Below, piece by piece: positions 1 through 64,000 of a stretch of DNA of 64,000 nt; position 1 is the stretch's first letter, and every line of letters starts with the position of its first letter. The stretch lies in NCBI RefSeq assembly GCF_023347275.1, contig NZ_CP094468.1, positions 62,001-126,000 of the forward strand. Reading direction: 5' to 3'. Under the pieces are notes generated by a model. That model had not been told where the DNA came from and ran no database searches. It saw nothing but the letters and a program-made list of their open reading frames with translations. The position numbers and the translations under genes were made by a program. The DNA is from Faecalibacterium sp. I3-3-89. GTDB lineage: Bacteria; Bacillota; Clostridia; Oscillospirales; Ruminococcaceae.

Positions 1-2
1 GC

Positions 3-446
3 AAATACTCTGCAAACGTAGCACGGGTGCTTCCACCACTTAAAAAATGCGTGGATCAGCATATTGAATTAGCCGTCAACATATTCAAAAAAATCTGGTC
101 AGATGACACGCTTGATATTAATATACGGCTGTTTGTTGCTTATATCGTGGAAGAGAGAATGCGCACGTTTGGTGACCGTTGGATGGCAGAAGGAGAAATC
201 GAAAATATAAGGCAGTGGGAGAGCAAAAACACACTTGATTCCACACTTTCAAATAACTATGGAAGCTGCCTTGAATTTTTTGTTCAAAATGAGCTTGTAT
301 ATGCAAGCAGTTGGACAAGCTATGGAAATCCGCGAGAGTATACTTTATTCCCTTCTCTACAGGAGCTCCTTTTTAATTGTCCCCATAAGATTATGGAGGA
401 ATTACAAAAAGTCAAAGATGCCTATCATTTAGATTTTCCATTTTGA
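3..446 (+). CDS. Hypothetical protein, 5' end outside window
   Basis: The frame is open from the first bases of the window, so the apparent GTG at 27 is probably internal and this is the C-terminal part of a longer protein. About 148 residues are visible. They are mixed charged and aromatic, with no membrane segment and no motif I recognise. The sequence ends in a Phe/Pro-rich tail (DFPF). A strong terminator hairpin follows immediately (454-493). The convergent neighbour is a DUF4143 ATPase. I cannot assign a function. Confidence 0.55.
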   Translation, partial: KYSANVARVLPPLKKCVDQHIELAVNIFKKIWSDDTLDINIRLFVAYIVEERMRTFGDRWMAEGEIENIRQWESKNTLDSTLSNNYGSCLEFFVQNELVYASSWTSYGNPREYTLFPSLQELLFNCPHKIMEELQKVKDAYHLDFPF

Positions 447-453
447 GTTTTAA

Positions 454-493
454 GAAGCCCGGCATCGCGCCATTTGACGTGATGCCGGGCTTC
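454..493. terminator. Bidirectional terminator hairpin
   Basis: A perfect 13-bp stem (GAAGCCCGGCATC at 454-466 and its complement at 481-493) with a 14-nt loop lies between two convergent genes. It is likely a shared terminator. Confidence 0.75.
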
Positions 494-497
494 CTGT

Positions 498-1712
498 TCA
501 GTTCCATTCCTCCGCCAAGAGGAAATCGCGGATATTCCGGTGTTTGATCCCGTTTCGGCTCATGTCGAACTCATCGAGGGAAACAACGTACTTCGGGAAG
601 TTGTCGCGGATGCTATCATACGCGCCGAACTCGCGGTTGACTGTTTCTTCCGATGCCAGAAGATAAGTGACCTGAACATACAGCTTTTCGCCGCGCTTGT
701 CACATACAAAATCAATTTCCTTATCGCCCGTCCTGCCGACAGTCACCTCATAGCCCCGGCGCAGCAGCTCCAGATAGACGATGTTTTCCAAAATGAGGTT
801 GATGTCCCGCATATTGCCGCCGAAGACCGCCTCGCGGATTCCGTGATCGGCAATATAATACTTCTCGTTGGAGGCAAGGATCTGTTTGCCCTGCAAGTCC
901 TCCCGCTTCACCTGATAGAACAGGTACGCCTCGCAGCAGTATTTGATATAGTTCAGAATTGTTTCCGGGGCAACGGTGCGCTGCTCGTTTTTCAGGAACT
1001 TTGCAAGAGAGGTCGCCGAGAAGGTCGTTCCCACATTGGCGATCACATAGGCAATGATCCGTTCCAGCAGGTCAACGTCACGGATTTTATTTCGCTTCAC
1101 GATGTCCTTGAGCTGGACAGAGTTGAACAGATCGTGAAGATATTGCTTGGACGGCGCATCCGCATAGCGGAGGTTTGCGAGATAGGGCATCCCTCCGGCA
1201 AGCAGGTACTTTTGGAAACACTGCTGAATGGACGCATCAGGACTGATCGAGCGGTACAGCTCCATGAACTCTCCGAATGAGAACGGATAGATCACAAACT
1301 CCACATACCGTCCGCCCAAATAGGTTGCAAGCTCACCAGACAGCAGCTTTGCATTGGAGCCGGTGATATAGATGTCGCAATCCAGCGAAACGCGGAAAGA
1401 ATTGATGCACTTTTCCCAGTCCTTGACCTCCTGAATCTCATCAAAAAACAGATAGACCTTGCCGTCGATCTCCTTGGCGCGTTTGGTGATCTCATCATGC
1501 AGCGCCTGCGCGGTTTGCAGATGGGAGTAGCTCATATCCTCAAAGTTGATGGCGATAAACTGTGTTGGGCTGACGCCGGACTCCGTGAGTTCCTGCTGGA
1601 TCAGCTCCAACATGACCGACTTTCCGCAGCGGCGGATACCGGTCATGACCTTGACTAGCTCCGTCCCGATAAACGGACGGATGCGGCTCATATACAGTTC
1701 GCGTTTGATCAT
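498..1712 (-). CDS. AAA ATPase with C-terminal DUF4143
   Basis: A 404-residue protein of the AAA_14/DUF4143 family, common and poorly characterised in gut bacteria and archaea. The Walker A loop GIRRCGKS is at residues 25-32 and the Walker B stretch YLFFDEIQ is near residue 90. The C-terminal half carries the nuclease-like DUF4143 pattern (EIDFVCDKRGEKLYVQVTY). ATP binding is supported by the motifs; the cellular role is unknown. It is a stand-alone gene whose ATG at 1712 follows a GGAGAGTGAA ribosome site. It probably belongs to the element left of the first tRNA-Arg remnant rather than to IME-A. Confidence 0.85.
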   Translation of the reverse strand: MIKRELYMSRIRPFIGTELVKVMTGIRRCGKSVMLELIQQELTESGVSPTQFIAINFEDMSYSHLQTAQALHDEITKRAKEIDGKVYLFFDEIQEVKDWEKCINSFRVSLDCDIYITGSNAKLLSGELATYLGGRYVEFVIYPFSFGEFMELYRSISPDASIQQCFQKYLLAGGMPYLANLRYADAPSKQYLHDLFNSVQLKDIVKRNKIRDVDLLERIIAYVIANVGTTFSATSLAKFLKNEQRTVAPETILNYIKYCCEAYLFYQVKREDLQGKQILASNEKYYIADHGIREAVFGGNMRDINLILENIVYLELLRRGYEVTVGRTGDKEIDFVCDKRGEKLYVQVTYLLASEETVNREFGAYDSIRDNFPKYVVSLDEFDMSRNGIKHRNIRDFLLAEEWN

Positions 1713-1742
1713 AAAACTTCACTCTCCTTCCGTGGCCGACCA

Positions 1743-2100
1743 CAGTATATCACACTTACGATTGAAACTCAATGGAGAAATTGCAAAACCAAAAGTTATA
1801 ACTGATAAAATACTGAATTCGACAAAAGATTTCAGATAAGGCTCAACTATTTAAGCGAAGCCCTGCAAAGGGAGGGTTTCACCCTTTATTGGCACACAAG
1901 ATGCCGTTACAGAAAAATGAAACAACCATCGGCATATCCGTTGGACGGTTACCCTGCTCAAGAAAGAGAGGGTACAGATTGAAATCGCTGACACGGTGGT
2001 GCTGTACGACCGCCTGCCAAAGAATCCCGAATAACGAACGACGCCCACCAGCTTATGGCGAAAACCATAGGTCGGTGGGCATCGTGTTCTTTATAGGGGC
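1743..2100. other. Non-coding stretch, possible decayed gene end
   Basis: There is no convincing intact gene here. One plus-strand frame (about 1940-2033) reads WTVTLLKKERVQIEIADTVV and then a short tail and a stop, which resembles the end of a real protein but has no start or body. A GGTGGGC/GCCCACC inverted repeat lies at about 2042-2083. I regard this as debris upstream of the DUF6061-like gene. Confidence 0.3.
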
Positions 2101-2349
2101 TTAATCTTCCAGCCTACCGTGGTTGCAGCTGAGGGAGAGATAGCGCTCCATCTCCCCTTCCAGCACCATCTGCACATACTCCAAGGGCTTGTTGTACAGC
2201 AGCCAGTCCAGTTCAGCCCGCTGCGCTGGGGCGTTGCCGTACTCGTCCTCCACGGCGATGCAGTCGATGGCAACGATGGTGCCATCTTCGAACCGGGCTT
2301 CCACCCGGTTGGTGTCCATATTGAAGCGGCAGGAAAGCAGTTTATTCAT
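2101..2349 (-). CDS. DUF6061-like small protein
   Basis: An 82-residue soluble protein. The start is taken at 2349 because GAGG lies 7 nt before that ATG; an in-frame ATG 12 nt upstream has no ribosome site. The pattern (MNKLLSCRFNMDTN, then FEDGTIVAIDCIAVEDE, then RAELDWLLYNKPLEY) matches my memory of the DUF6061 family, small proteins of unknown function in Firmicutes integrative elements. It lies about 350 bp from the tRNA-Arg remnant, so it is probably the last gene of the element to the left. Confidence 0.6.
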   Translation of the reverse strand: MNKLLSCRFNMDTNRVEARFEDGTIVAIDCIAVEDEYGNAPAQRAELDWLLYNKPLEYVQMVLEGEMERYLSLSCNHGRLED

Positions 2350-2531
2350 GGTGAACCTCACTTTCTATATCAAACGGTGTCTGTTCGGATGTCCTAAACC
2401 CTGCCATAAAACCGGTGTATGATGTAAGATTGTTGTCTGGATGAAATTGGGAATTTTTGCTCTGCCGATGCCCCAAAAATCCAGCAGGAAAGCCGTTGAG
2501 TTTGAGGTCGTCTTGCAGGGCTGATTTTGGC

Positions 2532-2563
2532 TCTGCACACTTTTGCACATTTTCTGCACATTG
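2532..2563. repeat. Putative integrase arm sites, left element
   Basis: Three short direct repeats of the type CTGCACAC/TTGCACAT/CTGCACAT lie 140 bp left of the tRNA-Arg remnant. The same repeat type recurs right of the second remnant (16850-16883), whereas the interior of IME-A has a different type (TGCACGG). Clustered direct repeats beside an attachment core fit arm-binding sites of a tyrosine integrase. Confidence 0.5.
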
Positions 2564-2703
2564 CAAGGATGGATAACAGGTGCAAAGGAGTGCAAACAAT
2601 GCAAAGGAATACAATAGATTCACAACTCTAAAATCACGGTGCATCGATGAAAATGACGATTCTTCGTGAATTGTGGATATGGATGAAAGATGCCGTTTGG
2701 TTT

Positions 2704-2791
2704 CTACGAATCAGTAGGCCGGGGGTTCGAGTCCCTTCCATCGCACCAAAAAATGCCGTGAGATCGAAAGATTTCATGGCTTTTTTGTTTT
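2704..2791 (+). other. attL of IME-A: 3' half of tRNA-Arg(ACG) plus terminator
   Basis: Positions 2704-2748 are the 3' 45 nt of a tRNA. They comprise anticodon loop CTACGAA (anticodon ACG), 3' anticodon strand TCAGT, T-arm GGGGG-TTCGAGT-CCCTT, acceptor strand CCATCGC, A73 and encoded CCA. A terminator hairpin (GCCGTGAGATC / GATTTCATGGC, T-tract) follows. The 5' half is absent, so this is an attachment remnant and not a functional tRNA. A near-identical copy is at 16751-16838. Integration in the anticodon loop is a standard tyrosine-integrase target. Confidence 0.85.
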
Positions 2792-2802
2792 TTGCAACAC
2801 AG

Positions 2803-2834
2803 CTGCACGGTTTTTGCACGGTCGGTGCACGGTT
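2803..2834. repeat. Putative integrase arm sites, IME-A left
   Basis: Three direct copies of TGCACGG with about 11-nt periodicity lie just inside the left attachment repeat. The matching set at the other end of IME-A is at 16580-16612. Confidence 0.55.
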
Positions 2835-2899
2835 CGTGTTTTCTGTGTTGAATTATGTAGGGCGCGGGATTGCATTGCAATCCGTGCCCTTTTTTGCAT

Positions 2900-4285
2900 T
2901 CAGGTCAACAGTGCAAGGCGAAGCTGTGCCTTCGTTTCAGGGTCTGCATCTTTCAGGAGCTCCAAAAGCGCGGCCATGGAGAGCGCTGTGTTCCCCTGGA
3001 CAGGCGGAGTTTGGGCGCTGGCTTCTGGTTTGGCGTAGAAAGAATTTTCAAACTTTTTGCCCAGCTCCATGCGGGAAGACTGCTGGATATGGGCGTAAGT
3101 GTTAACCAGAAGATCCGCACTGGCGTGGCCGGTTGTTCCCTGCACAGATTTGATATCGCCGCCCGAGATCATCAGCTGGTAGGTGGCGCTGGAATGTCGC
3201 AGCCCGTGGAAGACGATGCGGGGGAACTCCGGGTGAGCGTCCTGCCATTTGAGGAACTTTTTGCGGATCAGAACGGGCTCCACGGCCTGACCATTGGGCA
3301 GGCGGAGAAGCATTCCGCTGTCGTGGTAGCGGTCTGGGGAGCGGGCCTCGTCTTCTTTCAGCCGTTCCAGCCAGTGTTTCAGTTCCTCCCGGAGAGCGGC
3401 GGTCAGAAAGATATTCCGGCAGGAGGACTCGGTTTTGGTGCTTTTCAGTATGAGAGAAGTTTTGCTGCCTTCCAGTTTATCGGGAAACTCCTTGATGATA
3501 CAGTTGCCATCCACCTGAAGCAGGGCGTTTTTCTGAATGCGCTGCATGGACTTGTTGACCGAGAAAGTGCCGACCCCACCGGCGGCGTCAAAATCGATGT
3601 CCTCCGGGGTCAGTCCAGCAACCTCCCCTTCTCGCAGCGCGCCCACCAAGGTCAGGTGGACAGCTAGGTGGAGGATGGGGTCCTCCATGCTGGCCAGGGC
3701 CGCCCGCATTTCTTCCACTGTCCAGATGCTTCGTTCCTGGGTGGTCTTTTTGGGGCCTTCCAGAGGGACGGGGCTTTTCAGAAGGATTCCCCATTCCACC
3801 GCATAGAGGAACGCGGTGTGAAGCAGACGATGAACCTCATGGATGGTGGTGCCGGACAGCAGACGCTGTTTCTGCTTGGGGGTGAGCTTCTGCTTTTTGC
3901 CCTCAACATACTGCCCACAGGGCGTTTTGCTCAGGGTACTGTACAGGTTCTCCAGGTGATAGGGCTTCAGCTTCTGCATCTCAAAGTTGCCGATATAGGG
4001 GAGGATGAGATTCTGGATGGTGGACAGGTTGGACTGGTAGGTTTTGGGAGCCCACTTATGCTTGGTGCATTGTTTGGGCAGCCAGTTCATCAGGAATTCA
4101 CCGACCGTTATAGTGGACGGAATCAGGAAAGTTCCGCTTGCAAGCTCGTGTTCCACCTGCTTTTTGCGGTTCATCGCCTCCTCTTTGGTGGGAAAGCTCT
4201 CCCATTTGTCGCAGCTTTTGCCGTGCTCATCGAAATAGGTGTAGCGGACGCTGTAGGAGCTGCCGCGTTTGGTGATATATGCCAT
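2900..4285 (-). CDS. int: Tyrosine recombinase/integrase of IME-A
   Basis: A 461-residue phage-type integrase. An N-terminal AP2-like/arm-binding region (AYITKRGSSYSVRYTYFDE) is followed by a SAM-like core-binding domain (about 60-170) and the catalytic domain. Visible catalytic elements are the Arg in LVGALREGE, HGLRHSSAT (HxxR) and GHAS with the downstream Tyr in VNTYAHIQ. It is transcribed toward the adjacent tRNA-Arg attachment repeat, as is usual for tRNA-targeting elements. The start at 4285 has AAGGAGG 7 nt upstream. It is clearly related to, but diverged from, the IME-B integrase at 17042-18442. Confidence 0.93.
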   Translation of the reverse strand: MAYITKRGSSYSVRYTYFDEHGKSCDKWESFPTKEEAMNRKKQVEHELASGTFLIPSTITVGEFLMNWLPKQCTKHKWAPKTYQSNLSTIQNLILPYIGNFEMQKLKPYHLENLYSTLSKTPCGQYVEGKKQKLTPKQKQRLLSGTTIHEVHRLLHTAFLYAVEWGILLKSPVPLEGPKKTTQERSIWTVEEMRAALASMEDPILHLAVHLTLVGALREGEVAGLTPEDIDFDAAGGVGTFSVNKSMQRIQKNALLQVDGNCIIKEFPDKLEGSKTSLILKSTKTESSCRNIFLTAALREELKHWLERLKEDEARSPDRYHDSGMLLRLPNGQAVEPVLIRKKFLKWQDAHPEFPRIVFHGLRHSSATYQLMISGGDIKSVQGTTGHASADLLVNTYAHIQQSSRMELGKKFENSFYAKPEASAQTPPVQGNTALSMAALLELLKDADPETKAQLRLALLT

Positions 4286-4300
4286 GCTGTGCCTCCTTGA

Positions 4301-4603
4301 TCAAGCGGCCCGGAACAGCCAAGCGTCGAAACTGTCCTTGGGAATGCGGATGCTTCCGCCTACCCGGAGGACACGAAACTCACCGGTGGTGTTGCAGAAG
4401 TTATAAGCGGAGCGCAGGCTGATGGCCAGCATCTGCGCCACTTCCTCCACCGTGTACACGCAAGCTTTCGACTCGGGCTGTTTCAGGTCAGAGATTGGAG
4501 ACTTGACGGCATTGTTTTGGGTGACCAATTCCATTGTACCGGGATTTGCGGCGCTTTGCAAGGTTTCAGTGTTAAAATGATCGTTCTTACAAACATTCTT
4601 CAT
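4301..4603 (-). CDS. Excisionase-like helix-turn-helix protein
   Basis: A 100-residue protein with a disordered N-terminus and a C-terminal MerR/excisionase-type HTH (YTVEEVAQMLAISLRSAYNF, then RVLRVGGSIRIPKDSFDAW). It lies 15 bp upstream of the integrase in the same direction. Such proteins usually act as recombination directionality factors or control the integrase. The start at 4603 has AAGGAGA upstream. A homologue occupies the same place in IME-B (18457-18756). Confidence 0.8.
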   Translation of the reverse strand: MKNVCKNDHFNTETLQSAANPGTMELVTQNNAVKSPISDLKQPESKACVYTVEEVAQMLAISLRSAYNFCNTTGEFRVLRVGGSIRIPKDSFDAWLFRAA

Positions 4604-4622
4604 GGCATTTCTCCTTTTTGAT

Positions 4623-5597
4623 TCAAAGTTCTGCGGTGCGGTGGGAGGCTTTGGGCTTCGCGTATTCTTCTAAAACTTCCGGCGGAATTCGCTCCAATAC
4701 GGCGAGGGCCTCCTCATACTCCCGCTGGAGCTTGGCATCCTCCAACTTTTTCAGAACGCTCTCGTGGGTCGCCTCCTCCAGGGACTCCGAGAGCTTTTTG
4801 TTTTTCCGCTTGAGTTTCTCATTCTCAGCCTTGGTACTGCTGAAGGCTGTACTGTACTTTTTCAGCTGGGTCCGCATTTTCTCCACGGCTGGGATATAAC
4901 CGTCCAGCAGTTCGGAAATCTCAGCGGCCCGCTTCTTGCCGTTCAAGGGGCCGATGCCGGTGAGCAGTTGGTCCAGCTTTTGGCGCTGCTGGGTGAGATG
5001 GGTCATCTCCTTGAAGATACGAGGCGGGATATGGTCGCGGCCCGTCTGGCTTGCACTCTCGCCGCGCTCCAGGTCGGGGTATTTAGCAACCATGTGCTCC
5101 CAGAACTTGTCCTGCCACCAGGTCAACTTCTTTTTGTTACCAACGATCTCTTTGGCGCTGAGTCTGCCATCTGGCGTCAAGGGGACAAAAGAAAGGTGCA
5201 TATGGGCTGTTTTCTCATCCATATGCACCACGGCGGAGATGATAGTTTCTCTGGATTGGTATTGCACAAAGAAGCGGAGTGTTTCCTCAAAATACTGCCG
5301 GATTTCGGGCAGCTTCTTGCCCTTGAAGAACTCCGGTGTAGCGGTGAACAGCACCTCTACCACCCGGACACTGTCCTTTCGGGTGCGGCATCCAGCGGCG
5401 CTGATCTGGCGCTCAGCCTCAGCCCGGTAACGTTGGGGTGGTTCGATCAGGTGGAAGTTATGCTTGCTGCGGGAGAGGTCAATATCGGGATTACTGGCGT
5501 ATCTTTCTTTTCTGCGTTCGTTATGGGCTTCGATGTTGGTGATCTCTGGCCCCTTGTACTTGGCAAAGCGCATGATGGCGTATTGTGGTTGGCTCAA
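4623..5597 (-). CDS. MOBV (Pre/Mob-type) relaxase
   Basis: A relaxase of the pMV158 MobM/Pre family, which nicks oriT and starts conjugative mobilization. The N-terminal motif is YAIMRFAKYKGPEITNIEAH followed by NERRKERY; the catalytic metal motif HMDEKTAHMH fits HxDExxxHxH. The C-terminal third is coiled coil. I place the start at the TTG at 5597 because AGGAGG lies 7 nt upstream and the protein then begins at the conserved family N-terminus; the ATG at 5660 lacks these. It is 324 residues long. The matching oriT (TAGTGTGTTA family) is at 11099-11132. Confidence 0.88.
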   Translation of the reverse strand: MSQPQYAIMRFAKYKGPEITNIEAHNERRKERYASNPDIDLSRSKHNFHLIEPPQRYRAEAERQISAAGCRTRKDSVRVVEVLFTATPEFFKGKKLPEIRQYFEETLRFFVQYQSRETIISAVVHMDEKTAHMHLSFVPLTPDGRLSAKEIVGNKKKLTWWQDKFWEHMVAKYPDLERGESASQTGRDHIPPRIFKEMTHLTQQRQKLDQLLTGIGPLNGKKRAAEISELLDGYIPAVEKMRTQLKKYSTAFSSTKAENEKLKRKNKKLSESLEEATHESVLKKLEDAKLQREYEEALAVLERIPPEVLEEYAKPKASHRTAEL

Positions 5598-5723
5598 TGG
5601 CGGCCCTCCTTTTTGGCAATTCAATCGTATTGATGACGGACATTGTAAAGCTCCTTTCATTCATGTGGATGGATAGGCTTTGATGATCGAGGTGGTGGTG
5701 TTCCATTTGAACACCGCCAAAAA

Positions 5724-6727
5724 ATCAAGTGTTCATTTTGAACACTTGATTATAAGTCTAATAACCGAGACAACTGTGCTCCCCAAATTAAGTTATCAAA
5801 ATGATAACTTGATCCAACGGGCACAGCATGGTAGATTTAACGTCCAAACTTTAACTTACTGATTTTGCTTTTGAGATAAAACGATCTGCTTTTCAGTTGG
5901 TCAAAATGACCAACTGATATTTATTGGTTACAAGATACTGACCTTTTTATAGAGGAAAAAGGAGATAACTGAAATCAAGTTCTCAAAATGGGAACTTGAT
6001 CGGAACCGGTTGGTCTGGGTCAAAATGACCCAGACCACTTCAGCGCCATAAAGGATTGCGTATATAGCGCGTTTTGGGCTTTTCGCTATGTACGTGCGTA
6101 CGGGGGTGATGCGTACATAGCAGTGGAAGGTGAACACCTCGGTATTCCAGAAAATCAACGGACAAAATCTGTCCGTTGATTTTCTCACATCTACCGCGAA
6201 GTTCTGTTGTGCAAGATCAAGTGGTCAAAATGACCACTTGATTACAGGGATTGGACCAAAGCAGATGCACTTCCAAAAAGGTTATACAATAAAAAGAATG
6301 TGGACATTTTGTCCACACCTACTTCAGACCGTTAAAGATTCCTTGCGAGAAGCGGTGGCACTGGACATTTTGTCCAGTGCCATCAAAACCGAGTTGTCGC
6401 CGTGACAACTCGGACAAACCTGTGTGGTTGTGGACAAAATGTCCACAACCACTTTAGTGTCGTAAAGGATTCGTGTATATGGTGCGTTTTAGGGTTTTCG
6501 CTATGTACGTGCGTACAGAACTTGTACATACGTACATAGTAAAAAGGCCAAGTTTCCTCTTATACAGGTTTTTGGCCGTTCCCAAAATGGGAACAGCCAC
6601 TTCAATCATAAAAATATGGGTCGGTGACTCGCCGACCCCTTGCTGGCAGGGTAAGGGCGTTGTGAAGCACGACATCCATCTGACTTGGAGCGTTTTAACT
6701 TGGTTGTGACCAATTTGGTCACAGCCA
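5724..6727. repeat. Array of 13 covarying palindromes with AAAAT centre
   Basis: The 1.2-kb gap between the relaxase and the helicase holds 13 near-perfect palindromes: 5724-5750, 5788-5813, 5893-5917, 5974-6000, 6011-6037, 6149-6185, 6216-6242, 6299-6317, 6356-6382, 6389-6413, 6425-6451, 6573-6599 and 6701-6727. Most are 27 nt: two 11-nt arms around a 5-nt centre that is AAAAT (or ATTTT), closed by C and G. The arms differ widely (ATCAAGTGGTC, TGGTCTGGGTC, TGGCACTGGAC, TGGTTGTGGAC) but each pairs with its own partner. The structure is conserved rather than the sequence. Role unknown; a replication origin, ssDNA hairpins or RNA hairpins are possible. Confidence 0.85.
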
Positions 6728-6816
6728 CTTCAAGGGAGTAACAAACGGTTACGCCCTCTGAAGCCTTTCGCCGGATGCGTCTGTACGGGTCTCGTACATA
6801 CGTACATAGCGAAAAG
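6085..6816. repeat. Three GTACGT-rich hairpins embedded in the palindrome array
   Basis: Inverted repeats occur at 6085-6121 (GCTATGTACG / CGTACATAGC), 6501-6539 (CTATGTACGT / ACGTACATAG) and 6763-6816 (GCCTTTCGC with TGTACG, mirrored). The first two are each preceded by a palindrome of the array and about 60 bp of similar sequence containing TAAAGGATT. The last two are followed by AAGGCCAAGTT and TATACAG. They form a higher-order repeat unit. A fourth relative is at 49851-49891. Confidence 0.7.
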
Positions 6817-6839
6817 GCCAAGTTCTCCCATATACAGTT

Positions 6840-8180
6840 TTATCCCCAGAGGGAAGTGGGCATCTCAGGCCGTACAAGTGCCTCAATTCCCAGATAGCCC
6901 CATACGCGGCGGCCTGCTGAGTTGGCGATGTTGTTGGTGTGCTCCAGGTTGTACTTTTTCAGGTTGGCAATCACGGCATCGCTGAAGCTCCGGGCTTTCA
7001 GAGCTACCAGGTTGTTCTCCTCACACCACATCTTATAAATGGTATAGAGGTCTTTGGAGCTAATGCAGGCATCCGCCTTGAGCCGAATATAGTCCTCGGC
7101 CTCCATGAAATCGAAGAAGTTGTTGTTGTCCCGCTTGACCAGCTCCCGGTTCTGCCGGGCGCGGTCACTCTCAGTAAACTTGAAGCCGTTCCTGACCAGA
7201 CGCTGCAACCCCTCGAAAGCCCACAGGAAAATTCCCTCGGCCTCGGCGGCCATCTTCTCGGCGATGTCAGGGTCATCTACCCGGTCGGCGGGCTTGTCCC
7301 TGGTGGTCAGGACCAGTTGCCGCCGATAGAAGCCGTCGCTTCGGTCGTACAGGGCTTGTAAGTCTCCATTGCTGAAAGCCAGCAGCCGGGCATACATCCA
7401 GCCCTGGTAGCTCTGCTTGCCTTTACGCTCCAGGTCCATCTGCCCCTGGGCCGTGACAATGGATTTGACGTAGTTGGTCTGCCGCAGGGCTTCCATCCGC
7501 ATATCGTCGTCCACGCAGAGCAGGATGTGTTCCAGGTCGGCCCGGGCAAAACGGTTCTCAGAGATTTTGCCGATGCTGCCGTCCTTCATATTAGTGCCGA
7601 ACAGCTTGGACAACACCACGCCGATCTGACTTTTGCCCTCGCCGCCCCGGCCCTTGATAACCATCATCCGCTGGCCCTTGTTGCTGGGAATGAGGCAGTA
7701 ACCTATAAACTCCTGGACAGTCGGAATATCTTCCGGGTGGAGCAGATCAAACAGGAACCGCAGCCAGTGGGTAGGCTGGGCCGCTTTGGGGTTGTATCGG
7801 ACCGGCAGCCGGTTGCGGATCACTTCCGGCTTGCCTTCCCGAAAGCTGCCGTTCAAGTTCAAGGTACCATTGGCCAGGTGGATACAGTTGGTGACTGGCG
7901 GGAAATCATCCACCTGGGCGGAGAGTTTCAGCAGGTCCAGAATGCTGCCTACCTTGCGGGCCACGTTGTTGCTGGCGTAGTCCTTCAGTTCCGCATAGAT
8001 GGTACTCCGCAGAGGCATCTCATCTGTTACCCGGCCATCTTCGGTGAAAAAGAAACCATTGCAGAAAACAATTTTGTGGGTCGAAATGAAGGTCTCACAG
8101 AAAACAGATTCGTTGATCCGGTAGCCTTCTTCCAGCCAGACCGGGTCATTGGAGCTGGGCCAATATTTCTTGTTTTTCAT
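6840..8180 (-). CDS. P4-type primase/helicase (DUF5906), IME-A
   Basis: A 446-residue superfamily 3-like helicase of phage/plasmid P4 primase type, expected to unwind the element origin. Walker A reads GRGGEGKSQIG; Walker B is near LLCVDDDM. The start at 8180 is chosen because it overlaps the stop of the CHC2 gene (ATGA) and the protein begins like its IME-B homologue; a 39-residue upstream extension is out of context. The C-terminus has a winged-helix-like tail. The palindrome array lies directly downstream of its stop, so the array may contain the element's replication origin. Confidence 0.87.
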   Translation of the reverse strand: MKNKKYWPSSNDPVWLEEGYRINESVFCETFISTHKIVFCNGFFFTEDGRVTDEMPLRSTIYAELKDYASNNVARKVGSILDLLKLSAQVDDFPPVTNCIHLANGTLNLNGSFREGKPEVIRNRLPVRYNPKAAQPTHWLRFLFDLLHPEDIPTVQEFIGYCLIPSNKGQRMMVIKGRGGEGKSQIGVVLSKLFGTNMKDGSIGKISENRFARADLEHILLCVDDDMRMEALRQTNYVKSIVTAQGQMDLERKGKQSYQGWMYARLLAFSNGDLQALYDRSDGFYRRQLVLTTRDKPADRVDDPDIAEKMAAEAEGIFLWAFEGLQRLVRNGFKFTESDRARQNRELVKRDNNNFFDFMEAEDYIRLKADACISSKDLYTIYKMWCEENNLVALKARSFSDAVIANLKKYNLEHTNNIANSAGRRVWGYLGIEALVRPEMPTSLWG

Positions 8181-8779
8181 GCAGCCTCCTCTCTGTCCAG
8201 GGTATTGAGGCGGGATTCGACCATCGGCAGAAGCTGACCGTCCAGCAGGCGCTTGGCAGCGGCTGCCTTCTTGGAGGTGGGCCCGAAGGCCAGGCAATCA
8301 ATAAGGTCGTCCACAACGGCCATCATGTGCAGAGCCTCTACAAAATGCTCGTCCAGCGGTTCCTCCGGGGAGAGGGGAGCAAACTCTGTTTGCCACCGGG
8401 TCAGCAGGTCGCGGTAGTCGTGGAGGACCCGGAGACAGTAGAAGATTTCCTCTTGCTGGGTGTCTGAAGAGGCAGCGGCTGGCTTGGGCAGAGCGACTGC
8501 ACCCGATGGAGGCTTGTCCGGGCTGAGTCCGAAGTCCTGGGTCAGCTTCCGGGCTGCCTGGAAGCTGCTGAGACCAAACAACTGGGCGGTAAGGTCAATG
8601 ACATCGCCGGTGGCACCGCAGCCGAAGCAGTAATAATAGGTGTCATTCAGCTTCATGCTGGGGGTATGATCCTCGTGGAAAGGGCAGCGAGTCATCCAAG
8701 TAGTAGTGACAGGCAGGCCGTACAAGGCTGCGGTCTGCTTGACAGTGACGGATTCCTTTACGATTTTAAAAAGATTCAT
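8177..8779 (-). CDS. CHC2 zinc-finger primase-like protein, IME-A
   Basis: A 200-residue protein with an N-terminal DnaG-type CHC2 zinc finger: CPFHEDHTPSMK, then YYYCFGCGATGDVIDL. The rest is helical and holds no TOPRIM domain. It probably supplies DNA binding to the partner helicase encoded 4 bp downstream in overlapping frames; together they replace a full primase. The start at 8779 gives MNLFKIVKESVTVKQ, a family-typical N-terminus. Confidence 0.85.
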   Translation of the reverse strand: MNLFKIVKESVTVKQTAALYGLPVTTTWMTRCPFHEDHTPSMKLNDTYYYCFGCGATGDVIDLTAQLFGLSSFQAARKLTQDFGLSPDKPPSGAVALPKPAAASSDTQQEEIFYCLRVLHDYRDLLTRWQTEFAPLSPEEPLDEHFVEALHMMAVVDDLIDCLAFGPTSKKAAAAKRLLDGQLLPMVESRLNTLDREEAA

Positions 8780-9132
8780 TTATACCTCGCTAATCTGGCA
8801 TCTTATGGGCAGGGATACAGTACTTTGCCGTGGATAGAGGTGTACCTCGTTTCGGGGTACATCTGAGTCCATGACGAGTGAATTGGGTGCGTAACGTTTC
8901 GTTCCATACCTCCTTCCGCGAAAAAATAAAGCCTGACTTCTCCTTTCGACTTTTTTCTTCTTGAGCCTGAGAGGGCCTTCAATGTATAATCAAAAAAGTT
9001 CCATAAACTGTAACCCGGTTATGGGTTGTAACCGGATTCGGAACTACCCTTTCACTAATAGGAGAAATCCGGGGTGCAAAACGGAACCATTTTTTAAAAT
9101 TTTCAAAAAATTTTTTGGAGTGAGGTGGAGGC
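8780..9132. promoter_or_regulatory. Divergent intergenic region with palindromic operator
   Basis: A 350-bp gap between divergent operons. It contains an inverted repeat CCGGTTA/TAACCGG (9015-9021 and 9029-9035, 7-nt spacer) and a GTACC/GGGTAC hairpin near 8850. The first is a plausible operator for the rightward genes; no gene is seen. Confidence 0.45.
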
Positions 9133-9993
9133 GTGGTAAATCGGTATGCGAGAGGATTTCAGGATGACAGATGGGATGATGAATCCAGCATCAGTTTGAC
9201 GAATGAGGCGCTGGAACGAGCCGCTGCGGCAGAACGTAAGATTGAGTTGGAAATCGCCCTGGAGCATGACGAGCACCCCCTCCATGACGAAGAAGAGCTA
9301 GAAACCGAGGAGGAAGAAGCCTCGCTAACCAGTGAAAAGCGGCTGAAACGGGAAATCCGGGCGGAAGCCGTTCGGCGTCTGGAGGAAGCCGCCCGGACTG
9401 AGGCGGACTTTTCTGTGGTGATAAAGGAGTGGGACAAGCTGGACCAGAACCGGGAGCGCCGGGAACGGAATTACGAACACCTTCGGGGAGACTTGCCACT
9501 GGATTATCAGGCTGTTTCAGAACCCAAACTGATTCCCAGGTGGATGAATGACACGGCGTACCGGCAGATGATGGCCGGAAACTTTCTGGATATCCTATTT
9601 AACTGCCCTTATCAGATGCACCAGCTGACCGCTGATCCATTTATCTCGCGTATGATTGAGGAGCTGAGCGAGGATCACAAGGAAGTTCTGTACTTTCTCT
9701 CCCTGCGGCTATGGAGTGCTACCCAGCTTGCCTTAGCTCGTGAGCAGTCCGACCGCAATATCCGAAAACTAAGGAAAACCATTCATAGAAATTTACAGCG
9801 ACAGATGTTTGACTACCTGCATAGTAAACGGGAGCGAGGTAGAAGTCTGACCCTGCGGGAACGCCAATTTATAGAGGAATATTCAGCCCTCGCAGAGGAA
9901 CAAGGCAAAGATGTTGTGATTCGGCGGGAAAATAAGACGAACCGCAGAAAAGGAAAACCGCCCCTGGCGACAGGGACGGCTGAGGGGGAATAA
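9133..9993 (+). CDS. Sigma-like helix-turn-helix protein
   Basis: A 286-residue soluble protein. An acidic, coiled-coil N-terminus (about 30-100, long E/R runs) precedes a region resembling sigma-70 region 4: LSEDHKEVLYFLSLRLWSAT, then LALAREQSDRNIRKLRKT. It may be a transcription regulator of the element. It starts at GTG 9133 with GGAGG very close upstream, which makes the start uncertain by a few codons. The next gene begins 7 bp after its stop, so the two are probably co-transcribed. Confidence 0.6.
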   Translation: MVNRYARGFQDDRWDDESSISLTNEALERAAAAERKIELEIALEHDEHPLHDEEELETEEEEASLTSEKRLKREIRAEAVRRLEEAARTEADFSVVIKEWDKLDQNRERRERNYEHLRGDLPLDYQAVSEPKLIPRWMNDTAYRQMMAGNFLDILFNCPYQMHQLTADPFISRMIEELSEDHKEVLYFLSLRLWSATQLALAREQSDRNIRKLRKTIHRNLQRQMFDYLHSKRERGRSLTLRERQFIEEYSALAEEQGKDVVIRRENKTNRRKGKPPLATGTAEGE

Positions 9994-10000
9994 ATGCAGA

Positions 10001-10918
10001 ATGAAGAACTTGTTTGAGCAATCCCGTTCTCATTGGGTGCGGTACGATCACTACGAGCTGAAAACGGCAAAAGACGGCAAACGGTACATCACCCCCGGCA
10101 AAGACACAAAGCCGGAGGTTTACAACCCGCTTAAAGAGGTTCCAGGCATCGTGCTGGACGCCCTGAATGTTGGAATGTTGATGATGAGCCGCAGCCCGGC
10201 GGTGGAAGTGGAGCGGGCAGTGTTGAAGTTTGTCACCCGGTATGGTTTATTGGGTCTGATGACCGCTCTGCCCACCACGCCGGCCTTTATGGACTATGAG
10301 GCGGTTTACCTGCCGAAGAATCATTTCCTGAAAGAGGAATCCATGGACACCGACCGGTATCTGGCTCTGTTTTATCCCTTTGACCAGCTGGACTTGGTGA
10401 AACGGGGAATTGAATCCGCCTGGAAGGTTTCCGGGGACCGGACGATGGTTGCCCTGACCATGACCTTTATGGATGAACCCATGGCAAAAACTATGAGCTT
10501 CCAGCGGCAGTATGCGGAGCCTTATGACTGGGTCGCCCAGCAGTTCAAGGACTGGGCTTTCACGCTGACCACCTCTATCTTGTACTACCAGGACTACCGT
10601 CTAATAGATCAAGACACCCGGGAATTGTACCAAAAAGCCATGGCTGCGTTCGGTGGGATTGCCCCCAGCTACCATATCGAGCTGCTGGACAAGCCCACCA
10701 TTTACTGGGATTTTCACTCCCTGCTGCTGGGTATCCAGATGATGTTCAGCTTCATGCTGGTGGACGAGGAACATCCACTGCGACTGTGTAAGAACTGCCA
10801 GAAAGCATTTCTGGGCAGTCATGTCAACACCACCTTTTGCAGTCCCCAGTGCAAGAACCAGTACAACGTCCACAAGAGCCGGGAAAAAGCCAAAGGTGAC
10901 CGGGCAGAAAACGAATGA
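10001..10918 (+). CDS. Zinc-ribbon protein of unknown function
   Basis: A 305-residue protein whose C-terminus carries a CGNR/MYND-like zinc ribbon: CKNCQKAFLG, then FCSPQCKNQY. The N-terminal 250 residues show no motif I recognise. It follows the sigma-like gene by 7 bp and precedes a strong terminator, so the two form a two-gene operon near oriT. A DNA-binding or antirestriction role is possible but not shown. Confidence 0.6.
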   Translation: MKNLFEQSRSHWVRYDHYELKTAKDGKRYITPGKDTKPEVYNPLKEVPGIVLDALNVGMLMMSRSPAVEVERAVLKFVTRYGLLGLMTALPTTPAFMDYEAVYLPKNHFLKEESMDTDRYLALFYPFDQLDLVKRGIESAWKVSGDRTMVALTMTFMDEPMAKTMSFQRQYAEPYDWVAQQFKDWAFTLTTSILYYQDYRLIDQDTRELYQKAMAAFGGIAPSYHIELLDKPTIYWDFHSLLLGIQMMFSFMLVDEEHPLRLCKNCQKAFLGSHVNTTFCSPQCKNQYNVHKSREKAKGDRAENE

Positions 10919-10963
10919 ATCCGCTGCGGCGGGGCTTTATATACCTTTGTTCCGCAGACAGCA

Positions 10964-11012
10964 AAAGGCTGGCAGCCTATGCTTTTGGGCACAAACTGCC
11001 AGCCTTTCTTTG
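10964..11012 (+). terminator. Rho-independent terminator
   Basis: A 12-bp perfect stem AAAGGCTGGCAG / CTGCCAGCCTTT with a 20-nt loop, followed by CTTTGT, closes the two-gene operon. Confidence 0.75.
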
Positions 11013-11098
11013 TCGCTGTTGCTGCCCCGCAGGGGCACCTTTCGTACAGAGGAGCGAGGCGGGATAGCTCCCCCCAGCTGCCGTCTGCTGCACAAAGG

Positions 11099-11132
11099 TA
11101 TAACACACTAGACTTTGTAACCAAAGTCGTGT
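11099..11132 (-). other. oriT: Origin of transfer (oriT), pMV158/MOBV type
   Basis: On the minus strand the sequence is GACTTTG-gtta-CAAAGTC followed directly by TAGTGTGTTA. This is the architecture of the pMV158 oriT: an inverted repeat next to the nick site TAGTGTG/TTA recognised by MOBV relaxases. It fits the MOBV relaxase at 4623-5597 of the same element. A second copy is at 49588-49614. Confidence 0.8.
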
Positions 11133-11355
11133 GCCACGAAACCCCGGCGCGGTTTCTTTGGATTCTTCCGGCTATCGCGTTGCCTCCCGGCTTCAGGCAA
11201 TAGCAGATGCGGGCGTCAACTCGTACACATGATCGAACTGAGCTTTGCGCTTATCACCAAAACATTCTGGTTGCCACAGCAATCAGGTTTCAGGGCAGAA
11301 GACATCTAAAGATGCTGAACTTCTGGATCGATCATACCGTCTTTTTTGAACGGCT

Positions 11356-12240
11356 TCATTCTAACTGGGGTTGAGGACGGTTAAGAGCCGCAGTACATTT
11401 TCCAATTTTCCCGTCGGGCCAGAATACAAGACGATTTGGACGGGAGACACAGTACATTTGATTATAACGCAGCATCCCGATTTTATCCAGATATGCAATA
11501 TGCTTCGCAACCAACACCTCTTGAGTATCCTGGTGAAGGGGTGACAGATCGTGGGAGCCTTTGCCGCCCCAGTCACCAACTGCACAAACAAGTACATCGA
11601 AGCGTTTATCCTGTCCAAACAAACGGTAAAGGTAATCGTACCAACTGTAGTCCTCATCGCCGGCCAGAAGATTACGGCGTAGCGTGATATGGAAGGAGTA
11701 CTCTTCCGGGGGCAACTTGGAAAGAGCGACCAGATTGTCAATGATGGTCCGCAGGGTTCCTTTGCCAGATACATGGGGCCGAGTCTTGTCATGGTTCCAA
11801 CCATCAAGTGTAATTTGGTAGCTGGTAATTCCTGCCTGACAAAACTGACGGAACAGCTTTTCGTCCAGCAGATAACCATTGGTGGTCATCTTGGCAGTAT
11901 ACTGAAAGCCATGCTGTTTCTGCAAGTTCTGAATCATTTCAGAGACTTCCAATACAGTGTCTTTGCAAAGGATCGGTTCGCCTCCAAGCCATGCAAGCAC
12001 AACCTGCTTATGCCGTGGGGCCTGCGCAGTGATATACTCTTCGATCTGATCCAGTGTGTCACGGGTCATACTGGCTGCCGGGTGGTTTTTGTGGCAGTAT
12101 GAACACTGAAAATTACACCCTTCAGTAGGAATCAGTGTGGCCATGAAGACATCCCAATTGAATTTTTGAGGTAATATTGGCTTGGGTTGAATACAACTGA
12201 AATTTTCTCCTAGGCAATCGGAGATGTATCCAGACATCAT
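11356..12240 (-). CDS. Radical SAM protein, SPASM domain truncated
   Basis: A 294-residue radical SAM enzyme with CxxxCxxC at residues 42-49 (CNFQCSYC), a GGEP motif (LAWLGGEPILCK) and the start of a SPASM region (MYCVSRPNRLVFWPDGKIGK, then CTAAL). It stops abruptly after LNRPQPQLE. A frame one base away continues with MKPFKKDGMIDPEVQHL and a stop, which looks like the expected next SPASM segment, so a frameshift near 11358 is likely. It is the last gene of the RiPP operon. It may be a second maturase or be decaying. Confidence 0.75.
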   Translation of the reverse strand: MMSGYISDCLGENFSCIQPKPILPQKFNWDVFMATLIPTEGCNFQCSYCHKNHPAASMTRDTLDQIEEYITAQAPRHKQVVLAWLGGEPILCKDTVLEVSEMIQNLQKQHGFQYTAKMTTNGYLLDEKLFRQFCQAGITSYQITLDGWNHDKTRPHVSGKGTLRTIIDNLVALSKLPPEEYSFHITLRRNLLAGDEDYSWYDYLYRLFGQDKRFDVLVCAVGDWGGKGSHDLSPLHQDTQEVLVAKHIAYLDKIGMLRYNQMYCVSRPNRLVFWPDGKIGKCTAALNRPQPQLE

Positions 12241-12271
12241 ATATAAGCCCTCTTGATATTGTAGACTAAAA

Positions 12272-13468
12272 TTAGTTGCCGTTCTTTTTTTCTTGAAGTG
12301 AAAGCAACCATGCGCTCTTCACAGAAAGACAGATGCCAATTCCAACTACGGTCATAAAAGCACCGAGGATGACAAAACAAGCCGTTGACCCGGCGCTCAC
12401 CAGTAGTGATGAGCCAAACAGATAAAAAATTTCAGTAACATTGACGCCCATGTTGAAGACGGAAAGCAGCTCGGCGCGATTGTCTTCCCTGCCGGCAGCA
12501 TCTACAATGCTGTTTTGGACTTCTCCCAGCAGATAGGATGGAATATCCAAAAAAAGCGGAAGGATCAGCATAAATAGGATAGTCCAAACCGGCACATTGA
12601 CCAAGCCCAACACACCAAGGGCTATTCCACTCAGAATGAAAAACAGTGCCATCATTTGATTATAGTGTTCAGGCTTGGTACGGGCGAGAATCCGTTCGGA
12701 CAGCAACTGAATTGCAGAATAACCCATAATAATTGCGGCGAGCCAGGTTTCATTGATCCCGCACAACTGCAGCTTCTCCGCATAGAAGAAATTGATCAGA
12801 ATGCGGCCAATGTTCAAAGCTGCCAAAATCATTAGAAGCATCCATATCTTTTTCTGCTGAAACAACTGCGGATAGGGAATGTTTTTCTTTTGGCGCGTTT
12901 CACTTCTGGGCTGCACTGTTTCCTTGGGGATTTTTAAAGAGGTAAAGACAGCAACAAGGTTTGCGGCAATCGTTGCCAGAAGCAGACCCTTGATGCCAAT
13001 CAGCGTGTACAGGACCGCATAAGCTAGGGTACTGGCAAAAAATCCGACAGTTCCATAATTGGCGACATGTGCAGATTTTTCAGCGTAATGTTCCTTTGAA
13101 AACATAATATAAATATAGCCGCTCTGCGTCCCAGAAGAAAAGGAAGCCGCTGTGCCTTCGAGGATAGCCTGTAAAATAAACAGACTATAATTGCAGCTTA
13201 CATGAGCCAGCAAGAGGCAGGTTCTCGAAATGAGCAGCGCGATCTGGTATAGTACCAACGTGGATTTATAGCCAATGCGATCGGTCAGCTTTCCGAGAGG
13301 AATCTCTGTGAGGAGGACCATAGTAGCCATAATTGCTTGCAAAATGAAGAATTGGCTGAGAGAGATTCCTGCAGTGGTTCGTACCAGTAGAGAGACTGGG
13401 GAGAAAAACACCAGCCCATTGAGCAGAGAGGTAAGGTCAAGTGCATCTGTTTTCAGCTTTGCGTTCAT
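12272..13468 (-). CDS. MFS transporter, RiPP cluster
   Basis: A 398-residue major facilitator with about 12 hydrophobic segments and the TM2-3 loop motif GKLTDRIGYKS. It is placed between two radical-SAM genes and overlaps the upstream one by 32 bp, so it is translationally coupled. The likely role is export of, or immunity to, the modified peptide. The substrate is inferred from context only. Confidence 0.8.
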   Translation of the reverse strand: MNAKLKTDALDLTSLLNGLVFFSPVSLLVRTTAGISLSQFFILQAIMATMVLLTEIPLGKLTDRIGYKSTLVLYQIALLISRTCLLLAHVSCNYSLFILQAILEGTAASFSSGTQSGYIYIMFSKEHYAEKSAHVANYGTVGFFASTLAYAVLYTLIGIKGLLLATIAANLVAVFTSLKIPKETVQPRSETRQKKNIPYPQLFQQKKIWMLLMILAALNIGRILINFFYAEKLQLCGINETWLAAIIMGYSAIQLLSERILARTKPEHYNQMMALFFILSGIALGVLGLVNVPVWTILFMLILPLFLDIPSYLLGEVQNSIVDAAGREDNRAELLSVFNMGVNVTEIFYLFGSSLLVSAGSTACFVILGAFMTVVGIGICLSVKSAWLLSLQEKKNGN

Positions 13469-14819
13469 TTTGATTCACCTCGTTATATTTGGATTTAATA
13501 TAAGGAATAAACAGTGTTTTCATGAAGTGAGAAAAAACTTCTTCTTCATATGTACAGCACTTTTTGAAATCGATTTGGTGGGACAGCTGACATCCGCCAC
13601 CGCAGAAGCCACCGATTTTACAATCCTTACACTCCGCATAAGAATTGCAGGTTACAGCGACGGGCCGATAATTTGTTAAATTTTCATAGGAAAAATCAAA
13701 AAGGCTGTACCTAGATCTACCAACTGTGCAAGTACAACGATATGTTTTCAGATTCATATCAACATAAAAAACATTACTGGATGACGAAGTGCTCCAACAA
13801 TAACTATGTGTTTGTTTATGCTCCCGCAAATTCAACTTTAGGCCCATTTTGTCGGCAAAGTTATAGCAGGTCTTTAAAAATGCCGCGTGAACATTGTCCG
13901 GGAGAGGCTTGCTTTGAAGCTCAGCGAGAATCTCACTTTCCATCATGATGTCAGGGAAATTTGTTTCATACAAACGATCATCTACTCGACCAATAGTCCA
14001 CGCAAAGTTTTTATCCTGCAAAAGCTGTAACTTCTTCAAGTCATCCAGTGTATTCCAGATTTCTTTATGATTGTGCCTATCGATATTGGTTCCTAAGTCC
14101 ACATGGATGCCGTAATGCAGAAGTGTCTTAATACAGCACAGGAGTTTGAAAGTTTCATTTGTATTGTTCCGGCTCGGATCAAGATCGTATCGCGTCATAT
14201 AATTTAACGCCATACTGTCGATTGTGGGATAAATACCGCTGATGAAGCGACGATTGATGATAAATTTCTTCAAATAATACGAAAGGAAACTTCCGTTTGT
14301 GGTGATATGAACAGTGGTTTTGTGCTCTTTGCAAAATTGGAGAATTTTATCAATTACTTTCTCATTCTCGATCAGCAAGGGTTCGCCACCAAATAAACCC
14401 AGTCGAACGGTCTTGTTCGGATTTGCTTCCATATACTGTGCAATGATACTTAAAATTTTATCCAGAGTTTCATCACTGATAAGTTTCTTTTCCAAGGTTT
14501 TATCGTTTTGCTGATAGCAGTAAGTACAGTGCATGTTGCATTTATACGTAATTGTTAAGATGAAAGTGACTTCTTCGCTTGACTTGTTTGAGTCGGTTTC
14601 ATCGCTATCCAGCATTTTGTGGTATACTTCTTCGCTCACACCATGGTGGAGGAGATCTTTTGAGATGAGGAAACATCTATTGCTGTACGTATCAACAATA
14701 ACACATTTTTCGGAATCAACATCTTCTAAATATTTATTTCCAAGGACCTGTGTCAGATCAAAATTCCCCTGTGCGTCTTTGGTTTCCACAAGCGTTCCGT
14801 TTTTCAATTCATAAAACAT
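13437..14819 (-). CDS. Radical SAM/SPASM peptide maturase
   Basis: A 460-residue enzyme. The N-terminal 80 residues resemble a precursor-recognition region. The radical SAM motif CNMHCTYC is at 94-101 and a GGEP motif (LGLFGGEPLL) follows. The C-terminal SPASM has many Cys (YRCTCTVG, CNSYAECKDCKIGGFCGGGC). It should use S-adenosylmethionine radical chemistry to crosslink or modify the adjacent 34-residue peptide. The start is taken at 14819 because the upstream ATG at 14852 lies inside the terminator hairpin. The operon order is precursor, this gene, MFS, second radical SAM. Confidence 0.85.
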   Translation of the reverse strand: MFYELKNGTLVETKDAQGNFDLTQVLGNKYLEDVDSEKCVIVDTYSNRCFLISKDLLHHGVSEEVYHKMLDSDETDSNKSSEEVTFILTITYKCNMHCTYCYQQNDKTLEKKLISDETLDKILSIIAQYMEANPNKTVRLGLFGGEPLLIENEKVIDKILQFCKEHKTTVHITTNGSFLSYYLKKFIINRRFISGIYPTIDSMALNYMTRYDLDPSRNNTNETFKLLCCIKTLLHYGIHVDLGTNIDRHNHKEIWNTLDDLKKLQLLQDKNFAWTIGRVDDRLYETNFPDIMMESEILAELQSKPLPDNVHAAFLKTCYNFADKMGLKLNLREHKQTHSYCWSTSSSSNVFYVDMNLKTYRCTCTVGRSRYSLFDFSYENLTNYRPVAVTCNSYAECKDCKIGGFCGGGCQLSHQIDFKKCCTYEEEVFSHFMKTLFIPYIKSKYNEVNQNERKAENRCT

Positions 14820-14839
14820 GGTTCCATTATACAGAAAAA

Positions 14840-14868
14840 TCCCAAGAAGCAAACATTTGCTCCTTGGG
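14840..14868 (-). terminator. Leaky terminator between precursor and maturase
   Basis: On the minus strand TCCCAAGGAGCAAA pairs with TTTGCTTCTTGGGA (14-nt arms with one non-Watson-Crick pair), followed by TTTTT. A hairpin here would let the short precursor mRNA outnumber the enzyme mRNA, a common RiPP arrangement. Confidence 0.7.
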
Positions 14869-14881
14869 AAACCGTCACTGA

Positions 14882-14986
14882 TCAGTAGAGGCGGTGCCCG
14901 TTGTCATCATCGCAGCTAACGATAACAACCGCGTCGTTTGCCTTCATCTCTTCCAGCTCTTCATTGGAAAAAGTTACGGTATACAT
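14882..14986 (-). CDS. Candidate RiPP precursor peptide, 34 residues
   Basis: The start at 14986 is chosen because AAAGGAGAAACAG precedes this ATG; longer in-frame starts have no ribosome site. The N-terminal half looks like a leader (YTVTFSNEELEEMKAND). The C-terminal half, AVVIVSCDDDNGHRLY, holds the only Cys next to three Asp and ends in Tyr. A Cys-to-Asp thioether (ranthipeptide-like) or a C-C crosslink is conceivable, but the chemistry cannot be read from sequence. It is directly followed by a leaky terminator and the radical SAM maturase. I do not recognise a described family. Confidence 0.65.
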   Translation of the reverse strand: MYTVTFSNEELEEMKANDAVVIVSCDDDNGHRLY

Positions 14987-15043
14987 TTTCTGTTTCTCCT
15001 TTCTTTTTTCAGCTCTGGATGTTTGGTTCATCGCTGTGACTAT

Positions 15044-15109
15044 ATTGTAGCAGCACGACGCACTTCTGAACATATCGTACCAAGTTACTTTCAAATAACA
15101 CAAAACGAT
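15044..15109 (-). promoter_or_regulatory. Promoter and 39-bp activator-like element of the RiPP operon
   Basis: Minus-strand -10 box TACAAT (15044-15049). No good -35 box is present. Exactly 21 bp upstream of the -10 lies a 39-bp element (15071-15109) that begins ATCGTTTTGTGTTA and ends ACGATATG when read on the minus strand. The promoter of the secreted-peptide gene (16377-16442) has the same element at the same distance. A poor -35 with a conserved upstream element suggests an activator site. Confidence 0.7.
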
Positions 15110-15224
15110 AAGTTGGATTCCAATGAACTTATTCCTTTTTGATTTCCAGCTATCAACGACTGGAAAATTAGCTTGATATCCTTTATAATTATAAGAACTC
15201 TTTATTCAATCTGGGGTGGTTTCA

Positions 15225-16142
15225 ATGAAAAATGTTTTTCTTGGAGAATATATCAAACAGCGGCGGCTGGATCTGGGCCTGACCCAGGAGCAGCTTTGCG
15301 ATGGAATCTGTGAACCGATGACCCTTTCCCGACTGGAAAATGGCAAACAGACTCCCAGCCGCAATCGGATCAATGCCCTTTTGCAGCGGCTGGGCCTGCC
15401 GGATGACCGCTATTTTGCACTGTTGAGTAAAAATGAGCTGGAAATGGAAGCCCTTCAAAAGGAGATTGTTGCATGCAATGCTAATCATCGCGTGGAGGAA
15501 GGCTTTGAAACCTTAAAAAAATTTGAGCAGATTGCAGACCATGACGATCAAATCGCGCAGCAGTTTATCTTACGCTCTAAGGTGTTGTTGGGGCGTTTGG
15601 ATCAACGATATACACCACAAGAACAGATTGACCTGTTGATGCAAGCAATTCGGCTGACGGTTCCCCGCTTTAATTTGGATGAGATTGAGAGGTTTTTTTA
15701 TTCGACAGACGAAATCAAGATCATCAATCAAATTGGAATTGCATACTCCGATGATGGACAAAATAAAAAAGCAGCTGATATCTATTACCAGCTGCTGAAA
15801 TATGTCCGAAAGCATTTTGAAGAAACAATCACTTCGGTTGGTATCTTACCGATGGTTTATTTTAATTATGCCCGTGTTCTGGATTTGTGCGGTCGCTACG
15901 AGGATAGCGCAGAATGTGCAGAAGAAGGCAGGAAGGCTTGCCTCAAATATGGGCACTATCAATATTTACCACATTGTCTTGAAATCCAAGCTGAATGCGC
16001 TCATTTCATGGGAGATGACAAAAAAAGCGCGGATCTCTATCGTAAATGCTATTATCTGTGCCAGGTCATCGAATACCAGGAAGGATTGGAAATTACCAAA
16101 AAGGAAGCAAAAGAATATCTGGGCATGGAATTTGAAACTTAA
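15225..16142 (+). CDS. HTH-TPR regulator, RRNPP/Rgg-PlcR type
   Basis: A 305-residue cytoplasmic regulator. An N-terminal XRE-type HTH (YIKQRRLDLGLTQEQLCDGI and SRLENGKQTPSRNRI, about residues 5-62) is followed by about 230 residues of helical TPR-like repeats (AYSDDGQNKKAADIYYQLL; CAEEGRKACLKYG; FMGDDKKSADLYRKCYYL). This is the architecture of peptide-sensing Rgg, PlcR and NprR regulators. The start at 15225 has GGGGTGG upstream. It is divergent from the RiPP operon, and its stop overlaps the stop of the convergent secreted-peptide gene. I infer that it binds the shared element in both target promoters. Confidence 0.8.
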   Translation: MKNVFLGEYIKQRRLDLGLTQEQLCDGICEPMTLSRLENGKQTPSRNRINALLQRLGLPDDRYFALLSKNELEMEALQKEIVACNANHRVEEGFETLKKFEQIADHDDQIAQQFILRSKVLLGRLDQRYTPQEQIDLLMQAIRLTVPRFNLDEIERFFYSTDEIKIINQIGIAYSDDGQNKKAADIYYQLLKYVRKHFEETITSVGILPMVYFNYARVLDLCGRYEDSAECAEEGRKACLKYGHYQYLPHCLEIQAECAHFMGDDKKSADLYRKCYYLCQVIEYQEGLEITKKEAKEYLGMEFET

Positions 16143-16333
16143 AGAGCTTCACCGCCCCCCGGAAACGCGTCATATAACTGCATACCCGATTCGTCCGGGT
16201 CTTCGGGCTGTTCTGTTTCGGTCACGCCAGTCTGAGGCGTGGGCAAGTCTTCAGGTTCAGCGGCAAAGCAGGGGACAGCCAGCAGACTGGTGGCCAGAAC
16301 AATAGAAGTAATCAGAGTAAAAAGACGTTTCAT
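16139..16333 (-). CDS. Small secreted peptide, candidate pheromone precursor
   Basis: A 64-residue protein with a clear Sec signal peptide (MKRLFTLITSIVLATSLLA, cleavage near PCFA/AE). An acidic Pro/Glu linker (EPEDLPTPQTGVTETEQPED) leads to the C-terminus GMQLYDAFPGGGEAL. AAAGGA precedes the ATG at 16333. Its stop codon shares bases with the regulator's stop, so the two genes are convergent and abutting, as with many RRNPP regulator-peptide pairs. The C-terminal segment could be the mature signal. The promoter carries the element shared with the RiPP operon. Confidence 0.6.
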   Translation of the reverse strand: MKRLFTLITSIVLATSLLAVPCFAAEPEDLPTPQTGVTETEQPEDPDESGMQLYDAFPGGGEAL

Positions 16334-16376
16334 AATTTATTTTCCTTTCGTTTTATGTTGTTTTGGTGTTGGCAAA

Positions 16377-16442
16377 AGGATACCACTACAAGGCAGTACA
16401 GACCATATCGTGTCGTGTTGCTTTTTTCTAACATAAAACGAT
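16377..16442 (-). promoter_or_regulatory. Promoter and 39-bp element of the secreted-peptide gene
   Basis: Minus-strand -10 TATCCT (16377-16382), then 21 bp, then a 39-bp element (16404-16442). Its two ends, ATCGTTTTATGTTA and ACGATATG, match the RiPP promoter element (15071-15109) with one mismatch over the 14-nt half and none over the 8-nt half. The half sites ATCGT and ACGAT are inverted. Confidence 0.7.
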
Positions 16443-16579
16443 GGGTTTTCCTGAGAATAAGATCAGATGCTTTCCAATCGGCTTGTGATGCAGCAAGTAC
16501 TAAAATAAGAGGATGGCCACCCAAAACAATGCCGTCAAGTCATTTGTGTGTGAATTGCTTCCGAGTTTCTAAAATTGTC

Positions 16580-16612
16580 CTGCACGGTTTCTGCACGGAA
16601 TCTGCACGGTTT
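16580..16612. repeat. Putative integrase arm sites, IME-A right
   Basis: Three direct 11-bp repeats CTGCACGG(TTT/AAT) lie just inside the right attachment repeat and match the set at 2803-2834. Confidence 0.55.
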
Positions 16613-16750
16613 CACCCTGTACAATGGTTGACAACAGGTGCAAAATTTACCAGTGGACGTGAAACATGAATTCGGATAAATTACTTATTATCGATAAAAT
16701 TTTATGTTTTACGGCAGGCGGCATAATGGAGGAATTACCCCTGACTTGCG

Positions 16751-16838
16751 CTACGAATCAGTAGGCCGGGGGTTCGAGTCCCTTCCATCGCACCAAAAAA
16801 TGCCGTGAAATCGAAAGATTTCATGGCTTTTTTGTTTT
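16751..16838 (+). other. attR of IME-A / attL of IME-B: tRNA-Arg 3' half
   Basis: A second 88-bp copy of the tRNA-Arg(ACG) 3' half with its terminator; one difference from 2704-2791 is obvious by eye. It is again without a 5' half. The integrase of IME-B starts 200 bp to the right. This makes IME-A and IME-B a tandem array at one tRNA locus whose intact gene must lie to the left of the window. Confidence 0.85.
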
Positions 16839-16849
16839 TCTGGCAGAGT

Positions 16850-16883
16850 CTGCACACTTTTGCACATCTCCTGCACACTTTAC
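16850..16883. repeat. Putative integrase arm sites, IME-B left
   Basis: Direct repeats CTGCACACTTT, TTGCACATCT and CTGCACACTTT lie just right of the second attachment repeat. The same type is found left of the first attachment repeat (2532-2563). Confidence 0.5.
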
Positions 16884-17041
16884 AAAAAAGCCATGAACTC
16901 TTTGCATCGCTTGCACAGCGTGTATTTCGCTGCACAAAAATTAAGCTTGTCGGGGCGAGGCCCCTCCATCTTGCTTACGCAAGACCGCTTTGTTGCTTAA
17001 AAGCCCCACTGGGGCTTTCATTGCTTCGCAAACGCAAATTT

Positions 17042-18442
17042 TTACGCGAAGAGTACCCGCGTCAGCTCGCGGCGCTCCTCTGCGTCCATCTGCCGGATGG
17101 CTTCAAGGATCATTTTACCCGTGATTTTTGTTGCCACCGGCGTTTTGTTTTCCGGGGGTTCCTGCGGCTTTGCACCTGCTACGTCCTGCGTGTAGAAGTC
17201 GGCTTCGATCTTCTCGGTCAACTCCAACCGGGGCTTGTCCTGCGTGTGAGCGTAGGTGTCCATCAGGACGGTGGCGGTTGCATGGCCAGTGTTGCCCTGC
17301 ACCGATTTGAAGTCACCGCCAGATTGCAGCAGCTGGTAGGTGGCACTGGAGTGGCGCAGACCGTGGAACACGATCTTCTCAAACTCCGGGTGCTCTGCCC
17401 TCCACATACGGTACCACTTGGTCAGAACGTCCGGGGCAATGGGTAAGCCGTCTGGTAAGCGGAACAGCTGACCGCAGTTGCTGTATTTTTCCGGGGCATT
17501 CTGTTCGTCCTGCTTCATCTTTTCCAACCATGCCAGAAGCTCCTCTTTCAAGGGCTTGGTCATGTACAGGATGCGGTTGGACTTTTTGGTCTTGGTCCGC
17601 TTGAGGATCAGCGAGGACTTACTCCCCTCCCGTCTGTCCGGGAAGGTGTGGTAGATCTGGGTGGGGTCGATCTTGGACAAGGCGACCTTGTCGGCACGCT
17701 GCAGGGCCTTGTTCACCGTGATAGTTCCGCGCCCATCGGCGGCATCGAAGTTGAGGTCTCCCGGCTGTAAGCCGAGGATCTCGCCCTCACGGAGCGAGAG
17801 GATCATGCTCATGTGCACCGCCAGATGCAGGGCGGGGTTCTCGATGGTCTGCAGCGCCGCCAACATGGTGCGCTCATCCCAGATGGTGCGTTCTTCGGTG
17901 TTGATCTTGGGGGCTTCACGGGGAGTAGGCGACTTGTGGATCAGATCCCAGTCAACGGCATACGAAAAGGCAGTCTTCAGGAGCGTGTGGACTTCGTGAA
18001 TGGACGTGCTGGATAACAGCCGTTTCTTCTGATTTTCCGTCAGCTCCTGCTTCTCGCCGTGAACGTACTGGCCGCAGGGGGTCTGGCTCAGGGTGGCGTA
18101 GAACTGCTCAATGTCATAGGTGCGGAGGTCTTGCACCTTCCGCTTTCCGATATACGGCACGATGAGGTTCTGCACCATCGCCACAGATTGGGTGTAGGTC
18201 TTGGGAGACCACTTGTGTTTGCTGGACTGAATGGGAATCCACTTGTACAGCATCTCCTCGACCGTCATGGTGTCGGGCACGAGGAAGGTGCCGTCCAGCA
18301 GTTCCTTCTCCACCGTGATCTTGCGCTCCTGCGCTTCGGCCTTGGTCTTGAAGGTTTCCCAGCCCTTGCAGGGCTTGCCAGCATGATCTTTGTAGTTGTA
18401 TCGGACGGAATACGTGTTGCCACGTTTCATAATAGATGCCAT
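17042..18442 (-). CDS. int: Tyrosine recombinase/integrase of IME-B
   Basis: A 466-residue integrase with the same domain order as the IME-A enzyme: N-terminal arm-binding region (MASIMKRGNTYSVRYNYKD), core-binding domain and catalytic domain. Catalytic elements visible are SLREGE, HGLRHSSAT, GHAT and the nucleophile region MDTYAHTQ. The start at 18442 is chosen because GAGGGAGG lies upstream, whereas the upstream in-frame start does not fit the family N-terminus. It is transcribed toward the tRNA-Arg remnant. Confidence 0.92.
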   Translation of the reverse strand: MASIMKRGNTYSVRYNYKDHAGKPCKGWETFKTKAEAQERKITVEKELLDGTFLVPDTMTVEEMLYKWIPIQSSKHKWSPKTYTQSVAMVQNLIVPYIGKRKVQDLRTYDIEQFYATLSQTPCGQYVHGEKQELTENQKKRLLSSTSIHEVHTLLKTAFSYAVDWDLIHKSPTPREAPKINTEERTIWDERTMLAALQTIENPALHLAVHMSMILSLREGEILGLQPGDLNFDAADGRGTITVNKALQRADKVALSKIDPTQIYHTFPDRREGSKSSLILKRTKTKKSNRILYMTKPLKEELLAWLEKMKQDEQNAPEKYSNCGQLFRLPDGLPIAPDVLTKWYRMWRAEHPEFEKIVFHGLRHSSATYQLLQSGGDFKSVQGNTGHATATVLMDTYAHTQDKPRLELTEKIEADFYTQDVAGAKPQEPPENKTPVATKITGKMILEAIRQMDAEERRELTRVLFA

Positions 18443-18456
18443 AGATGTTCCCTCCC

Positions 18457-18756
18457 TCAGACCGCAGCAAACCAATCATCGAAGCTCTGCTTGCTTACCC
18501 GGATGCTGGTACCAAGGCGGATCACCTTGAAATCTTTCGTGGTGTTGCACAGATTGTACGCAGCACGGTTGGAGATCGCCAACAGTTGGGCAATCTCTTC
18601 CACCCGGTAAACGAGCGGGGCGTGTCGGACGGTTTTGCTGGTCTGGTCAGAAGGTTCTACGGCAGGGGTTTCGGACAATTTCATTGTAGGGGATTCGGGC
18701 GCGATTTTCAAGTCCTCACGGGTCAGTTTAGCGGAATTTTTGCGGACATTCGTCAT
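18457..18756 (-). CDS. Excisionase-like helix-turn-helix protein, IME-B
   Basis: A 99-residue homologue of the IME-A protein at 4301-4603: variable N-terminus, then the HTH YRVEEIAQLLAISNRAAYNL and the wing VIRLGTSIRVSKQSFDDW. The start at 18756 has AAGGAG at a normal distance; an extension to 18921 has no support. The integrase start lies just after its stop, suggesting a two-gene unit. Confidence 0.8.
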   Translation of the reverse strand: MTNVRKNSAKLTREDLKIAPESPTMKLSETPAVEPSDQTSKTVRHAPLVYRVEEIAQLLAISNRAAYNLCNTTKDFKVIRLGTSIRVSKQSFDDWFAAV

Positions 18757-18884
18757 AGGCATGTCTCCTTTGCACTTCTCCAGACCCGGCGCAGCTCCGG
18801 TTGAACTGCACCCTTGTGGGCCGGTAAATATGTAAGGGCCTGCCGCTCCTGACCCGAAGCAGCAGCCCAAAAAAGTGCGAGAAC

Positions 18885-19095
18885 TTGAATTTACGCGCCC
18901 CACGCGCCCCAAACCACACAAAAGTACCTTCCTGTGTTGATTTTATAGGGCGCATGGCTGGGATGCACGCGCCCTCTTGGGGCGCATCTTGGTTTCTCTC
19001 CCGCCCCGAAGGGGCGGATGCGCGCTCGAAGAAAACAACGATAACAGGTAAAAACAAATGTTTTGGGGCGCGTAGGGCGGGAGATTTTCACTTTT
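18885..19095. repeat. GCGCCCC-rich repeats, candidate replication origin
   Basis: A gap of about 340 bp holds at least six copies of GCGCCC(C) or its complement, in both orientations. An outer inverted pair is ACGCGCCCC near 18893 and GGGGCGCG near 19063. No gene is seen. Iteron-like repeats directly downstream of the P4-type helicase gene would suit an origin of replication. Confidence 0.4.
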
Positions 19096-19103
19096 CGTGT
19101 GTT

Positions 19104-20450
19104 TTATGCCGCAGCAAAGGCGGGGTGGACGCATACGCCCCGGAAGCCGCGATACTTTCCCTCGATGTGCTTGGAAAAGGTCAGGCCATACTTCCCTGCA
19201 TTTTTCAGCAGGAACTGGCTGAACTTCTTTTGCGGAACGGGTGATTCCAGATTATCCTCGCACCACTTGGTGTAGGCGCGGTAGAGATAGGTGGAGCGTT
19301 CCTCGGTGTCGGGCTTGAAGCGGACATACGCCGTTGCCTGCATGAACTGGGTCAGGTTGTCGCTGTCCGCCATGGCTGCTTCGAGGTTCTGGATGGAGCG
19401 CTCGCTGATGGTAAACTGATAGCGGTTCGCCAGCAGACGGTGTAACCCCTCCAGCATCCACAGCAGGATGCCGGGACGCTCCTCGGACAACTCTTCGATG
19501 AGGAAGGGATTATCCACCCGGGCAGGGTCACGGTCTTTCACCGTGATGAGGATCTGTCTGCGCCAGAAGCCGTCGCTGTCATCATGAGCGGCCACAAGGT
19601 TGCCATTGCCGAAGCAGATGAAACGAACGTACAGCAGACCTTGGACAGCCTGCTTGTTCTTCCGCTCGATGCACAAACGATCCTCGGCGGTGACGATGGA
19701 CTTGATGTTCCGCGTTTCAGGCAAAGCCACCATGTTCAAATCGTCATCGACCATGACCAGCTTGTACTCCAGATTTGCACTGGCAAAGCGGTTCGTTTCG
19801 ATGCGGAGGATGGATTCGGAGTGAGAGGCTTCCCCGAACAGCTTCTTCAGCAGCAAGCCGATGCGGGACTTCCCCTCGCCGCCCTTGCCGGTCATGACCA
19901 GCATCTTCTGCGCCTTGGTAGACGGGATCAGGAGATAGCCAAGATATTCCTGCAAGGTCAGAATGTCCTCCGGGATCAGCAGACCGTCCAGAAATTCCAG
20001 CCACTTGGTCGGTGCGGGGGCATCGGGCTGGTATTCCACGGGGAGCCGGTTCAGGCAGAGTTCCTTTTCCGGCACAAATCCCCGTTCGTCCAGAAAGTAG
20101 GTTCCGTTCTGGAGATGGATGCGGTCAAGCTGGGGTTTCCATTCAGGGGTATAGGTTTCGATACGGAGTGCGTCCAGAACCTGCTTCTCCTTCTTGGCAA
20201 GGTTGTCGAGCACAAAGTCACGGAGGTCGCTGTGGACTTCGTAGAGCAGTGCGTCCTCGTCTACCTCGCCGTTCTGGTCGAACAGCTTCTGTTTCAGGCA
20301 CATCATGGGGTGTTTCTCTAAAAAGTACTGGCAGTAAGCGGTTTCACGCACTTTGCCCTTACTGTCTACCCAAGGGCATTCGCATTCTTCCTCTTCTTCC
20401 AGTTCGTCCTCATCACGCCAATCGTCGTTCCTCTTTTTCCAGTCGCTCAT
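19104..20450 (-). CDS. P4-type primase/helicase (DUF5906), IME-B
   Basis: A 448-residue SF3-like helicase. An acidic N-terminus precedes Walker A GKGGEGKSRIG and the VMVDDDLN Walker B. The C-terminal winged helix resembles KKFSQFLLKNAGKYGLTFSK. The start at 20450 gives MSDWKKRNDDW; the frame extends upstream only as overlap with the CHC2 gene. It is homologous to the IME-A helicase (6840-8180) and is placed just after a CHC2 gene in the same way. Confidence 0.87.
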   Translation of the reverse strand: MSDWKKRNDDWRDEDELEEEEECECPWVDSKGKVRETAYCQYFLEKHPMMCLKQKLFDQNGEVDEDALLYEVHSDLRDFVLDNLAKKEKQVLDALRIETYTPEWKPQLDRIHLQNGTYFLDERGFVPEKELCLNRLPVEYQPDAPAPTKWLEFLDGLLIPEDILTLQEYLGYLLIPSTKAQKMLVMTGKGGEGKSRIGLLLKKLFGEASHSESILRIETNRFASANLEYKLVMVDDDLNMVALPETRNIKSIVTAEDRLCIERKNKQAVQGLLYVRFICFGNGNLVAAHDDSDGFWRRQILITVKDRDPARVDNPFLIEELSEERPGILLWMLEGLHRLLANRYQFTISERSIQNLEAAMADSDNLTQFMQATAYVRFKPDTEERSTYLYRAYTKWCEDNLESPVPQKKFSQFLLKNAGKYGLTFSKHIEGKYRGFRGVCVHPAFAAA

Positions 20451-20868
20451 GTAATCCCTCCCAATACTTCCGTAGCTCGTTTTCGGTCTGCGGGTCCGGG
20501 AGCACCGAACAGTCCAGATAATATTCAACGATGTCAAGGTTCTTTATCGCTTCAAGGAAGCAGGGGTGAAGTTCTTCTGTGGGTGACTGCGGTTCGTATC
20601 GGACCCGCCAACGCTGCAGACAGCGGTAATAGTCCAGCAGCAGCTGCCGGACGGTGGGCGGTCTGCGGGGAGCAAGCCGCACCTTGCCGTCGGCAAGTGC
20701 CATGCCGAAATCGTTCTTCAACTTTTCCACAGCCTTATAGGGAGAAAGTTGAAAAAGTCTGCCGACAAAATCGATCACATCTCCATCTGCCTGACAGGCG
20801 AAACAGTGGAAACGGCTGTCCACCTTCATGCTGGGGTGTTTATCCCCGTGGAAGGGGCAGCACATCAT
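20413..20868 (-). CDS. CHC2 zinc-finger primase-like protein, start unclear
   Basis: A homologue of the IME-A CHC2 protein: CPFHGDKHPSMK, then FHCFACQADGDVIDFVG. The ATG at 20868 lies just before the zinc finger and would remove the family N-terminus. Upstream in frame, codons back to about 20946 read SDVKNAISTRQAAELYGLAV, matching the homologue, but no ATG, GTG or TTG serves as a start. A neighbouring frame starts with ATG at 21061 (ATGA overlap with the relaxase stop). A single-base frameshift near 20950-20970 may therefore separate the true start from the body. Confidence 0.7.
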   Translation of the reverse strand: MMCCPFHGDKHPSMKVDSRFHCFACQADGDVIDFVGRLFQLSPYKAVEKLKNDFGMALADGKVRLAPRRPPTVRQLLLDYYRCLQRWRVRYEPQSPTEELHPCFLEAIKNLDIVEYYLDCSVLPDPQTENELRKYWEGLHERLEKEERRLA

Positions 20869-20953
20869 ACCGTTCCGATTTACGGCTAAGCCGTACAGCT
20901 CCGCTGCCTGCCGGGTCGAGATGGCGTTCTTTACGTCCGAAAAGACAGAGGTG

Positions 20954-21061
20954 CTACCCTCCGTCCCAATGGGTGGGGTACAGGCGAAAGGACGAAGCCC
21001 GGTGAGGGGCGTGGGTGAGGTTGGGTTTATTCACACATCGATCCGTCAGAGTGTTGTTCAT
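20954..21061 (-). CDS. 35-codon reading frame, possible displaced 5' end of CHC2 gene
   Basis: The ATG at 21061 overlaps the relaxase stop (ATGA) and has GGAGG 4 nt upstream, the expected coupling for the next operon gene. It reads MNNTLTDRCVNKPNLTHAPH and stops at 20954, one frame away from the CHC2 body that becomes homologous at about 20946. It is either a tiny peptide or the broken start of the primase gene. Confidence 0.4.
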   Translation of the reverse strand: MNNTLTDRCVNKPNLTHAPHRASSFRLYPTHWDGG

Positions 21062-22620
21062 TTGACCTCCTGCTGCGGTACGGTGTGGCTGCGCTCTTCC
21101 TTGCGGAAGAAGGCTTCCACGTTCTGTTGTGCGGTGCGGAGTTCACGCAGTTCGATCTGCGCTTTCTTGTAGCGGGTGTAGAACCCGTTTTTCTCCGAGG
21201 AAAGGGTCTGGTATTCGGCATCCAGCTTTTTGAGGTCCGGCAGCGTCCTGAGCCCATTGGCCTTGAAATAGGCGCAAGCGGCCTCGTACACAGCAAACTC
21301 TGCACGGTGCTGCTCCTTGAACTTGGCGGGATTCCGCACAGTCTGGAGCTTCTGTGCAAGGGGCTTGTACTGCCGATAGACCACAAGATGCCCGCGCAGC
21401 TCCTTGAGGGAGACCATGCGGGCATCCAGGTCTTTGACCACCGCCAGTGCATCGTCGTGCTGGGTTTTCAGTTCGGCAATGCGCTGGTTCAGGGCATCTT
21501 CGCTGAGCAGCTTTTTCTCCTGCAGGAGACACAAGGTTTGCGACCAGCGTTTGAGGTTGAACTTTTTCGCCCAACGCTCATAGCCGATGCCCTTACCTGC
21601 GGCAACATTCGCCTGAATGTCAACCAGTTTCCTGATCTTATCCGGCTTCTTTTCGCTGCTGGGCTGGATGGTGACGGCAAGCTGGATGTTCTGGGAGAGG
21701 ACGGTCAGCACCTGCTCCTTTTCCAGCTTCTTGCTCAGTTTCTTGGCGGTGATGAACTTTGTCCGGCCGGGCGGGCAGTAGCTCAACCGACCTCGGCTCT
21801 CCTTCACGGCGATGCCGTGTTCCTGCATGAGCAATGCAGAAAATTCCTCGAAGGTGGTGGTCTTGTTCAGCACAGCGTAGATCTGCTTTCGCAGCTTGTC
21901 CAGTTCGGTCTGATAGACGGTCTGGGTGGGCTGCTGCCCTTCGGCGGCAAGTTTGGCGTTGGCATGGTCGAGGCGGCGTTGTCCGCGCCGCTGCGCCCAA
22001 TACTCGCGCTCCGAAACATGGTCGCCTTGAGCTTCCAGCAAATTGATCTGGTTCAGATCGGCTTGCTCGCACATTTCCATGACAGCGACACGGAGGTGCC
22101 GGAGCATGGCTGAAGTGCAGCGGTGCTTCTTGCCCGCTTCCCAGTCGCACGGCTTGTCCATGAAGGGCTGCCGTTCCACGGTGCGGACGCGCAAGCTGCC
22201 GATGACGATGTGGACGTGGATGTTCCCGGCACTGTTGTGCCCATCCGGGTGGGTGCAGACGATGGCGGGATGACCGGGGAAGTTGTCCTTGCAGAACTGC
22301 AAGCCAAGGGCTTGCGCCCGCTCCATGGTCAGGTCGTTCTCTACTGCGTCCTTCGGGTCGAAGCTGATGATATAATGGTGGGTCTTCACGTCCTCCCGCC
22401 CGCCGTTCTTGCCGTACTTGCGATTGGCAATCAGGCAGGCCATAGCGAACGAGGATTCGCCGCACTCAAGGGTGTCGAGCAGGTACGAATCCCGCAGCTT
22501 GGGTCTGCCCTTCTCGTCCAGAATGGGCAGACCGGTGTACTCGTTGTGCTGAAAGGTGAGATAGCTTTCGGCGGCGGCGTAGTTAGAGTTCTTCGAGCTT
22601 AAATGCTTGATGGTTGCCAT
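21058..22620 (-). CDS. mobA: MOBP-type relaxase (MobA/MobL-like), IME-B
   Basis: A 520-residue relaxase. The N-terminal nuclease domain holds YIISFDPKDAVEND, a family motif, and the metal-binding NIHVHIVIGS (HxH). The C-terminal half is a long coiled coil. It begins inside the end of mobC and is probably translationally coupled. The ATG at 22620 is preferred to the GTG 12 nt upstream. It is about 60% identical by eye to the relaxase at 54309-55844, showing that the two elements share a mobilization module. Confidence 0.85.
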   Translation of the reverse strand: MATIKHLSSKNSNYAAAESYLTFQHNEYTGLPILDEKGRPKLRDSYLLDTLECGESSFAMACLIANRKYGKNGGREDVKTHHYIISFDPKDAVENDLTMERAQALGLQFCKDNFPGHPAIVCTHPDGHNSAGNIHVHIVIGSLRVRTVERQPFMDKPCDWEAGKKHRCTSAMLRHLRVAVMEMCEQADLNQINLLEAQGDHVSEREYWAQRRGQRRLDHANAKLAAEGQQPTQTVYQTELDKLRKQIYAVLNKTTTFEEFSALLMQEHGIAVKESRGRLSYCPPGRTKFITAKKLSKKLEKEQVLTVLSQNIQLAVTIQPSSEKKPDKIRKLVDIQANVAAGKGIGYERWAKKFNLKRWSQTLCLLQEKKLLSEDALNQRIAELKTQHDDALAVVKDLDARMVSLKELRGHLVVYRQYKPLAQKLQTVRNPAKFKEQHRAEFAVYEAACAYFKANGLRTLPDLKKLDAEYQTLSSEKNGFYTRYKKAQIELRELRTAQQNVEAFFRKEERSHTVPQQEVK

Positions 22621-23029
22621 ACAGTTCACCAACCGTTTCTTCGGCTTTCAGCCGAAAGTTCGTGAGTGCGGACAGTTCCTCCAGAATTTGCGCCCGGAGC
22701 TGCTCGGTGTCTTTGCCGCCGGAGTTGAAGTGCCGTGCAAGCTGGTTGAGGTTGCTGCCCACCTTGCTGCACTGGGCAGACAAGGCGGCAAGCGCCGCCA
22801 GTGCATCCTCGCCGCCCTGCGCCACCACAACGGTGTGCTTGACGTTTACGCCGTACAGGACACGGCGGACGAGTTCGGACTGGGTGAGGTGGAGTTCTTT
22901 GCAGGCGTATGCAATCCGCAGTTTTTCTTCTGCGGTCACCCTGACTTTGATGATGTGTGTCTTTCGTTTTCGCGGCGTGTCATTGCGGTTCTTCTTTGCG
23001 TGTACGTTCGGACTTTTCATTTCAGCCAT
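22583..23029 (-). CDS. mobC: MobC-like relaxosome protein, IME-B
   Basis: A 148-residue DNA-binding accessory protein. A ribbon-helix-helix N-terminus (THIIKVRVTAEEKLRIAYAC) precedes the conserved MobC signature (SKVGSNLNQLARHFNSGG). The start at 23029 has AGGAGG 6 nt upstream; a longer frame to 23311 runs through the oriT region and is not coding. The partner is the overlapping relaxase. The closest relative in the window is 55816-56250. Confidence 0.85.
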   Translation of the reverse strand: MAEMKSPNVHAKKNRNDTPRKRKTHIIKVRVTAEEKLRIAYACKELHLTQSELVRRVLYGVNVKHTVVVAQGGEDALAALAALSAQCSKVGSNLNQLARHFNSGGKDTEQLRAQILEELSALTNFRLKAEETVGELYGNHQAFKLEEL

Positions 23030-23124
23030 ATTCGACCTCCTGTGAAAATGATAAATGCCCGCTCCGGGATGGAGAGGGCTATGTAATGCGACACGCCGCT
23101 TTCGCACCAACGGTGCGAAGCTAG

Positions 23125-23215
23125 AGCAGGGTTTGGGGAAGGCACTCCCCAACAAGTGGCAGACCATGTGACAGAACATTTTCAAGCATTGAAAATTTGT
23201 GGCCACAGGTCGATA
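23125..23215. other. Candidate oriT of the MOBP module, IME-B
   Basis: A hairpin GTTTGGGG / CCCCAAC (23130-23153) lies 20-25 bp from a second inverted repeat ATTTTCAA-gca-TTGAAAAT followed by TTGTGGCCAC. The pair recurs at 50592-50680 and 56339-56458, and the hairpin also at 29776-29803. Three of the four copies lie upstream of mobC. The position and structure fit an origin of transfer. Confidence 0.6.
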
Positions 23216-23590
23216 CTTGCTTTCGCCCTTTCCGTGCAACACTGAAAATTTCAGAATTCGAACCGCAATGCACGTTGAAAATTTTGCAGAGCAAAACGTG
23301 TGAAAAGGCAAAGCCCCTGCTCATGGTCACCGTTCACACCGAACGCAGTTCCTGCCCCTGTTTTGCAGCGGCGTTGTCCGGCTCGCCCACAGAAAGCGTG
23401 AGGTCATGGCGCAGTATCTCGTTCAGACGGCTTATGTAAGATTCAAGGTACAGTATGAAGAAAGCCGGGCGCAGTGCGGACACTACAACCTGCTTCTTTC
23501 AAGCACAAGAATAACACTTTGTGGTTGTGCAGTCAACAACCAAAAACAAATTTTGGAAGATTGAACAACTACATAAGATTTTATTTGTGA

Positions 23591-23679
23591 AAAAGAAAAA
23601 TACCGCCCACGCAGCGCAGCGATGATTTTGTCGGGTGAAACGGCGGCAAAATAGATCGGGTGTGTTGCGGGGCGGTAAA
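23591..23679. repeat. 89-bp conserved element-end repeat, copy 1
   Basis: Nearly identical (two differences seen in the core) to 56671-56759. It starts TACCGCCC and ends GGGCGGTA, so its termini are inverted. Both copies lie 350-450 bp beyond the oriT candidate. A second, weaker block of similarity (about 23730-23800 and 56840-56910, core GTGGGATTTG) follows. No gene is seen between 23030 and 23938. Confidence 0.65.
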
Positions 23680-23938
23680 AATCTTCATGGGGAATAAATC
23701 CTCGCCGCTCTGTACTTTTCTACAAAATTGGTGGGATTTGCGATAAAGGGTATCATGAATTGCGGAGCGCGTCAAGATGGTTTTGCAAAATTTATTGTGG
23801 TAAAGCGGTGATAGTAGGACTTATATTTAACACACAGCAAGAAACAATTTCCGTTTCGCACATTGTAATGTTCGCAGAAAAAACTTATAATGCTTTTGAA
23901 CCTGTAGGACACACAAAACGCAGAAAAGAGAGGGAATC

Positions 23939-24619
23939 ATGAGAAAACTGTTCCTTTTGGAAGATGATCTGAGCCTGATCAGTGGGCTGACTTTTGCATT
24001 CAAGAAACAGGGCTTTGCACTGGATACAGCCCGGACGCTGGCAGAAGCCGAGGTGCTGTGGTCAGACAGAAAATATGACCTGCTGGTGCTGGATGTTTCC
24101 CTGCCGGATGGCTCTGGCTTCGATTTCTGCCAGAAGGTGCGGCGCACATCCAACGTGCCGATTCTGTTCCTGACTGCTTCGGATGAGGAAATGAATATCA
24201 TCATGGGACTGGAACTGGGTGGGGATGATTACCTGACCAAGCCGTTCAAGCTGGGTGTCCTGTTGTCGCGGGTCAATGCACTGCTTCGCCGTGCAAATGC
24301 GTCCAGCGCAGGAGAACCCGTACTGGAATCGGGCAGCATCACCGTCCGGCTGTTGCAGGGGCAGGCATACAAAAACGGAGTATTGCTGGAACTGACCGGC
24401 GCAGAGTACAAGCTGCTCTGCTTCTTTATGCAGCATCCGAATGCCGTGCTATCCAAGGAACAAATTCTGGATGCACTGTGGGACTGCGATGGGGATTACA
24501 TTGACAGCAGTGCCTTAACAGTGTACATCCGGCGGCTGCGGATGAAGATTGAGGACGACCCCGGCAAACCGCAGATGCTGCTGACTGTCCGCGGCATGGG
24601 CTATAAATGGAATGGGTAA
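23939..24619 (+). CDS. OmpR-family response regulator
   Basis: A 226-residue regulator: receiver domain with acidic pocket (LLEDDLS), phosphoacceptor Asp in LLVLDVSLPDGSG and Lys in YLTKPFK, then an OmpR winged-helix DNA-binding domain ending VRGMGYKW. It is most like regulators paired with intramembrane-sensing kinases for antimicrobial-peptide ABC transporters, but the transporter is missing here. The kinase gene starts 9 bp downstream and is truncated. Confidence 0.9.
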   Translation: MRKLFLLEDDLSLISGLTFAFKKQGFALDTARTLAEAEVLWSDRKYDLLVLDVSLPDGSGFDFCQKVRRTSNVPILFLTASDEEMNIIMGLELGGDDYLTKPFKLGVLLSRVNALLRRANASSAGEPVLESGSITVRLLQGQAYKNGVLLELTGAEYKLLCFFMQHPNAVLSKEQILDALWDCDGDYIDSSALTVYIRRLRMKIEDDPGKPQMLLTVRGMGYKWNG

Positions 24620-24628
24620 AGGTGCCGT

Positions 24629-25436
24629 ATGAAAGTATTCGCAAACCGGGAAATCCGGATTTTGTTCCGGACAGTGCTGGCGGTCTGGGCGGTGGCATTG
24701 GCTCTCACGCAGGGCATCGTATGGCATACAACGCATGTATTTTCTTTCGGGTTACTGTTGGTTTTTCTGCTGCTGGGCGGCTGTCTCTGGGGCGTGCTTT
24801 TTCGCTATTTCCAAAGGCAGAGCGCGCTTCTGGAACAGGCAGTCCAGCAAATCCAAAGCTGTCTGGATGGTAACCCGGATGCACGACTGGACTGCGACCG
24901 GGAGGGAGAACTTTACCGTCTGTTTCACTCCGTTAATGCATTGGCGGCAGTTCTGAGCGCACACGCAGACAACGAGCAGCGGGAGAAGCGTTTTTTGAAA
25001 AATACCATTGCAGATATTTCGCACCAGCTCAAAACACCGCTGGCGGCGTTGAATATCTACAACGGTCTGCTTCAGGACGAAGTTGTTTCGCCGTCGGAGG
25101 TCAAAGAGTTTGCAGACCTGTCCGAACAGGAGTTGGACCGCATCGAAACGCTGGTGCAGAATCTGCTCAAAATCACCCGGCTGGATGCCGGTTCGGTCGT
25201 CTTGGAGAAGAAAAACGAAAATGTTGCTGAAATGGTGCAGGACATCGCGCGGCAGTATAACTATCGTGCAGAGCAGGAACAGAAAAAGCTCGTTCTGTCT
25301 GGCTCAGAGGCGGTTACACTTTGGTGCGACCGTGACTGGATGCAGGAAGCTGTGGACAATCTTGTAAAGAATGCCCTTGACCACACAAAGAGCGGAGATA
25401 CGATTCAGGTAGAGTGGAATGCACTGCCGTCCATGC
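24629..25436 (+). pseudogene. Sensor histidine kinase, truncated in ATPase domain
   Basis: Two N-terminal membrane helices (about 12-30 and 38-60) and a HAMP-like linker precede the H-box ISHQLKTPLAALNIYNG. The N-box DNLVKNALDHTKSGD is reached, but the protein then breaks off at WNALPSM. The G1, F and G2 boxes that complete the ATP lid are absent. The last residues and stop come from the truncated sequence of the opposite-strand Tn916-like gene. It cannot be an active kinase; it was cut by the rearrangement at about 25433. Confidence 0.88.
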
Positions 25437-25605
25437 ACACATGAGGCTGACCGTGCTTGTCATAGAGAATGCCTGTACAGAGCTTGTTGATATAACCTCT
25501 GTAATGTCGCAAAACCTGTTCAACTGCATCGGTGTCCCCGGCGCAGGCAGAACGAATCACCGAGAGCGGCAAAAAATCTCTGCTCGTGTGTTCATAGGAG
25601 TTCAT
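25430..25605 (-). pseudogene. Tn916 Orf8-like HTH protein, 3' truncated
   Basis: Starts MNSYEHTSRDFLPLSVIRSA and continues ACAGDTDAVEQVLRHYRGYI, the helix-turn-helix protein that follows the sigma factor in Tn916-type elements. The match ends at PHVCMD. The remaining residues are the antisense of the broken histidine kinase. The break shares a few bases (TCCATG) with the kinase, marking the junction at about 25430-25436. Confidence 0.75.
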
Positions 25606-25611
25606 TTACGC

Positions 25612-26043
25612 CTAACCTCCCTCCGGCAAGTGCGCCTTTAGCTTTTTTCGCAGCTCGTTCAGCGTTTTTGCCCGGTGCCGTTGAACAGCACTCCGGGACA
25701 TTCCCATGAGGTCGCCAATCTCGCCATCGCCCAGTTCCAGAACACAAAACAGAATCAGAATGCTTTGCTCTTGCTTTGGCAGAGCGGCAAACGCATTGGC
25801 AACAAGTTCATTGTCGATGTGCAGATCACAGCCGTAGGATGAAAATACAAATTCTTCACTTGGATAATGGTCTACACTCGTGAGCTGCCCCAGTTCTTCC
25901 AACGAAAGAACGCTGAATGACTTTTCACGGTCAAGCAGACGTTTCTTATTTCGGTGATAGTTCCGGGCCTCATTTCGCAGCACCGCTTTGCAGAACGCAT
26001 CGAATCGGTACTGTTCGCCATCGTTGCGAGGGATAGCTTCCAT
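25612..26043 (-). CDS. Sigma-70-like factor, Tn916 Orf7 type
   Basis: A 143-residue ECF-like sigma factor. Region 2-like residues are near the N-terminus (YRFDAFCKAVLRNEARNYHR) and region 4 HTH near the end (GEIGDLMGMSRSAVQRHRAK). Start at 26043 with GGGGGTG upstream; the frame extends further but without a start signal. In Tn916 such a factor controls excision and transfer genes. The downstream partner is broken, so its target system here is probably lost. Confidence 0.82.
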   Translation of the reverse strand: MEAIPRNDGEQYRFDAFCKAVLRNEARNYHRNKKRLLDREKSFSVLSLEELGQLTSVDHYPSEEFVFSSYGCDLHIDNELVANAFAALPKQEQSILILFCVLELGDGEIGDLMGMSRSAVQRHRAKTLNELRKKLKAHLPEGG

Positions 26044-26405
26044 CTTCTCACCCCCTTTCCGTGGGGATGTCGGGTGGATTTTTCCCTTTCCGCTAATATG
26101 ACACCCGAAACACCCGATTCTACCCGCTTTTTTGAAAATTTCCAAAAATATTTTTTGAAACAGGTAGATTTTCAGATGGCAATAGAAAAGCCCAGCAGAC
26201 CGAAAACGGCCAACCGGGCATAATGGCAGCACGAAACGCGCAGCAGCTACATCGTATAGTACATAGTAAAAGCCCTGCTGACCCTGTGCGGGAGCAAGGC
26301 TTTTTTTGACAGTTCAAAGCTAGGCGTTCGATAGAATATCAGGCGCATAGCGGCATCCTCCTAGTGGCCGCCATACGGACGATGAAACGCTTTGATAAGC
26401 AAAAA

Positions 26406-26487
26406 GAACCGGCGGCCTTGATTTTCTCAAAAGCCGCTGGTTCAAAATGAGCGCATAAAATTACCTGCTCAAACCAACGGCTTTTTT
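26406..26487 (+). promoter_or_regulatory. Attenuator-like three-segment RNA without a gene
   Basis: Segment 1 (26406-26416, GAACCGGCGGC) pairs with segment 2 (26433-26443). Segment 2 alternatively pairs with segment 3 (26472-26481), which is followed by TTTTTT. This is the layout of attenuators in front of Tn916-family resistance genes. No plus-strand gene follows, so it may be left over from a lost resistance gene. Confidence 0.5.
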
Positions 26488-26524
26488 ATTTCCCCTTAGT
26501 CGGGGCAGGTTCTCATCATATACT

Positions 26525-26577
26525 GAAAAAAAGAACCGATAATCACAAGTGAATTCACCTTGTGCATTACCGGCTCT
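26525..26577 (-). terminator. Terminator of the KTR gene
   Basis: A long imperfect hairpin (26532-26577) with an inner perfect ACAAGTGAATTCACCTTGT core. On the minus strand it is followed by a run of T. Confidence 0.7.
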
Positions 26578-26752
26578 GCGTCTGTGCGTCTGGCTCTTGG
26601 ATGATAGATAAATTTAGTTTTCTTACCGCAATCAGGGTTTCATGTTTGCATTTAGGACAATATAACGGAAAATTATCCAGTATTGTATCATTGCGAATTT
26701 TCAACCGCGTTTTGCTTCCACAAAAGGGACATAAAATCCATTCTATCTTCAT
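26567..26752 (-). CDS. Cysteine-rich KTR domain protein
   Basis: A 61-residue protein with two CxxC zinc knuckles: CPFCGSKTRLKIRND and YCPKCKHETLI. The KTR motif after the first knuckle defines this family, often found beside resistance genes in Tn916-type elements. The function is unknown. The start at 26752 is preferred because the upstream codons are not typical. Confidence 0.85.
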   Translation of the reverse strand: MKIEWILCPFCGSKTRLKIRNDTILDNFPLYCPKCKHETLIAVRKLNLSIIQEPDAQTQSR

Positions 26753-26823
26753 CTTATCTTCCTCTGTGCTTAGTTTTCTTCTTTTACTACCGTATAGCAA
26801 GCTGACGTTTTTTCTTCGCCTCT

Positions 26824-28200
26824 TTACATTTCCGAATTGGACATAACCTGTTTTTCAGCCATAGACAATTCCCGATGAAGGTGTAACGCCATAAATACAG
26901 TGATTACTACGGAAATCACATCTGCGATGGGTTGAGCATATAGGATTCCGTTCATTCCCCATACCATAGGCAGCAGCAAAATGACAGGAACAAAGCAGAC
27001 ACCTTGTCTACATGCTCCCAAAAAGAAACCTGCCGCACCTTTACCCAAGGCAAGGAACAAAGAGGAGTAAACCGTGTAGAAACCAAAAAGAATGAATGTG
27101 ATCCCATTTGCAAACAGTGATTTTTGACCCACTAAAATCATTTGAGTATCTCCCTTAGTAAATTGAGAGATAATCTGCATAGAAAAAACAGCCATCACCA
27201 AACCTACGACTAAGCAGAAACTTGTAGACCAAATGATTGAGGTTTTGATTGCTTCGCGCAAGCGATCAAACTTCTTTGCCCCATAGCTGAATCCAGCAAT
27301 AGGCTGGAACCCTTTCAGAAATCCAAAAACAACAAGAGTTCCCATAGAAGTAATTCGCGTAACCGCCCCCATACCTGCAATGACCGAATCGCCATAATTG
27401 CTGGACGCGCGGTTAATTAGCGCAATCGAAAGACTTGTCAGCAGTTGGAACACCAAAGTGGGAACTCCAATTTTTAAAATTTCCGCCATCATTTGCCTCG
27501 TAGGAGAAAACTCTTTTATGCTGAACGTAAATACGCTTTTTTTGCGAAGAACATAGGTGAGATAAACAAGCGTGGATACCATTTGCGAAATTGCTGTGGC
27601 GATTGCTGCACCTTCTACTCCCATGTCCAAAATATAAATGAAAAGAGGGTCTAATCCGATGTTCAATACGGCTCCCAATAGCAAGGCACACATGGTCGTT
27701 TTTGCTGCACCCTCGCTACTTACAATATTGTTCATTGTTACATTAAACACATTGAAAATACAGGACAGCACATAAATTCTTGCGTATGTCGAGGCATACG
27801 GCATAATTGTTTCCGTCGCTCCCACCATCACCAAAATTGGTTTAAGGAAAATCGTAGAAAGTAGAATGATAATAGCACCAATCAGAATACTGCTATACAG
27901 TGCGGTGCTTGCCACTTTATCGGCGGTATCTTTATCTCCGCGTCCTAATAGTCTTGACAGATAGGATGCGGCTCCGTTACCGAACATAAGACCTAAACCA
28001 ACCACAACTTGTCCCAACGGAAATACGATAGAAATAGCACCCATTTGACTTTTTCCCAAACCAGCCACAAAATAGGCATCCACCAGATTATAGAGTGCAT
28101 TGATCAACATCCCAATCATAATCGGTATGCCGAGAGCCATCAGAGCTTTGGGGATAGGCGCACTGCCCAAAAGCTCAAGTTTGTTGTTGCGTTCATTCAT
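26824..28200 (-). CDS. MATE-family multidrug efflux transporter
   Basis: A 458-residue, 12-helix transporter. Family features include PKALMALGIPIMIGMLINAL at the N-terminus and the internal duplication typical of MATE proteins (two NorM-like halves). It probably exports cationic drugs using Na+ or H+. Divergent from a PadR regulator 213 bp away; the promoter contains a PadR-type palindrome. It looks like accessory cargo of the conjugative element. Confidence 0.92.
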   Translation of the reverse strand: MNERNNKLELLGSAPIPKALMALGIPIMIGMLINALYNLVDAYFVAGLGKSQMGAISIVFPLGQVVVGLGLMFGNGAASYLSRLLGRGDKDTADKVASTALYSSILIGAIIILLSTIFLKPILVMVGATETIMPYASTYARIYVLSCIFNVFNVTMNNIVSSEGAAKTTMCALLLGAVLNIGLDPLFIYILDMGVEGAAIATAISQMVSTLVYLTYVLRKKSVFTFSIKEFSPTRQMMAEILKIGVPTLVFQLLTSLSIALINRASSNYGDSVIAGMGAVTRITSMGTLVVFGFLKGFQPIAGFSYGAKKFDRLREAIKTSIIWSTSFCLVVGLVMAVFSMQIISQFTKGDTQMILVGQKSLFANGITFILFGFYTVYSSLFLALGKGAAGFFLGACRQGVCFVPVILLLPMVWGMNGILYAQPIADVISVVITVFMALHLHRELSMAEKQVMSNSEM

Positions 28201-28272
28201 TGTTAAAACTCCTTTCGTCTCTTCAGGTATAATTTACAGTAGTGTAGGCCATAGTGCCGCACAGTATAAATA

Positions 28273-28359
28273 ATAGTACTATAATTTATAGTATATGTCA
28301 AGAGGTGAGGCAATTTATCTTGACAAAAAGTATAAAATACAATACTATATTTTATAGTG
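28273..28359. promoter_or_regulatory. Divergent MATE/PadR promoters with paired operators
   Basis: Both promoters are TTGACA-N17-TACTAT. Plus strand (padR): -35 at 28320-28325, -10 at 28343-28348. Minus strand (MATE): -35 at 28296-28301, -10 at 28273-28278. A perfect palindrome TACTATAA-T-TTATAGTA (28277-28293) overlaps the MATE -10/spacer. A near-copy TACTATA-TTT-TATAGTG (28343-28359) overlaps the padR -10. One repressor, probably PadR, should control both. Confidence 0.8.
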
Positions 28360-28412
28360 AATTTGACGGTGTTCTTTTATTCAGAAAACATAGCGAAAGG
28401 ACGTGATTCCAC

Positions 28413-28952
28413 ATGGCAACCATAGATTTAATTGTATTGGGAATATTGAAAAAGGAGCCAATGAGTGCCTACGATATTCAAAAGTTGGTAGAATATAGAA
28501 ACATATCCAAATGGGTAAAAATCAGCACTCCATCCATTTATAAAAAAGCCATTCAGTTAGAAGAAAAGGGGCTAATCCGAGGCGAAATCGTAAAAGAAGG
28601 GAAGATGCCAGAAAAAGTGATTTATTCCCTGACGGATGCCGGAGAAGCAGAATTTGAACGGCTCATGTTTGAGATTTCTGAAAAACCTATTAACATTTTT
28701 CTAGACTTCAACGCAGTTATTGTGAATTTGGATTCCTTGCCACCTGAAAAACAAAAATCGTGTATAGCAGAAATTGAGGAAAATATTAGTACCTTAAAAT
28801 CCTATCTGGAATATAATATACAGAAAAAAGAAAATGAACCCAGTATTCCCGCAACAGGTATGGCTGTTTTGCGTCAGCAGTATGTACTGGTGGAAGCAAT
28901 CCAAGCATGGATTGCTTTATTAAAAGAGAATCAAATAAATCCTTTAGAATAA
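28413..28952 (+). CDS. PadR-family transcriptional regulator
   Basis: A 179-residue protein with an N-terminal winged helix (IVLGILKKEPMSAYDIQKLV; SIYKKAIQLEEKGLI; IYSLTDAGEAEF) and a C-terminal Vir_act_alpha_C-like helical domain. It probably represses itself and the divergent MATE pump until a ligand binds. Start at 28413 with AAAGGA upstream. Confidence 0.87.
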   Translation: MATIDLIVLGILKKEPMSAYDIQKLVEYRNISKWVKISTPSIYKKAIQLEEKGLIRGEIVKEGKMPEKVIYSLTDAGEAEFERLMFEISEKPINIFLDFNAVIVNLDSLPPEKQKSCIAEIEENISTLKSYLEYNIQKKENEPSIPATGMAVLRQQYVLVEAIQAWIALLKENQINPLE

Positions 28953-29261
28953 AGACGAAAAAAAAATAGAGCAGTTTACCTAGAATTTAAGCTTTACTGT
29001 TACTCAAACAAGTGGCATTTTAACTCTCTACATATCGTTGGAATGAACTTCTGGATGCTGTATGTTATTTTGATCTTGGCAGGAAAGGAAGCGTTCGTGT
29101 TTATATTCTTGTGTTCGCTTTGACAACTACTGCAAAGGATTATGTATAATCAAGTGAATGATAGTAGTATCAAAATATGAATTATAAAATGTAGACAGAA
29201 CGGATATAGCAACATTTCGCCAATCGCTCATGAACTATAAAATGTATATGGGTGATGCAGA
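28953..29261. repeat. Intergenic region with 17-bp direct repeats
   Basis: ATGAAYTATAAAATGTA occurs at 29177-29193 and 29230-29246, one mismatch, 53 bp apart, directly upstream of the XRE gene. The repeats could be operators of that regulator. Nothing else is recognised in this 309-bp gap. Confidence 0.45.
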
Positions 29262-29630
29262 ATGGCGAAAATTGAGGACTGTCCCGGCTTTGAAACGTTC
29301 GGAGCGGATGTCAAGGCAGCTCGAAAGGCAAAACAACTTTCCCGCAGTGCGCTGGCTGACATGATACATTGTGACAGCCGGTATCTTGCGAACATCGAAA
29401 ACGAAGGCACGCTGCCCAGCCTGCCGGTGGTGATTCAGCTGATAAAAATATGTGGTCTGCCCGTGGAGCGGTACTTCAACCCGGAACTCATGCGGGAAGA
29501 AAGTGCGGAACGTCAGCGAGTCAGCCACAAGCTGCAGCTTTGCCCGGAAGAATACTTACCCATCGTAGAAGGTGCCATTGACGGTGCCTTACGAATCCAT
29601 GAACAGGAAAAAGAGCCCGTGTGTGTCTGA
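29262..29630 (+). CDS. XRE-family HTH regulator
   Basis: A 122-residue protein. The HTH reads VKAARKAKQLSRSALADMIH, then CDSRYLANIENEG. The C-terminal part is of unknown function. It lies before mobC/mobA and ends at a terminator, so it probably regulates the mobilization genes or itself. The start ATG has only a weak ribosome site. Confidence 0.82.
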   Translation: MAKIEDCPGFETFGADVKAARKAKQLSRSALADMIHCDSRYLANIENEGTLPSLPVVIQLIKICGLPVERYFNPELMREESAERQRVSHKLQLCPEEYLPIVEGAIDGALRIHEQEKEPVCV

Positions 29631-29650
29631 TTGTCATGCACGGTCATTGA

Positions 29651-29680
29651 GAGGATGCAAAAGCGTCCTCTTATTTTTTT
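29651..29680 (+). terminator. Rho-independent terminator
   Basis: GAGGATGC-aaaa-GCGTCCTC stem followed by a T-rich tract separates the XRE gene from the mob genes. Confidence 0.8.
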
Positions 29681-29775
29681 GCATTTTGCGGGCAAAACGG
29701 GGGTGTTGTGGTGTCATAGTAGTGGGGAAAGGTAACGTAGCAAGCATAGGGAGTGTAGCCACTCCCGGCAAAAAT

Positions 29776-29803
29776 GCTTGCTGGGGAGTACCCCAGACCC
29801 CCA
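29776..29803 (+). other. Candidate oriT of the conjugative element
   Basis: CTTGCTGGGG-agta-CCCCAGACCC forms a 6-bp hairpin followed by ACCC, 18 bp upstream of mobC. It is the same motif, in the same orientation to mobC, as the candidate oriTs of IME-B and the Tn4451-like element. Confidence 0.6.
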
Positions 29804-29820
29804 AGAAACGAGGTGAAACT

Positions 29821-30150
29821 ATGACGAACCGAACCCGAAAAATTGTCCTGCGGGTTCCCGTGACGCCGGAGGAACAGGAACTTATTCGGCAGAAGATGGC
29901 TCTGCTACACACACGGAATTTTTCTGCCTACGCCCGGAAGATGCTGATAGATGGTTATGTTGTCCACATCGACACCACCGACATCCGGGCGCAGACCGCC
30001 GAATTGCAGAAGATTGGTGTCAACGTCAATCAGATCGCACGGCGGCTGAACAGCATGGGGCCGCTGTACACACAAGATGTTGCGGACATCAAAGGAGCGC
30101 TGGCACAGATATGGCAGTTACAAAGATACATCCTATCAAGTCAACGCTGA
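29821..30150 (+). CDS. mobC: MobC-like relaxosome protein
   Basis: A 109-residue ribbon-helix-helix protein: IVLRVPVTPEEQELIRQKM, then the MobC signature IGVNVNQIARRLNSMG. Start at 29821 after CGAGGTGAAACT. The relaxase start lies 40 bp inside its 3' end. It should bind oriT and load the relaxase. Confidence 0.85.
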   Translation: MTNRTRKIVLRVPVTPEEQELIRQKMALLHTRNFSAYARKMLIDGYVVHIDTTDIRAQTAELQKIGVNVNQIARRLNSMGPLYTQDVADIKGALAQIWQLQRYILSSQR

Positions 30151-31439
30151 AAAAGGCACTGGACTACATCGAGAATCCAGCCAAGACGGATGAAAAAATG
30201 CTGGTGTCCTCCTTTGCCTGCTCCTATGAAACCGCCGACATCGAATTTGAACTGCTGCTATCACAAGCCATGCAGAAAGGCAACAATCTGGCCCACCACC
30301 TGATACAGTCTTTTGCGCCGGGCGAAACCACGCCGGAGCAGGCCCACGAGATTGGCCGGCAGCTTGCAGATGAAGTCCTGCAAGGCAAATACCCGTATGT
30401 GCTGACCACGCATATTGACAAGGGGCACATCCATAACCACGTCATCTTTTGTGCCGTGGACATGGTGAACCAACGAAAGTATGTTTCCAACCGACAGAGT
30501 TATGCCTACATCCGGCGCACAAGCGACCGGCTGTGCAAGGAACATGGTCTGTCTGTGGTGATGCCCGGTCAAGACCGGGGCAAAAGCTATGCCGAGTGGG
30601 ATGCACACCGCAAGGGCACGAGCTGGAAGGCGAAGCTGAAAATCGCCATAGATGCAGCCATCCCGCAGGCCAAGGATTTTGACGATTTTCTGCGGCTCCT
30701 GCAGGAGCAGGGCTACGAGGTCAAGCGTGGCAAGTATGTTTCGTTCCGCGCGCCCGGACAGGAACGGTTCACCCGCTGCAAAACGCTGGGTGAAACCTAC
30801 GCCGAGGAAGCTATCACCGAGCGCATCAAAGGGCGGTTTGCGGAGCGGAAGCCCAAAGAAAACCGCAAAATTTCGCTGCGGATTGATTTGGAGAACAGCA
30901 TCAAGGCCCAGCAGTCCGCAAGGTATGAGAAGTGGGCAAAACTCCACAATCTGAAACAGGCTGCCCGGACGCTGAACTTCCTGACGGAGCATAAAATTGA
31001 TAGTTACCCGGATTTGGAAAGCCGGGTGGCCAAGATCACCGCCGCCAACACCGAGGCTGCCGCTGCGCTGAAAGCAGCCGAACGCCGGCTTGCAGAAATG
31101 GCCGTACTGATAAAGGATGTCACCACCTGTAAGGAACTGCGCCCACTGGTGCAGGAATATCAGCGGGCCGCTGATAAAAAGCAGTTCCGGCGCAAGCACG
31201 AAGGTGCTCTGATTCTCTACGAAGCGGCGGCCAAGGCACTGAAAAATCAGGGCCTCCAAAAGCTGCCCGATCTCTACGCCCTGAAAGCCGAGTATAAGCA
31301 GCTGGCCAAGCAGAAAGACCAGTTGCAGCGGCAGTACGTCGAAGCCAAACGCCAGATGCAGGAGTATGGTATCATCAAGCAGAATGTGGATGGCATCCTG
31401 CGGACAACACCGGGAAAGGAGCAGATGCAGGAACGGTAA
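30111..31439 (+). CDS. MOBP-type relaxase of the conjugative element
   Basis: A 442-residue relaxase. The N-terminal region (HPIKSTLKKALDYIENPAKT) and catalytic motif THIDKGHIHNHVIF (three His) match Tn1549-type relaxases. The C-terminal region is a coiled coil. It overlaps mobC by 40 bp. It is distinct in sequence from the two MobA proteins at 21058-22620 and 54309-55844. Confidence 0.88.
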   Translation: MAVTKIHPIKSTLKKALDYIENPAKTDEKMLVSSFACSYETADIEFELLLSQAMQKGNNLAHHLIQSFAPGETTPEQAHEIGRQLADEVLQGKYPYVLTTHIDKGHIHNHVIFCAVDMVNQRKYVSNRQSYAYIRRTSDRLCKEHGLSVVMPGQDRGKSYAEWDAHRKGTSWKAKLKIAIDAAIPQAKDFDDFLRLLQEQGYEVKRGKYVSFRAPGQERFTRCKTLGETYAEEAITERIKGRFAERKPKENRKISLRIDLENSIKAQQSARYEKWAKLHNLKQAARTLNFLTEHKIDSYPDLESRVAKITAANTEAAAALKAAERRLAEMAVLIKDVTTCKELRPLVQEYQRAADKKQFRRKHEGALILYEAAAKALKNQGLQKLPDLYALKAEYKQLAKQKDQLQRQYVEAKRQMQEYGIIKQNVDGILRTTPGKEQMQER

Positions 31440-31550
31440 ATTTGCACAAAATATTGGTTGGATTTTTGAACTACAAACGCTTAGACTGGGTGGCGTTTCC
31501 ACCCGAAATCATGTAAAATAGAACCAGACAACGAAAGCGAGGAACCCTCT

Positions 31551-32447
31551 ATGGCAGAAGTGAAAGACAATAGCTCTATCCAGCTTTTTGAAGATCAGAA
31601 AATCCGTACTGCATGGGATGCAGAAAAGGAAGAATGGTATTTTTCAATTATTGATGTTATTTCTGTTTTAACTGGAACAGCAAATCCACGGCGATATTGG
31701 AGCGACCTTAAGCGTAAGCTGAAAGCTGAGGGGGCAAATGAGTTGTACGAAAAAATCGTACAACTGAAAATGTTGTCCTCTGATGGAAAACGGTACAAGA
31801 CAGATGTCGCCAACACCGAACAGCTTTTGCGTATCATCCAGTCCATCCCGTCCCCGAAAGCTGAACCGTTCAAAGCATGGCTGGCAATGGTGGGTAAGGA
31901 ACGCATTGAGGAAACCATTGACCCGGAGCAGGCCATTGACCGTGCGCTTGATACCTATTTGAAAAAAGGCTACTCCGAAGAATGGATTCACCAGCGGCTT
32001 TTGGCAATCCGTATCCGAAACGAACTGACGGATGAATGGAAGAAGCGCGGAGTACAAAAGGGCAAGGAGTACGCCATCCTGACCGATGAAATCTCCCGCG
32101 CATGGTCCGGCATGACCACGGGGCAGTACAAGCGGCTGAAAGGTCTGACAAAAGAAAATCTCCGGGACAACATGACCGATTTGGAACTTGTGCTGACCAT
32201 GCTGGCGGAAGCATCTACCACGGATATTTCCAAGACTGCAAAGCCGCAGACCTTTGAAGAAAACAAGCAGGTTGCTAAACGCGGCGGCAAAGTGGCCGGC
32301 ATTGCGCGGCAGGCTCTTGAAGCGGAAACCGGCAAGCCCGTTATCACAGAAAAGAATGCGTTTGACTTCCAGCAGCTTGTGACCGACATTGTAGAAGATG
32401 CCGCCGAACTGCCAGAAAATCCCACCGAGAAAAAAGATAAAGACTGA
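31551..32447 (+). CDS. BRO-N domain protein, DinD-like
   Basis: A 298-residue protein starting with a BRO-N-type domain (IQLFEDQKIRTAWDAEKEEW; YFSIIDVISVLT; YWSDLKRKLKAEG) seen in phage antirepressors and DinD. The C-terminal part includes EISRAWSGMTTGQYKRLKGL and KRGGKVAGIARQALE. The function is unknown; such proteins are often mobile-element regulators or DNA-damage responsive. GAGGAA precedes the ATG. A terminator follows directly. Confidence 0.82.
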   Translation: MAEVKDNSSIQLFEDQKIRTAWDAEKEEWYFSIIDVISVLTGTANPRRYWSDLKRKLKAEGANELYEKIVQLKMLSSDGKRYKTDVANTEQLLRIIQSIPSPKAEPFKAWLAMVGKERIEETIDPEQAIDRALDTYLKKGYSEEWIHQRLLAIRIRNELTDEWKKRGVQKGKEYAILTDEISRAWSGMTTGQYKRLKGLTKENLRDNMTDLELVLTMLAEASTTDISKTAKPQTFEENKQVAKRGGKVAGIARQALEAETGKPVITEKNAFDFQQLVTDIVEDAAELPENPTEKKDKD

Positions 32448-32456
32448 TACATGAAA

Positions 32457-32498
32457 ATAGCCGGACACAGCAGCCACAAGGCCACCGTGTCCGGCTAT
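32457..32498 (+). terminator. Terminator after the BRO-domain gene
   Basis: ATAGCCGGACAC pairs perfectly with GTGTCCGGCTAT across an 18-nt loop, followed by TTTC. It can work in both directions. Confidence 0.75.
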
Positions 32499-32508
32499 TT
32501 CTGTGTTG

Positions 32509-32549
32509 ACAATGGCACATTACTTTCACTGAAAATAATGTGCCATTGT
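32509..32549. repeat. 14-bp perfect inverted repeat
   Basis: ACAATGGCACATTA (32509-32522) and its exact complement (32536-32549) are separated by 13 nt, 11 bp after the terminator and before the TTRAP gene end. It could be a terminator for the leftward operon or a small insertion scar. Confidence 0.6.
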
Positions 32550-32562
32550 TAAGCTGGCGGTA

Positions 32563-32763
32563 TTATTCACCTGTAAAATCAAACCTCTGTCCGTCAAAGT
32601 CAGCATCGGTCATGTGCTCCAACTTTGCAATGGTGCCGTTTGCCAGCCGCCGCATTTCCGTGTCCATGTCCGGCAGGGCGGTCAGCATCCGCGCCATCGT
32701 TCGGCGGCGGTCAGAGGTGTGGTACATACAGATCAAATTTTCTTCTTCCACGCTGAAATTCAT
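32563..32763 (-). CDS. TTRAP-family transposon-transfer assisting protein
   Basis: A 66-residue protein, MNFSVEEENLICMY then TMARMLTALPDMDTEMRRLA and TIAKLEHMTDADFDGQ. This matches my memory of the putative transposon-transfer assisting family found in Firmicutes conjugative elements; its biochemical role is unknown. It has GGAGG 7 nt before the ATG and is the last gene of the leftward operon. Confidence 0.78.
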   Translation of the reverse strand: MNFSVEEENLICMYHTSDRRRTMARMLTALPDMDTEMRRLANGTIAKLEHMTDADFDGQRFDFTGE

Positions 32764-32765
32764 GG

Positions 32766-33710
32766 TCAGACCTCCATTTCATGTTGTTTGCTGCGGGCCG
32801 CTGCCTTTTTCGGGCTGGCGGCCTGTTTTGTTTCGGAAAGCTGCTTGCGGACGGAAGCACGGGGCTTGCGGATGCCCCTGTCCCGGTTCTCCTTTTTGTC
32901 AACCAGCGCATAGATGCCGAAACGGTCTTTCACGCTGGAAAGGTGCATGGATTTGTACGGCAGCATGGCAAGCAGCTGGTCCGTGTCCCGGCTGGATGCC
33001 AGTTTGGTAAAATAGGGCGATACCTCCACCATAAAATGATTCTTGTCCGGGCTGTTGGGAGCAGCCAGCCGTTTCATGTCTGCCGCAATGCGCTGGGCCT
33101 CGGCCTCAATCAGCCCGGTGTGCAGTTCCGCAAGATGTTCTTTGAAATCACCGGGCCGTGCCGGTTCCCGGCTGCGCTGCTCCTGCCGGATGGCCGCTTG
33201 CAGAAGTTCCGGGTCACGGGGCTGCATTTCATACCGCACGAACTCCCCGAAATATTTGTCCGGGCGGCTGTCGAAATGCTTTTTCGGGCCAATCTCCCGC
33301 ATCCCGCTTTCGTAGATCAGACGATTGGCACCCACGGGCAGGGCGACTTCCCGGATGTGCTGGAAGTGCTGCTGATAGTCCAGTTCATACAGATTGCCTT
33401 GCACGGTTCCGTTGGCCGCGCCGGTCAGCTCCACCGCATAGGCAAGAATCCTGTCATGGGTCTGTTCGCCGCAGAATTTCCATGTGTTGTAGGCTTGCGT
33501 GTCTTTGAGCAGCACGTCCCGTTCCCGGAAGCAGAATGTTCCAGAAGGCCGGGACAGCCACAACAGCAGCTTATCTTCCGGCTGGTCGCTGCGGGCGGCC
33601 TCCCGCAGCATCTTGATGTCATAGGCAAAATCGCTCTGATAGTATGCGGTGTTCTGGTGCATAATGGCTTCCAGCGCAGCGATCACATCCATATTTTCAA
33701 ATTTTTGCAC
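32766..33710 (-). CDS. Conjugative-element hypothetical protein
   Basis: A 314-residue soluble protein starting at GTG 33710, with GGAGG 8 nt upstream. It begins MQKFENMDVIAALEAIMHQN and ends in a basic Lys/Ala-rich tail resembling DNA-binding tails. I do not recognise a named domain. It sits 3 bp after the stop of the ArdC/YodL gene and 2 bp before TTRAP, so it is co-transcribed with the transfer operon. Confidence 0.7.
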   Translation of the reverse strand: MQKFENMDVIAALEAIMHQNTAYYQSDFAYDIKMLREAARSDQPEDKLLLWLSRPSGTFCFRERDVLLKDTQAYNTWKFCGEQTHDRILAYAVELTGAANGTVQGNLYELDYQQHFQHIREVALPVGANRLIYESGMREIGPKKHFDSRPDKYFGEFVRYEMQPRDPELLQAAIRQEQRSREPARPGDFKEHLAELHTGLIEAEAQRIAADMKRLAAPNSPDKNHFMVEVSPYFTKLASSRDTDQLLAMLPYKSMHLSSVKDRFGIYALVDKKENRDRGIRKPRASVRKQLSETKQAASPKKAAARSKQHEMEV

Positions 33711-33713
33711 GGC

Positions 33714-36700
33714 TTATACCTCCAATTCCTTTGTCTTTTCCCGTGGCGGTGTTTGCTTGCTCTGCTCCTTTTTTGCGGCATCCAGCTGTGCCCGGATGGA
33801 TGGCTTTTTCGGCTTGGCCGTGTGGGACTTCTTGGCTTTTGGTGCCTTTTCTTCGGCCTTGACTGCGGCGGCAAGGTCCGTCAGAGAGATTTGTTCTCCG
33901 GCTTTTGCTTTGGCCTCCAATTCGCCCAGAGAGGGCGTATTGTTCAGCACGCCATCAATCATATTTTCGTTTTGTTCGGTGGAAAGTTCTGCGGTACGCA
34001 GCGGATTTTCCCGCAAGAACTCCGGCACCTGCTGGAAGCCCACACTGTCGCAGTAGTGGGCGGTGTCCTGCCCATTCTGGTGCAGTACCACCACATCCGA
34101 AACAGACAGTGAGTGTCCCTTGAAATCTGCCGGATGGTCCACGTTGAACGTGCGGTAGAGGTCCTCCAACGTGGTGCCAGCAGCCAGCGGCGCGGCGTAA
34201 ACCTCCGTATAGTTGGCCTTGTCCACGGACAAACCAGCGGCCTGCAGGCGGTCGTAGGGCTCAAAACGGTAATCGCGGGTGGAATCTTCATTGCGCAGCT
34301 GGTAGATGGAAAAGCTGTCCTGCTGCGGTGCTTCAAAGCCTGCCGCTGCGTATTCCTCTACGGTCATTCCAGCATCGGCAGCTTCCTGCGCGATCTCGGC
34401 CTGTACCTGTGCCTTATAGTCCTGCAAGGTCTGGTCAAAGTCGGCCAGCTTGGGCGGTTCCGGCAAGTCATACTGGCCTTGGTTGAGCAGCGGGCGGCAG
34501 TCCTGCACATAGGCCACAACAGCGTTGTAATAGGCCGCCTGTTCCGGCGAAATGTTCTGCCCCTCCTGCAAAGCGGTGGCGGCGGTCTGCTCCATAGCGG
34601 AAAGATTGCAATGTTGTTTGAGGTACGGGATAAACTCGGTCAGCACCATTTCCCGCTCTGCCTTGTCTTGTTCCCACGCTTCCGGGCCTTTGTTGTGCAG
34701 AACAAAATTTTTCCAGTTCTCGTCCTTGGCGTAGTATTCGTGGTAGTTCTGGATATGCTGAACCAAAGAACCCTCTCCGTCACCAAAATCTTGCCGTCCC
34801 TCGTAGTTGTCGGGCTGGCCGTTCAGGGTAAAATCAATACGGAATGCGGTCTTGTCGTACCAGCCGCCCGTGTAGCCGTCCTTTTCCCGGTCCGTGTGCT
34901 GGGCGGTGTCCAGTTTTTCAAAAACTCGGTTTGCCACGGACAGCGGCATGATTTCGCCGTCCTGCAGCTTGTCGCTTTCACTCCACAGAACCGTGACCGT
35001 AGGCTCTGCGGCGGGGTCTGGAATTTTAATGGGCGTGGGAATTTCGTTTGCCTTTTCCGCCGCCTCTTGGAACGCCGCCAGCTTGTCGCCCAACAGGACT
35101 TCCGACACTGCGGCTGTCTGCCCCAGCAGATTAAGTGCTTCCTGCCCGGCATCTGGCAGGGTCAGACCGGGCGCGTCCAACTGCCCGCCGTCCAGAGCTT
35201 TATTGTCCGGGCCGTACAGGGTGTAGTCATAGCCGGAATCGCAGGTCTGGATGAACAGGATACTGCCGTTATCCAATGCAAATGCGGCCTCCTGTGCAGC
35301 GGAAAGGTCTGCTTCCCGCTGCTGGCGCAGCTCTGCCAGATGTTCGTCCAGCGCAGAGATCAGTTCATGGGCTGCGCTGCGGATAACTTCCAGAGAGGCT
35401 TTCAGTTCCGCCAGTTCCCGGCCCGAACTCCACCCAGCCACATAGCCAAACGAATACTCAGACGTGTCCAGCCCATAGTGCTGGCAGACAGTATAGGCCA
35501 CGCTTTCGGCCTGCACCTCGCGGGTGCGGCTGTCCGGGCGGTTGGTCTGTTCCGGGTCGTTGGGGTCGATGGCGTGGAGCTTGGCATGGGCAATCTCGTG
35601 GATGGCCGTCTTGATGGTCTGTAACTGGCTCATGCCCTCTTGGATGGCAATGCGGTTGTCGAGAAGATGAAAGTAACCATGCGCCCCGCCCTCGATGTCC
35701 TCAAACCCGATGGGTACCGGGGATGCCTGCTCCAATGCCTTGAAAAAATCTTGGTAGTCCTGCACGCTGCCGGACAGTTCATTCACCGCGATAGAGGGCA
35801 GAGGTGCGCCCTCGGTCTGGCTGACATCGAACACGGACACCACCTTGAACGCCGGAATCTGTACCGTTTTTTCCTCGGTCAGCGGCTTGCCGTCCTTGTC
35901 CAGAATCGGCTTGCCCTGTTCGTCCAGCTTTTCCATCTTCTGCTTGACCTTGTACGGCGCAGGAGCCAGAATCTTGATGCCTTTTTCGCCTTTCTTTACG
36001 GTGCGGTGGAACGTGTCTTTCCACTTGTTGAAGCCCGCCACCAGCTGCCCGCCCTGCATGGCGATCAGCAAGGTGTTGTTGAAGCTGTAATTGTGGAATT
36101 TCGCCATCGTGGTGAGGTAGGCCTTGTAGCGGTCACTGTCGAATAATTCTTGAATGCCTGTTTCCAGCCGGTCCGTGATTTCTTTCATGCGTTCCGCGCT
36201 GTCCTTGCCGTTTAGGATAATGGGAATAACTTTCTGCGGTTCCGTTTCAGGCTGAACAGGTGGCGGGATGTTGGCCGAATCTCGCAAAACTTCCGGCGCA
36301 GGAAAGGACAGTACCCGGTATTCCTCCGGCACAGGCTGGCCCTCGTGGACTTTCTGCCACTCGTCCCCGCTTTTGACAAGGTAGCCGTACTGGGTGAACG
36401 CACCCTGTTCCTGCTGAGCCACATACCGGCCAAACTGTGCCGTGTCGATGCCGCCTTTCCATTCTTCCGGCATATCCACCATGCCGGAGCGATTCAGGTA
36501 GTAATCTCCTAGCTGGGCAGGCCCGTGCACATCCGGCAGATGCACATAGTAGTCCACGTTTTCGGGAAAGTCGGTGATTCTCCCGATGCTGAAAAGCTCA
36601 CTCTGCGGGGCTTGCAAAGCGGCGTTCAGCTCTGCGCGTTCCCCGGCAGAAAGCGCTTCCAGCCGTGCGGCAAGAAAGTTCAGCTCGTCCACATTGGATG

Positions 36701-36908
36701 CCAGCACCATGTTGTAGGGGATGGCAAAACGCTTTTCTTCCTCGGCAAAATAGCCGGAAATGAAAAGGCCCTGCGGATTATCGGACGAAATGCCGATTTG
36801 CCGCAGGGCCGCTTGTACCTGTTCGGTTGTAGTGGGCAGGTCCAGCCAGACGCCATCCCTGCCTTGCTGCTGCCGATTTTGCAGCTGGATGGAAAATAAT
36901 TCGCTCAT
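33714..36908 (-). CDS. Giant ArdA-ArdC-protease-YodL antirestriction protein
   Basis: 1064 residues, several fused modules. The N-terminal about 190 residues resemble ArdA (ISGYFAEEEKRFAIPYNMVL; YYLNRSGMVDMPEEW). Residues about 250-350 are ArdC-N (FHNYSFNNTLLIAMQGG; FNKWKDTFHRTVKKGEKGIK). A zincin motif HEIAHAKLH follows. The middle contains a segment with GYTGGWYDKTAFRIDFTLNG, and the C-terminal part a YodL-like domain (FEPYDRLQAAGLSVDKANYT). Such proteins enter the recipient early and are thought to protect incoming DNA. Domain calls are from pattern memory. Confidence 0.75.
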   Translation of the reverse strand: MSELFSIQLQNRQQQGRDGVWLDLPTTTEQVQAALRQIGISSDNPQGLFISGYFAEEEKRFAIPYNMVLASNVDELNFLAARLEALSAGERAELNAALQAPQSELFSIGRITDFPENVDYYVHLPDVHGPAQLGDYYLNRSGMVDMPEEWKGGIDTAQFGRYVAQQEQGAFTQYGYLVKSGDEWQKVHEGQPVPEEYRVLSFPAPEVLRDSANIPPPVQPETEPQKVIPIILNGKDSAERMKEITDRLETGIQELFDSDRYKAYLTTMAKFHNYSFNNTLLIAMQGGQLVAGFNKWKDTFHRTVKKGEKGIKILAPAPYKVKQKMEKLDEQGKPILDKDGKPLTEEKTVQIPAFKVVSVFDVSQTEGAPLPSIAVNELSGSVQDYQDFFKALEQASPVPIGFEDIEGGAHGYFHLLDNRIAIQEGMSQLQTIKTAIHEIAHAKLHAIDPNDPEQTNRPDSRTREVQAESVAYTVCQHYGLDTSEYSFGYVAGWSSGRELAELKASLEVIRSAAHELISALDEHLAELRQQREADLSAAQEAAFALDNGSILFIQTCDSGYDYTLYGPDNKALDGGQLDAPGLTLPDAGQEALNLLGQTAAVSEVLLGDKLAAFQEAAEKANEIPTPIKIPDPAAEPTVTVLWSESDKLQDGEIMPLSVANRVFEKLDTAQHTDREKDGYTGGWYDKTAFRIDFTLNGQPDNYEGRQDFGDGEGSLVQHIQNYHEYYAKDENWKNFVLHNKGPEAWEQDKAEREMVLTEFIPYLKQHCNLSAMEQTAATALQEGQNISPEQAAYYNAVVAYVQDCRPLLNQGQYDLPEPPKLADFDQTLQDYKAQVQAEIAQEAADAGMTVEEYAAAGFEAPQQDSFSIYQLRNEDSTRDYRFEPYDRLQAAGLSVDKANYTEVYAAPLAAGTTLEDLYRTFNVDHPADFKGHSLSVSDVVVLHQNGQDTAHYCDSVGFQQVPEFLRENPLRTAELSTEQNENMIDGVLNNTPSLGELEAKAKAGEQISLTDLAAAVKAEEKAPKAKKSHTAKPKKPSIRAQLDAAKKEQSKQTPPREKTKELEV

Positions 36909-37006
36909 TTGGTCACACTCCTTTTTTGCTATCCTACGGATAGAGAGAGCCGGTTATGGCAAAATGAATGCTTCACTTTACCATAACCGGCCCTCGTATT
37001 TTTGCC

Positions 37007-39124
37007 TTACTCTTTGCGCTCTACCCGGTAATTGACGTACTTGCCTCCCGTATCTGCCAGAAGCACCGTTGCATCATAGGTTTTGCCTGTCTTTTCGGAA
37101 TAGAGGCCCTTGACCTTTGCCTTACCGTTTTTGAGCAGAGCAGCGGCGATCTTCGGTGTGAACGCCTTTTTGCGCTGCTCAAAGAAGCGGTCATTCTTCC
37201 ACATCACGAACTGACAGCCACGGTTCCCGCAGTAAAAATTCTTTTTACCCTCATAGACGTTTTCACCGCACCGGGGACACTTGCCGATGATGACCCGTTC
37301 CGACTGAAATAAGTTCTGCTTGTCCGCGCTGATGCAGGAATAAGTCTTGACCAACTGGCACACCTGTGCCTCGATTTCGGCCATGAACTCGTCCGGGTCT
37401 GCCTTGCCTTTGGCAATCTCGGTCAGGCGGTTTTCCCATTCAGCAGTCAGAGCGGGAGAGGTCAGGCTTTCCGGCAGAACCACCGCCAGATTGATGCCGT
37501 CCTTGGTGGGGACAAGCTGTTTGCCTTTGCGCTGCACAAAGCCCATTTGCACCAGCTTTTCCAGAATCGCGGCACGGGTGGCGGGCGTACCCAGCCCCTT
37601 GCGTTCCGCTTGGCCCAGGCCACCCTCTCTTGCTCCTGCAGAGCAATTCACCTTGTCCTCCGGCATATCCTCGGCCCCGGCCCGCTCCATTGCTGACAGG
37701 AGCGTATCTTCGGTGTAGGCTTTCGGCGGGGACGTGAAGTGTTCCGAAACGTCCGCTGTCACGAAAAAACTCTGCCCCTCGGCCAGTTTCGGCAGGGCGT
37801 TCAAAACTTCTTCCTCGGTGTCGGCTTTCAGGGTGGAACGGAACCGCTGGTCGATTCCTTTCCAACCGGGGACAAGTACAGTCTTTCCTTTGGCGGCGAA
37901 CTCGTTCCCTGCACAGGAGAACACAGCCGTCACAGTTTCGTACTCATGGGGCGCGGCTATCGTGCAGAGCAGTTTGGAGCAGACAAGGTTCATCAGCTTG
38001 CATTCACTCTCGGCAAGACCAGTGAAACCCTGCTTTACAAATTCGGACGTGGGGATGATGGCGTGGTGGTCCGATACCTTTTTGCTGTTCAGAATCCGGC
38101 CCACTTCCGGGGTCAAGTCAAGCCCTTGGGCAAAGGGCAGCAGCCCCAGCAGGTCAGACACAAGATGTTGTGCTGTCTGGCCCATATCCTCGGTCAGATA
38201 TTGGCTGTCCGTGCGGGGATAGGTCAGCAGTTTCTTTTCGTAAAGCTGCTGGGCGTAATCAAGGGTCTGTTTTGCGGTAAAACCGAACAGACGGTTTGCT
38301 TCCCGCTGCAAGGTGGTCAGGTCATAGAGCTTAGGCGGCTGTTCTGCCTTTCTCTCACGCTTGATAGAAGTACAGATGGCAGATGTTCCGGCACAAGTAG
38401 CTTTCAAAGTGTTGGCCTCGTCCATGCTGGCAATGCGCCCACTGTCCGCTTTCAAGCTGCCGGACTGGATGCCGACCGTGTAATACTTTTCTTTTTGGAA
38501 GCGCAGAATTTTTGCATCCCGGTCCACCAGCATTTTCAGTGTCGGGGTCTGCACCCGGCCCACCGTCAGGGTCTTGTGGTACAGCACCGAAAACAGCCGC
38601 GTTGCGTTGATGCCCACCAGCCAATCCGCCTTTGCACGGCAGAGGGCCGATTGATACAGAGCATCATAATCCGAATCCGGGCGCAGGTTTGCGAAGCCCT
38701 CCCGGATAGCGGCATCCTCCATGCTGGAAATCCAGAGCCGCTTCACAGGTTTTGTGCAACCGGCCATTTGGTAGACGAAACGGAAAATCAGTTCTCCCTC
38801 CCGGCCTGCATCGGTCGCGGCGGTCACACTGTCCACATCCGGGCGGTTGAGCAGGGCGCGGACGATTTCAAACTGCTGTTTCTTCTCGTCCGGGACGATG
38901 AACTGCCACGGCTGGGGCAGGATGGGCAAATCATCATACCGCCACTTACAGTATTTTTCATCGTACTGGTCCGCCTCGGCAAAGGACACCAGATGCCCGA
39001 TGCACCAGCTGACAAGATACCCGCCGCCCTGCCAGTAGCCGTTTTGCTTTTCATCGGCCCCGATCACGGTGGCAATGCTGCGGGCAACACTGGGCTTTTC
39101 GGCAATCACCAGCTGAACGCTCAT
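37007..39124 (-). CDS. topB: Type IA DNA topoisomerase III, element-borne
   Basis: A 705-residue topoisomerase. The TOPRIM N-terminus (LVIAEKPSVARSIATVIGAD), an acidic triad region with TDAGREGELIFR, and the catalytic Tyr in LLTYPRTDSQYL are all present. A C-terminal zinc ribbon holds CPRCGENVYEG and YCGNRGCQF. Conjugative-element topoisomerases of this type relax DNA during transfer. Its start overlaps the DUF4366 stop (ATGA). Confidence 0.92.
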   Translation of the reverse strand: MSVQLVIAEKPSVARSIATVIGADEKQNGYWQGGGYLVSWCIGHLVSFAEADQYDEKYCKWRYDDLPILPQPWQFIVPDEKKQQFEIVRALLNRPDVDSVTAATDAGREGELIFRFVYQMAGCTKPVKRLWISSMEDAAIREGFANLRPDSDYDALYQSALCRAKADWLVGINATRLFSVLYHKTLTVGRVQTPTLKMLVDRDAKILRFQKEKYYTVGIQSGSLKADSGRIASMDEANTLKATCAGTSAICTSIKRERKAEQPPKLYDLTTLQREANRLFGFTAKQTLDYAQQLYEKKLLTYPRTDSQYLTEDMGQTAQHLVSDLLGLLPFAQGLDLTPEVGRILNSKKVSDHHAIIPTSEFVKQGFTGLAESECKLMNLVCSKLLCTIAAPHEYETVTAVFSCAGNEFAAKGKTVLVPGWKGIDQRFRSTLKADTEEEVLNALPKLAEGQSFFVTADVSEHFTSPPKAYTEDTLLSAMERAGAEDMPEDKVNCSAGAREGGLGQAERKGLGTPATRAAILEKLVQMGFVQRKGKQLVPTKDGINLAVVLPESLTSPALTAEWENRLTEIAKGKADPDEFMAEIEAQVCQLVKTYSCISADKQNLFQSERVIIGKCPRCGENVYEGKKNFYCGNRGCQFVMWKNDRFFEQRKKAFTPKIAAALLKNGKAKVKGLYSEKTGKTYDATVLLADTGGKYVNYRVERKE

Positions 39125-39843
39125 GTTTCGTCCTCCTGTCCGTTCTCCGAATGAATCTCGATTTCAGCCGGTTCCTCGTCTGCATCTTCGTCCTCGCCAA
39201 AATCGTATTCGTCCAGATCATCGTGCCCGGTGGTGTCGGCCTTGGGTTTGCGGAACTTGAAATAATAGAGGGCCGCGCCGCCGCCCGCCAGAGCCAGCAC
39301 CAGCAGGATTATCAGACTGCCCATGTTGGACTTGGACTTTTCCTGCGGCGTTTCGGTGTCGGTTTTCACCGCTTCCGGGGCCGTGCAGTTGCGCAGGCTC
39401 TTTTCACACAAGGGGCAGTTTTCGTTGACGTTTCCGGCCTCACATTTCACCGTGCAGGTGCAGACTTCGGCAGTCTGCGGTTCTTCATCCAGCAGGGCCA
39501 GCAAGTCGGCATCGTCCACTTGGTTCAGGAAGTGAACGGACGTTTCCTTGTCCTCGTTGGCACGGTCAATGAGAATGTAAAAATAATTCCCGGCCTTGGT
39601 GGTCACTGTGATAAGCTGTTTGTCCCCGTAGAAATCATCCACCAGTGTTGCGTTGCCTTTGGGCGTGATAGGTACACCCTCCGGCTCCATGCCGCCCGTG
39701 GTGGGTTCTTCTTCGATAATCTCCGGCAGAGGTTCCGGGGCCGGGTCAGAGCCGCTTGCAAAGGCGGGCATGGAGAACGAGCAGAGGCAGAGCAGGATAG
39801 CCAGCAGCCCAGCTGCAAAACGGCGGTTCCAATCAGGTTTCAT
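39121..39843 (-). CDS. DUF4366 membrane protein
   Basis: About 240 residues. A signal peptide (LLAILLCLCSFSMPAFA), an extracellular domain with ITVTTKAGNYFYILIDRAN and a Cys-rich segment (CTCTVKCEAGNVNENCPLCE), one C-terminal membrane helix (LIILLVLALAGGGAALYYF) and an acidic tail. It is known only as a conserved gene of Clostridia conjugation modules. The start is taken at 39843 (MKPDWNRR), overlapping the DUF4315 stop by 11 bp. Confidence 0.82.
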   Translation of the reverse strand: MKPDWNRRFAAGLLAILLCLCSFSMPAFASGSDPAPEPLPEIIEEEPTTGGMEPEGVPITPKGNATLVDDFYGDKQLITVTTKAGNYFYILIDRANEDKETSVHFLNQVDDADLLALLDEEPQTAEVCTCTVKCEAGNVNENCPLCEKSLRNCTAPEAVKTDTETPQEKSKSNMGSLIILLVLALAGGGAALYYFKFRKPKADTTGHDDLDEYDFGEDEDADEEPAEIEIHSENGQEDET

Positions 39844-40084
39844 CGGCGGCATCCTCCTGTTTATGGTACGGGGTGACGGTGGGCGTGGCATTCAGCGCAC
39901 CGCTGCGCAGGAAGGCTGCAAACTCGTCCGGTGTCATGTTCATACTGCGCACCAGCTGAATGATTTGAAGATTTTCCTGTTCGGTCTTTGCAGCTTCCAG
40001 TTCTTTCAACTGCTGCTGGTATTCGCTGATTTTTTCTTTGAGCCGTTCAATGTCGCGCTCAATGCGGGAAAGTCTTTTTGCCAT
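39833..40084 (-). CDS. DUF4315 family protein
   Basis: An 83-residue protein with an N-terminal coiled coil (RIERDIERLKEKISEYQQQL) and a C-terminal VRSMNMTPDEFAAFLRSG motif typical of DUF4315. Unknown role; conserved between NlpC/P60 and DUF4366 genes in Tn1549-type conjugation operons. Confidence 0.85.
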   Translation of the reverse strand: MAKRLSRIERDIERLKEKISEYQQQLKELEAAKTEQENLQIIQLVRSMNMTPDEFAAFLRSGALNATPTVTPYHKQEDAADET

Positions 40085-40102
40085 ACAAAATCCTTTCTGG
40101 CG

Positions 40103-42088
40103 TCACGGTAAACGCCCATAGCTGTAAAAATGTTCTTGCCAATATTTCGAGTTGAGGTTTGTGTAAGAGATCGGGTCGCCGCAGTGCAGCATGATGGAAT
40201 TGCCCACATAGATACCGCAATGGCTCACGCCGGGGGTATCGTAGGTTCCCTTGAAAAACACAAGGTCGCCCGGTTTGACCTGTGCGGCCGAAACAGGAGT
40301 ACAGAAGTTGTAAAGGCCCTGTGCGGTCTGACGGCCCACGTTCCAGCCGGAGTGATTCAGCACCCACGAAATGTAGCCGCTGCAATCAAAGCTGGTGCTG
40401 GGCGAACTGCCGCCCCACACATACGGGTAGCCAATGTACTTGGTTGCTTCCTCCATCATGGCAGCGAACTTATCATCTTTGAGAGCTTCCGGGGGAACAT
40501 CGTAGTAGGTGGGCTGCTTGATGGTGGACGCATTGGGGTACTGTGCCTGCCCGAACAAATCCGGCCGGTTGCCCAGCGTGCGCATATAGAGCGAATAGGC
40601 ACTAAGCTGTTCCTCGGTCAGTACTTCCACAGGCAGATGAGATAAATCCTTGTTCTTCAGCTTGACCGTGCAGATGTAGTATTCATACGGTTCTTGGTAG
40701 GTGATAACTTGCGGCACACCATACGGGCCAATAATGACCATCATTTTTGTACGGTAACGTATCTGCATGGTCACAGTCTCGGTCAGGATGTACTGCTTTT
40801 CAAAGAGCATTTCAAGTTCGCCCTGCACCTCGGCCAGTGTGAACACGCCGTCATGCAGCGCGGACAAAATCGAGATCAGCACATAGGGGTCATGCTCGAT
40901 TTCATCCAGATAAAAATGATACTCGTCATAGTTGTGGGTGGCCTCGTAGGTGTCGAGATACCGTTGCAGCTTTTGTTCCAGCTTGGCATAAGCCTTCTCT
41001 GCACCCAGCATATCCTTGTCCTTGGAAAAATAAGAAGATGCCGTCACGCCGGTCCCAGCGGTGCCCGCCATCACCGTGCAGGACTGCAAGCCCGTTATCA
41101 AGAGCAGAGCCAGCAGACCGAACACCGCCACGATCAGAATGGTTTTCCAGTTCTGGGCCGCAAATTCGGCCACCCGTTCGCCGCCTTCGGCTGCCAGCTT
41201 TGTTACCCGGAAACCATTTTCTGCGGTAGTGGCTGCACCCTGTGCGGCGGCTTGTCCGGCCTGCCGTGCAGCTTTGGCGTACTGTTGCTTGATACGCTGT
41301 TTCTGCCACATCCGGGAAATGGGATTGCTGGCGGACTGCGCGATCTGCGGATTGTCCCGCAAAGATTTCTGGTAAAAGTATTCTGCATTGGCAGACATGA
41401 GCTGACGCTCTGCCTTTTCCACGGCCTTGTAGGGCTTCATCTTGTGGTGCCGGATGCCGCTGCGGATGGCTTTGGCGGTCTGACGCTCCACCAGTTCTTC
41501 ACCTTTGTGGCCACCCTCCACACCCACATTTTCGTGTTCGACTTCATGGATTTTTCCGTGAGCGAACAGCAATGCTTCCGATAGCGGGCGGCTGGCCGGG
41601 TTTGGTTTCAGGCTGGGTGGGCCTTTGTCCTGCTGCTCAAAACGCAGGGTGAATTTTGCCTTGCCGCTGGCTGCATCGTAGACTTTTCCCTTGACCGGAA
41701 CACGCTTTTTCGGCAGAGAGGCGCGGGCTGCATCCAGTTTGTCGGCTTTCGCTTCCGCCTTTTGGATGTACGGCTGCAACGCCGGGTCTGCCCGTTCTTC
41801 CTCGGTCAATTCCAAACGGGCAGCGGAACGGTGCAGGCCATCTTCGCTTTCGGCGGTGGCCGCTGTTTCTGCTGCCTTTTTCGCTTTCTTTTTATTTTTA
41901 TGCCCGTCCTTGATGTCCTCGGCCCGTTCCAGAATTTTTTCGGCCTTGCCCTCGGCATCCGTGGAGTAATCCCGTTCTGCTTCACGAGTAGAAACATTCT
42001 CCACAGTGCCAGTGGCCTGATTTTCCATCACCAGACCATCACGGGTCATGGTCTGGGTGACTTTGGCTTTTGCCTGCAATTCTTTCAA
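40103..42088 (-). CDS. NlpC/P60 (CD1108-type) conjugation hydrolase
   Basis: 661 residues. A long charged N-terminus, one membrane helix (TILIVAVFGLLALLLITGLQ, near residue 320), then an extracellular region ending in an NlpC/P60 cell-wall peptidase: GYPYVWGGSSPSTSFDCSGY (catalytic Cys), HCGIYVGN (His). It is thought to open peptidoglycan for the transfer channel, a VirB1-like role. The start is TTG at 42088, overlapping the methylase stop (TTGA), with GGGAGG upstream. Confidence 0.87.
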   Translation of the reverse strand: MKELQAKAKVTQTMTRDGLVMENQATGTVENVSTREAERDYSTDAEGKAEKILERAEDIKDGHKNKKKAKKAAETAATAESEDGLHRSAARLELTEEERADPALQPYIQKAEAKADKLDAARASLPKKRVPVKGKVYDAASGKAKFTLRFEQQDKGPPSLKPNPASRPLSEALLFAHGKIHEVEHENVGVEGGHKGEELVERQTAKAIRSGIRHHKMKPYKAVEKAERQLMSANAEYFYQKSLRDNPQIAQSASNPISRMWQKQRIKQQYAKAARQAGQAAAQGAATTAENGFRVTKLAAEGGERVAEFAAQNWKTILIVAVFGLLALLLITGLQSCTVMAGTAGTGVTASSYFSKDKDMLGAEKAYAKLEQKLQRYLDTYEATHNYDEYHFYLDEIEHDPYVLISILSALHDGVFTLAEVQGELEMLFEKQYILTETVTMQIRYRTKMMVIIGPYGVPQVITYQEPYEYYICTVKLKNKDLSHLPVEVLTEEQLSAYSLYMRTLGNRPDLFGQAQYPNASTIKQPTYYDVPPEALKDDKFAAMMEEATKYIGYPYVWGGSSPSTSFDCSGYISWVLNHSGWNVGRQTAQGLYNFCTPVSAAQVKPGDLVFFKGTYDTPGVSHCGIYVGNSIMLHCGDPISYTNLNSKYWQEHFYSYGRLP

Positions 42089-42981
42089 AGTTCTTCACCT
42101 CCCATCGGACAGCGGCCCGTTTCAATGTCCGCAATATATTTGAGAATCGGGAACACCTGCGGCGGCGAAACTGCATTGCCCAGTGTTTTCATCCGCTTGC
42201 TGCGGTTCGGCACATCTTCGGTCAGGCGCGAGATGTCGGCGGGTTCTTCGGCCCAAAGGGAATGTCCGTCCATTTGCGCGGGAAACCCATCAGCCACTCT
42301 ACCCAGTCCGGGTTGAGGTAGGGCTTTTCCAGCGTGGTGGGGGTCATGCGGTAGACCACATGGGAAAGCCGCGCCGTCCACGCCTTGCCATCCTTGTTCA
42401 TCTTGCGGTAACTGCCGTTCGCAGAGATTTGGATGTCCAGCCCCTTGCCCACATCCCCGGTGTCGCTGGCAAGGGGTGTGGGAAGCAGCGGAGCCGATGA
42501 TGAATACCCGTTTCCGTTCGTGCCACGCGCCAACGGCAGCAGCAGGTAATACGAAAACCCGAACATCGTAACCTGCCTGCTCCAAGTCAATGAGCGTTTT
42601 GTCGAGCCCCATACGGAGGAAGCCAGCAACATTTTCTCCAAGCACCCAACGGGGCTGCAATTCCCGGATAACGCGCAGCATTTCGGGCCAGAGGTAGCGT
42701 TCATCGTGGAAGCCGCGCTGCCGCCCTGCGGTGGAGAACGGCTGGCACGGGAAGCCGCCTGAAATGAGGGTGACGGTGCGAAGTCCTGTTTTTTCAAAGA
42801 AAGCCTCCTTTGTTACGGTGGTGATGTCCTGAAAACGGGACACCTCCGGCCAGTGGCTTGCCAGAACAGCGGCGGGAAAGGCCGCCCACTCGCATTGACA
42901 GACAGAGGTGAAACCCGCTGCTTCTGCGGCAAGGTCGATGCCGCCGATGCCGGAAAACAAGCTGAAATGTGTTAGGCTCAT
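42085..42981 (-). CDS. C5 cytosine DNA methyltransferase with compensating frameshifts
   Basis: The N-terminal half is a clear C5 methylase: FSLFSGIGGIDLAAEAAGF, catalytic SGGFPCQPFS, GENVAG. The end also fits (RLTEDVPNRSKRMKTLGNAV). The 85 residues between (42235-42495) do not look like a methylase in this frame. In the adjacent minus frame they read LLPTPLASDTGDVGKGLD and YLNPDWVEWLMGFPRKWTDI, both family hallmarks. One extra base near 42495 and one missing base near 42235 would explain this. The gene overlaps virB4 and the NlpC gene by 4 bp each. Confidence 0.8.
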   Translation of the reverse strand: MSLTHFSLFSGIGGIDLAAEAAGFTSVCQCEWAAFPAAVLASHWPEVSRFQDITTVTKEAFFEKTGLRTVTLISGGFPCQPFSTAGRQRGFHDERYLWPEMLRVIRELQPRWVLGENVAGFLRMGLDKTLIDLEQAGYDVRVFVLPAAAVGAWHERKRVFIIGSAASHTPCQRHRGCGQGAGHPNLCERQLPQDEQGWQGVDGAAFPCGLPHDPHHAGKALPQPGLGRVADGFPAQMDGHSLWAEEPADISRLTEDVPNRSKRMKTLGNAVSPPQVFPILKYIADIETGRCPMGGEEL

Positions 42982-44328
42982 AGCTCCACCACCTCACTGA
43001 GCCGGGTGGTCATGATCTTATAGAGCTGGGTGTTTTTGGGGATGGGATTGGAAAATGGCAGCACCACATTTTCAAAAATCAGCAGTCCTTCGCCCGGTTC
43101 GGAATTGTCGATGTACTTCTGCTGGTCTGCGGAGAGATTCAGTCGTTCCGAAAGGATTTTACGGTCGCCGGATGCCTGATTCAGCAGCGTGATGAAGTCG
43201 CTGTTTTCCAGAATGTTTTCAATCTCCGGGGAAGAAAGAAGGTCCTTCACATTCTGTGTGGCGCCCGTGGGCACACCGCCCCATTTGCGGAAGCGTTTCC
43301 AGATTTCTGCGGAATAAGCAGCGGTCTGTTCTTCTTTCAAGAGCAAATGGAACTCGTCTGCAAAATACCATGTAGCCCTGCCTTGGCTGCGGTTCTGGGT
43401 GACGCGGCCCCATATCTGGTCTTGGATAATGAGCATCCCCAATTTTTTTAACTGCTTGCCTAACTCTTTGATGTCAAAGGCCACAAGCCGATTATGGATA
43501 TCCACATTCGTTTTGTGGTTAAAAACATTCAGCGAGCCGGATACATACAGGTCGAGTGCCTGTGCCACCCGGTCCGCTTCCGGCAAGTGCTGGTCGAGCA
43601 GGGCTTGGTGGAGGTCAGACAAAATCGGCATATTCTCCGGGCTGGGATTCGCCAGATAGGGGCGGTAGATGGCTTTCACGGCACGGTCTATCACGGTGCG
43701 CTCAATCGCTTCCAGACCTGTTTTGCCGCCCATAACCAGTTCACAGAACGACAGCACAAAATCCGATTTCAAGGCCAGCGGGCTATCATCCTCGGAGTAG
43801 TTGAGGTTGATGTCCAGCGGATTTACATAGTCCTTGCTGGTAGGCGAAAGTTTAATGACCTGCCCATGCAGCCGCTTGACCAGCGGATAATACTCGGCCT
43901 CTGGGTCTGAAATAAAAATATCGTCAGCAGTCGTTAAAAACACACTGACGATTTCGGACTTGCAGCTCATGGATTTGCCGCTGCCGGGCGTACCCAGCTT
44001 TAGGCCGTTGGGACACCGGGCCTGCTTGCGGTCCAGCATGATCATGTTGTGGGATTTTGCGTTGATGCCGTAGTACATAGCGGCTCCGCTCTGGAAAAGC
44101 TCCTGCGTTACAAAGGGCACGAACACCGCCACGTTGGAGGTGGTAAGGCTGCGCTGAATCTTTATCTGGTTGATGCCCAGCGGCAGGCTGGACACAAGGC
44201 CCTGCTCCTGCTGGTAGTCCAGCCGGACAAGGGAGCAGTTGTACTTCTGCGCCACACCCGCCGCTTGGAACACATCGTTGCCCAGCTTTTGCTTGGTGTC
44301 GGCCACGTTCAGCACTAAAAAAGTCAGC
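42978..44328 (-). pseudogene. VirB4/TrsE-type conjugation ATPase, N-terminus lost
   Basis: 450 residues remain of a protein that is usually about 800. Walker A GTPGSGKS is at 113-120, with the FISDPEAEYYPLVKRL and WYFADEFHLLL motifs. The family match begins at TFLVLNVADTKQKLGND. Upstream of it the sequence is the broken flavoprotein gene, so the native N-terminal domain and ribosome site are gone. The ATG at 44330 is fortuitous. Conjugative function is presumably lost. Confidence 0.85.
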
Positions 44329-45267
44329 ATGCTCCATGACTTCTTTAGGAAGCTCTGTCATATCAAGGAACACCTCATAGTCACGGCTGACCGTCCAGAC
44401 TTCCCGCGCGGTGATGTCACGCGGCATCAGGTTGCCGAGTTCCGGATATTTTTCTTCCATGAAATACCACGGCTTCCCGTTCCGTAATGCAAACAGCCGC
44501 CCGCCCTCACCACGGGCGGCCTCACTCAGAAGCATCCGTTTTTCGCCCAGTTCGACCGTGGTAGGGTGGTACTGGATCATTTCAAGATTTGCCATCGGAA
44601 CGCCCAGACGGAACAGTTCTGCGGTGACTTCTCCGGTATTGGCAAGAGAGCCGGTCGTATCACCGAATAAGCCATGCAGCCCGCCTGTGGCAATCAGGAC
44701 GGCATCGCATACAAACCGCAGCAGTTCGCCAGTATAGGTGTCCTGCACTGTGCAGCCACCGCAGATGTTCCCGGAAAGCAGCAGGGTGCGGAACTTATGG
44801 TGTGGAAAGCGTTCGACCGTTCCTGCGCTTTCTTCCCGGCGCACAGCATCAATCAGAGCGGTCATTAGCTGCTTTCCCGTATCGCTTTGTGCAAAGGCCG
44901 TCCGCTTTTTCTTCTGTCCGCCAAAATTCCGCAGGTCGAGTTCATCGTCATCTGTCACGTTGAATTGTACTCCCAGATGGTGCAGGCTGCGCACCAGTTC
45001 GGACGCAGCCTGCGTCATCCCCCAGACTGCATTCGGGTCAGCAAGTCCGCAGGCAGCGGTCAGGGTATCTGTATAATGCTGCTCCGGGCTATCCTCCTCT
45101 CCCTTGGTATTCAAGGCTGCATTGATTCCGCCCTCTGCCATAACAGACTGCGCCCGCTCGGAGGCAAGGGAGGACACCAGCTTTACCGTCCAGCCGTTTT
45201 TCACAGCAGTCAAAGCAGCGGAAAGCCCTGCCAGCCCTGCACCCACGATCACCAAAGTGTGTTTCAT
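44329..45267 (-). pseudogene. Fumarate-reductase-like flavoprotein, C-terminus lost
   Basis: About 315 residues of an FrdA/NadB-type FAD protein: dinucleotide fold TLVIVGAGLAGLSAALTAVK, the MAEGGINAAL substrate loop, and the active-site HPTTVELGEKRMLLSEAARG with EGGRLF. The sequence is authentic up to DMTELPKEVMEHAD. It then runs out of frame into virB4. The start at 45267 overlaps the membrane-anchor stop (ATGA). The last third, including part of the capping and helical domain, is missing. Confidence 0.85.
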
Positions 45268-45803
45268 ACATTGTTCCACCCGATATAATATAGAATGATC
45301 GAACCGGCAGCAAACAGCACCAGTATAGAAAGAATCAGATAGAGGTCGCCGCGCTGCTCCTTATCCCGGACGATGCCCAGCGATACCAGAAGGGGTCGGA
45401 GATTGAGCAGAAGATGCACAAATACCGAAGCAACCAGTAAAAGCTGCGTCAGCAGCCGGACCGTTGTGAACGGAAACAGAATGTATACGCCATCCTGCAC
45501 TCTGCCGAACACGCCAATATGGAAAAAGAGCATGAGTAAAATAGCAAGCCCACTGGTGCGCCTTGCCCAGAACAGAGCATTCTGCTTTCCGTAGAGTTTT
45601 CCGCCGGACCGGGAAGCCCGGAATGTCTGTGCGGTCAGCAAAAGCCCAAGGACGGTGTGCGCCGCCAGAATGCCAACGCCGATCCATGCCAGAAACTTTC
45701 CTGCCCCGGAACTGATGCCCAGCAACATAAAACTGCCCATCAGCCCATGAAGCAGACAGATGAAAAGTAGCAGAACGGAGAGAATGGTGTTCAGTTTTCG
45801 CAT
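45264..45803 (-). CDS. Cytochrome-b-like membrane anchor of the flavoprotein
   Basis: A 179-residue integral membrane protein with about five helices. Conserved His occur in helices (CLLHGLMGS, AAHTVLGLL, FFHIGVFG, FVHLLLNLRPLL), suitable as heme ligands. It resembles small fumarate reductase/succinate dehydrogenase cytochrome b anchors. It lies between a periplasmic-type protein and the truncated flavoprotein, with 4- to 13-bp overlaps. It would pass electrons to the flavoprotein. Confidence 0.7.
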   Translation of the reverse strand: MRKLNTILSVLLLFICLLHGLMGSFMLLGISSGAGKFLAWIGVGILAAHTVLGLLLTAQTFRASRSGGKLYGKQNALFWARRTSGLAILLMLFFHIGVFGRVQDGVYILFPFTTVRLLTQLLLVASVFVHLLLNLRPLLVSLGIVRDKEQRGDLYLILSILVLFAAGSIILYYIGWNNV

Positions 45804-46318
45804 GAGGGGTCCTCCATTTCTTCTGCGGAGAGCAGAAGGATGTCTGCATCCGGCAATGCTGTTGCATCAAGCGTATTTTCCGAAACCAGCAGCAGTTGAT
45901 ACCGCCCATTGATTGCACGGGAACGCAGCATGGTTTCGCTGTACTGCTTCAACGTGACATCTGCTCCGGCAGCAGTCAGGCGTTCACAAAGAGCCGTTGC
46001 ATAGCAAAGCAAGGGATAGTCTGTTTCGCAGACCGAAAGCGTCATGTGCGGCAGTCCGGCATCGGAAAGGACTTCTGTCTCACCGGAAACAAATGCTTTC
46101 AGATCATTCCGGAAATCCGCATCGGAAAACGGTTCCAGCGCAGGGTTGATGCAGAACAGATAGTTGCCCTCCAGCGGTGCGGCCATCTGTGCGGCACGTT
46201 TCGCTTTCGGGGTCGCACCGGTCAGCCCATCCAGAATAGAGGGCGGCGAGTGCATAAATACGCCAAACGCGGCAAGAAATCCCAATGTCAGAACCAGAGT
46301 GATGAATTTTTCTTTCAC
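45791..46318 (-). CDS. Exported protein of the flavoprotein operon
   Basis: About 175 residues starting at GTG 46318, which has AGAGG 8 nt upstream; the longer frame from 46354 lacks a site. An N-terminal hydrophobic segment (FITLVLTLGFLAAFGVFMHS) anchors or exports it. The rest shows a periplasmic binding-protein-like pattern. I do not recognise the family. First gene of the operon facing cadC; its promoter carries the same operator. Confidence 0.6.
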   Translation of the reverse strand: MKEKFITLVLTLGFLAAFGVFMHSPPSILDGLTGATPKAKRAAQMAAPLEGNYLFCINPALEPFSDADFRNDLKAFVSGETEVLSDAGLPHMTLSVCETDYPLLCYATALCERLTAAGADVTLKQYSETMLRSRAINGRYQLLLVSENTLDATALPDADILLLSAEEMEDPSCEN

Positions 46319-46384
46319 AGGCAGACCTCTTTTATTTATTGCATGGTTGTTCAAATGAAAAATCTTCTGCGCAAAATACGGCAG

Positions 46385-46432
46385 TTGAGTAAACGCTCAA
46401 CTATATTGTATGCGAAATAAGGAGGCTGTCAA
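46385..46432 (-). promoter_or_regulatory. Promoter/operator of the flavoprotein operon
   Basis: On the minus strand: TTGACA (46427-46432), 16-bp spacer, TACAAT (46405-46410), 4 bp, then palindrome TTGAGCGTTTACTCAA (46385-46400). The layout is identical to the cadC promoter. Confidence 0.8.
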
Positions 46433-46479
46433 GGTCTGTTAGACGACAAATCGCAGGAAGCAGATGCTAACTTTTCCTC

Positions 46480-46527
46480 TTGACAACGGAGGAAAAGCAG
46501 ATATAATATGATTGAACGGTTGTTCAA
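46480..46527 (+). promoter_or_regulatory. Promoter/operator of cadC-cadA
   Basis: TTGACA (46480-46485), 16-bp spacer, TATAAT (46502-46507), 4 bp, then the perfect palindrome TTGAAC-GGTT-GTTCAA (46512-46527), a typical ArsR/SmtB-family operator overlapping the start of transcription. A related half-conserved site TTGAGCGATTGAACAA is at 46940-46955, before cadA. Confidence 0.85.
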
Positions 46528-46550
46528 CTACAAAACAAGGAGAACGTCTG

Positions 46551-46907
46551 ATGTCAAATTCTTTATACACCTGTAATTGCGATGTGATCCATGAGGACAT
46601 CGTGAACGATGTAAAAGGCAAAATGCAGCCGAAAGACGACTACATCCAGCTTGCATCGCTTTTCAAGCTGTTCGGAGATGGCACAAGAGTGCAGATCCTT
46701 CATGCTCTGGAACAGAGCGAGATGTGTGTATGCGACCTTGCGGTTCTGCTGGGCGTCACCAAATCGGCGATCTCTCACCAGCTGAAAGCACTCCGGCTTG
46801 CCGGACTGGTCAAATTCCGCAGAGAGGCCCAGATCGTGTATTATTCGCTGGCGGATGATCATGTAAAGGAGATCATCGACAAGGGATTTGAGCATTTAAG
46901 AGGATGA
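46551..46907 (+). CDS. cadC: ArsR/SmtB-family metal sensor (CadC-like)
   Basis: A 118-residue winged-helix repressor. An N-terminal CNC (YTCNCDVIHED) and the alpha-3 motif SEMCVCDLAVLLGVTKSAIS supply Cys ligands as in CadC-type Cd/Pb/Zn sensors. The recognition helix is VTKSAISHQLKALRLAGLVK. The start at 46551 has AAGGAG upstream; the frame extension to 46512 overlaps the operator. It should release its operators on metal binding and switch on cadA and probably the divergent operon. Confidence 0.88.
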   Translation: MSNSLYTCNCDVIHEDIVNDVKGKMQPKDDYIQLASLFKLFGDGTRVQILHALEQSEMCVCDLAVLLGVTKSAISHQLKALRLAGLVKFRREAQIVYYSLADDHVKEIIDKGFEHLRG

Positions 46908-46980
46908 TCGCGCAAGCGATTATCTTTTTGTCTTTTAAGTTGAGCGATTGAACAATTAAGAAAACGTAGTGGAGTTCAAA

Positions 46981-49335
46981 ATGAAAAGAGTATTCATCCT
47001 GAAAGGTCTGGATTGCCCGAACTGCTCAGCAAAAATCGAGAAAGAAGTCGGTGAGCTGGGTGGCGTGGCTTCTTCGACCGTGAATCTGATGAACCAGACA
47101 TTGACTGTTCAGGCAGGAACATCGGTGGCTACCTCCCTGCTGGACACCGTTACCACGATCGTCCACAGCCACGAGCCAGATGTTGAAGTGTCGGAAAAGA
47201 CCGAACCTGCGGTGACGAAAGTCTATCTCCTGAAAGGTCTGGACTGCCCGAACTGCTCAGCAAAGATCGAGAGAGAAGTCGGTGAGCTGGATGGCGTGAC
47301 TTCTTCGACCGTGAATCTGATGAACCAGACGCTGACTGTTCAGGCTGGAACATCGGTAGCTGCTTCCTTGCTGGATACCGTTACCACGATCGTACACAGC
47401 CATGAGCCGGATGTTGAAGTGTCGGAAAAGCAGCTGGAAGCGACTGCACCTGTCAAAAAGGATGAAAAAGCGGCGGTCTATAACGATGAGGATAAGAAGC
47501 GCACGATACGGCTTGCCGTGGGTGCTGTGGTCTATGCAATCGGTATGGCATTGACCGTATTCGCAAAGCTGCCGACTCTGGCGGAACTGGCGTTTCTGAT
47601 TGTGGCGTATGTGATTCTTGGCTGGGATGTCGTATGGCAGGCAGTGAAAAATATCACCAGAGGACAGGTGTTTGACGAGCATTTCCTGATGAGTGTTTCC
47701 ACGATCGGCGCATTTGCCATCGGGGAATACCCGGAAGCTGTTGCAGTTATGCTGTTCTATCAGGTCGGAGAGTTCTTCCAGTCGCTGGCGGTAAAGCGTT
47801 CCAGAAAGTCCATCTCTGACCTTATGGACATCCGTCCGGATTCGGCGACCGTTAAGCGGAATGGCGTATTGCAGGTCGTTTCTCCGGAAAGCGTTGCGGT
47901 GGGCGAGATCATCGTGGTAAAACCCGGTGAAAAAATCCCGCTGGATGGCATCGTTGTGGATGGCGAATCCATGCTGGACACCAAGGCACTGACCGGCGAA
48001 TCTGTGCCGAGAAGCATCCGCAAAGGCGATGAAGCCCTGTCCGGCTGCATCAACCAGAGCGGTTTGCTGACGCTGAAAGTCACAAAGAGCTTCGGGGAAT
48101 CCACGGTATCGAAGATCACTGACCTTGTGGAGAATGCTTCTGCAAGAAAAGCTCCCACCGAGAACTTCATCACGACCTTTGCACGATACTATACGCCGGT
48201 CGTTGTTGGAATGGCGGCTGTGTTGGCGATCATTCCGCCGCTCGTCCTTGGCGGCGGCTGGTCTGAGTGGTTGCGCAGAGGTTTTGTGTTCCTGATCGTT
48301 TCCTGCCCGTGTGCATTGGTCATTTCTATTCCCCTGACCTTCTTCGGCGGTATTGGTGCCGCATCCAAGCGCGGTGTGCTGGTAAAGGGCAGCAACTATC
48401 TGGAAGCACTGAACAAAGTGAGCGTGGTGGTCTTTGATAAGACCGGCACCTTAACAAAGGGTGTTTTTGAGGTCGCAAATATCATTCCGGCAGCCGGATA
48501 CCAGAAAGAGCAGGTATTGGAGTATGCTGCACAGGCAGAGAGTTATTCCAACCACCCGATCGCAAAGTCGATTCTTGCGACTTATGGAAAGCCAATCGAC
48601 CAGAAGCAGTTCTCTGGCTTTGAGGAAATCTCAGGACACGGCATCAGCGTTATGGTGCAGGGAAAGAAGGTACTGGCTGGCAACAGTAAGCTGATGGAAT
48701 CTGAAAAGATTGCCTATGCCGCTTGCGATGCAGCCGGAACAAAGTTCTATGTAGCAGCGGATGGTAGCTATGTAGGCTGTATCCTGATCGCAGATGAAGT
48801 GAAGCCGGACAGCAAGTGCGCAATCGCAGAGCTGAAAAAGATCGGCGTGGAAAAAACTGTTATGCTTACCGGCGATGATGAGCGAATCGGCAAGTCGGTG
48901 GCAGACGAACTTGGTCTGGATGCGTATTATGCACAGCTCTTGCCCGACCAGAAGGTCGAAAAGCTGGAAATGCTAGATAAGCAGAAACGGCAGGGCAGCA
49001 AACTCGCCTTCGTGGGCGATGGCATCAACGATGCCCCTGTTCTTGCCCGTGCAGATGTCGGCATTGCCATGGGAGGTCTTGGCTCGGATGCCGCGATTGA
49101 AGCTGCGGATGTTGTTCTGATGACAGATGAACCATCGAAACTTGTAGAAGCCATTGATGTTGCAAAGGCTACGAAACGGATTGTGATGCAGAACATCGTG
49201 ATTGCTCTTGGCATCAAGAGCGTGTTCCTTGTTCTGGGCGCACTCGGCATGGCCGGTATGTGGGAAGCCGTGTTCGGTGATGTGGGTGTCACGATCATCG
49301 CTGTTCTGAACGCAATGCGGATTCTGAAGAAATAA
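46981..49335 (+). CDS. cadA: P1B-type heavy-metal-exporting ATPase with duplicated metal-binding domain
   Basis: A 784-residue membrane pump, probably for Cd/Zn/Pb. Two nearly identical heavy-metal domains (LKGLDCPNCSAKIE at about residues 8 and 85) lead into the transport core. The membrane metal site is SCPCALVIS, the phosphorylation site DKTGTLTKG, and the hinge GDGINDAPVLA. ATG at 46981 is chosen over the GTG 12 nt upstream. It is preceded by an ArsR-type operator-like site and followed by a terminator. Confidence 0.92.
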   Translation: MKRVFILKGLDCPNCSAKIEKEVGELGGVASSTVNLMNQTLTVQAGTSVATSLLDTVTTIVHSHEPDVEVSEKTEPAVTKVYLLKGLDCPNCSAKIEREVGELDGVTSSTVNLMNQTLTVQAGTSVAASLLDTVTTIVHSHEPDVEVSEKQLEATAPVKKDEKAAVYNDEDKKRTIRLAVGAVVYAIGMALTVFAKLPTLAELAFLIVAYVILGWDVVWQAVKNITRGQVFDEHFLMSVSTIGAFAIGEYPEAVAVMLFYQVGEFFQSLAVKRSRKSISDLMDIRPDSATVKRNGVLQVVSPESVAVGEIIVVKPGEKIPLDGIVVDGESMLDTKALTGESVPRSIRKGDEALSGCINQSGLLTLKVTKSFGESTVSKITDLVENASARKAPTENFITTFARYYTPVVVGMAAVLAIIPPLVLGGGWSEWLRRGFVFLIVSCPCALVISIPLTFFGGIGAASKRGVLVKGSNYLEALNKVSVVVFDKTGTLTKGVFEVANIIPAAGYQKEQVLEYAAQAESYSNHPIAKSILATYGKPIDQKQFSGFEEISGHGISVMVQGKKVLAGNSKLMESEKIAYAACDAAGTKFYVAADGSYVGCILIADEVKPDSKCAIAELKKIGVEKTVMLTGDDERIGKSVADELGLDAYYAQLLPDQKVEKLEMLDKQKRQGSKLAFVGDGINDAPVLARADVGIAMGGLGSDAAIEAADVVLMTDEPSKLVEAIDVAKATKRIVMQNIVIALGIKSVFLVLGALGMAGMWEAVFGDVGVTIIAVLNAMRILKK
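46990..47451 (+). repeat. 231-bp tandem duplication inside cadA
   Basis: Two adjacent 231-bp units (46990-47220, 47221-47451) encode the two metal-binding domains. The DNA is over 85% identical by eye, including synonymous sites, so the duplication is recent. Confidence 0.8.
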
Positions 49336-49348
49336 GCACAAACAAAAA

Positions 49349-49376
49349 CAGGGTGCGCCCACCCGGACGCACCCTG
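49349..49376 (+). terminator. Terminator after cadA
   Basis: CAGGGTGCG / CGCACCCTG stem with a 10-nt loop, 13 bp after the cadA stop; weak T-tract. Confidence 0.65.
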
Positions 49377-49587
49377 CAAAAATCCACACACGATAAGTAA
49401 GGCAGGGAGTTCCCCAGTGCGGGGTATCCGTAAAACAGTTTTCGAGAAATGACACGGCAACTGCCAGTCAGGATTGGTTACGAGTATCCGGCTAGGCCGA
49501 GGAAGCATCAAGTCCCATGTCCGCACCATCAAGGTGTTGGCATGGGGCTTTTTGCATATCAGGATTCTGTACACCTCTATCAAGGTG

Positions 49588-49934
49588 TAACACACTAGAC
49601 TTTGTACCAAAGTCCGTGTGCCAAGGGGTGCTGCGCCCCCTTGGAATCCCTGCTCACATCGCCTGTGGGCGATGTGGATTCGCCACACAAAAGGCTCTCA
49701 CAAAGGCGCACCCCGGCTGTTTGCGGCGAGGAAAAGGCACTTCTGCGGAAGTGTAATAACCCACTATGACACTTTCAGCCCTGCTGTCTGCAAAGTGTAG
49801 TGGGCTCTCCGAGGGGGAACGGTGGTATGGGGTTCGTTTCGGGCGAATCGCTGCGTACATGCGTACGGAAGGTTGGTACGCACGTACGCAGTAAAACGGT
49901 CAAATTCTCGTATATATGGGTGGTCATTTGACCA
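49588..49934. mobile_element. Remnant of an IME-A-like element with orphan oriT
   Basis: A MOBV-type oriT (minus strand GACTTTG-gta-CAAAGTC then TAGTGTGTTA, 49588-49614) is followed by three further sites. These are a variant site TAGTGGGTTA (minus strand, 49757-49766) beside an ACACTTT/AAAGTGT inverted repeat, a GTACGT hairpin (49851-49891), and TGGTC-ATTT-GACCA (49921-49934). All four motifs have relatives in IME-A, but no gene of that element is left. Nothing coding is seen from 49377 to 50154. Confidence 0.65.
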
Positions 49935-49953
49935 CGAGTGTGGTATACTTCAC

Positions 49954-49981
49954 TTGGAAAACCAATTAAGGTAGATATAAT
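49954..49981 (+). promoter_or_regulatory. Promoter of yjdF
   Basis: TTGGAA (49954-49959), 16-bp spacer and TATAAT (49976-49981), about 50 bp upstream of the riboswitch. Confidence 0.6.
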
Positions 49982-50029
49982 GCACAGGGATGTGCTTTAT
50001 ATAATAAAAGCAGGATAAAAACGCAACGC

Positions 50030-50125
50030 ATTTCTTCCTGAGAGATGCTAGAGCTGGTAGGTAGCCCAGCCGTCTGCACCGCACGGTGTAGGTAAGTAAC
50101 CTTCCCCTCCGGGTTGTCCATTCCT
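50030..50125 (+). ncRNA. yjdF-motif riboswitch
   Basis: The leader of yjdF holds a compact structured stretch with stems such as GAGCTGG/CCAGC and CTGCACCG/CGGTGTAG and a CTTCCCCTCCGGG segment. It ends 30 bp before the start codon and is followed by a small CCTG/CAGG hairpin next to the AGGAGG. The yjdF motif is a known riboswitch class that binds azaaromatic compounds and occurs upstream of yjdF. The assignment rests on gene context plus structure, not on a covariance search. Confidence 0.7.
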
Positions 50126-50154
50126 GTAAGGATTTATTTCAGGAGGGTTTCGTT

Positions 50155-50571
50155 ATGGACATTGATTCTACAAAGCTGACTGTGTTTTTTGAGGCTCCAT
50201 TCTGGATTGGAGTGTTTGAGCGTATTGAGAGAAGAAAGCTTTCAGTGTGTAAAGTCGTGTTTGGCGCAGAACCAAAGGACTATGAAGTCTTGGAGTATCT
50301 GCTCAAGAATTACAGTCGGCTGCGCTTCAGTCCATCTGTTGAGACAGTTGTAAAGAAAGAGTCTGTGAATCCAAAGCGATTGCAACGGCAAATCCGAAAG
50401 GAAACAGCTGCCACAGGAATCGGCACAAAATCACAGCAGGCGTTGCAAATGCAGCGAGAAGAAAACAAGCTGGTGCGAAAAGCACTTAGCCGTAAACAAC
50501 GCGAAGCAGAAAAGCAGCGTCAATTTGAACTGAAACAGCAGAAGCGAAAGGAAAAGCATCGGGGCAGATAA
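50155..50571 (+). CDS. yjdF: YjdF family protein (DUF2992)
   Basis: 138 residues: KLTVFFEAPFWIGVFERIE, then VFGAEPKDYEVLEYLLKN, then a long basic coiled-coil tail (VNPKRLQRQIRKE; RKQREAEKQRQFELKQQKRK). This is the standard YjdF layout. The function is unknown; it is thought to respond to toxic azaaromatic molecules sensed by the upstream riboswitch. AGGAGG lies 9 nt before the ATG. Confidence 0.88.
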   Translation: MDIDSTKLTVFFEAPFWIGVFERIERRKLSVCKVVFGAEPKDYEVLEYLLKNYSRLRFSPSVETVVKKESVNPKRLQRQIRKETAATGIGTKSQQALQMQREENKLVRKALSRKQREAEKQRQFELKQQKRKEKHRGR

Positions 50572-50591
50572 TGCCCCTTTGCTTTTATCTG

Positions 50592-50680
50592 GCAGGGTTT
50601 GGGGCAGGCACGCCCCAACAAGAAGCTGTCCCAAAGGGGCAGGAAATTTTCAAGAATTGAAAATTTGTGGCCACGGGACG
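50592..50680. other. Candidate oriT repeat, orphan copy
   Basis: GTTTGGGG/CCCCAAC hairpin followed by ATTTTCAA-gaa-TTGAAAAT and TTGTGGCCAC. It is almost identical to 56339-56458 but next to tnpW/tnpX rather than mobC. It may be the other end of the Tn4451-like element or an mRNA leader. Confidence 0.5.
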
Positions 50681-50747
50681 ATTCTTGCTCTCACGAAAAC
50701 CCATACTTTTTGAAAAAACGCTTTTCGCAGCCAAAGGAGGATGCACC

Positions 50748-51212
50748 ATGAAAAAAGAGATCGAAGCCTTTGTCAACGCAGCCAACGAGCAGGAGTTGGA
50801 AGCCGCATGGAATAACCTCTCGGCAGAGGAACAGCAGATTTTCGAGCAGCTCATGGAGGAAGACTCACCCGAAGATGCACTGGCATTTTTCGCCCAGCTG
50901 TATGACGATACCCCGAAGGAGCAGGCCAGCGAAACCGTGAGCATCTCCGAAAATGAAATCTATTTCAAGCGGCAGCCCTTGACCGAAGAGCAGAAGAAGC
51001 ACGGCTCCTATGTAGATGAGAACGGCAACCTCCATGTCAAGAATCTGTCCGCTTTCTGGATTCCAGAACTGACCACCACGGAGAAAGTCGGTCACACCAC
51101 CTACACCGTGACCGGCAGCTATGAGGGCAAGGAATCCTTTTTGAAGAAGCTGGAGCGCATTGTTGCCAAGAACGCCCAGCAAAAATTTGAAGATGAGGGT
51201 GCAGACGAATGA
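50748..51212 (+). CDS. TnpW-like transposon protein
   Basis: 154 residues starting at 50748 with AAAGGAGG upstream. The acidic N-terminus is helical (IEAFVNAANEQELEAAWNNL). The C-terminal 50 residues (KVGHTTYTVTGSYEGKESFL, then KKLERIVAKNAQ) resemble the small TnpW proteins of Tn4451-type transposons. It lies just upstream of tnpX. It may assist recombination; the function is not established. Confidence 0.65.
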   Translation: MKKEIEAFVNAANEQELEAAWNNLSAEEQQIFEQLMEEDSPEDALAFFAQLYDDTPKEQASETVSISENEIYFKRQPLTEEQKKHGSYVDENGNLHVKNLSAFWIPELTTTEKVGHTTYTVTGSYEGKESFLKKLERIVAKNAQQKFEDEGADE

Positions 51213-51295
51213 CAACTGCGCCTAATTCTGCTATACTTGACCCGTTAACCAATCCTGTACTGACAGTTGCTCCACAGAGTAAGGAGGACACAACA

Positions 51296-52933
51296 ATGTC
51301 TGGAGCAACGAATAAGATCACCGCACTTTACTGCCGACTGTCGCAAGAGGACGCACGGCTCGGCGAAAGCCTGTCCATTGAGAACCAGAAGGCTATCCTT
51401 CTGGAATACGCCAAAAAGAACCACTTCCCGAACCCAGTGTTCTTTGTGGATGATGGCTACTCCGGCACGAACTATGACCGCCCCGGCTTTCAGAGTATGC
51501 TGGTCGAGATCGAAGCAGGGCGTGTAGGAATCGTTATCACGAAAGACCTGTCCCGACTGGGGCGCAACTCTGCCTTGACGGGTCTGTACACAAACTTTAC
51601 CTTTCCCCAGTATAGCGTTCGCTACATTGCCATTAACGACAATTACGACACCATTGACCCGAACAGCGTAAACAACGATTTTGCGGGTATTAAGAACTGG
51701 TTCAACGAGTTTTACGCCCGCGATACCAGCCGCAAGATTCGGGCTGTCCAGAAGGCCAAGGGAGAGCGTGGAGTGCCGCTGACGGTCAATGTTCCGTACG
51801 GCTATGTAAAAGACCCGGAGAACCCGAAGCATTGGCTTGTTGACCCGGAAGCGGCTGCGATTGTGAAGCGCATCTTCTCCATGTGCATGGAGGGACGTGG
51901 CCCGACCCAAATTGCAAACCAACTGTGGGTGGACAATGTTCTGACTCCCACCGCCTACAAGCTGAGCCATGGCCGGAGTACAAACGCACCTGCCCCGGAA
52001 GACCCTTACCGCTGGGATAAAAGAGCAGTAAGTTTGATTCTGGAACGCCGGGAGTACACTGGCTGCACAGTCAACTTCAAGACCTATACTAACTCTATCT
52101 GGGATAAAAAGAGACATTTGAATCCTGTGGAAAATCAGGCTATCTTCCCGGATACACATGAGCGCATTATTGACGATGATGTGTTTGAAAAGGTTCAGGA
52201 GATTCGTAACCAGCGTCACCGCATGACCCGGACAGGCAAGAGCAGCATTTTCTCCGGTATGGTCTACTGCGCTGACTGCGGTTCCAAGATGCAATATGGT
52301 TCGTCCAACAACAGGGACTTCAGTCAAGACTTCTTTGATTGCTCTCTGCACAAGAAGAACGGGAGCAAGTGCAAGGGACACTTCATCCGAGTAAAGGTTC
52401 TGGAAGGACGTGTACTGAGTCATGTTCAGCGGGTGACGGACTACATTCTCCGTCATGAAGACTACTTCCGCAAGGTCATGGAGGAGCAGCTTCGGGTGGA
52501 AAGCACCGAAAAGCTGACCGTCCTGAAGAAGCAGCTTGCCCGGAATGAGAAGCGGATTGCAGACCTCAAACGGCTGTTCATGAAAATCTACGAGGATAAC
52601 GCCAGCGGAAAGCTGAGCGATGAACGCTTTGACATGATGAGCCAGAGCTACGATGCCGAACAGAAGCATCTGGAAGAGGAAGCCCTTTCTATCCAGCAGG
52701 AAATCGAAGTACAGGAACAGCAGATCGAGAATATTGAGAAGTTCGTCCAGAAAGCGCACAAATACGTTCATATTGAAGAACTCACCCCTTATGCTCTCCG
52801 TGAACTGGTGTCGGCCATCTATGTAGATGCCCCGGATAAGTCCAGCGGAAAGCGGGTGCAGCACATCCATATCAAGTACGATGGGCTGGGGTATATCCCT
52901 CTGGATGAACTGGAAGCAAAAGAAAAGGCGTGA
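51296..52933 (+). CDS. tnpX: Large serine recombinase, TnpX family
   Basis: 545 residues. Resolvase domain with catalytic Ser in ALYCRLSQEDARLGESLSIE and the KDLSRLGRN motif; recombinase domain (VPYGYVKDPE; RREYTGCTVNFKT); zinc ribbon (YCADCGSKMQYG; CSLHKKNGSKC); long coiled coil; C-terminal DUF4368-type end. It should excise and insert the transposon through a circular form. The start at 51296 has AAGGAGG upstream. Confidence 0.93.
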   Translation: MSGATNKITALYCRLSQEDARLGESLSIENQKAILLEYAKKNHFPNPVFFVDDGYSGTNYDRPGFQSMLVEIEAGRVGIVITKDLSRLGRNSALTGLYTNFTFPQYSVRYIAINDNYDTIDPNSVNNDFAGIKNWFNEFYARDTSRKIRAVQKAKGERGVPLTVNVPYGYVKDPENPKHWLVDPEAAAIVKRIFSMCMEGRGPTQIANQLWVDNVLTPTAYKLSHGRSTNAPAPEDPYRWDKRAVSLILERREYTGCTVNFKTYTNSIWDKKRHLNPVENQAIFPDTHERIIDDDVFEKVQEIRNQRHRMTRTGKSSIFSGMVYCADCGSKMQYGSSNNRDFSQDFFDCSLHKKNGSKCKGHFIRVKVLEGRVLSHVQRVTDYILRHEDYFRKVMEEQLRVESTEKLTVLKKQLARNEKRIADLKRLFMKIYEDNASGKLSDERFDMMSQSYDAEQKHLEEEALSIQQEIEVQEQQIENIEKFVQKAHKYVHIEELTPYALRELVSAIYVDAPDKSSGKRVQHIHIKYDGLGYIPLDELEAKEKA

Positions 52934-53220
52934 CCGAAGTCACGCCAAATCTTCCCCCATTGTGGGAATTTTTGCAAATACTGTTTTATGGGAACTCTGC
53001 TAGCGGGAACTTCCTGTTTTTCTTTGCCGGAGATGTGAGCCTGCTCTGCTTGCCACGCGGCAAACTCGCGCTGGCCTTCCTCGCTGTTCCAGCAGGCAAG
53101 GATGGCCGGGTAGAACGCCCGTGCCAGACGTTCGATGGCTTCATCGGGGTAAGGGAAAGTGTTTGTGGACTTTTTCTTTTTGTTCAAACGCACGCTCCTT
53201 TGATCGTCCCACCGTGGCAA
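52819..53220 (-). CDS. Small hypothetical protein convergent with tnpX
   Basis: A 133-residue frame. The first about 95 residues (KKKKSTNTFPYPDEAIERLA; RAFYPAILACWNSEEGQREF) look like a real basic-to-helical protein. The final about 38 residues overlap the antisense of tnpX and are probably read-through. No known domain; relatives occur downstream of recombinases in this transposon type as far as I recall. Confidence 0.5.
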   Translation of the reverse strand: MPRWDDQRSVRLNKKKKSTNTFPYPDEAIERLARAFYPAILACWNSEEGQREFAAWQAEQAHISGKEKQEVPASRVPIKQYLQKFPQWGKIWRDFGHAFSFASSSSRGIYPSPSYLIWMCCTRFPLDLSGAST

Positions 53221-53330
53221 ATTCGGGCGAGAAAATCAAAGTTCCAATTTTTATCAGGCGCAAGGGCGCGGATGCTTTCCGCCCTGCACTTGCGGCTGGG
53301 GGCTCGTTGATGGCTTACAGGTGTCTGCTG

Positions 53331-54296
53331 TTATGCGGTCTTTTCTTCTTCAAGGGCTTCTGCAAGAGCCTTTTCCAGATAGGTTTCGATTTCAGTCAGG
53401 TAGTTAGCAGGCCTCTGCATTGCGAAGCGGAGAACCTTTTGCTTTTCCGGGTCAGTGAAATAGCTGGGATTGTTTTTGAGCGTTTTCTTCCATGAGTTTT
53501 TCATCATTTCGGTCGCACGGCTCAAGGATTTGTAAACCTTCATAAACTCGTCCGGTACATGATAGCACCGGAATTCTTCTGTTTGTGGTGTGGGCATGGG
53601 AACGGGTTCTGCTTTTTCAGGTTCAAATTCTGCGCTGGCAGATTCCAACACTTCCAATGCCTCTGGATGCAGGATTTGAGCAAGGACATCTGAACGATGC
53701 TCGGCACTTGCCTGCACGAGTTTGGACATTTCTTCGTTGGTAAACTTCACTTCGCCGGAAAAGACTTTCTGCTTGATGCCGGGAGAGAGGTTGTCTGCGA
53801 TGTCGATGCCTCGTGTATAGTGGCTGGCGCGGAGAACGGAGGCACGGCTGACACCATTTTCCTCTGCGATCCGGTCACAGGTTTTCTTTCCAGAGTGGTG
53901 GTTATCACCGTGATCACCACCACTTTTCTTTGCTAAAGTGTACTGATTACCCCGAAAGATTTTTGCAGCTTTCTTTTCAGCTTCATACTGTTTCCCAAGC
54001 AGATAGCGTTTCTGTTCGGGGCTCAGGTTTCGCCGTCCCAACTGATTCCGGCAAATCCACGCAATGGCTTCTTCGCGGTTCTCAAATCGGAGCGGCATAG
54101 TGGAAAAATAAATCTCAGGATGCTTCTGGAGAATGGCATAACGGTTGTGGCCATCAACAAGTGTATTATTCCACACGATCAAAGGAGAGAGCAGCTTGCC
54201 CTCTTTCAGGATATTTTCTTCAAGCTGCTTAAATTCATCATCGGTCAGAGGGGGAATCTGGGACTGGAACTCCGGATCGATTTTCAAGTTGATCAT
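53331..54296 (-). CDS. ParB/Spo0J-like nuclease-domain protein
   Basis: 321 residues. The N-terminal ParB domain reads DDEFKQLEENILKEGKLLSP and VDGHNRYAILQKHPEI. A helix-turn-helix follows (CDRIAEENGVSRASVLRASH). The C-terminus is charged. It may serve maintenance or regulation of the element. The ATG at 54296 has AAGGAG 7 nt upstream. It is 12 bp downstream of the relaxase start-distal end, in the same operon direction. Confidence 0.82.
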   Translation of the reverse strand: MINLKIDPEFQSQIPPLTDDEFKQLEENILKEGKLLSPLIVWNNTLVDGHNRYAILQKHPEIYFSTMPLRFENREEAIAWICRNQLGRRNLSPEQKRYLLGKQYEAEKKAAKIFRGNQYTLAKKSGGDHGDNHHSGKKTCDRIAEENGVSRASVLRASHYTRGIDIADNLSPGIKQKVFSGEVKFTNEEMSKLVQASAEHRSDVLAQILHPEALEVLESASAEFEPEKAEPVPMPTPQTEEFRCYHVPDEFMKVYKSLSRATEMMKNSWKKTLKNNPSYFTDPEKQKVLRFAMQRPANYLTEIETYLEKALAEALEEEKTA

Positions 54297-54308
54297 ACGC
54301 ACACTCCT

Positions 54309-55844
54309 TTATCTCTCCTGCTGCGTCTGCTCTTCCTCCCGGAAAAAGGACGCAACATTCTGCTTTGCGGTTTTCAGTTTGAGCAGTTCTTTCTTGGCTT
54401 CCTTGTACTGCTCGTAGAACTTTGCCTTTTCGGATGCCAGCTGCGCATACTCGGCTTCCAGCTTTTTCGGGCTGGGCAGCTTGGTGAGGTCATTTGCCTT
54501 GAAATAGGCTGCTGCCGCCCGGTACGCTGTCAGCTCTGCACGGTGCTGCTCCTCAAAGGCTGCGGGTTGTTTGGCAGTCTTTAACTGCTGTGCGACATTC
54601 TTGGTGCTGGTGTAGGCTGCGATGTGATAGCGCAGCTCATTGTTGGCTTTCACGCGACCTTCGAGGTCTTTCACCACCGCCAGTGCATCGTGATACTTGG
54701 TTTCCAGTTCAGCGATGCGCTGGTTTAGAGCGTCCTCGTCGGTCAAGCCCTTTTCCTGCAGAAGCTTCACGGTCTGTGCCATAACTTTGAGATTGTGTTT
54801 AGTGAGCCAACGCTTATAGCCGATGCCCTTGCCCTCGGTCATCCTCGACTGGATGTCGATCAGTTTCCCGATGGTATCCTGCTTGAACTGCGCCTTGGGT
54901 TTGCGTTCGGCATTTGCGTTCAGGGCAGCAAGCACTTCTGCCTTGTCGAACTTGTCCCCGAGATGTTTCGCTCGGATGAACTTCGTTCTGCCAGAGGGCA
55001 GATAGCTGAGTTGTCCACGGCTTTCCTTGACGGTGATGCTATACTGCTGCAAGAGCCTGTCGGAAAATTCTTCAAAGCTCGTGGCACGGTACAATACAGA
55101 CGAAATCTGTCTCCGTAAAGTATCCTTCACAGTTTCAAACTTCTTCTGCCGGGGCTGCTGTCCGGCTACGGTAAGGGCTGCGTTTGCAAGGTCGAGCTTC
55201 TGCTGACCACGCCTGCGCGCCCAATACTCCGCTTCGCTCACACGCTCCTTGGAGCCGTTGAGCAGGTCGATCTGGTACAGTCCGGCACTTTCGCACAGCT
55301 CCATGACCTCGACACGGAGGTGCCGCATGGTCTGGGCGGTGCTGGAGTGCTTCATGCCCTCGCGCCAATCGCGGGGCTTCTGCATATAGGGCTTACGCTC
55401 CACTTCTCGTGTTCGGATGCTGCCGATCACGATGTGGACATGGATGTTTCCCGAATGGTTGTGCCCATCGGGGTGAGTGCAGACGATGGCAGGATGACCG
55501 GGGAAGTTTTCTTCGCAGAATTTCAGGCCAAGTGCCTGTGCCTTTTCCATGGTCAAGCCGTTGTCGGCTGCATCTCTTGGGTCAAAGCTGATGATATACT
55601 GGTGGCTTTTGATATCACCATGCTGGGTGTTCTTGCCATACTTGCGGTTTGCCAGCAGACAGGCCGTTGCGAACGAGAAATCGCCGCACTCAAGGGTGTC
55701 GAGCAGGTACGAATCCCGCAGCTTCGGCTTGCCTTGTTCATCCAGAAGTTGCTTCCCGGTGAACGCATCGTGCTGGTAAACGAGGTACGCTTCGATGGCG
55801 GTGTAGTCCGAGTTCTTAGAGGCGATATGCTTGAGCGTTGCCAT
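54309..55844 (-). CDS. mobA: MOBP-type relaxase, Tn4451-like element
   Basis: 511 residues, closely related to the IME-B relaxase: MATLKHIASKNSDYTAIEAY, YIISFDPRDAADNGLTMEKA, and the metal-binding NIHVHIVIGSIRTREVERKP, followed by a long coiled coil. The ATG at 55844 aligns with the IME-B start. It overlaps mobC by 29 bp. Confidence 0.87.
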   Translation of the reverse strand: MATLKHIASKNSDYTAIEAYLVYQHDAFTGKQLLDEQGKPKLRDSYLLDTLECGDFSFATACLLANRKYGKNTQHGDIKSHQYIISFDPRDAADNGLTMEKAQALGLKFCEENFPGHPAIVCTHPDGHNHSGNIHVHIVIGSIRTREVERKPYMQKPRDWREGMKHSSTAQTMRHLRVEVMELCESAGLYQIDLLNGSKERVSEAEYWARRRGQQKLDLANAALTVAGQQPRQKKFETVKDTLRRQISSVLYRATSFEEFSDRLLQQYSITVKESRGQLSYLPSGRTKFIRAKHLGDKFDKAEVLAALNANAERKPKAQFKQDTIGKLIDIQSRMTEGKGIGYKRWLTKHNLKVMAQTVKLLQEKGLTDEDALNQRIAELETKYHDALAVVKDLEGRVKANNELRYHIAAYTSTKNVAQQLKTAKQPAAFEEQHRAELTAYRAAAAYFKANDLTKLPSPKKLEAEYAQLASEKAKFYEQYKEAKKELLKLKTAKQNVASFFREEEQTQQER

Positions 55845-56250
55845 ACAGTTCACCCAGAACTTTCTCGGCGCTGAGCCGGAATGCAGTCAGGTCTGCAAGT
55901 TCGGCAAGGAGTTTCGCCCGGATCTGCTCGGTGTCTGCACCGCCGGAATTGAAGTGCCTTGCAAGCTGGTTGAGGTTTCCGCCCACCTTGCTGCACTGGG
56001 CAAGCAAAGTGGAAACAGCGGTCAGGGTTTCTTCGCCACCACCGGCAATGATGACCGTTTTCTCGATTTTGACGTTGCGGATGGCGCGGCGGATGAAGGT
56101 GGAGAGGGAGAGATTCAGGAGTTTGCAAGTGAGTTCCAGTGACGCTTTTTCCTCCGCTGTCACACGGAACTTGATGACGTGCGTTTTGTTGTTCGGCGTG
56201 TCGTGGTGCTGGGAATTGCTAGGAATCGGTTGAACATTCGTTTTGGTCAT
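55816..56250 (-). CDS. mobC: MobC-like relaxosome protein, Tn4451-like element
   Basis: 144 residues: HVIKFRVTAEEKASLELTCK (ribbon-helix-helix) and CSKVGGNLNQLARHFNSGGA (MobC signature). AGGAGG precedes the ATG at 56250. Close homologue of 22583-23029. Confidence 0.87.
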   Translation of the reverse strand: MTKTNVQPIPSNSQHHDTPNNKTHVIKFRVTAEEKASLELTCKLLNLSLSTFIRRAIRNVKIEKTVIIAGGGEETLTAVSTLLAQCSKVGGNLNQLARHFNSGGADTEQIRAKLLAELADLTAFRLSAEKVLGELYGNAQAYRL

Positions 56251-56338
56251 TGTACCTCCTGTCTGTTCGATAACTCCTCGGTGAAGTTATGTAAAGCACG
56301 ACACGCCGTTCCATTCGTGCCGCTAGGCACGAATGATG

Positions 56339-56458
56339 AGCAGGGTTTGGGGCAGGCACGCCCCAACAAGATCACTTCGGAAATGCAGACGCATTGAAGA
56401 AGTGAAGTCCCGGTGGAGCACAACATTTTCAAGAATTGAAAATTTGTGGCCACGGGAC
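56339..56458. other. Candidate oriT of the Tn4451-like element
   Basis: GTTTGGGG-caggcacg-CCCCAAC hairpin (about 56345-56367) and ATTTTCAA-gaa-TTGAAAAT with TTGTGGCCAC (56424-56452), 90 bp upstream of mobC. Same arrangement as in IME-B. Confidence 0.6.
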
Positions 56459-56670
56459 GGTTCTTGCCCTCTACCGCTGCGCTCAAAACGCATTTTCAAC
56501 AAATGTTTCCAAATTGTTAAGACGCAAAAAATAAGTAGCGGGGCTCTGCTCGTGTATGTTGATCACCGTTTGCTCCGAACGAAGTTCCTGCCCCTGTTTG
56601 TGCAGCGGCGTTGACGAAAAGTCGGTATCACGTTCGGTCGGCTCATGAAATTTTCAAGGTGCAGCTCCCT

Positions 56671-56759
56671 AAAAGAAAAATACCGCCCACGCAGCGCAGC
56701 GATGATTTTGTCGGGTGAAACGGCGGCAAAATGAATCGGGTGTGTTGCGGGGCGGTAAA
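56671..56759. repeat. 89-bp conserved element-end repeat, copy 2
   Basis: Copy of 23591-23679. A second block of weaker similarity (about 56840-56910) follows. From 56760 to 57204 no gene is seen; the region contains AT-rich promoter-like sequence before tctC. Confidence 0.65.
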
Positions 56760-57204
56760 TTCTTTTGCGGACTTTCCCTCACTGAAGTGGTGGGTCTCAC
56801 GGTGATAACCAACCACTTTTGCAGAAGATTTGCAATCAATCTACAAGTTCAGTGGGATTTGTGATAGAGAATATCATGGTTCGTAGGGTACGTCAAGATG
56901 ATTCCGAAGAAATTATTTATGAATGGAGACAATAGTAAGACTTCTATTATGAATATGATACACTTTACATCATGAAAGAATTTAAGCTGCACAAAGATGA
57001 TTCAAGCGGATGTGCAATGTGCACAATAAGTTTTCTACAGCAAAATACAGATGTGGTCATTTAGCTCTTTTACCAGACAACTTTTTTTATAAAATAAAAA
57101 AATTTGTTGACTTGAAATTGCTTGAAATGTTATCTTGTTGGTAACAAAAGCACGGTGAAGTGCTTGCTACCACACGAAAAGGCAAAACAAAAAAGGAGAG
57201 TAAA

Positions 57205-58173
57205 ATGATGAAAAAGCGTATTGCGGCGTTGGTCACCGCCGGTGTCCTTGCTTTGTCGATGCTTACCGGCTGCGGAAGCAAACAGGAGAGCTGGAAAGTT
57301 ACCTGCCCGTGGGCACCGTCTGGTGTAGCAGCGATGGTCAGCCAAAAGGCTGCTGCCAAGTCCCCTGATTATTCTGATAATAAAATCACACTGGTTGCTG
57401 AAGCCGTCAAGGGCGATGCTGCTACTGTCAACACTTGGGTGTCCAGTACTAAGGCAAATGATAAGGAACTGGTCTTCGCCGGTGAGGGTCTGTTCGCCAT
57501 TACCGAGACTCTGGATCCGGCCAAGCTGCAGTTCAGCTACGACGATTTTGAGTTCGTGGAGAACTTGTACTCCTCCGTCTTCGTCCTGTCCGCTGATTCT
57601 TCACTGAACCTCAAGAATCTGGACGATCTGGAGGCCTATGTCAAGGCAGGCAACCCCGTATCCGTGGCCGTTAACGGCGCTACCGGCTCCGAGGCTTTCC
57701 TGGCAGCGGCTCTGTTCGGCTCTATGGGTGCCGGCGACCAGCTGAAACTGACTCCGTACCAGTCCGCTGCGGAGGCTGCACAGGCTGTAGCTAAGGGTGA
57801 AACGAACTTCGCGGTCTCTCACCAGTCTCAGATTCTTGAGACCTACCAGCAGGGCGGCGTTGATGTGGTTTGCGCATTCGATGACAAGGCTATCGAAAAC
57901 GGCCCCTTCGCAGGCGTTGAGGGCGTTGGCTCCAAGGGCTACCCCTACTTCCGCAACCGCTGCTTCGTCATGGCTCGCAAAGGTACTGACGCCGCAAAGG
58001 TTGCCGAGCTGAAAGAGCTGTATGATAAGATCCTCGCCGATGATGAGATGGTCGAGTGGCTGAACGACACCATGCTGCTGGAAGTCGATACCATGACCGA
58101 GGACGATGTGAAGGCTCACATTGAGAACGTCAAGAGCATCGTCGAGCAGTATAAGGACATCGTGGCAGGCTGA
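57205..58173 (+). CDS. tctC: Tripartite tricarboxylate transporter substrate-binding lipoprotein
   Basis: 322 residues. Lipoprotein signal (KKRIAALVTAGVLALSMLTG followed by Cys) and a TctC/BugT-type binding domain starting VTCPWAPSGVAAMV, the family's ligand-loop signature (here a Trp/Ala variant of PxxPGG). It captures a carboxylated solute and delivers it to TctAB. Start at 57205 with AAAGGAG upstream. It is followed by an intercistronic hairpin that can raise its level over the membrane genes. Confidence 0.85.
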   Translation: MMKKRIAALVTAGVLALSMLTGCGSKQESWKVTCPWAPSGVAAMVSQKAAAKSPDYSDNKITLVAEAVKGDAATVNTWVSSTKANDKELVFAGEGLFAITETLDPAKLQFSYDDFEFVENLYSSVFVLSADSSLNLKNLDDLEAYVKAGNPVSVAVNGATGSEAFLAAALFGSMGAGDQLKLTPYQSAAEAAQAVAKGETNFAVSHQSQILETYQQGGVDVVCAFDDKAIENGPFAGVEGVGSKGYPYFRNRCFVMARKGTDAAKVAELKELYDKILADDEMVEWLNDTMLLEVDTMTEDDVKAHIENVKSIVEQYKDIVAG

Positions 58174-58202
58174 TAAAAAGCCCTCATAGCGACAAAAAGC
58201 TG

Positions 58203-58241
58203 AAGCAGGGGGAACGGGGACATCCCCTTCTCCCTGCTTTT
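58203..58241 (+). terminator. Intercistronic attenuating hairpin
   Basis: AGCAGGG...CCCTGCT outer stem with an inner GGGGA/TCCCC stem and a short TTTTAT tail between tctC and tctB. It probably terminates part of the transcripts, giving excess binding protein. Confidence 0.7.
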
Positions 58242-58266
58242 ATGTTTCCAAAAGGAGTTGAAACAA

Positions 58267-58782
58267 GTGAAAAATCTGATAGAACGTGCCGAAGCAAAAC
58301 TGGATGAATGGGGCGCAAAGCTCGAACAGAAGAACATCGAGTACCCGGTAGACCTGATTTGCGGCATTCTGTTTCTGGTCATTGGCATCGTGCTGCTGCT
58401 CATCATGCCGCAGCAGGTGCAGATCTCGGAAAAAGACGTTGTGAATGGCCGCGCTTTCCCGACGATGCTGATTTGGCTCATGCTGGCCATGAGCGCCCTT
58501 CTGGTGGGCCGCGAGGCATACAACATGGTGATGCACCGCCCGACCAAAACTAAAACGCTGAATCTTTTGGTGGAAACAAAAGCACTCGTCATCGTCCTCA
58601 TTCTGGTGGTCACTTATCTGCTGGCAGAGGTCACGGATCTGTTTGTTGTGGGCGCTGTATTCTGCGCACTGGCATTTCTGGTCTTTTTCCGCTGCAAGAA
58701 ACCCCTTTACTATGCCATCACAGTTTCAATGGCTGTGCTGATCTGGGTCGTGTTCCACTTTGTGCTGAATGTTAGTTTCTGA
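58267..58782 (+). CDS. tctB: TctB-like small membrane subunit
   Basis: 171 residues with a charged N-terminus and four membrane helices (VDLICGILFLVIGIVLLLIM; LIWLMLAMSALLVG; ALVIVLILVVTYLLAEVT; AITVSMAVLIWVVFHFVLN). Matches the DUF1468/TctB size and topology. GTG start at 58267 with AAAGGAG 9 nt upstream; 11 bp before tctA. Confidence 0.8.
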   Translation: MKNLIERAEAKLDEWGAKLEQKNIEYPVDLICGILFLVIGIVLLLIMPQQVQISEKDVVNGRAFPTMLIWLMLAMSALLVGREAYNMVMHRPTKTKTLNLLVETKALVIVLILVVTYLLAEVTDLFVVGAVFCALAFLVFFRCKKPLYYAITVSMAVLIWVVFHFVLNVSF

Positions 58783-58793
58783 GGAGGCAGAAT

Positions 58794-60302
58794 ATGGGTT
58801 TGTTTGACTTTATCGGCCCGGCCTCCGGGCTGCTTTTCACCCTCGAAAATATCATCTGGATAAACCTCGGCGTCTTTATTGGCTGCGTGTTCGCGGCCAT
58901 CCCGGGATTAAGTGTTATCCTCTGCATCATCCTATTCCTGCCTGTCACTTATACCATGCGTGCGATTCCCGGCATGATGTTCCTGTTGGGCATTTACTGC
59001 GCAGGTGGCTATGGTGGATCGGTATCGGCTATCCTTATCAACACGCCGGGTACGCCCCACGCGGCGGCTACTATGCTGGACGGCTATCCGCTGTCCAAAA
59101 TGGGCCGCACTAAGGCGGCGTTGAAAATTGCACTTTATGCATCTACCTTTGGCGGTATCTTCTCTGCGCTGGTGCTGCTCTTCCTCGGCCCGCAGGTGGC
59201 CAAAATTTCGGCACAGCTGGGCACGGCGGAGTACTTTATGGTCTGCCTGTTCGGCATGACGATTATTGCAGGCGTTTCTGGTAAGAGCCTTGTCAAGGGC
59301 ATCATCGCCGCCTGCCTTGGTTTGCTTATTTCCTGTGTGGGCGCAGACCCCATGACCAGCTATGACCGCTTTACATTTGGTATTCCCCGTCTGTATCTGG
59401 GTCTTGACCTTGCCGTTACCCTCATCGGTTTGTTCGCACTGGTGGAAATCATTGGCAAGGCAGAGCTGAAGCGGAATGAGTTGAACCTTCACGCCGGAAA
59501 AATCGGCAATGATGACGGCAAAATCACAAAAGATGAATACAAGCGGATGTTCCGACCAGTGCTGATGGGTTCTATCATCGGTTCCTGTGTTGGTATCGTA
59601 CCTGGCACGGGTGCGTCGGAGGCCTCGTGGTTCTCCTACAACACTGCGAAGAACCTGTCCAAGCATCCCGAGGAATTCGGCCACGGTTCTGTGGAGGGCG
59701 TTGCGGCTGCTGAGTCTGCCAACAATGCCGTCTGTGGCGCGACCCTGATTCCCTTGCTGACGCTGGGCATCCCCGGCGACGGCTGCGTGGCCATCATGTT
59801 GTCGGCCCTGATGATAAATGGCCTGAACCCCGGTCTCTCGCTGTTCACCACCGACGGCGCTATCATGTATGCCATCATGCTGGGCCTTATCCTCGTGAAC
59901 ATCTTCATGTTCCTGCAGGGCAAATACCTGACTAGCCTGTTTGCAAAGGTCGTCTCCATCCCTCAGCAGATCTTGACCCCCATCATCGTGATTTTCTGTT
60001 TCGCCGGTGCTTACTCGGTGAACAGCAGCTATTTTGATTTGAGCGTTGCGCTGGTGTTCGGCGTGATGGCGTGGTTCATGCGCAAGCTGGAGCTGCCCGC
60101 TGTCCCTGTGCTGCTGGGCATGGTGCTGGGCAATATGACCGAGACGAACTTCCGCCGCGCCCTGCTCATCTCGGATGGAAGTCCCAAAATCTTCTTCAGC
60201 AGTGTGTATTGCTGGATTTTTATCGCGCTAATCGTGGTGGTTATCATCGGCATCCTGCGCGGCAAGATGAAGGAAACGAAGAACGCGAAAGTGGAACAGT
60301 AA
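58794..60302 (+). CDS. tctA: TctA large membrane subunit
   Basis: 502 residues, about 11-12 helices. TctA signatures: GCVFAAIPGLSVILCIILFL; GGYGGSVSAILINTPGTPHA; SIIGSCVGIVPGTGASEASW; and AAESANNAVCGATLIPLLTL. Permease of the tripartite tricarboxylate transporter, driven by an ion gradient. It is followed 15 bp later by the sulfatase. Confidence 0.93.
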   Translation: MGLFDFIGPASGLLFTLENIIWINLGVFIGCVFAAIPGLSVILCIILFLPVTYTMRAIPGMMFLLGIYCAGGYGGSVSAILINTPGTPHAAATMLDGYPLSKMGRTKAALKIALYASTFGGIFSALVLLFLGPQVAKISAQLGTAEYFMVCLFGMTIIAGVSGKSLVKGIIAACLGLLISCVGADPMTSYDRFTFGIPRLYLGLDLAVTLIGLFALVEIIGKAELKRNELNLHAGKIGNDDGKITKDEYKRMFRPVLMGSIIGSCVGIVPGTGASEASWFSYNTAKNLSKHPEEFGHGSVEGVAAAESANNAVCGATLIPLLTLGIPGDGCVAIMLSALMINGLNPGLSLFTTDGAIMYAIMLGLILVNIFMFLQGKYLTSLFAKVVSIPQQILTPIIVIFCFAGAYSVNSSYFDLSVALVFGVMAWFMRKLELPAVPVLLGMVLGNMTETNFRRALLISDGSPKIFFSSVYCWIFIALIVVVIIGILRGKMKETKNAKVEQ

Positions 60303-60317
60303 AAGGAGGTAAAGACC

Positions 60318-61673
60318 GTGGCATATAACATTATTTTCTACTTCAGTGACCAGCAGCGCTGGGATACCTGCGGCTGCTTCGGCCAGCCGCTCAACGTCAC
60401 ACCCAATCTGGACAAGCTGGCAGAGGAGGGCGTAAAATTTGACAATGCTTTCTCTCCCCAGCCGGTGTGCGGCCCTTGCCGCGCCCTATTCCAGACCGGA
60501 AAATACCCCACTGAGACAGGCTGTTTCCGCAATAACCTGATGCTGCCCTCGAATATCAAGACTCTGGGCGAGTATATGGAAAAAGATGCCGGCTACGAAA
60601 CTGCCTATGTCGGCAAGTGGCATCTGGCCTCGGATGGCGAGCTGGAAAAGAAGCCGACCATTGACCATACCATTACAGCCGTTCCGTTGGAGTTGCGTGG
60701 CGGCTACACCGGCTACTGGCGTGCAGCCGATGTGCTGGAATTTACCTCCCACGGCTACGACGGCTATGTGTTCGACGAGAACAACAACCGCATCGATTTT
60801 AAGGGCTACCGTGCTGACTGCATCAACCAGTTCGCGCTGGACTACCTCGACCAGTACACCGGCGAAAAGCCCTTCTTCATGACCGTATCCCAAATTGAGC
60901 CGCACCATCAGAATGACCACAACCACTACGAAGGCCCCAACGGCTCGAAGCAGCGATTTGCGGATTTTGTCCTCCCCGAAGACTTGAAGGCTCTGGGCGG
61001 CAATGCAGCAGAAGAGTATCCGGATTATCTGGGACAGTGCGCAAGCCTCGACGAGAACCTCGGCAAGCTGGTGGAAAAACTGAAAGAAAAGGGTCTGTAT
61101 GAGAATACTGTTATCCTTTACGCTTCCGACCATGGCTCTCATTTCAAGACCCGCAACCGCGACGCCCATCTGAACGGATACGATGACTATAAGCGCTCGT
61201 GCCACGACGGCTGCCTGCATGTGCCGCTGGTCATCTGCGGCGGCCCGTTCAAGGGCGGCAAGGAAGTCACCGAGCTGGTCAGCACCGAGAGCATCCCCAA
61301 GACTCTGTTGGCTTTGGCAGGCGTGGATGTCGGCGACAAGATGATCGGCGAAAATCTGCTTGACGTTGTGGAAAAGAAAAATCATAATAGAGCTAATGAG
61401 GTCTACGCCCAAATCTCGGAGAGCCGCTGCGGCCGCTGCATCCGCACGGCAGATTATATGTACTCTGTCTATGCCCCCGGTGTCAATGGCGGCGAGGCTG
61501 CGGCATCTGATGTGTATGCGGACGACTTCCTCTATGATATGCAGAAAGACCCGTGGCAGCTGAACAATGTTGTCGCAGATCCTGCATACGCCGACGTCAA
61601 AGCGGAGCTTCGTGAGCGCTTGCTGAACTGGATACAGCACGCAGAAGGCACCCGCCCCACCATCACCGACTGA
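60318..61673 (+). CDS. Type I sulfatase, cysteine type
   Basis: 451 residues, cytoplasmic (no signal peptide). N-terminal metal site SDQQRWDTCG; the formylglycine motif is C51-G-P-C-R55 within QPVCGPCRALFQTGKYP, so Cys51 is the residue converted to formylglycine. ASDHGSHFK carries the second metal site. The GTG start at 60318 follows AAAGGAGG. Placed in an operon with TctCBA, it should desulfate the imported organic substrate. The maturase is encoded nearby. Confidence 0.9.
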   Translation: MAYNIIFYFSDQQRWDTCGCFGQPLNVTPNLDKLAEEGVKFDNAFSPQPVCGPCRALFQTGKYPTETGCFRNNLMLPSNIKTLGEYMEKDAGYETAYVGKWHLASDGELEKKPTIDHTITAVPLELRGGYTGYWRAADVLEFTSHGYDGYVFDENNNRIDFKGYRADCINQFALDYLDQYTGEKPFFMTVSQIEPHHQNDHNHYEGPNGSKQRFADFVLPEDLKALGGNAAEEYPDYLGQCASLDENLGKLVEKLKEKGLYENTVILYASDHGSHFKTRNRDAHLNGYDDYKRSCHDGCLHVPLVICGGPFKGGKEVTELVSTESIPKTLLALAGVDVGDKMIGENLLDVVEKKNHNRANEVYAQISESRCGRCIRTADYMYSVYAPGVNGGEAAASDVYADDFLYDMQKDPWQLNNVVADPAYADVKAELRERLLNWIQHAEGTRPTITD

Positions 61674-61689
61674 AAAGGAGCGTTTGCCC

Positions 61690-62808
61690 ATGCTCTCGGC
61701 TGCTGAGAAAAAATCTGCTCAGGTATATCGTTGGCTTCTGGCTTATATCGACGAAAACAAGTTTTCTGGAAATCAACGACTGCCCTCGGAAAATGCACTC
61801 TGCCGAAAGCTGGGCGTCAGCCGGGAAACGATTCGAGTTGCCATTGACCGATTGGTGAATGAAGGAATCGTGTACAAAGTCAAAGGGAGCGGCACCTATT
61901 TCCACCGGGAAAAGGTGATGACGCGCGATTTGAACACCGAGGATGCACTTTATAAGATCGGCCTTGTTTTGCAAGGTCAGGATACGAGTGCAAATTCGGG
62001 ATTAATCGAAGGGGTTCGCAGTGTCCTGACGCAGGAGCAGGTTGACCTCCATGTATTTCTGACCGATAACAAATTCTGCAACGAACGCCGCTGTCTGGAG
62101 ACTGTGGTACATCAGAATTTTCACGGTTTCATCGTGGATGGTGTCAAATCGAGCATCCTCAGCCCAAATCTTGACTGCTACAAGGAGCTTTACCGACGTA
62201 AGATCCCGGTGATATTCTACAACAACTTCTATCGGAACTTGCGCTGCCCCCGCGTAACGATCAATGATATCGAATGTGCCCATCAGCTGATAGAACGCCT
62301 GATGGATGCCGGACACAGCCACATTGCAGGCATCTTCGTGTACGACAACTACCAGAGCGTAGAAAAGTTTCAAGGCATGGCGGAAGCGATGCGAAATCGT
62401 GGTTTGGAACTGAACGATGATTACATCAAGTGGTGTATTTCGGACGAAGCCCACAACGAAAGCTATGTCCGTTCCATTGAAAGATTTCTGAAGAGCATCC
62501 CTAAATGCACCGCTATCGTCTGCTGCAACTACATCATCTATCGGCTGGTCATGAAAACCCTGCAGAAAATGGGGAAGACTGTACCCGAAGATTATTCGCT
62601 GGTCTGTTTTGATTATTCCGAAGAAACTTATCGGCAGGAGGATGTTACCTGCTCCGTGGAGCAAGGCTTCGAGATGGGACGTCAGCTTGCGCTGCGGCTT
62701 ATGGAGATGATTTCCACCGGCGAATGCGATGACCGGAACTACACTTATGTCATGAAGCCCATCCTCTACGATGGCCATTCCATCCGGAAGCTCAAAAAGG
62801 TAAAATAA
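61690..62808 (+). CDS. GntR-LacI hybrid transcriptional regulator
   Basis: 372 residues. An N-terminal GntR winged helix (FSGNQRLPSENALCRKLGVS; RETIRVAIDRLVNEGIVYKV) is fused to a LacI/periplasmic-binding-type sensor (IGLVLQGQDTSANSG; YSLVCFDYSEETYRQEDVTC), as in AraR. The start at 61690 has AAGGAG at 9 nt; the upstream TTG is too close. It probably senses the substrate or product of the sulfatase operon. Confidence 0.87.
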   Translation: MLSAAEKKSAQVYRWLLAYIDENKFSGNQRLPSENALCRKLGVSRETIRVAIDRLVNEGIVYKVKGSGTYFHREKVMTRDLNTEDALYKIGLVLQGQDTSANSGLIEGVRSVLTQEQVDLHVFLTDNKFCNERRCLETVVHQNFHGFIVDGVKSSILSPNLDCYKELYRRKIPVIFYNNFYRNLRCPRVTINDIECAHQLIERLMDAGHSHIAGIFVYDNYQSVEKFQGMAEAMRNRGLELNDDYIKWCISDEAHNESYVRSIERFLKSIPKCTAIVCCNYIIYRLVMKTLQKMGKTVPEDYSLVCFDYSEETYRQEDVTCSVEQGFEMGRQLALRLMEMISTGECDDRNYTYVMKPILYDGHSIRKLKKVK

Positions 62809-62847
62809 AGATTCTCCCGGAGGCAGTACTGCTCTCCGGGAGAATCT
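62809..62847. terminator. Bidirectional terminator
   Basis: Perfect 14-bp stem AGATTCTCCCGGAG (62809-62822) and its complement (62834-62847) with an 11-nt loop, T-rich on the plus side, between convergent genes. Confidence 0.85.
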
Positions 62848-62849
62848 CT

Positions 62850-63959
62850 TTACCGGTTTTGTTGTGCCAGAAAATGTGCAGCAGTATGCAGGCGCGGAAG
62901 CACATAGGCAAAGAACTGCTTATACGCTGCGCAAAAGCGGTTGCTTCCAGAGGCATCCCAATCTCGCTTGCATCCGCCCCGGCAGAGCAGCTGATAAGCA
63001 CATGCTGCGCATTCCGCCGGGCGTTTGCGGCCCTGTGCCAGAAATGTCTGGCTTGTGGGAGAATCAAGCGCATCTTCAACGGTACAGTGGCTCAGATTTC
63101 CCAGCTTCCACTCATCCAGAACATAAAAGTCACAGGGATAAAGGCTTCCGTCACCTTCTACGGTAAGATAATGTCCACAGGAACCGGAGGAAGCGCAGGA
63201 GGTAGGCGGCATTCCCAGCAGGATACGCAGATAGTCCTCAAAATTGCGAACGCTGATATAATTGCCTCGTTGCAGCTGCTGATACCAATTATCAAAGACG
63301 CCGCACAGAAAACGACCATAAAGTTCCGGCGTTAGAGAATATGCCTGCCCTCCAATCGTATCAAGTGGGTCAAGACATGGGATGAATTGCAGATTGTGCT
63401 GTCCCAACTCGCAGAGGCATTTGAAGGCTCGCTGCGGCTTTCTGGCCAGCTGTCCGGTCACAACACAGAGCAGATTCGTTTCGACCCTGTAGGCATCCAG
63501 CAGCGCAAGCGCATGAGTTACTTTATCCCATGTGCCCTGCCCAGCTGCGTCCAGCCGATAGAGATCATGGTTCTCCTGTGTGCCGTCCAGAGAGAGGCCT
63601 ACGAGGAAAGAGTTGGCTTTGAAAAAGGAAGCCCACTCTTCATCCAGACAAATGCCATTGGTCTGGATGCTGTGGAACACAGAGATATTGCGCTGCATGG
63701 AACGCTCCGTTTCCAGAAAGAACCGGAAGAAATCCAACCCGGCAAGAGTCGGTTCGCCGCCCTGAAACAGAAAATGGACGCTGCCGCCTTCCTCTGTGGC
63801 TGCAAAAGCCTTTTCAACCAGTTCTCCTGCCATTTCATGGGAAAGCAGTCCCATATTTTTGCAGGCTCGGCTGTTGGAAACATCGTCATAAAAGCAGTAC
63901 CGGCAACGCAGATTGCACAGGCTGGACGCTGGCTTGACGAGAAATGTATTATGTTTCAT
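62850..63959 (-). CDS. Anaerobic sulfatase-maturating enzyme (radical SAM/SPASM)
   Basis: 369 residues. Radical SAM motif CNLRCRYC at 15-22, FQGGEPTLAG, and a SPASM domain with CGHYLTVEGDGSLYPCDFYV and a final cluster CAACAYQLLCRGGC. This is the anSME/AslB family, which oxidises the active-site Cys or Ser of sulfatases to formylglycine without oxygen. Convergent with the sulfatase operon, whose enzyme has a Cys-type site, so the pairing is convincing. Confidence 0.92.
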   Translation of the reverse strand: MKHNTFLVKPASSLCNLRCRYCFYDDVSNSRACKNMGLLSHEMAGELVEKAFAATEEGGSVHFLFQGGEPTLAGLDFFRFFLETERSMQRNISVFHSIQTNGICLDEEWASFFKANSFLVGLSLDGTQENHDLYRLDAAGQGTWDKVTHALALLDAYRVETNLLCVVTGQLARKPQRAFKCLCELGQHNLQFIPCLDPLDTIGGQAYSLTPELYGRFLCGVFDNWYQQLQRGNYISVRNFEDYLRILLGMPPTSCASSGSCGHYLTVEGDGSLYPCDFYVLDEWKLGNLSHCTVEDALDSPTSQTFLAQGRKRPAECAACAYQLLCRGGCKRDWDASGSNRFCAAYKQFFAYVLPRLHTAAHFLAQQNR

Positions 63960-64000
63960 AGAGATTCCCTCCGTGCTTCGCAGTTCTTAAAACAAGGATA

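Follow-up and report, generated by a model that had tools for sequence, protein, structure and literature searches.

PlcR of the Bacillus cereus group is an HTH-TPR regulator partnered by PapR, an exported peptide whose gene lies beside that of the regulator, and a dyad operator, the PlcR box, stands before the propeptide gene. A regulator of the gut bacterium Faecalibacterium sp. I3-3-89 shares the HTH-TPR fold, the adjoining gene for an exported propeptide and a dyad operator before that gene. It differs from PlcR in sequence (16–21% identity), in the convergent orientation of the propeptide gene, in the operator sequence and in its predicted target, a RiPP operon. The locus lies in a 64,000-nucleotide stretch of contig NZ_CP094468.1 (the window), to which the coordinates below refer.

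The RiPP operon resembles that of the Streptococcus suis ryptides (RRR family), described as RrrA, RrrB and a transporter under Rgg/SHP control (PMC13361665, PMC12445099, PMC7670169). As far as these accounts describe them, the two share the gene order precursor, radical SAM/SPASM maturase and transporter, a precursor end with Arg and Tyr, and an adjoining RRNPP-type regulator. A relative in S. cuniculi (L012) has an NF041055 precursor ending in RRRY, an Rgg_C regulator and an MFS gene. Unlike the S. suis system, the Faecalibacterium maturase is 37% identical to an S. suis radical SAM protein (P0096) and falls below the family cut-off, the precursor ends in R-L-Y and is unmatched by the RrrA model, and a PlcR-like regulator with a Sec-type 64-residue peptide takes the place of the Rgg and short SHP of those accounts. 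The ryptide crosslink joins Arg Cδ to the ortho position of Tyr, and for the Faecalibacterium product it is a prediction.

RRNPP_detector found 196 biosynthetic clusters adjoining RRNPP pairs (PMC10075063). As here, an RRNPP pair can stand next to a RiPP cluster, in some cases on plasmids; in the relevant passages of that report, neither Oscillospiraceae nor Ruminococcaceae is among the bacterial families named, plasmids are the mobile cases given, and cassette exchange is not described. Among open-licence papers, none was found that joins Faecalibacterium with quorum sensing and RRNPP, or ryptide with Faecalibacterium.

The ryptide-type operon and its decayed neighbour

A 34-residue ORF ending in H-R-L-Y (14882–14986, minus strand) has AAAGGAG upstream of it and precedes the maturase gene by about 60 bp. 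An HMM of seven foreign precursors ranks it first among the 931 ORF entries of the window (E 2e-8), with the first unrelated entry at 0.79. These seven come from nine precursors outside Faecalibacterium; L009, a duplicate, and L016 were omitted, and L010 was trimmed to its inner start. Small ORFs ending in R-x-Y are found upstream of 10 of the 17 homologous maturases. Together with the ryptide_rSAM match of the maturase described below, this marks the 34-residue ORF as a ryptide-type precursor, ryptides being RiPPs with an Arg-Tyr crosslink. The earlier note had proposed this peptide gene and a check of its conservation beside homologous maturases, and both came out in its favour; its statement that the precursor end matches no family known to its author has to be given up, since the ryptides are a describable family that fits. 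The curated RrrA precursor model NF041055 gives no match to the 34-residue precursor at E ≤ 10; it does match the S. cuniculi precursor (93 bits). The invariance of Arg and Tyr in the precursor alignment is by selection, because the rows of alignment and HMM were picked for R-x-Y.

Between precursor and maturase stands a hairpin (14840–14869, minus strand) with a 13-bp stem followed by TTTTT. Its stability is −23.2 kcal/mol (z −5.8), equalled by none of 200 shuffles. The structure is that of an intrinsic terminator, as had been described; that it is leaky, we infer.

The maturase (13437–14819, minus strand; 460 residues from ATG) has as its best family the NCBIfam ryptide_rSAM, NF040899 (E 2.5e-104, residues 43–449), whose 349.6 bits stand below the curated cut-off of 600 and lead by a wide margin (349.6 versus 72.5 bits). 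The structure model has a pLDDT of 88.8, and its best fold matches are 5why/5wgg, followed by SuiB and anSME. An MFS exporter (12272–13468, minus strand; MFS_1 E 3.6e-19) follows, 43% and 46% identical to the MFS proteins adjoining ryptide-type maturases of Butyrivibrio and Clostridiales. Both ORFs are where the earlier reading had placed an enzyme and exporter. A search for the ryptide family in 394 genomes of the order returned this genome alone at E ≤ 1e-60. HTH-rSAM fusion proteins (P0002, P0004, P0005 and others), nearly all single members, were not used as evidence. They join the N-terminus of the regulator, LysR, NusA or an integrase to the maturase at ever different points; as the regulator and maturase genes are divergent, an HTH-rSAM fusion would need an inverted join, and we take these proteins to be amplification or assembly chimeras.

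The second radical SAM gene of the earlier note (11356–12240, minus strand) does not encode a second tailoring enzyme. Compared with a full-length relative, it lacks both ends and is what remains of a different RiPP operon. Its 294 residues are 74% identical to residues 84–354 of the 416-residue L024 protein, so that the N-terminal 83 residues and the SPASM C-terminus are missing. The DNA homology extends to 11258, beyond the stop of the relic, and a scrap of the former ABC exporter remains at 11199–11294 (minus strand; codons 508–539 with an internal stop, 59% to the L024 exporter by tblastn). The L024 precursor has 24 residues (frame 11056–11130 of L024). The dN/dS of the relic, 0.18, reflects its past and is silent on its present function. 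A relative of the operon to which the relic belonged stands intact behind a paralogous regulator and peptide pair.

Regulator, propeptide and shared operators

The regulator (15225–16142, plus strand; ATG start, with GTG at 15216 possible) is divergent from the RiPP operon. Pfam HTH_3/HTH_31 score above cut-off, RNPP_C and TPR_12 below. The top predicted-fold matches are PlcR, at the low identity given above, and the regulator is PlcR-like in its modelled fold; the closest solved relative is PlcR and not Rgg. HTH plus TPR in an RNPP fold are the marks of an RRNPP receptor, and the small exported propeptide gene expected beside such a receptor is present as a convergent gene for a Sec-type 64-residue peptide (16139–16333, minus strand; C-terminus LYDAFPGGGEAL). 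The 3′ ends of the two genes overlap by 4 bp. A hydrophobicity rule and inspection of the sequence are the basis of the Sec-type call. With a lowered hydrophobicity threshold, a convergent secreted-type peptide was paired with the regulator in 12 of 21 related loci versus 4 of 160 control genes, one of these four being itself a regulator. The earlier proposal of an RRNPP-type regulator in Clostridia whose partner leaves the cell by a signal peptide is supported, and the arrangement of the ORFs is as it had been drawn.

The 64-residue peptide is probably a pheromone precursor. Among its 27 homologues, 17 different last-13-mers stand behind a nearly constant signal region, and the two pairs of this genome differ in the propeptide end, LYDAFPGGGEAL versus QPCDAMPGVGDMG of the paralogue. 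Regulator and paralogue show a dN/dS of 0.07 at a near-saturated dS of 1.9. The convergent peptide occurs at five further loci of the genus: three with a RiPP operon and precursor (L024, L041, L043), one with the rSAM and ABC genes of such an operon (L048), and L046. A convergent secreted peptide is also present at the distant loci L068, L070, L071 and L072. No radical SAM gene was recognised by eye among the listed neighbours at L046 and these four.

A genome-wide dyad search located the bipartite operator CGTTTTGTGTTA-N17-ACGATATG before the RiPP operon (15071–15107, minus strand) and before the propeptide gene (16404–16440, minus strand). Exactly four copies exist in the 2.8-Mb genome; they precede two such propeptide genes and two RiPP operons, which face the regulator and its paralogue. 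The list of dyad hits has 13 entries. The distribution supports a common operator that would wire the regulator and propeptide pair to the RiPP operon. A TACAAT −10 with TGC before it (15044–15049, minus strand), an extended −10 with no good −35, was read from the sequence; it is absent from the promoter prediction list, which demands a −35.

The proposed switch and its alternatives

We consider it probable that the ryptide-type RiPP operon is switched on by quorum sensing, through a PlcR/PapR-like pair carried on the 14-kb mobilizable element. Sec would export the 64-residue propeptide, and trimming would leave a short C-terminal peptide that would re-enter the cell and bind the TPR domain of the regulator. 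The peptide-bound regulator would then act at the dyad operator and activate the promoters of the propeptide gene, in positive feedback, and of the RiPP operon; both have an extended −10 but lack a good −35. The terminator after the precursor gene would yield much precursor and little enzyme, the leader-guided maturase would probably crosslink the C-terminal R-L-Y through its Arg and Tyr, and export of the product would fall to the MFS protein.

The 64-residue peptide might instead be secreted to serve the RiPP as an accessory or immunity protein, with the regulator sensing the RiPP product or another cue. The shared operator would suit such a role, as would the RiPP genes at L024, L041, L043 and L048. 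A convergent secreted peptide is present, however, at the five loci where no radical SAM gene was recognised, and the same peptide type goes with two unrelated RiPP cassettes; a C-terminus that diversifies behind a constant signal region is expected of pherotypes. We regard this alternative as quite improbable. A somewhat better case, still an unlikely one, can be made for another bond, such as a Cys-Asp or Cys-Cα thioether at S-C-D-D-D, with R-L-Y as a recognition tail only. A Cys precedes DDD in the precursor core, Cys is also present in the precursors of Butyrivibrio, L013, L014, L016 and L020, and the best solved fold match of the maturase, 5why/5wgg, is a sactipeptide thioether enzyme. 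But the core Cys is missing from L012, a member of the RrrA model, and from L015 and L010, ryptide_rSAM leads the other families widely, and Arg and Tyr are constant in the alignment, with the row selection noted above.

That the operon has lost its function and is decaying on a resident element, kept by hitchhiking only, would agree with the decay of the adjoining rSAM and ABC genes. It is nonetheless very unlikely: the frames of precursor, maturase, MFS, regulator and propeptide are all open, the low dN/dS of the regulator speaks against it, 1916 sequences belong to the maturase cluster P0007, and the precursor, maturase and MFS proteins recur unchanged in F. hattorii (L007, G007) and in G014, two further Faecalibacterium genomes.

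The mobilizable element and the exchanged cassette

Direct repeats of 58 bp exact (89 bp at 98.9%) bound the element at 2704–2761 and 16751–16808, both on the plus strand; the left one has a core like a tRNA 3′ end. Between them, all on the minus strand, lie genes for a tyrosine integrase (2900–4285; Phage_integrase E 3.3e-10), a small HTH protein that is probably an excisionase (4301–4603; HTH_17 E 6.9e-11), a Mob_Pre relaxase (4623–5660; E 6.7e-49), a D5/DUF5906 replication protein (6840–8297; DUF5906 E 1.4e-17) and a CHC2 zinc-finger primase-like protein (8177–8779; Zn_ribbon_DnaG E 1.1e-14). Among the ORFs scanned between the repeats no conjugation machinery was recognised. Att repeats, integrase and relaxase together are what an integrative mobilizable element carries, and they support the location of the ryptide operon and the regulator pair on a mobilizable element of about 14 kb, as the earlier note had held.

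The operon has also moved without its regulator. A core of 2,934 bp (12065–14998, minus strand) is identical to locus L041 of G014, of the same genus, whereas the flanking platform is only 52–93% identical. A chromosomal stretch chosen to gauge the background divergence between G000 and G014 matched additional copies at about 70% throughout the genomes, which leaves the 52–93% to be read on its own, apart from any species-level background. One crossover is placed at the operator, the other within the relic. Transfer as a self-contained module, as first supposed, is not the sole mode: the element is mobilizable, and in the exchange the ryptide operon left regulator and peptide gene behind. In the sequences compared, regulator, propeptide and operators behave as a fixed platform, and the RiPP operon as a cassette replaced by recombination.

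At least three kinds of cassette stand behind this platform: the ryptide operon; a second kind, whose Cys precursor of 24–25 residues comes with an rSAM and ABC of its own; and a third, seen on a single virome contig, in which the Cys precursor has 37 residues and is accompanied by yet another rSAM and an ABC. A search of 31 genus genomes at E ≤ 1e-60 did not return the rSAM of the third kind; the ABC of this cassette shares 96% identity with the one facing the regulator in G025. We lean slightly toward a general reading, in which Faecalibacterium elements would carry a standing quorum-sensing socket of regulator, pherotype-variable peptide and dyad operator. Different RiPP operons would be plugged in by homologous recombination, crossing over once at the operator and once within the operon being displaced, so that the population-specific signal is kept and the weapon or message exchanged. 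For the gut genus Faecalibacterium, a product class (an Arg-Tyr crosslinked peptide), an inducer (the peptide from the C-terminus of the 64-mer) and a DNA switch are predicted; a synthetic peptide could induce silent RiPP clusters, and the swapped cassettes are natural replicates for asking whether quorum signal and product evolve independently.

Plasmid searches gave no match. A search of viral_contigs returned no match for the regulator and three weak ones for the maturase, and PHROGs gave general regulator and radical SAM families only. Searches of the phage collection matched faecal virome contigs only; virome contig L088 carries the integrated junction of the element, and no excised form was seen.

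The ryptide-like operon and its mobile element

All open reading frames (ORFs) listed in the earlier note were found at the coordinates it gave. The minus strand carries the precursor gene (14882-14986), a sequence-predicted hairpin (14869-14840), the gene for the maturase, a 460-aa radical SAM (rSAM)/SPASM enzyme (13437-14819), an MFS gene (12272-13468) and an rSAM fragment (11356-12240). The PlcR-like regulator gene lies on the plus strand (15225-16142), tail to tail with the minus-strand gene of a 64-aa Sec-type peptide (16139-16333).

The element is bounded by two identical 58-bp direct repeats (2704-2761 and 16751-16808) resembling a tRNA 3' end; ARAGORN found no intact tRNA within the window. 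It encodes a tyrosine integrase, an HTH_17 protein, a Mob_Pre relaxase, a D5/DUF5906 protein and a CHC2 protein. The host genome is a single contig of 2.8 Mb. The same cluster is present on a Faecalibacterium hattorii contig, with 6 of 6 proteins identical over their full length, and, in integrated form, on the faecal virome contig L088. A second element at 17042-23311 encodes an integrase, an HTH_17 protein, a D5-type protein, a relaxase and a NikA/MobC-like protein. Since it begins directly behind the right att repeat, the elements are probably stacked in tandem.

The best NCBIfam model for the maturase is ryptide_rSAM (NF040899), with 349.6 bits (E 2.5e-104) against a cut-off of 600; the runner-up model scores 72.5 bits. 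The fold of its predicted structure (pLDDT 88.8) matches the sactipeptide maturase 5why/5wgg, SuiB and anSME. As described in two reports (PMC7670169, PMC8326336), the ryptide bond joins Arg Cdelta to Tyr ortho and is formed by RrrB, which accepted neither Lys in place of Arg nor Phe in place of Tyr.

Scanning genome contigs with an alignment of 26 maturases yielded 17 homologous loci. A precursor candidate was defined as a small ORF no more than 900 nt upstream of the maturase that has a motif resembling a ribosome site and contains R-x-Y among its final 12 residues. The pairing of precursor and maturase seen in the window recurs, such an ORF being present at 10 of the 17 loci: F. hattorii, two Butyrivibrio, an Oscillospiraceae MAG, Streptococcus cuniculi, Clostridium bornimense, three more Clostridia loci and one Bdellovibrionales. 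At two Elusimicrobia loci the candidates, which end in RQY and RKY, sit farther away, some 1.6 kb upstream; the remaining five loci (L011, L019, L021, L022 and L023, some at contig ends) showed no R-x-Y candidate. As a control, the regions before 131 other genes of these loci were examined; of 124 small ORFs there, 3 fitted the definition, two of them the Elusimicrobia peptides. Among nine aligned precursors, whose rows were picked for R-x-Y, M1 alone is otherwise invariant, and Cys is not conserved.

The earlier note matched the precursor end to no family known to its author. An HMM of seven precursors from outside Faecalibacterium places the peptide with ryptide-like precursors, ranking the window 34-mer first among 931 ORF entries with E 2e-8. 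The next places go to alternative starts of that ORF, and the best unrelated entry reaches E 0.79. Since the official RrrA model gave no match to it, the window precursor appears to belong to a divergent branch of ryptide-like peptides and lies outside the curated family.

Many of the protein clusters P0002-P0029 are single-member fusions, in which foreign N-termini join the maturase at ever different points; these are probably chimeric contigs. The intact maturase cluster, P0007, has 1916 members.

The shared operator

The promoters of the RiPP operon and the peptide gene have in common the pattern CGTTTTrTGTTA-N17-ACGATATG. With a gap of 10-25 it occurs four times in the genome, at two peptide genes and two RiPP operons, and the reversed pattern has zero occurrences there. 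Across 21 genomes (9 with the regulator, 12 without) it was found 10 times, in four genomes, always at such promoters. The underlying dyad is CGTTTTrTGTTA-N8-TAACAyAAAACG, and a perfect copy exists at L063, a locus of another genus. Allowing up to 6 mismatches gives 13 dyads, distributed over 7 of the 21 loci and confined to peptide-gene and RiPP-operon promoters; two more matches, at 7 mismatches, are located elsewhere. A block-shuffle control with five times the bases gave no dyad at 5 or fewer mismatches and three at 6. Inspected by eye, both window promoters show an extended -10 and lack a good -35, a make-up that would be expected where an activator is needed.

Replacement and exchange of RiPP operons

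The second regulator/peptide pair of the genome, L024 (9694-14229), lies beside a tRNA-like 3' end and comes with an undamaged operon for a different kind of RiPP. Preceded by an operator like that of the window, this operon encodes a 24-aa precursor (MEVLAEKKPIEEQVDCNIDINIFC), a full-length 416-aa rSAM/SPASM enzyme and a 540-aa ABC exporter. L043 carries the same operon; at L048 its rSAM and ABC genes are present, and the related operon at L063 has a precursor of 25 aa. What the earlier note called a second radical SAM in the window (rSAM2) proves to be a fragment, 74% identical to residues 84-354 of the L024 enzyme and stopping short of what we take to be the SPASM cysteines. DNA homology extends about 100 bp beyond its stop, followed by a 32-codon ABC scrap. 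The ryptide operon therefore occupies the site of an earlier operon.

Genome G014 harbors the ryptide operon as in the window, but on the other allele of the platform of regulator, peptide and operators (L041). The two loci are identical over 2,934 bp (12065-14998), with one difference out to 15078. In the flanks, 100-bp blocks are 52-92% identical over 15101-16600 and 62-93% from 12100 down to 11101. Between the window and L024, dS is 1.9 for the regulator and 0.65-0.69 for rSAM2. Toward the inner junction the L041 sequence is that of the window as far down as 12065 and that of L024 from 12021 on, with a mixed block between; at the other junction, its promoter is L024-like up to ACGATATGTT and window-like after. 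Farther out, the L041 flanks match L024 at 97.9% (over 1.7 kb) and 98.9% (over 4.0 kb). Because both junctions switch likeness and the outer flanks match L024, L041 has evidently received a window-like operon, the crossovers lying at the operator and within rSAM2.

One faecal virome contig, L089 (MT839674.1, 1-4111), shows a third rSAM cassette, again located behind a regulator of this type. The regulator fragment, cut by the contig end, is 84% identical over 145 residues, and an operator half-site is present. The set comprises a 37-aa precursor (MRIIKNGSDVLDQADCLTINCCSGAVGAFPDEVEDEL) with three Cys, a 425-aa rSAM, absent from the 31 genomes examined, and a 530-aa ABC protein differing from the earlier ones. 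After it come 73 bp that resemble the ryptide cassette end and then the platform ABC start, again cut by the contig end.

At L042, L044, L045 and L064, related regulators are divergent from an ABC exporter, and no precursor or rSAM was recognized, as if the remainder of the cassette had been lost. The exporter at L044 shares 96% identity with the third-cassette one, and the exporter at L045 shares 98% with the second-cassette one.

Ryptide-like operons in other bacteria

Among the loci searched, most loci of this regulator lack the ryptide; the exceptions are the window, its F. hattorii copy and L041. The Oscillospiraceae MAG L010 ('Lapin-008', from rabbit by its name) has a regulator 48% identical to that of the window, with RNPP_C above cut-off, divergent from an R-R-Y precursor. 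Its maturase is 39% identical, its exporter is of the ABC type, a Sec-type peptide (by eye) is convergent with the regulator, and the dyad occurs at both promoters with 4 and 5 mismatches. The Butyrivibrio locus L008 groups a precursor and maturase with three further products: a 52-aa peptide that looks secreted, an MFS protein 43% identical to that of the window, and an HTH protein of 24% similarity for which Pfam reports nothing beyond HTH domains. In S. cuniculi, the RrrA precursor is accompanied by an Rgg_C regulator and an MFS protein. The L010 and S. cuniculi groupings suggest that ryptide-like operons are under RRNPP-type control with at least two receptor kinds, Rgg and PlcR-like.

Published work already describes Rgg-controlled RaS-RiPPs, including ryptides, as well as 196 clusters located next to RRNPP pairs (PMC13361665, PMC12445099, PMC10075063); PMC9765709 and PMC12700828 contributed nothing further on this group. 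An open-licence library yielded no paper joining Faecalibacterium with quorum sensing and RRNPP, or with ryptide. The parts are known; judged from sequence, the receptor-peptide-operator set in a gut genus would be new, as would the evidence for exchange of a controlled RiPP operon as a cassette.

Maturases of the ryptide-like type, 30-32% identical, are also encoded in Bdellovibrionales and Elusimicrobia MAGs (L016, L017, L018). The small ORFs accompanying them end in GRRY, VRQY and IRKY, and the R-x-Y family may extend well beyond Firmicutes.
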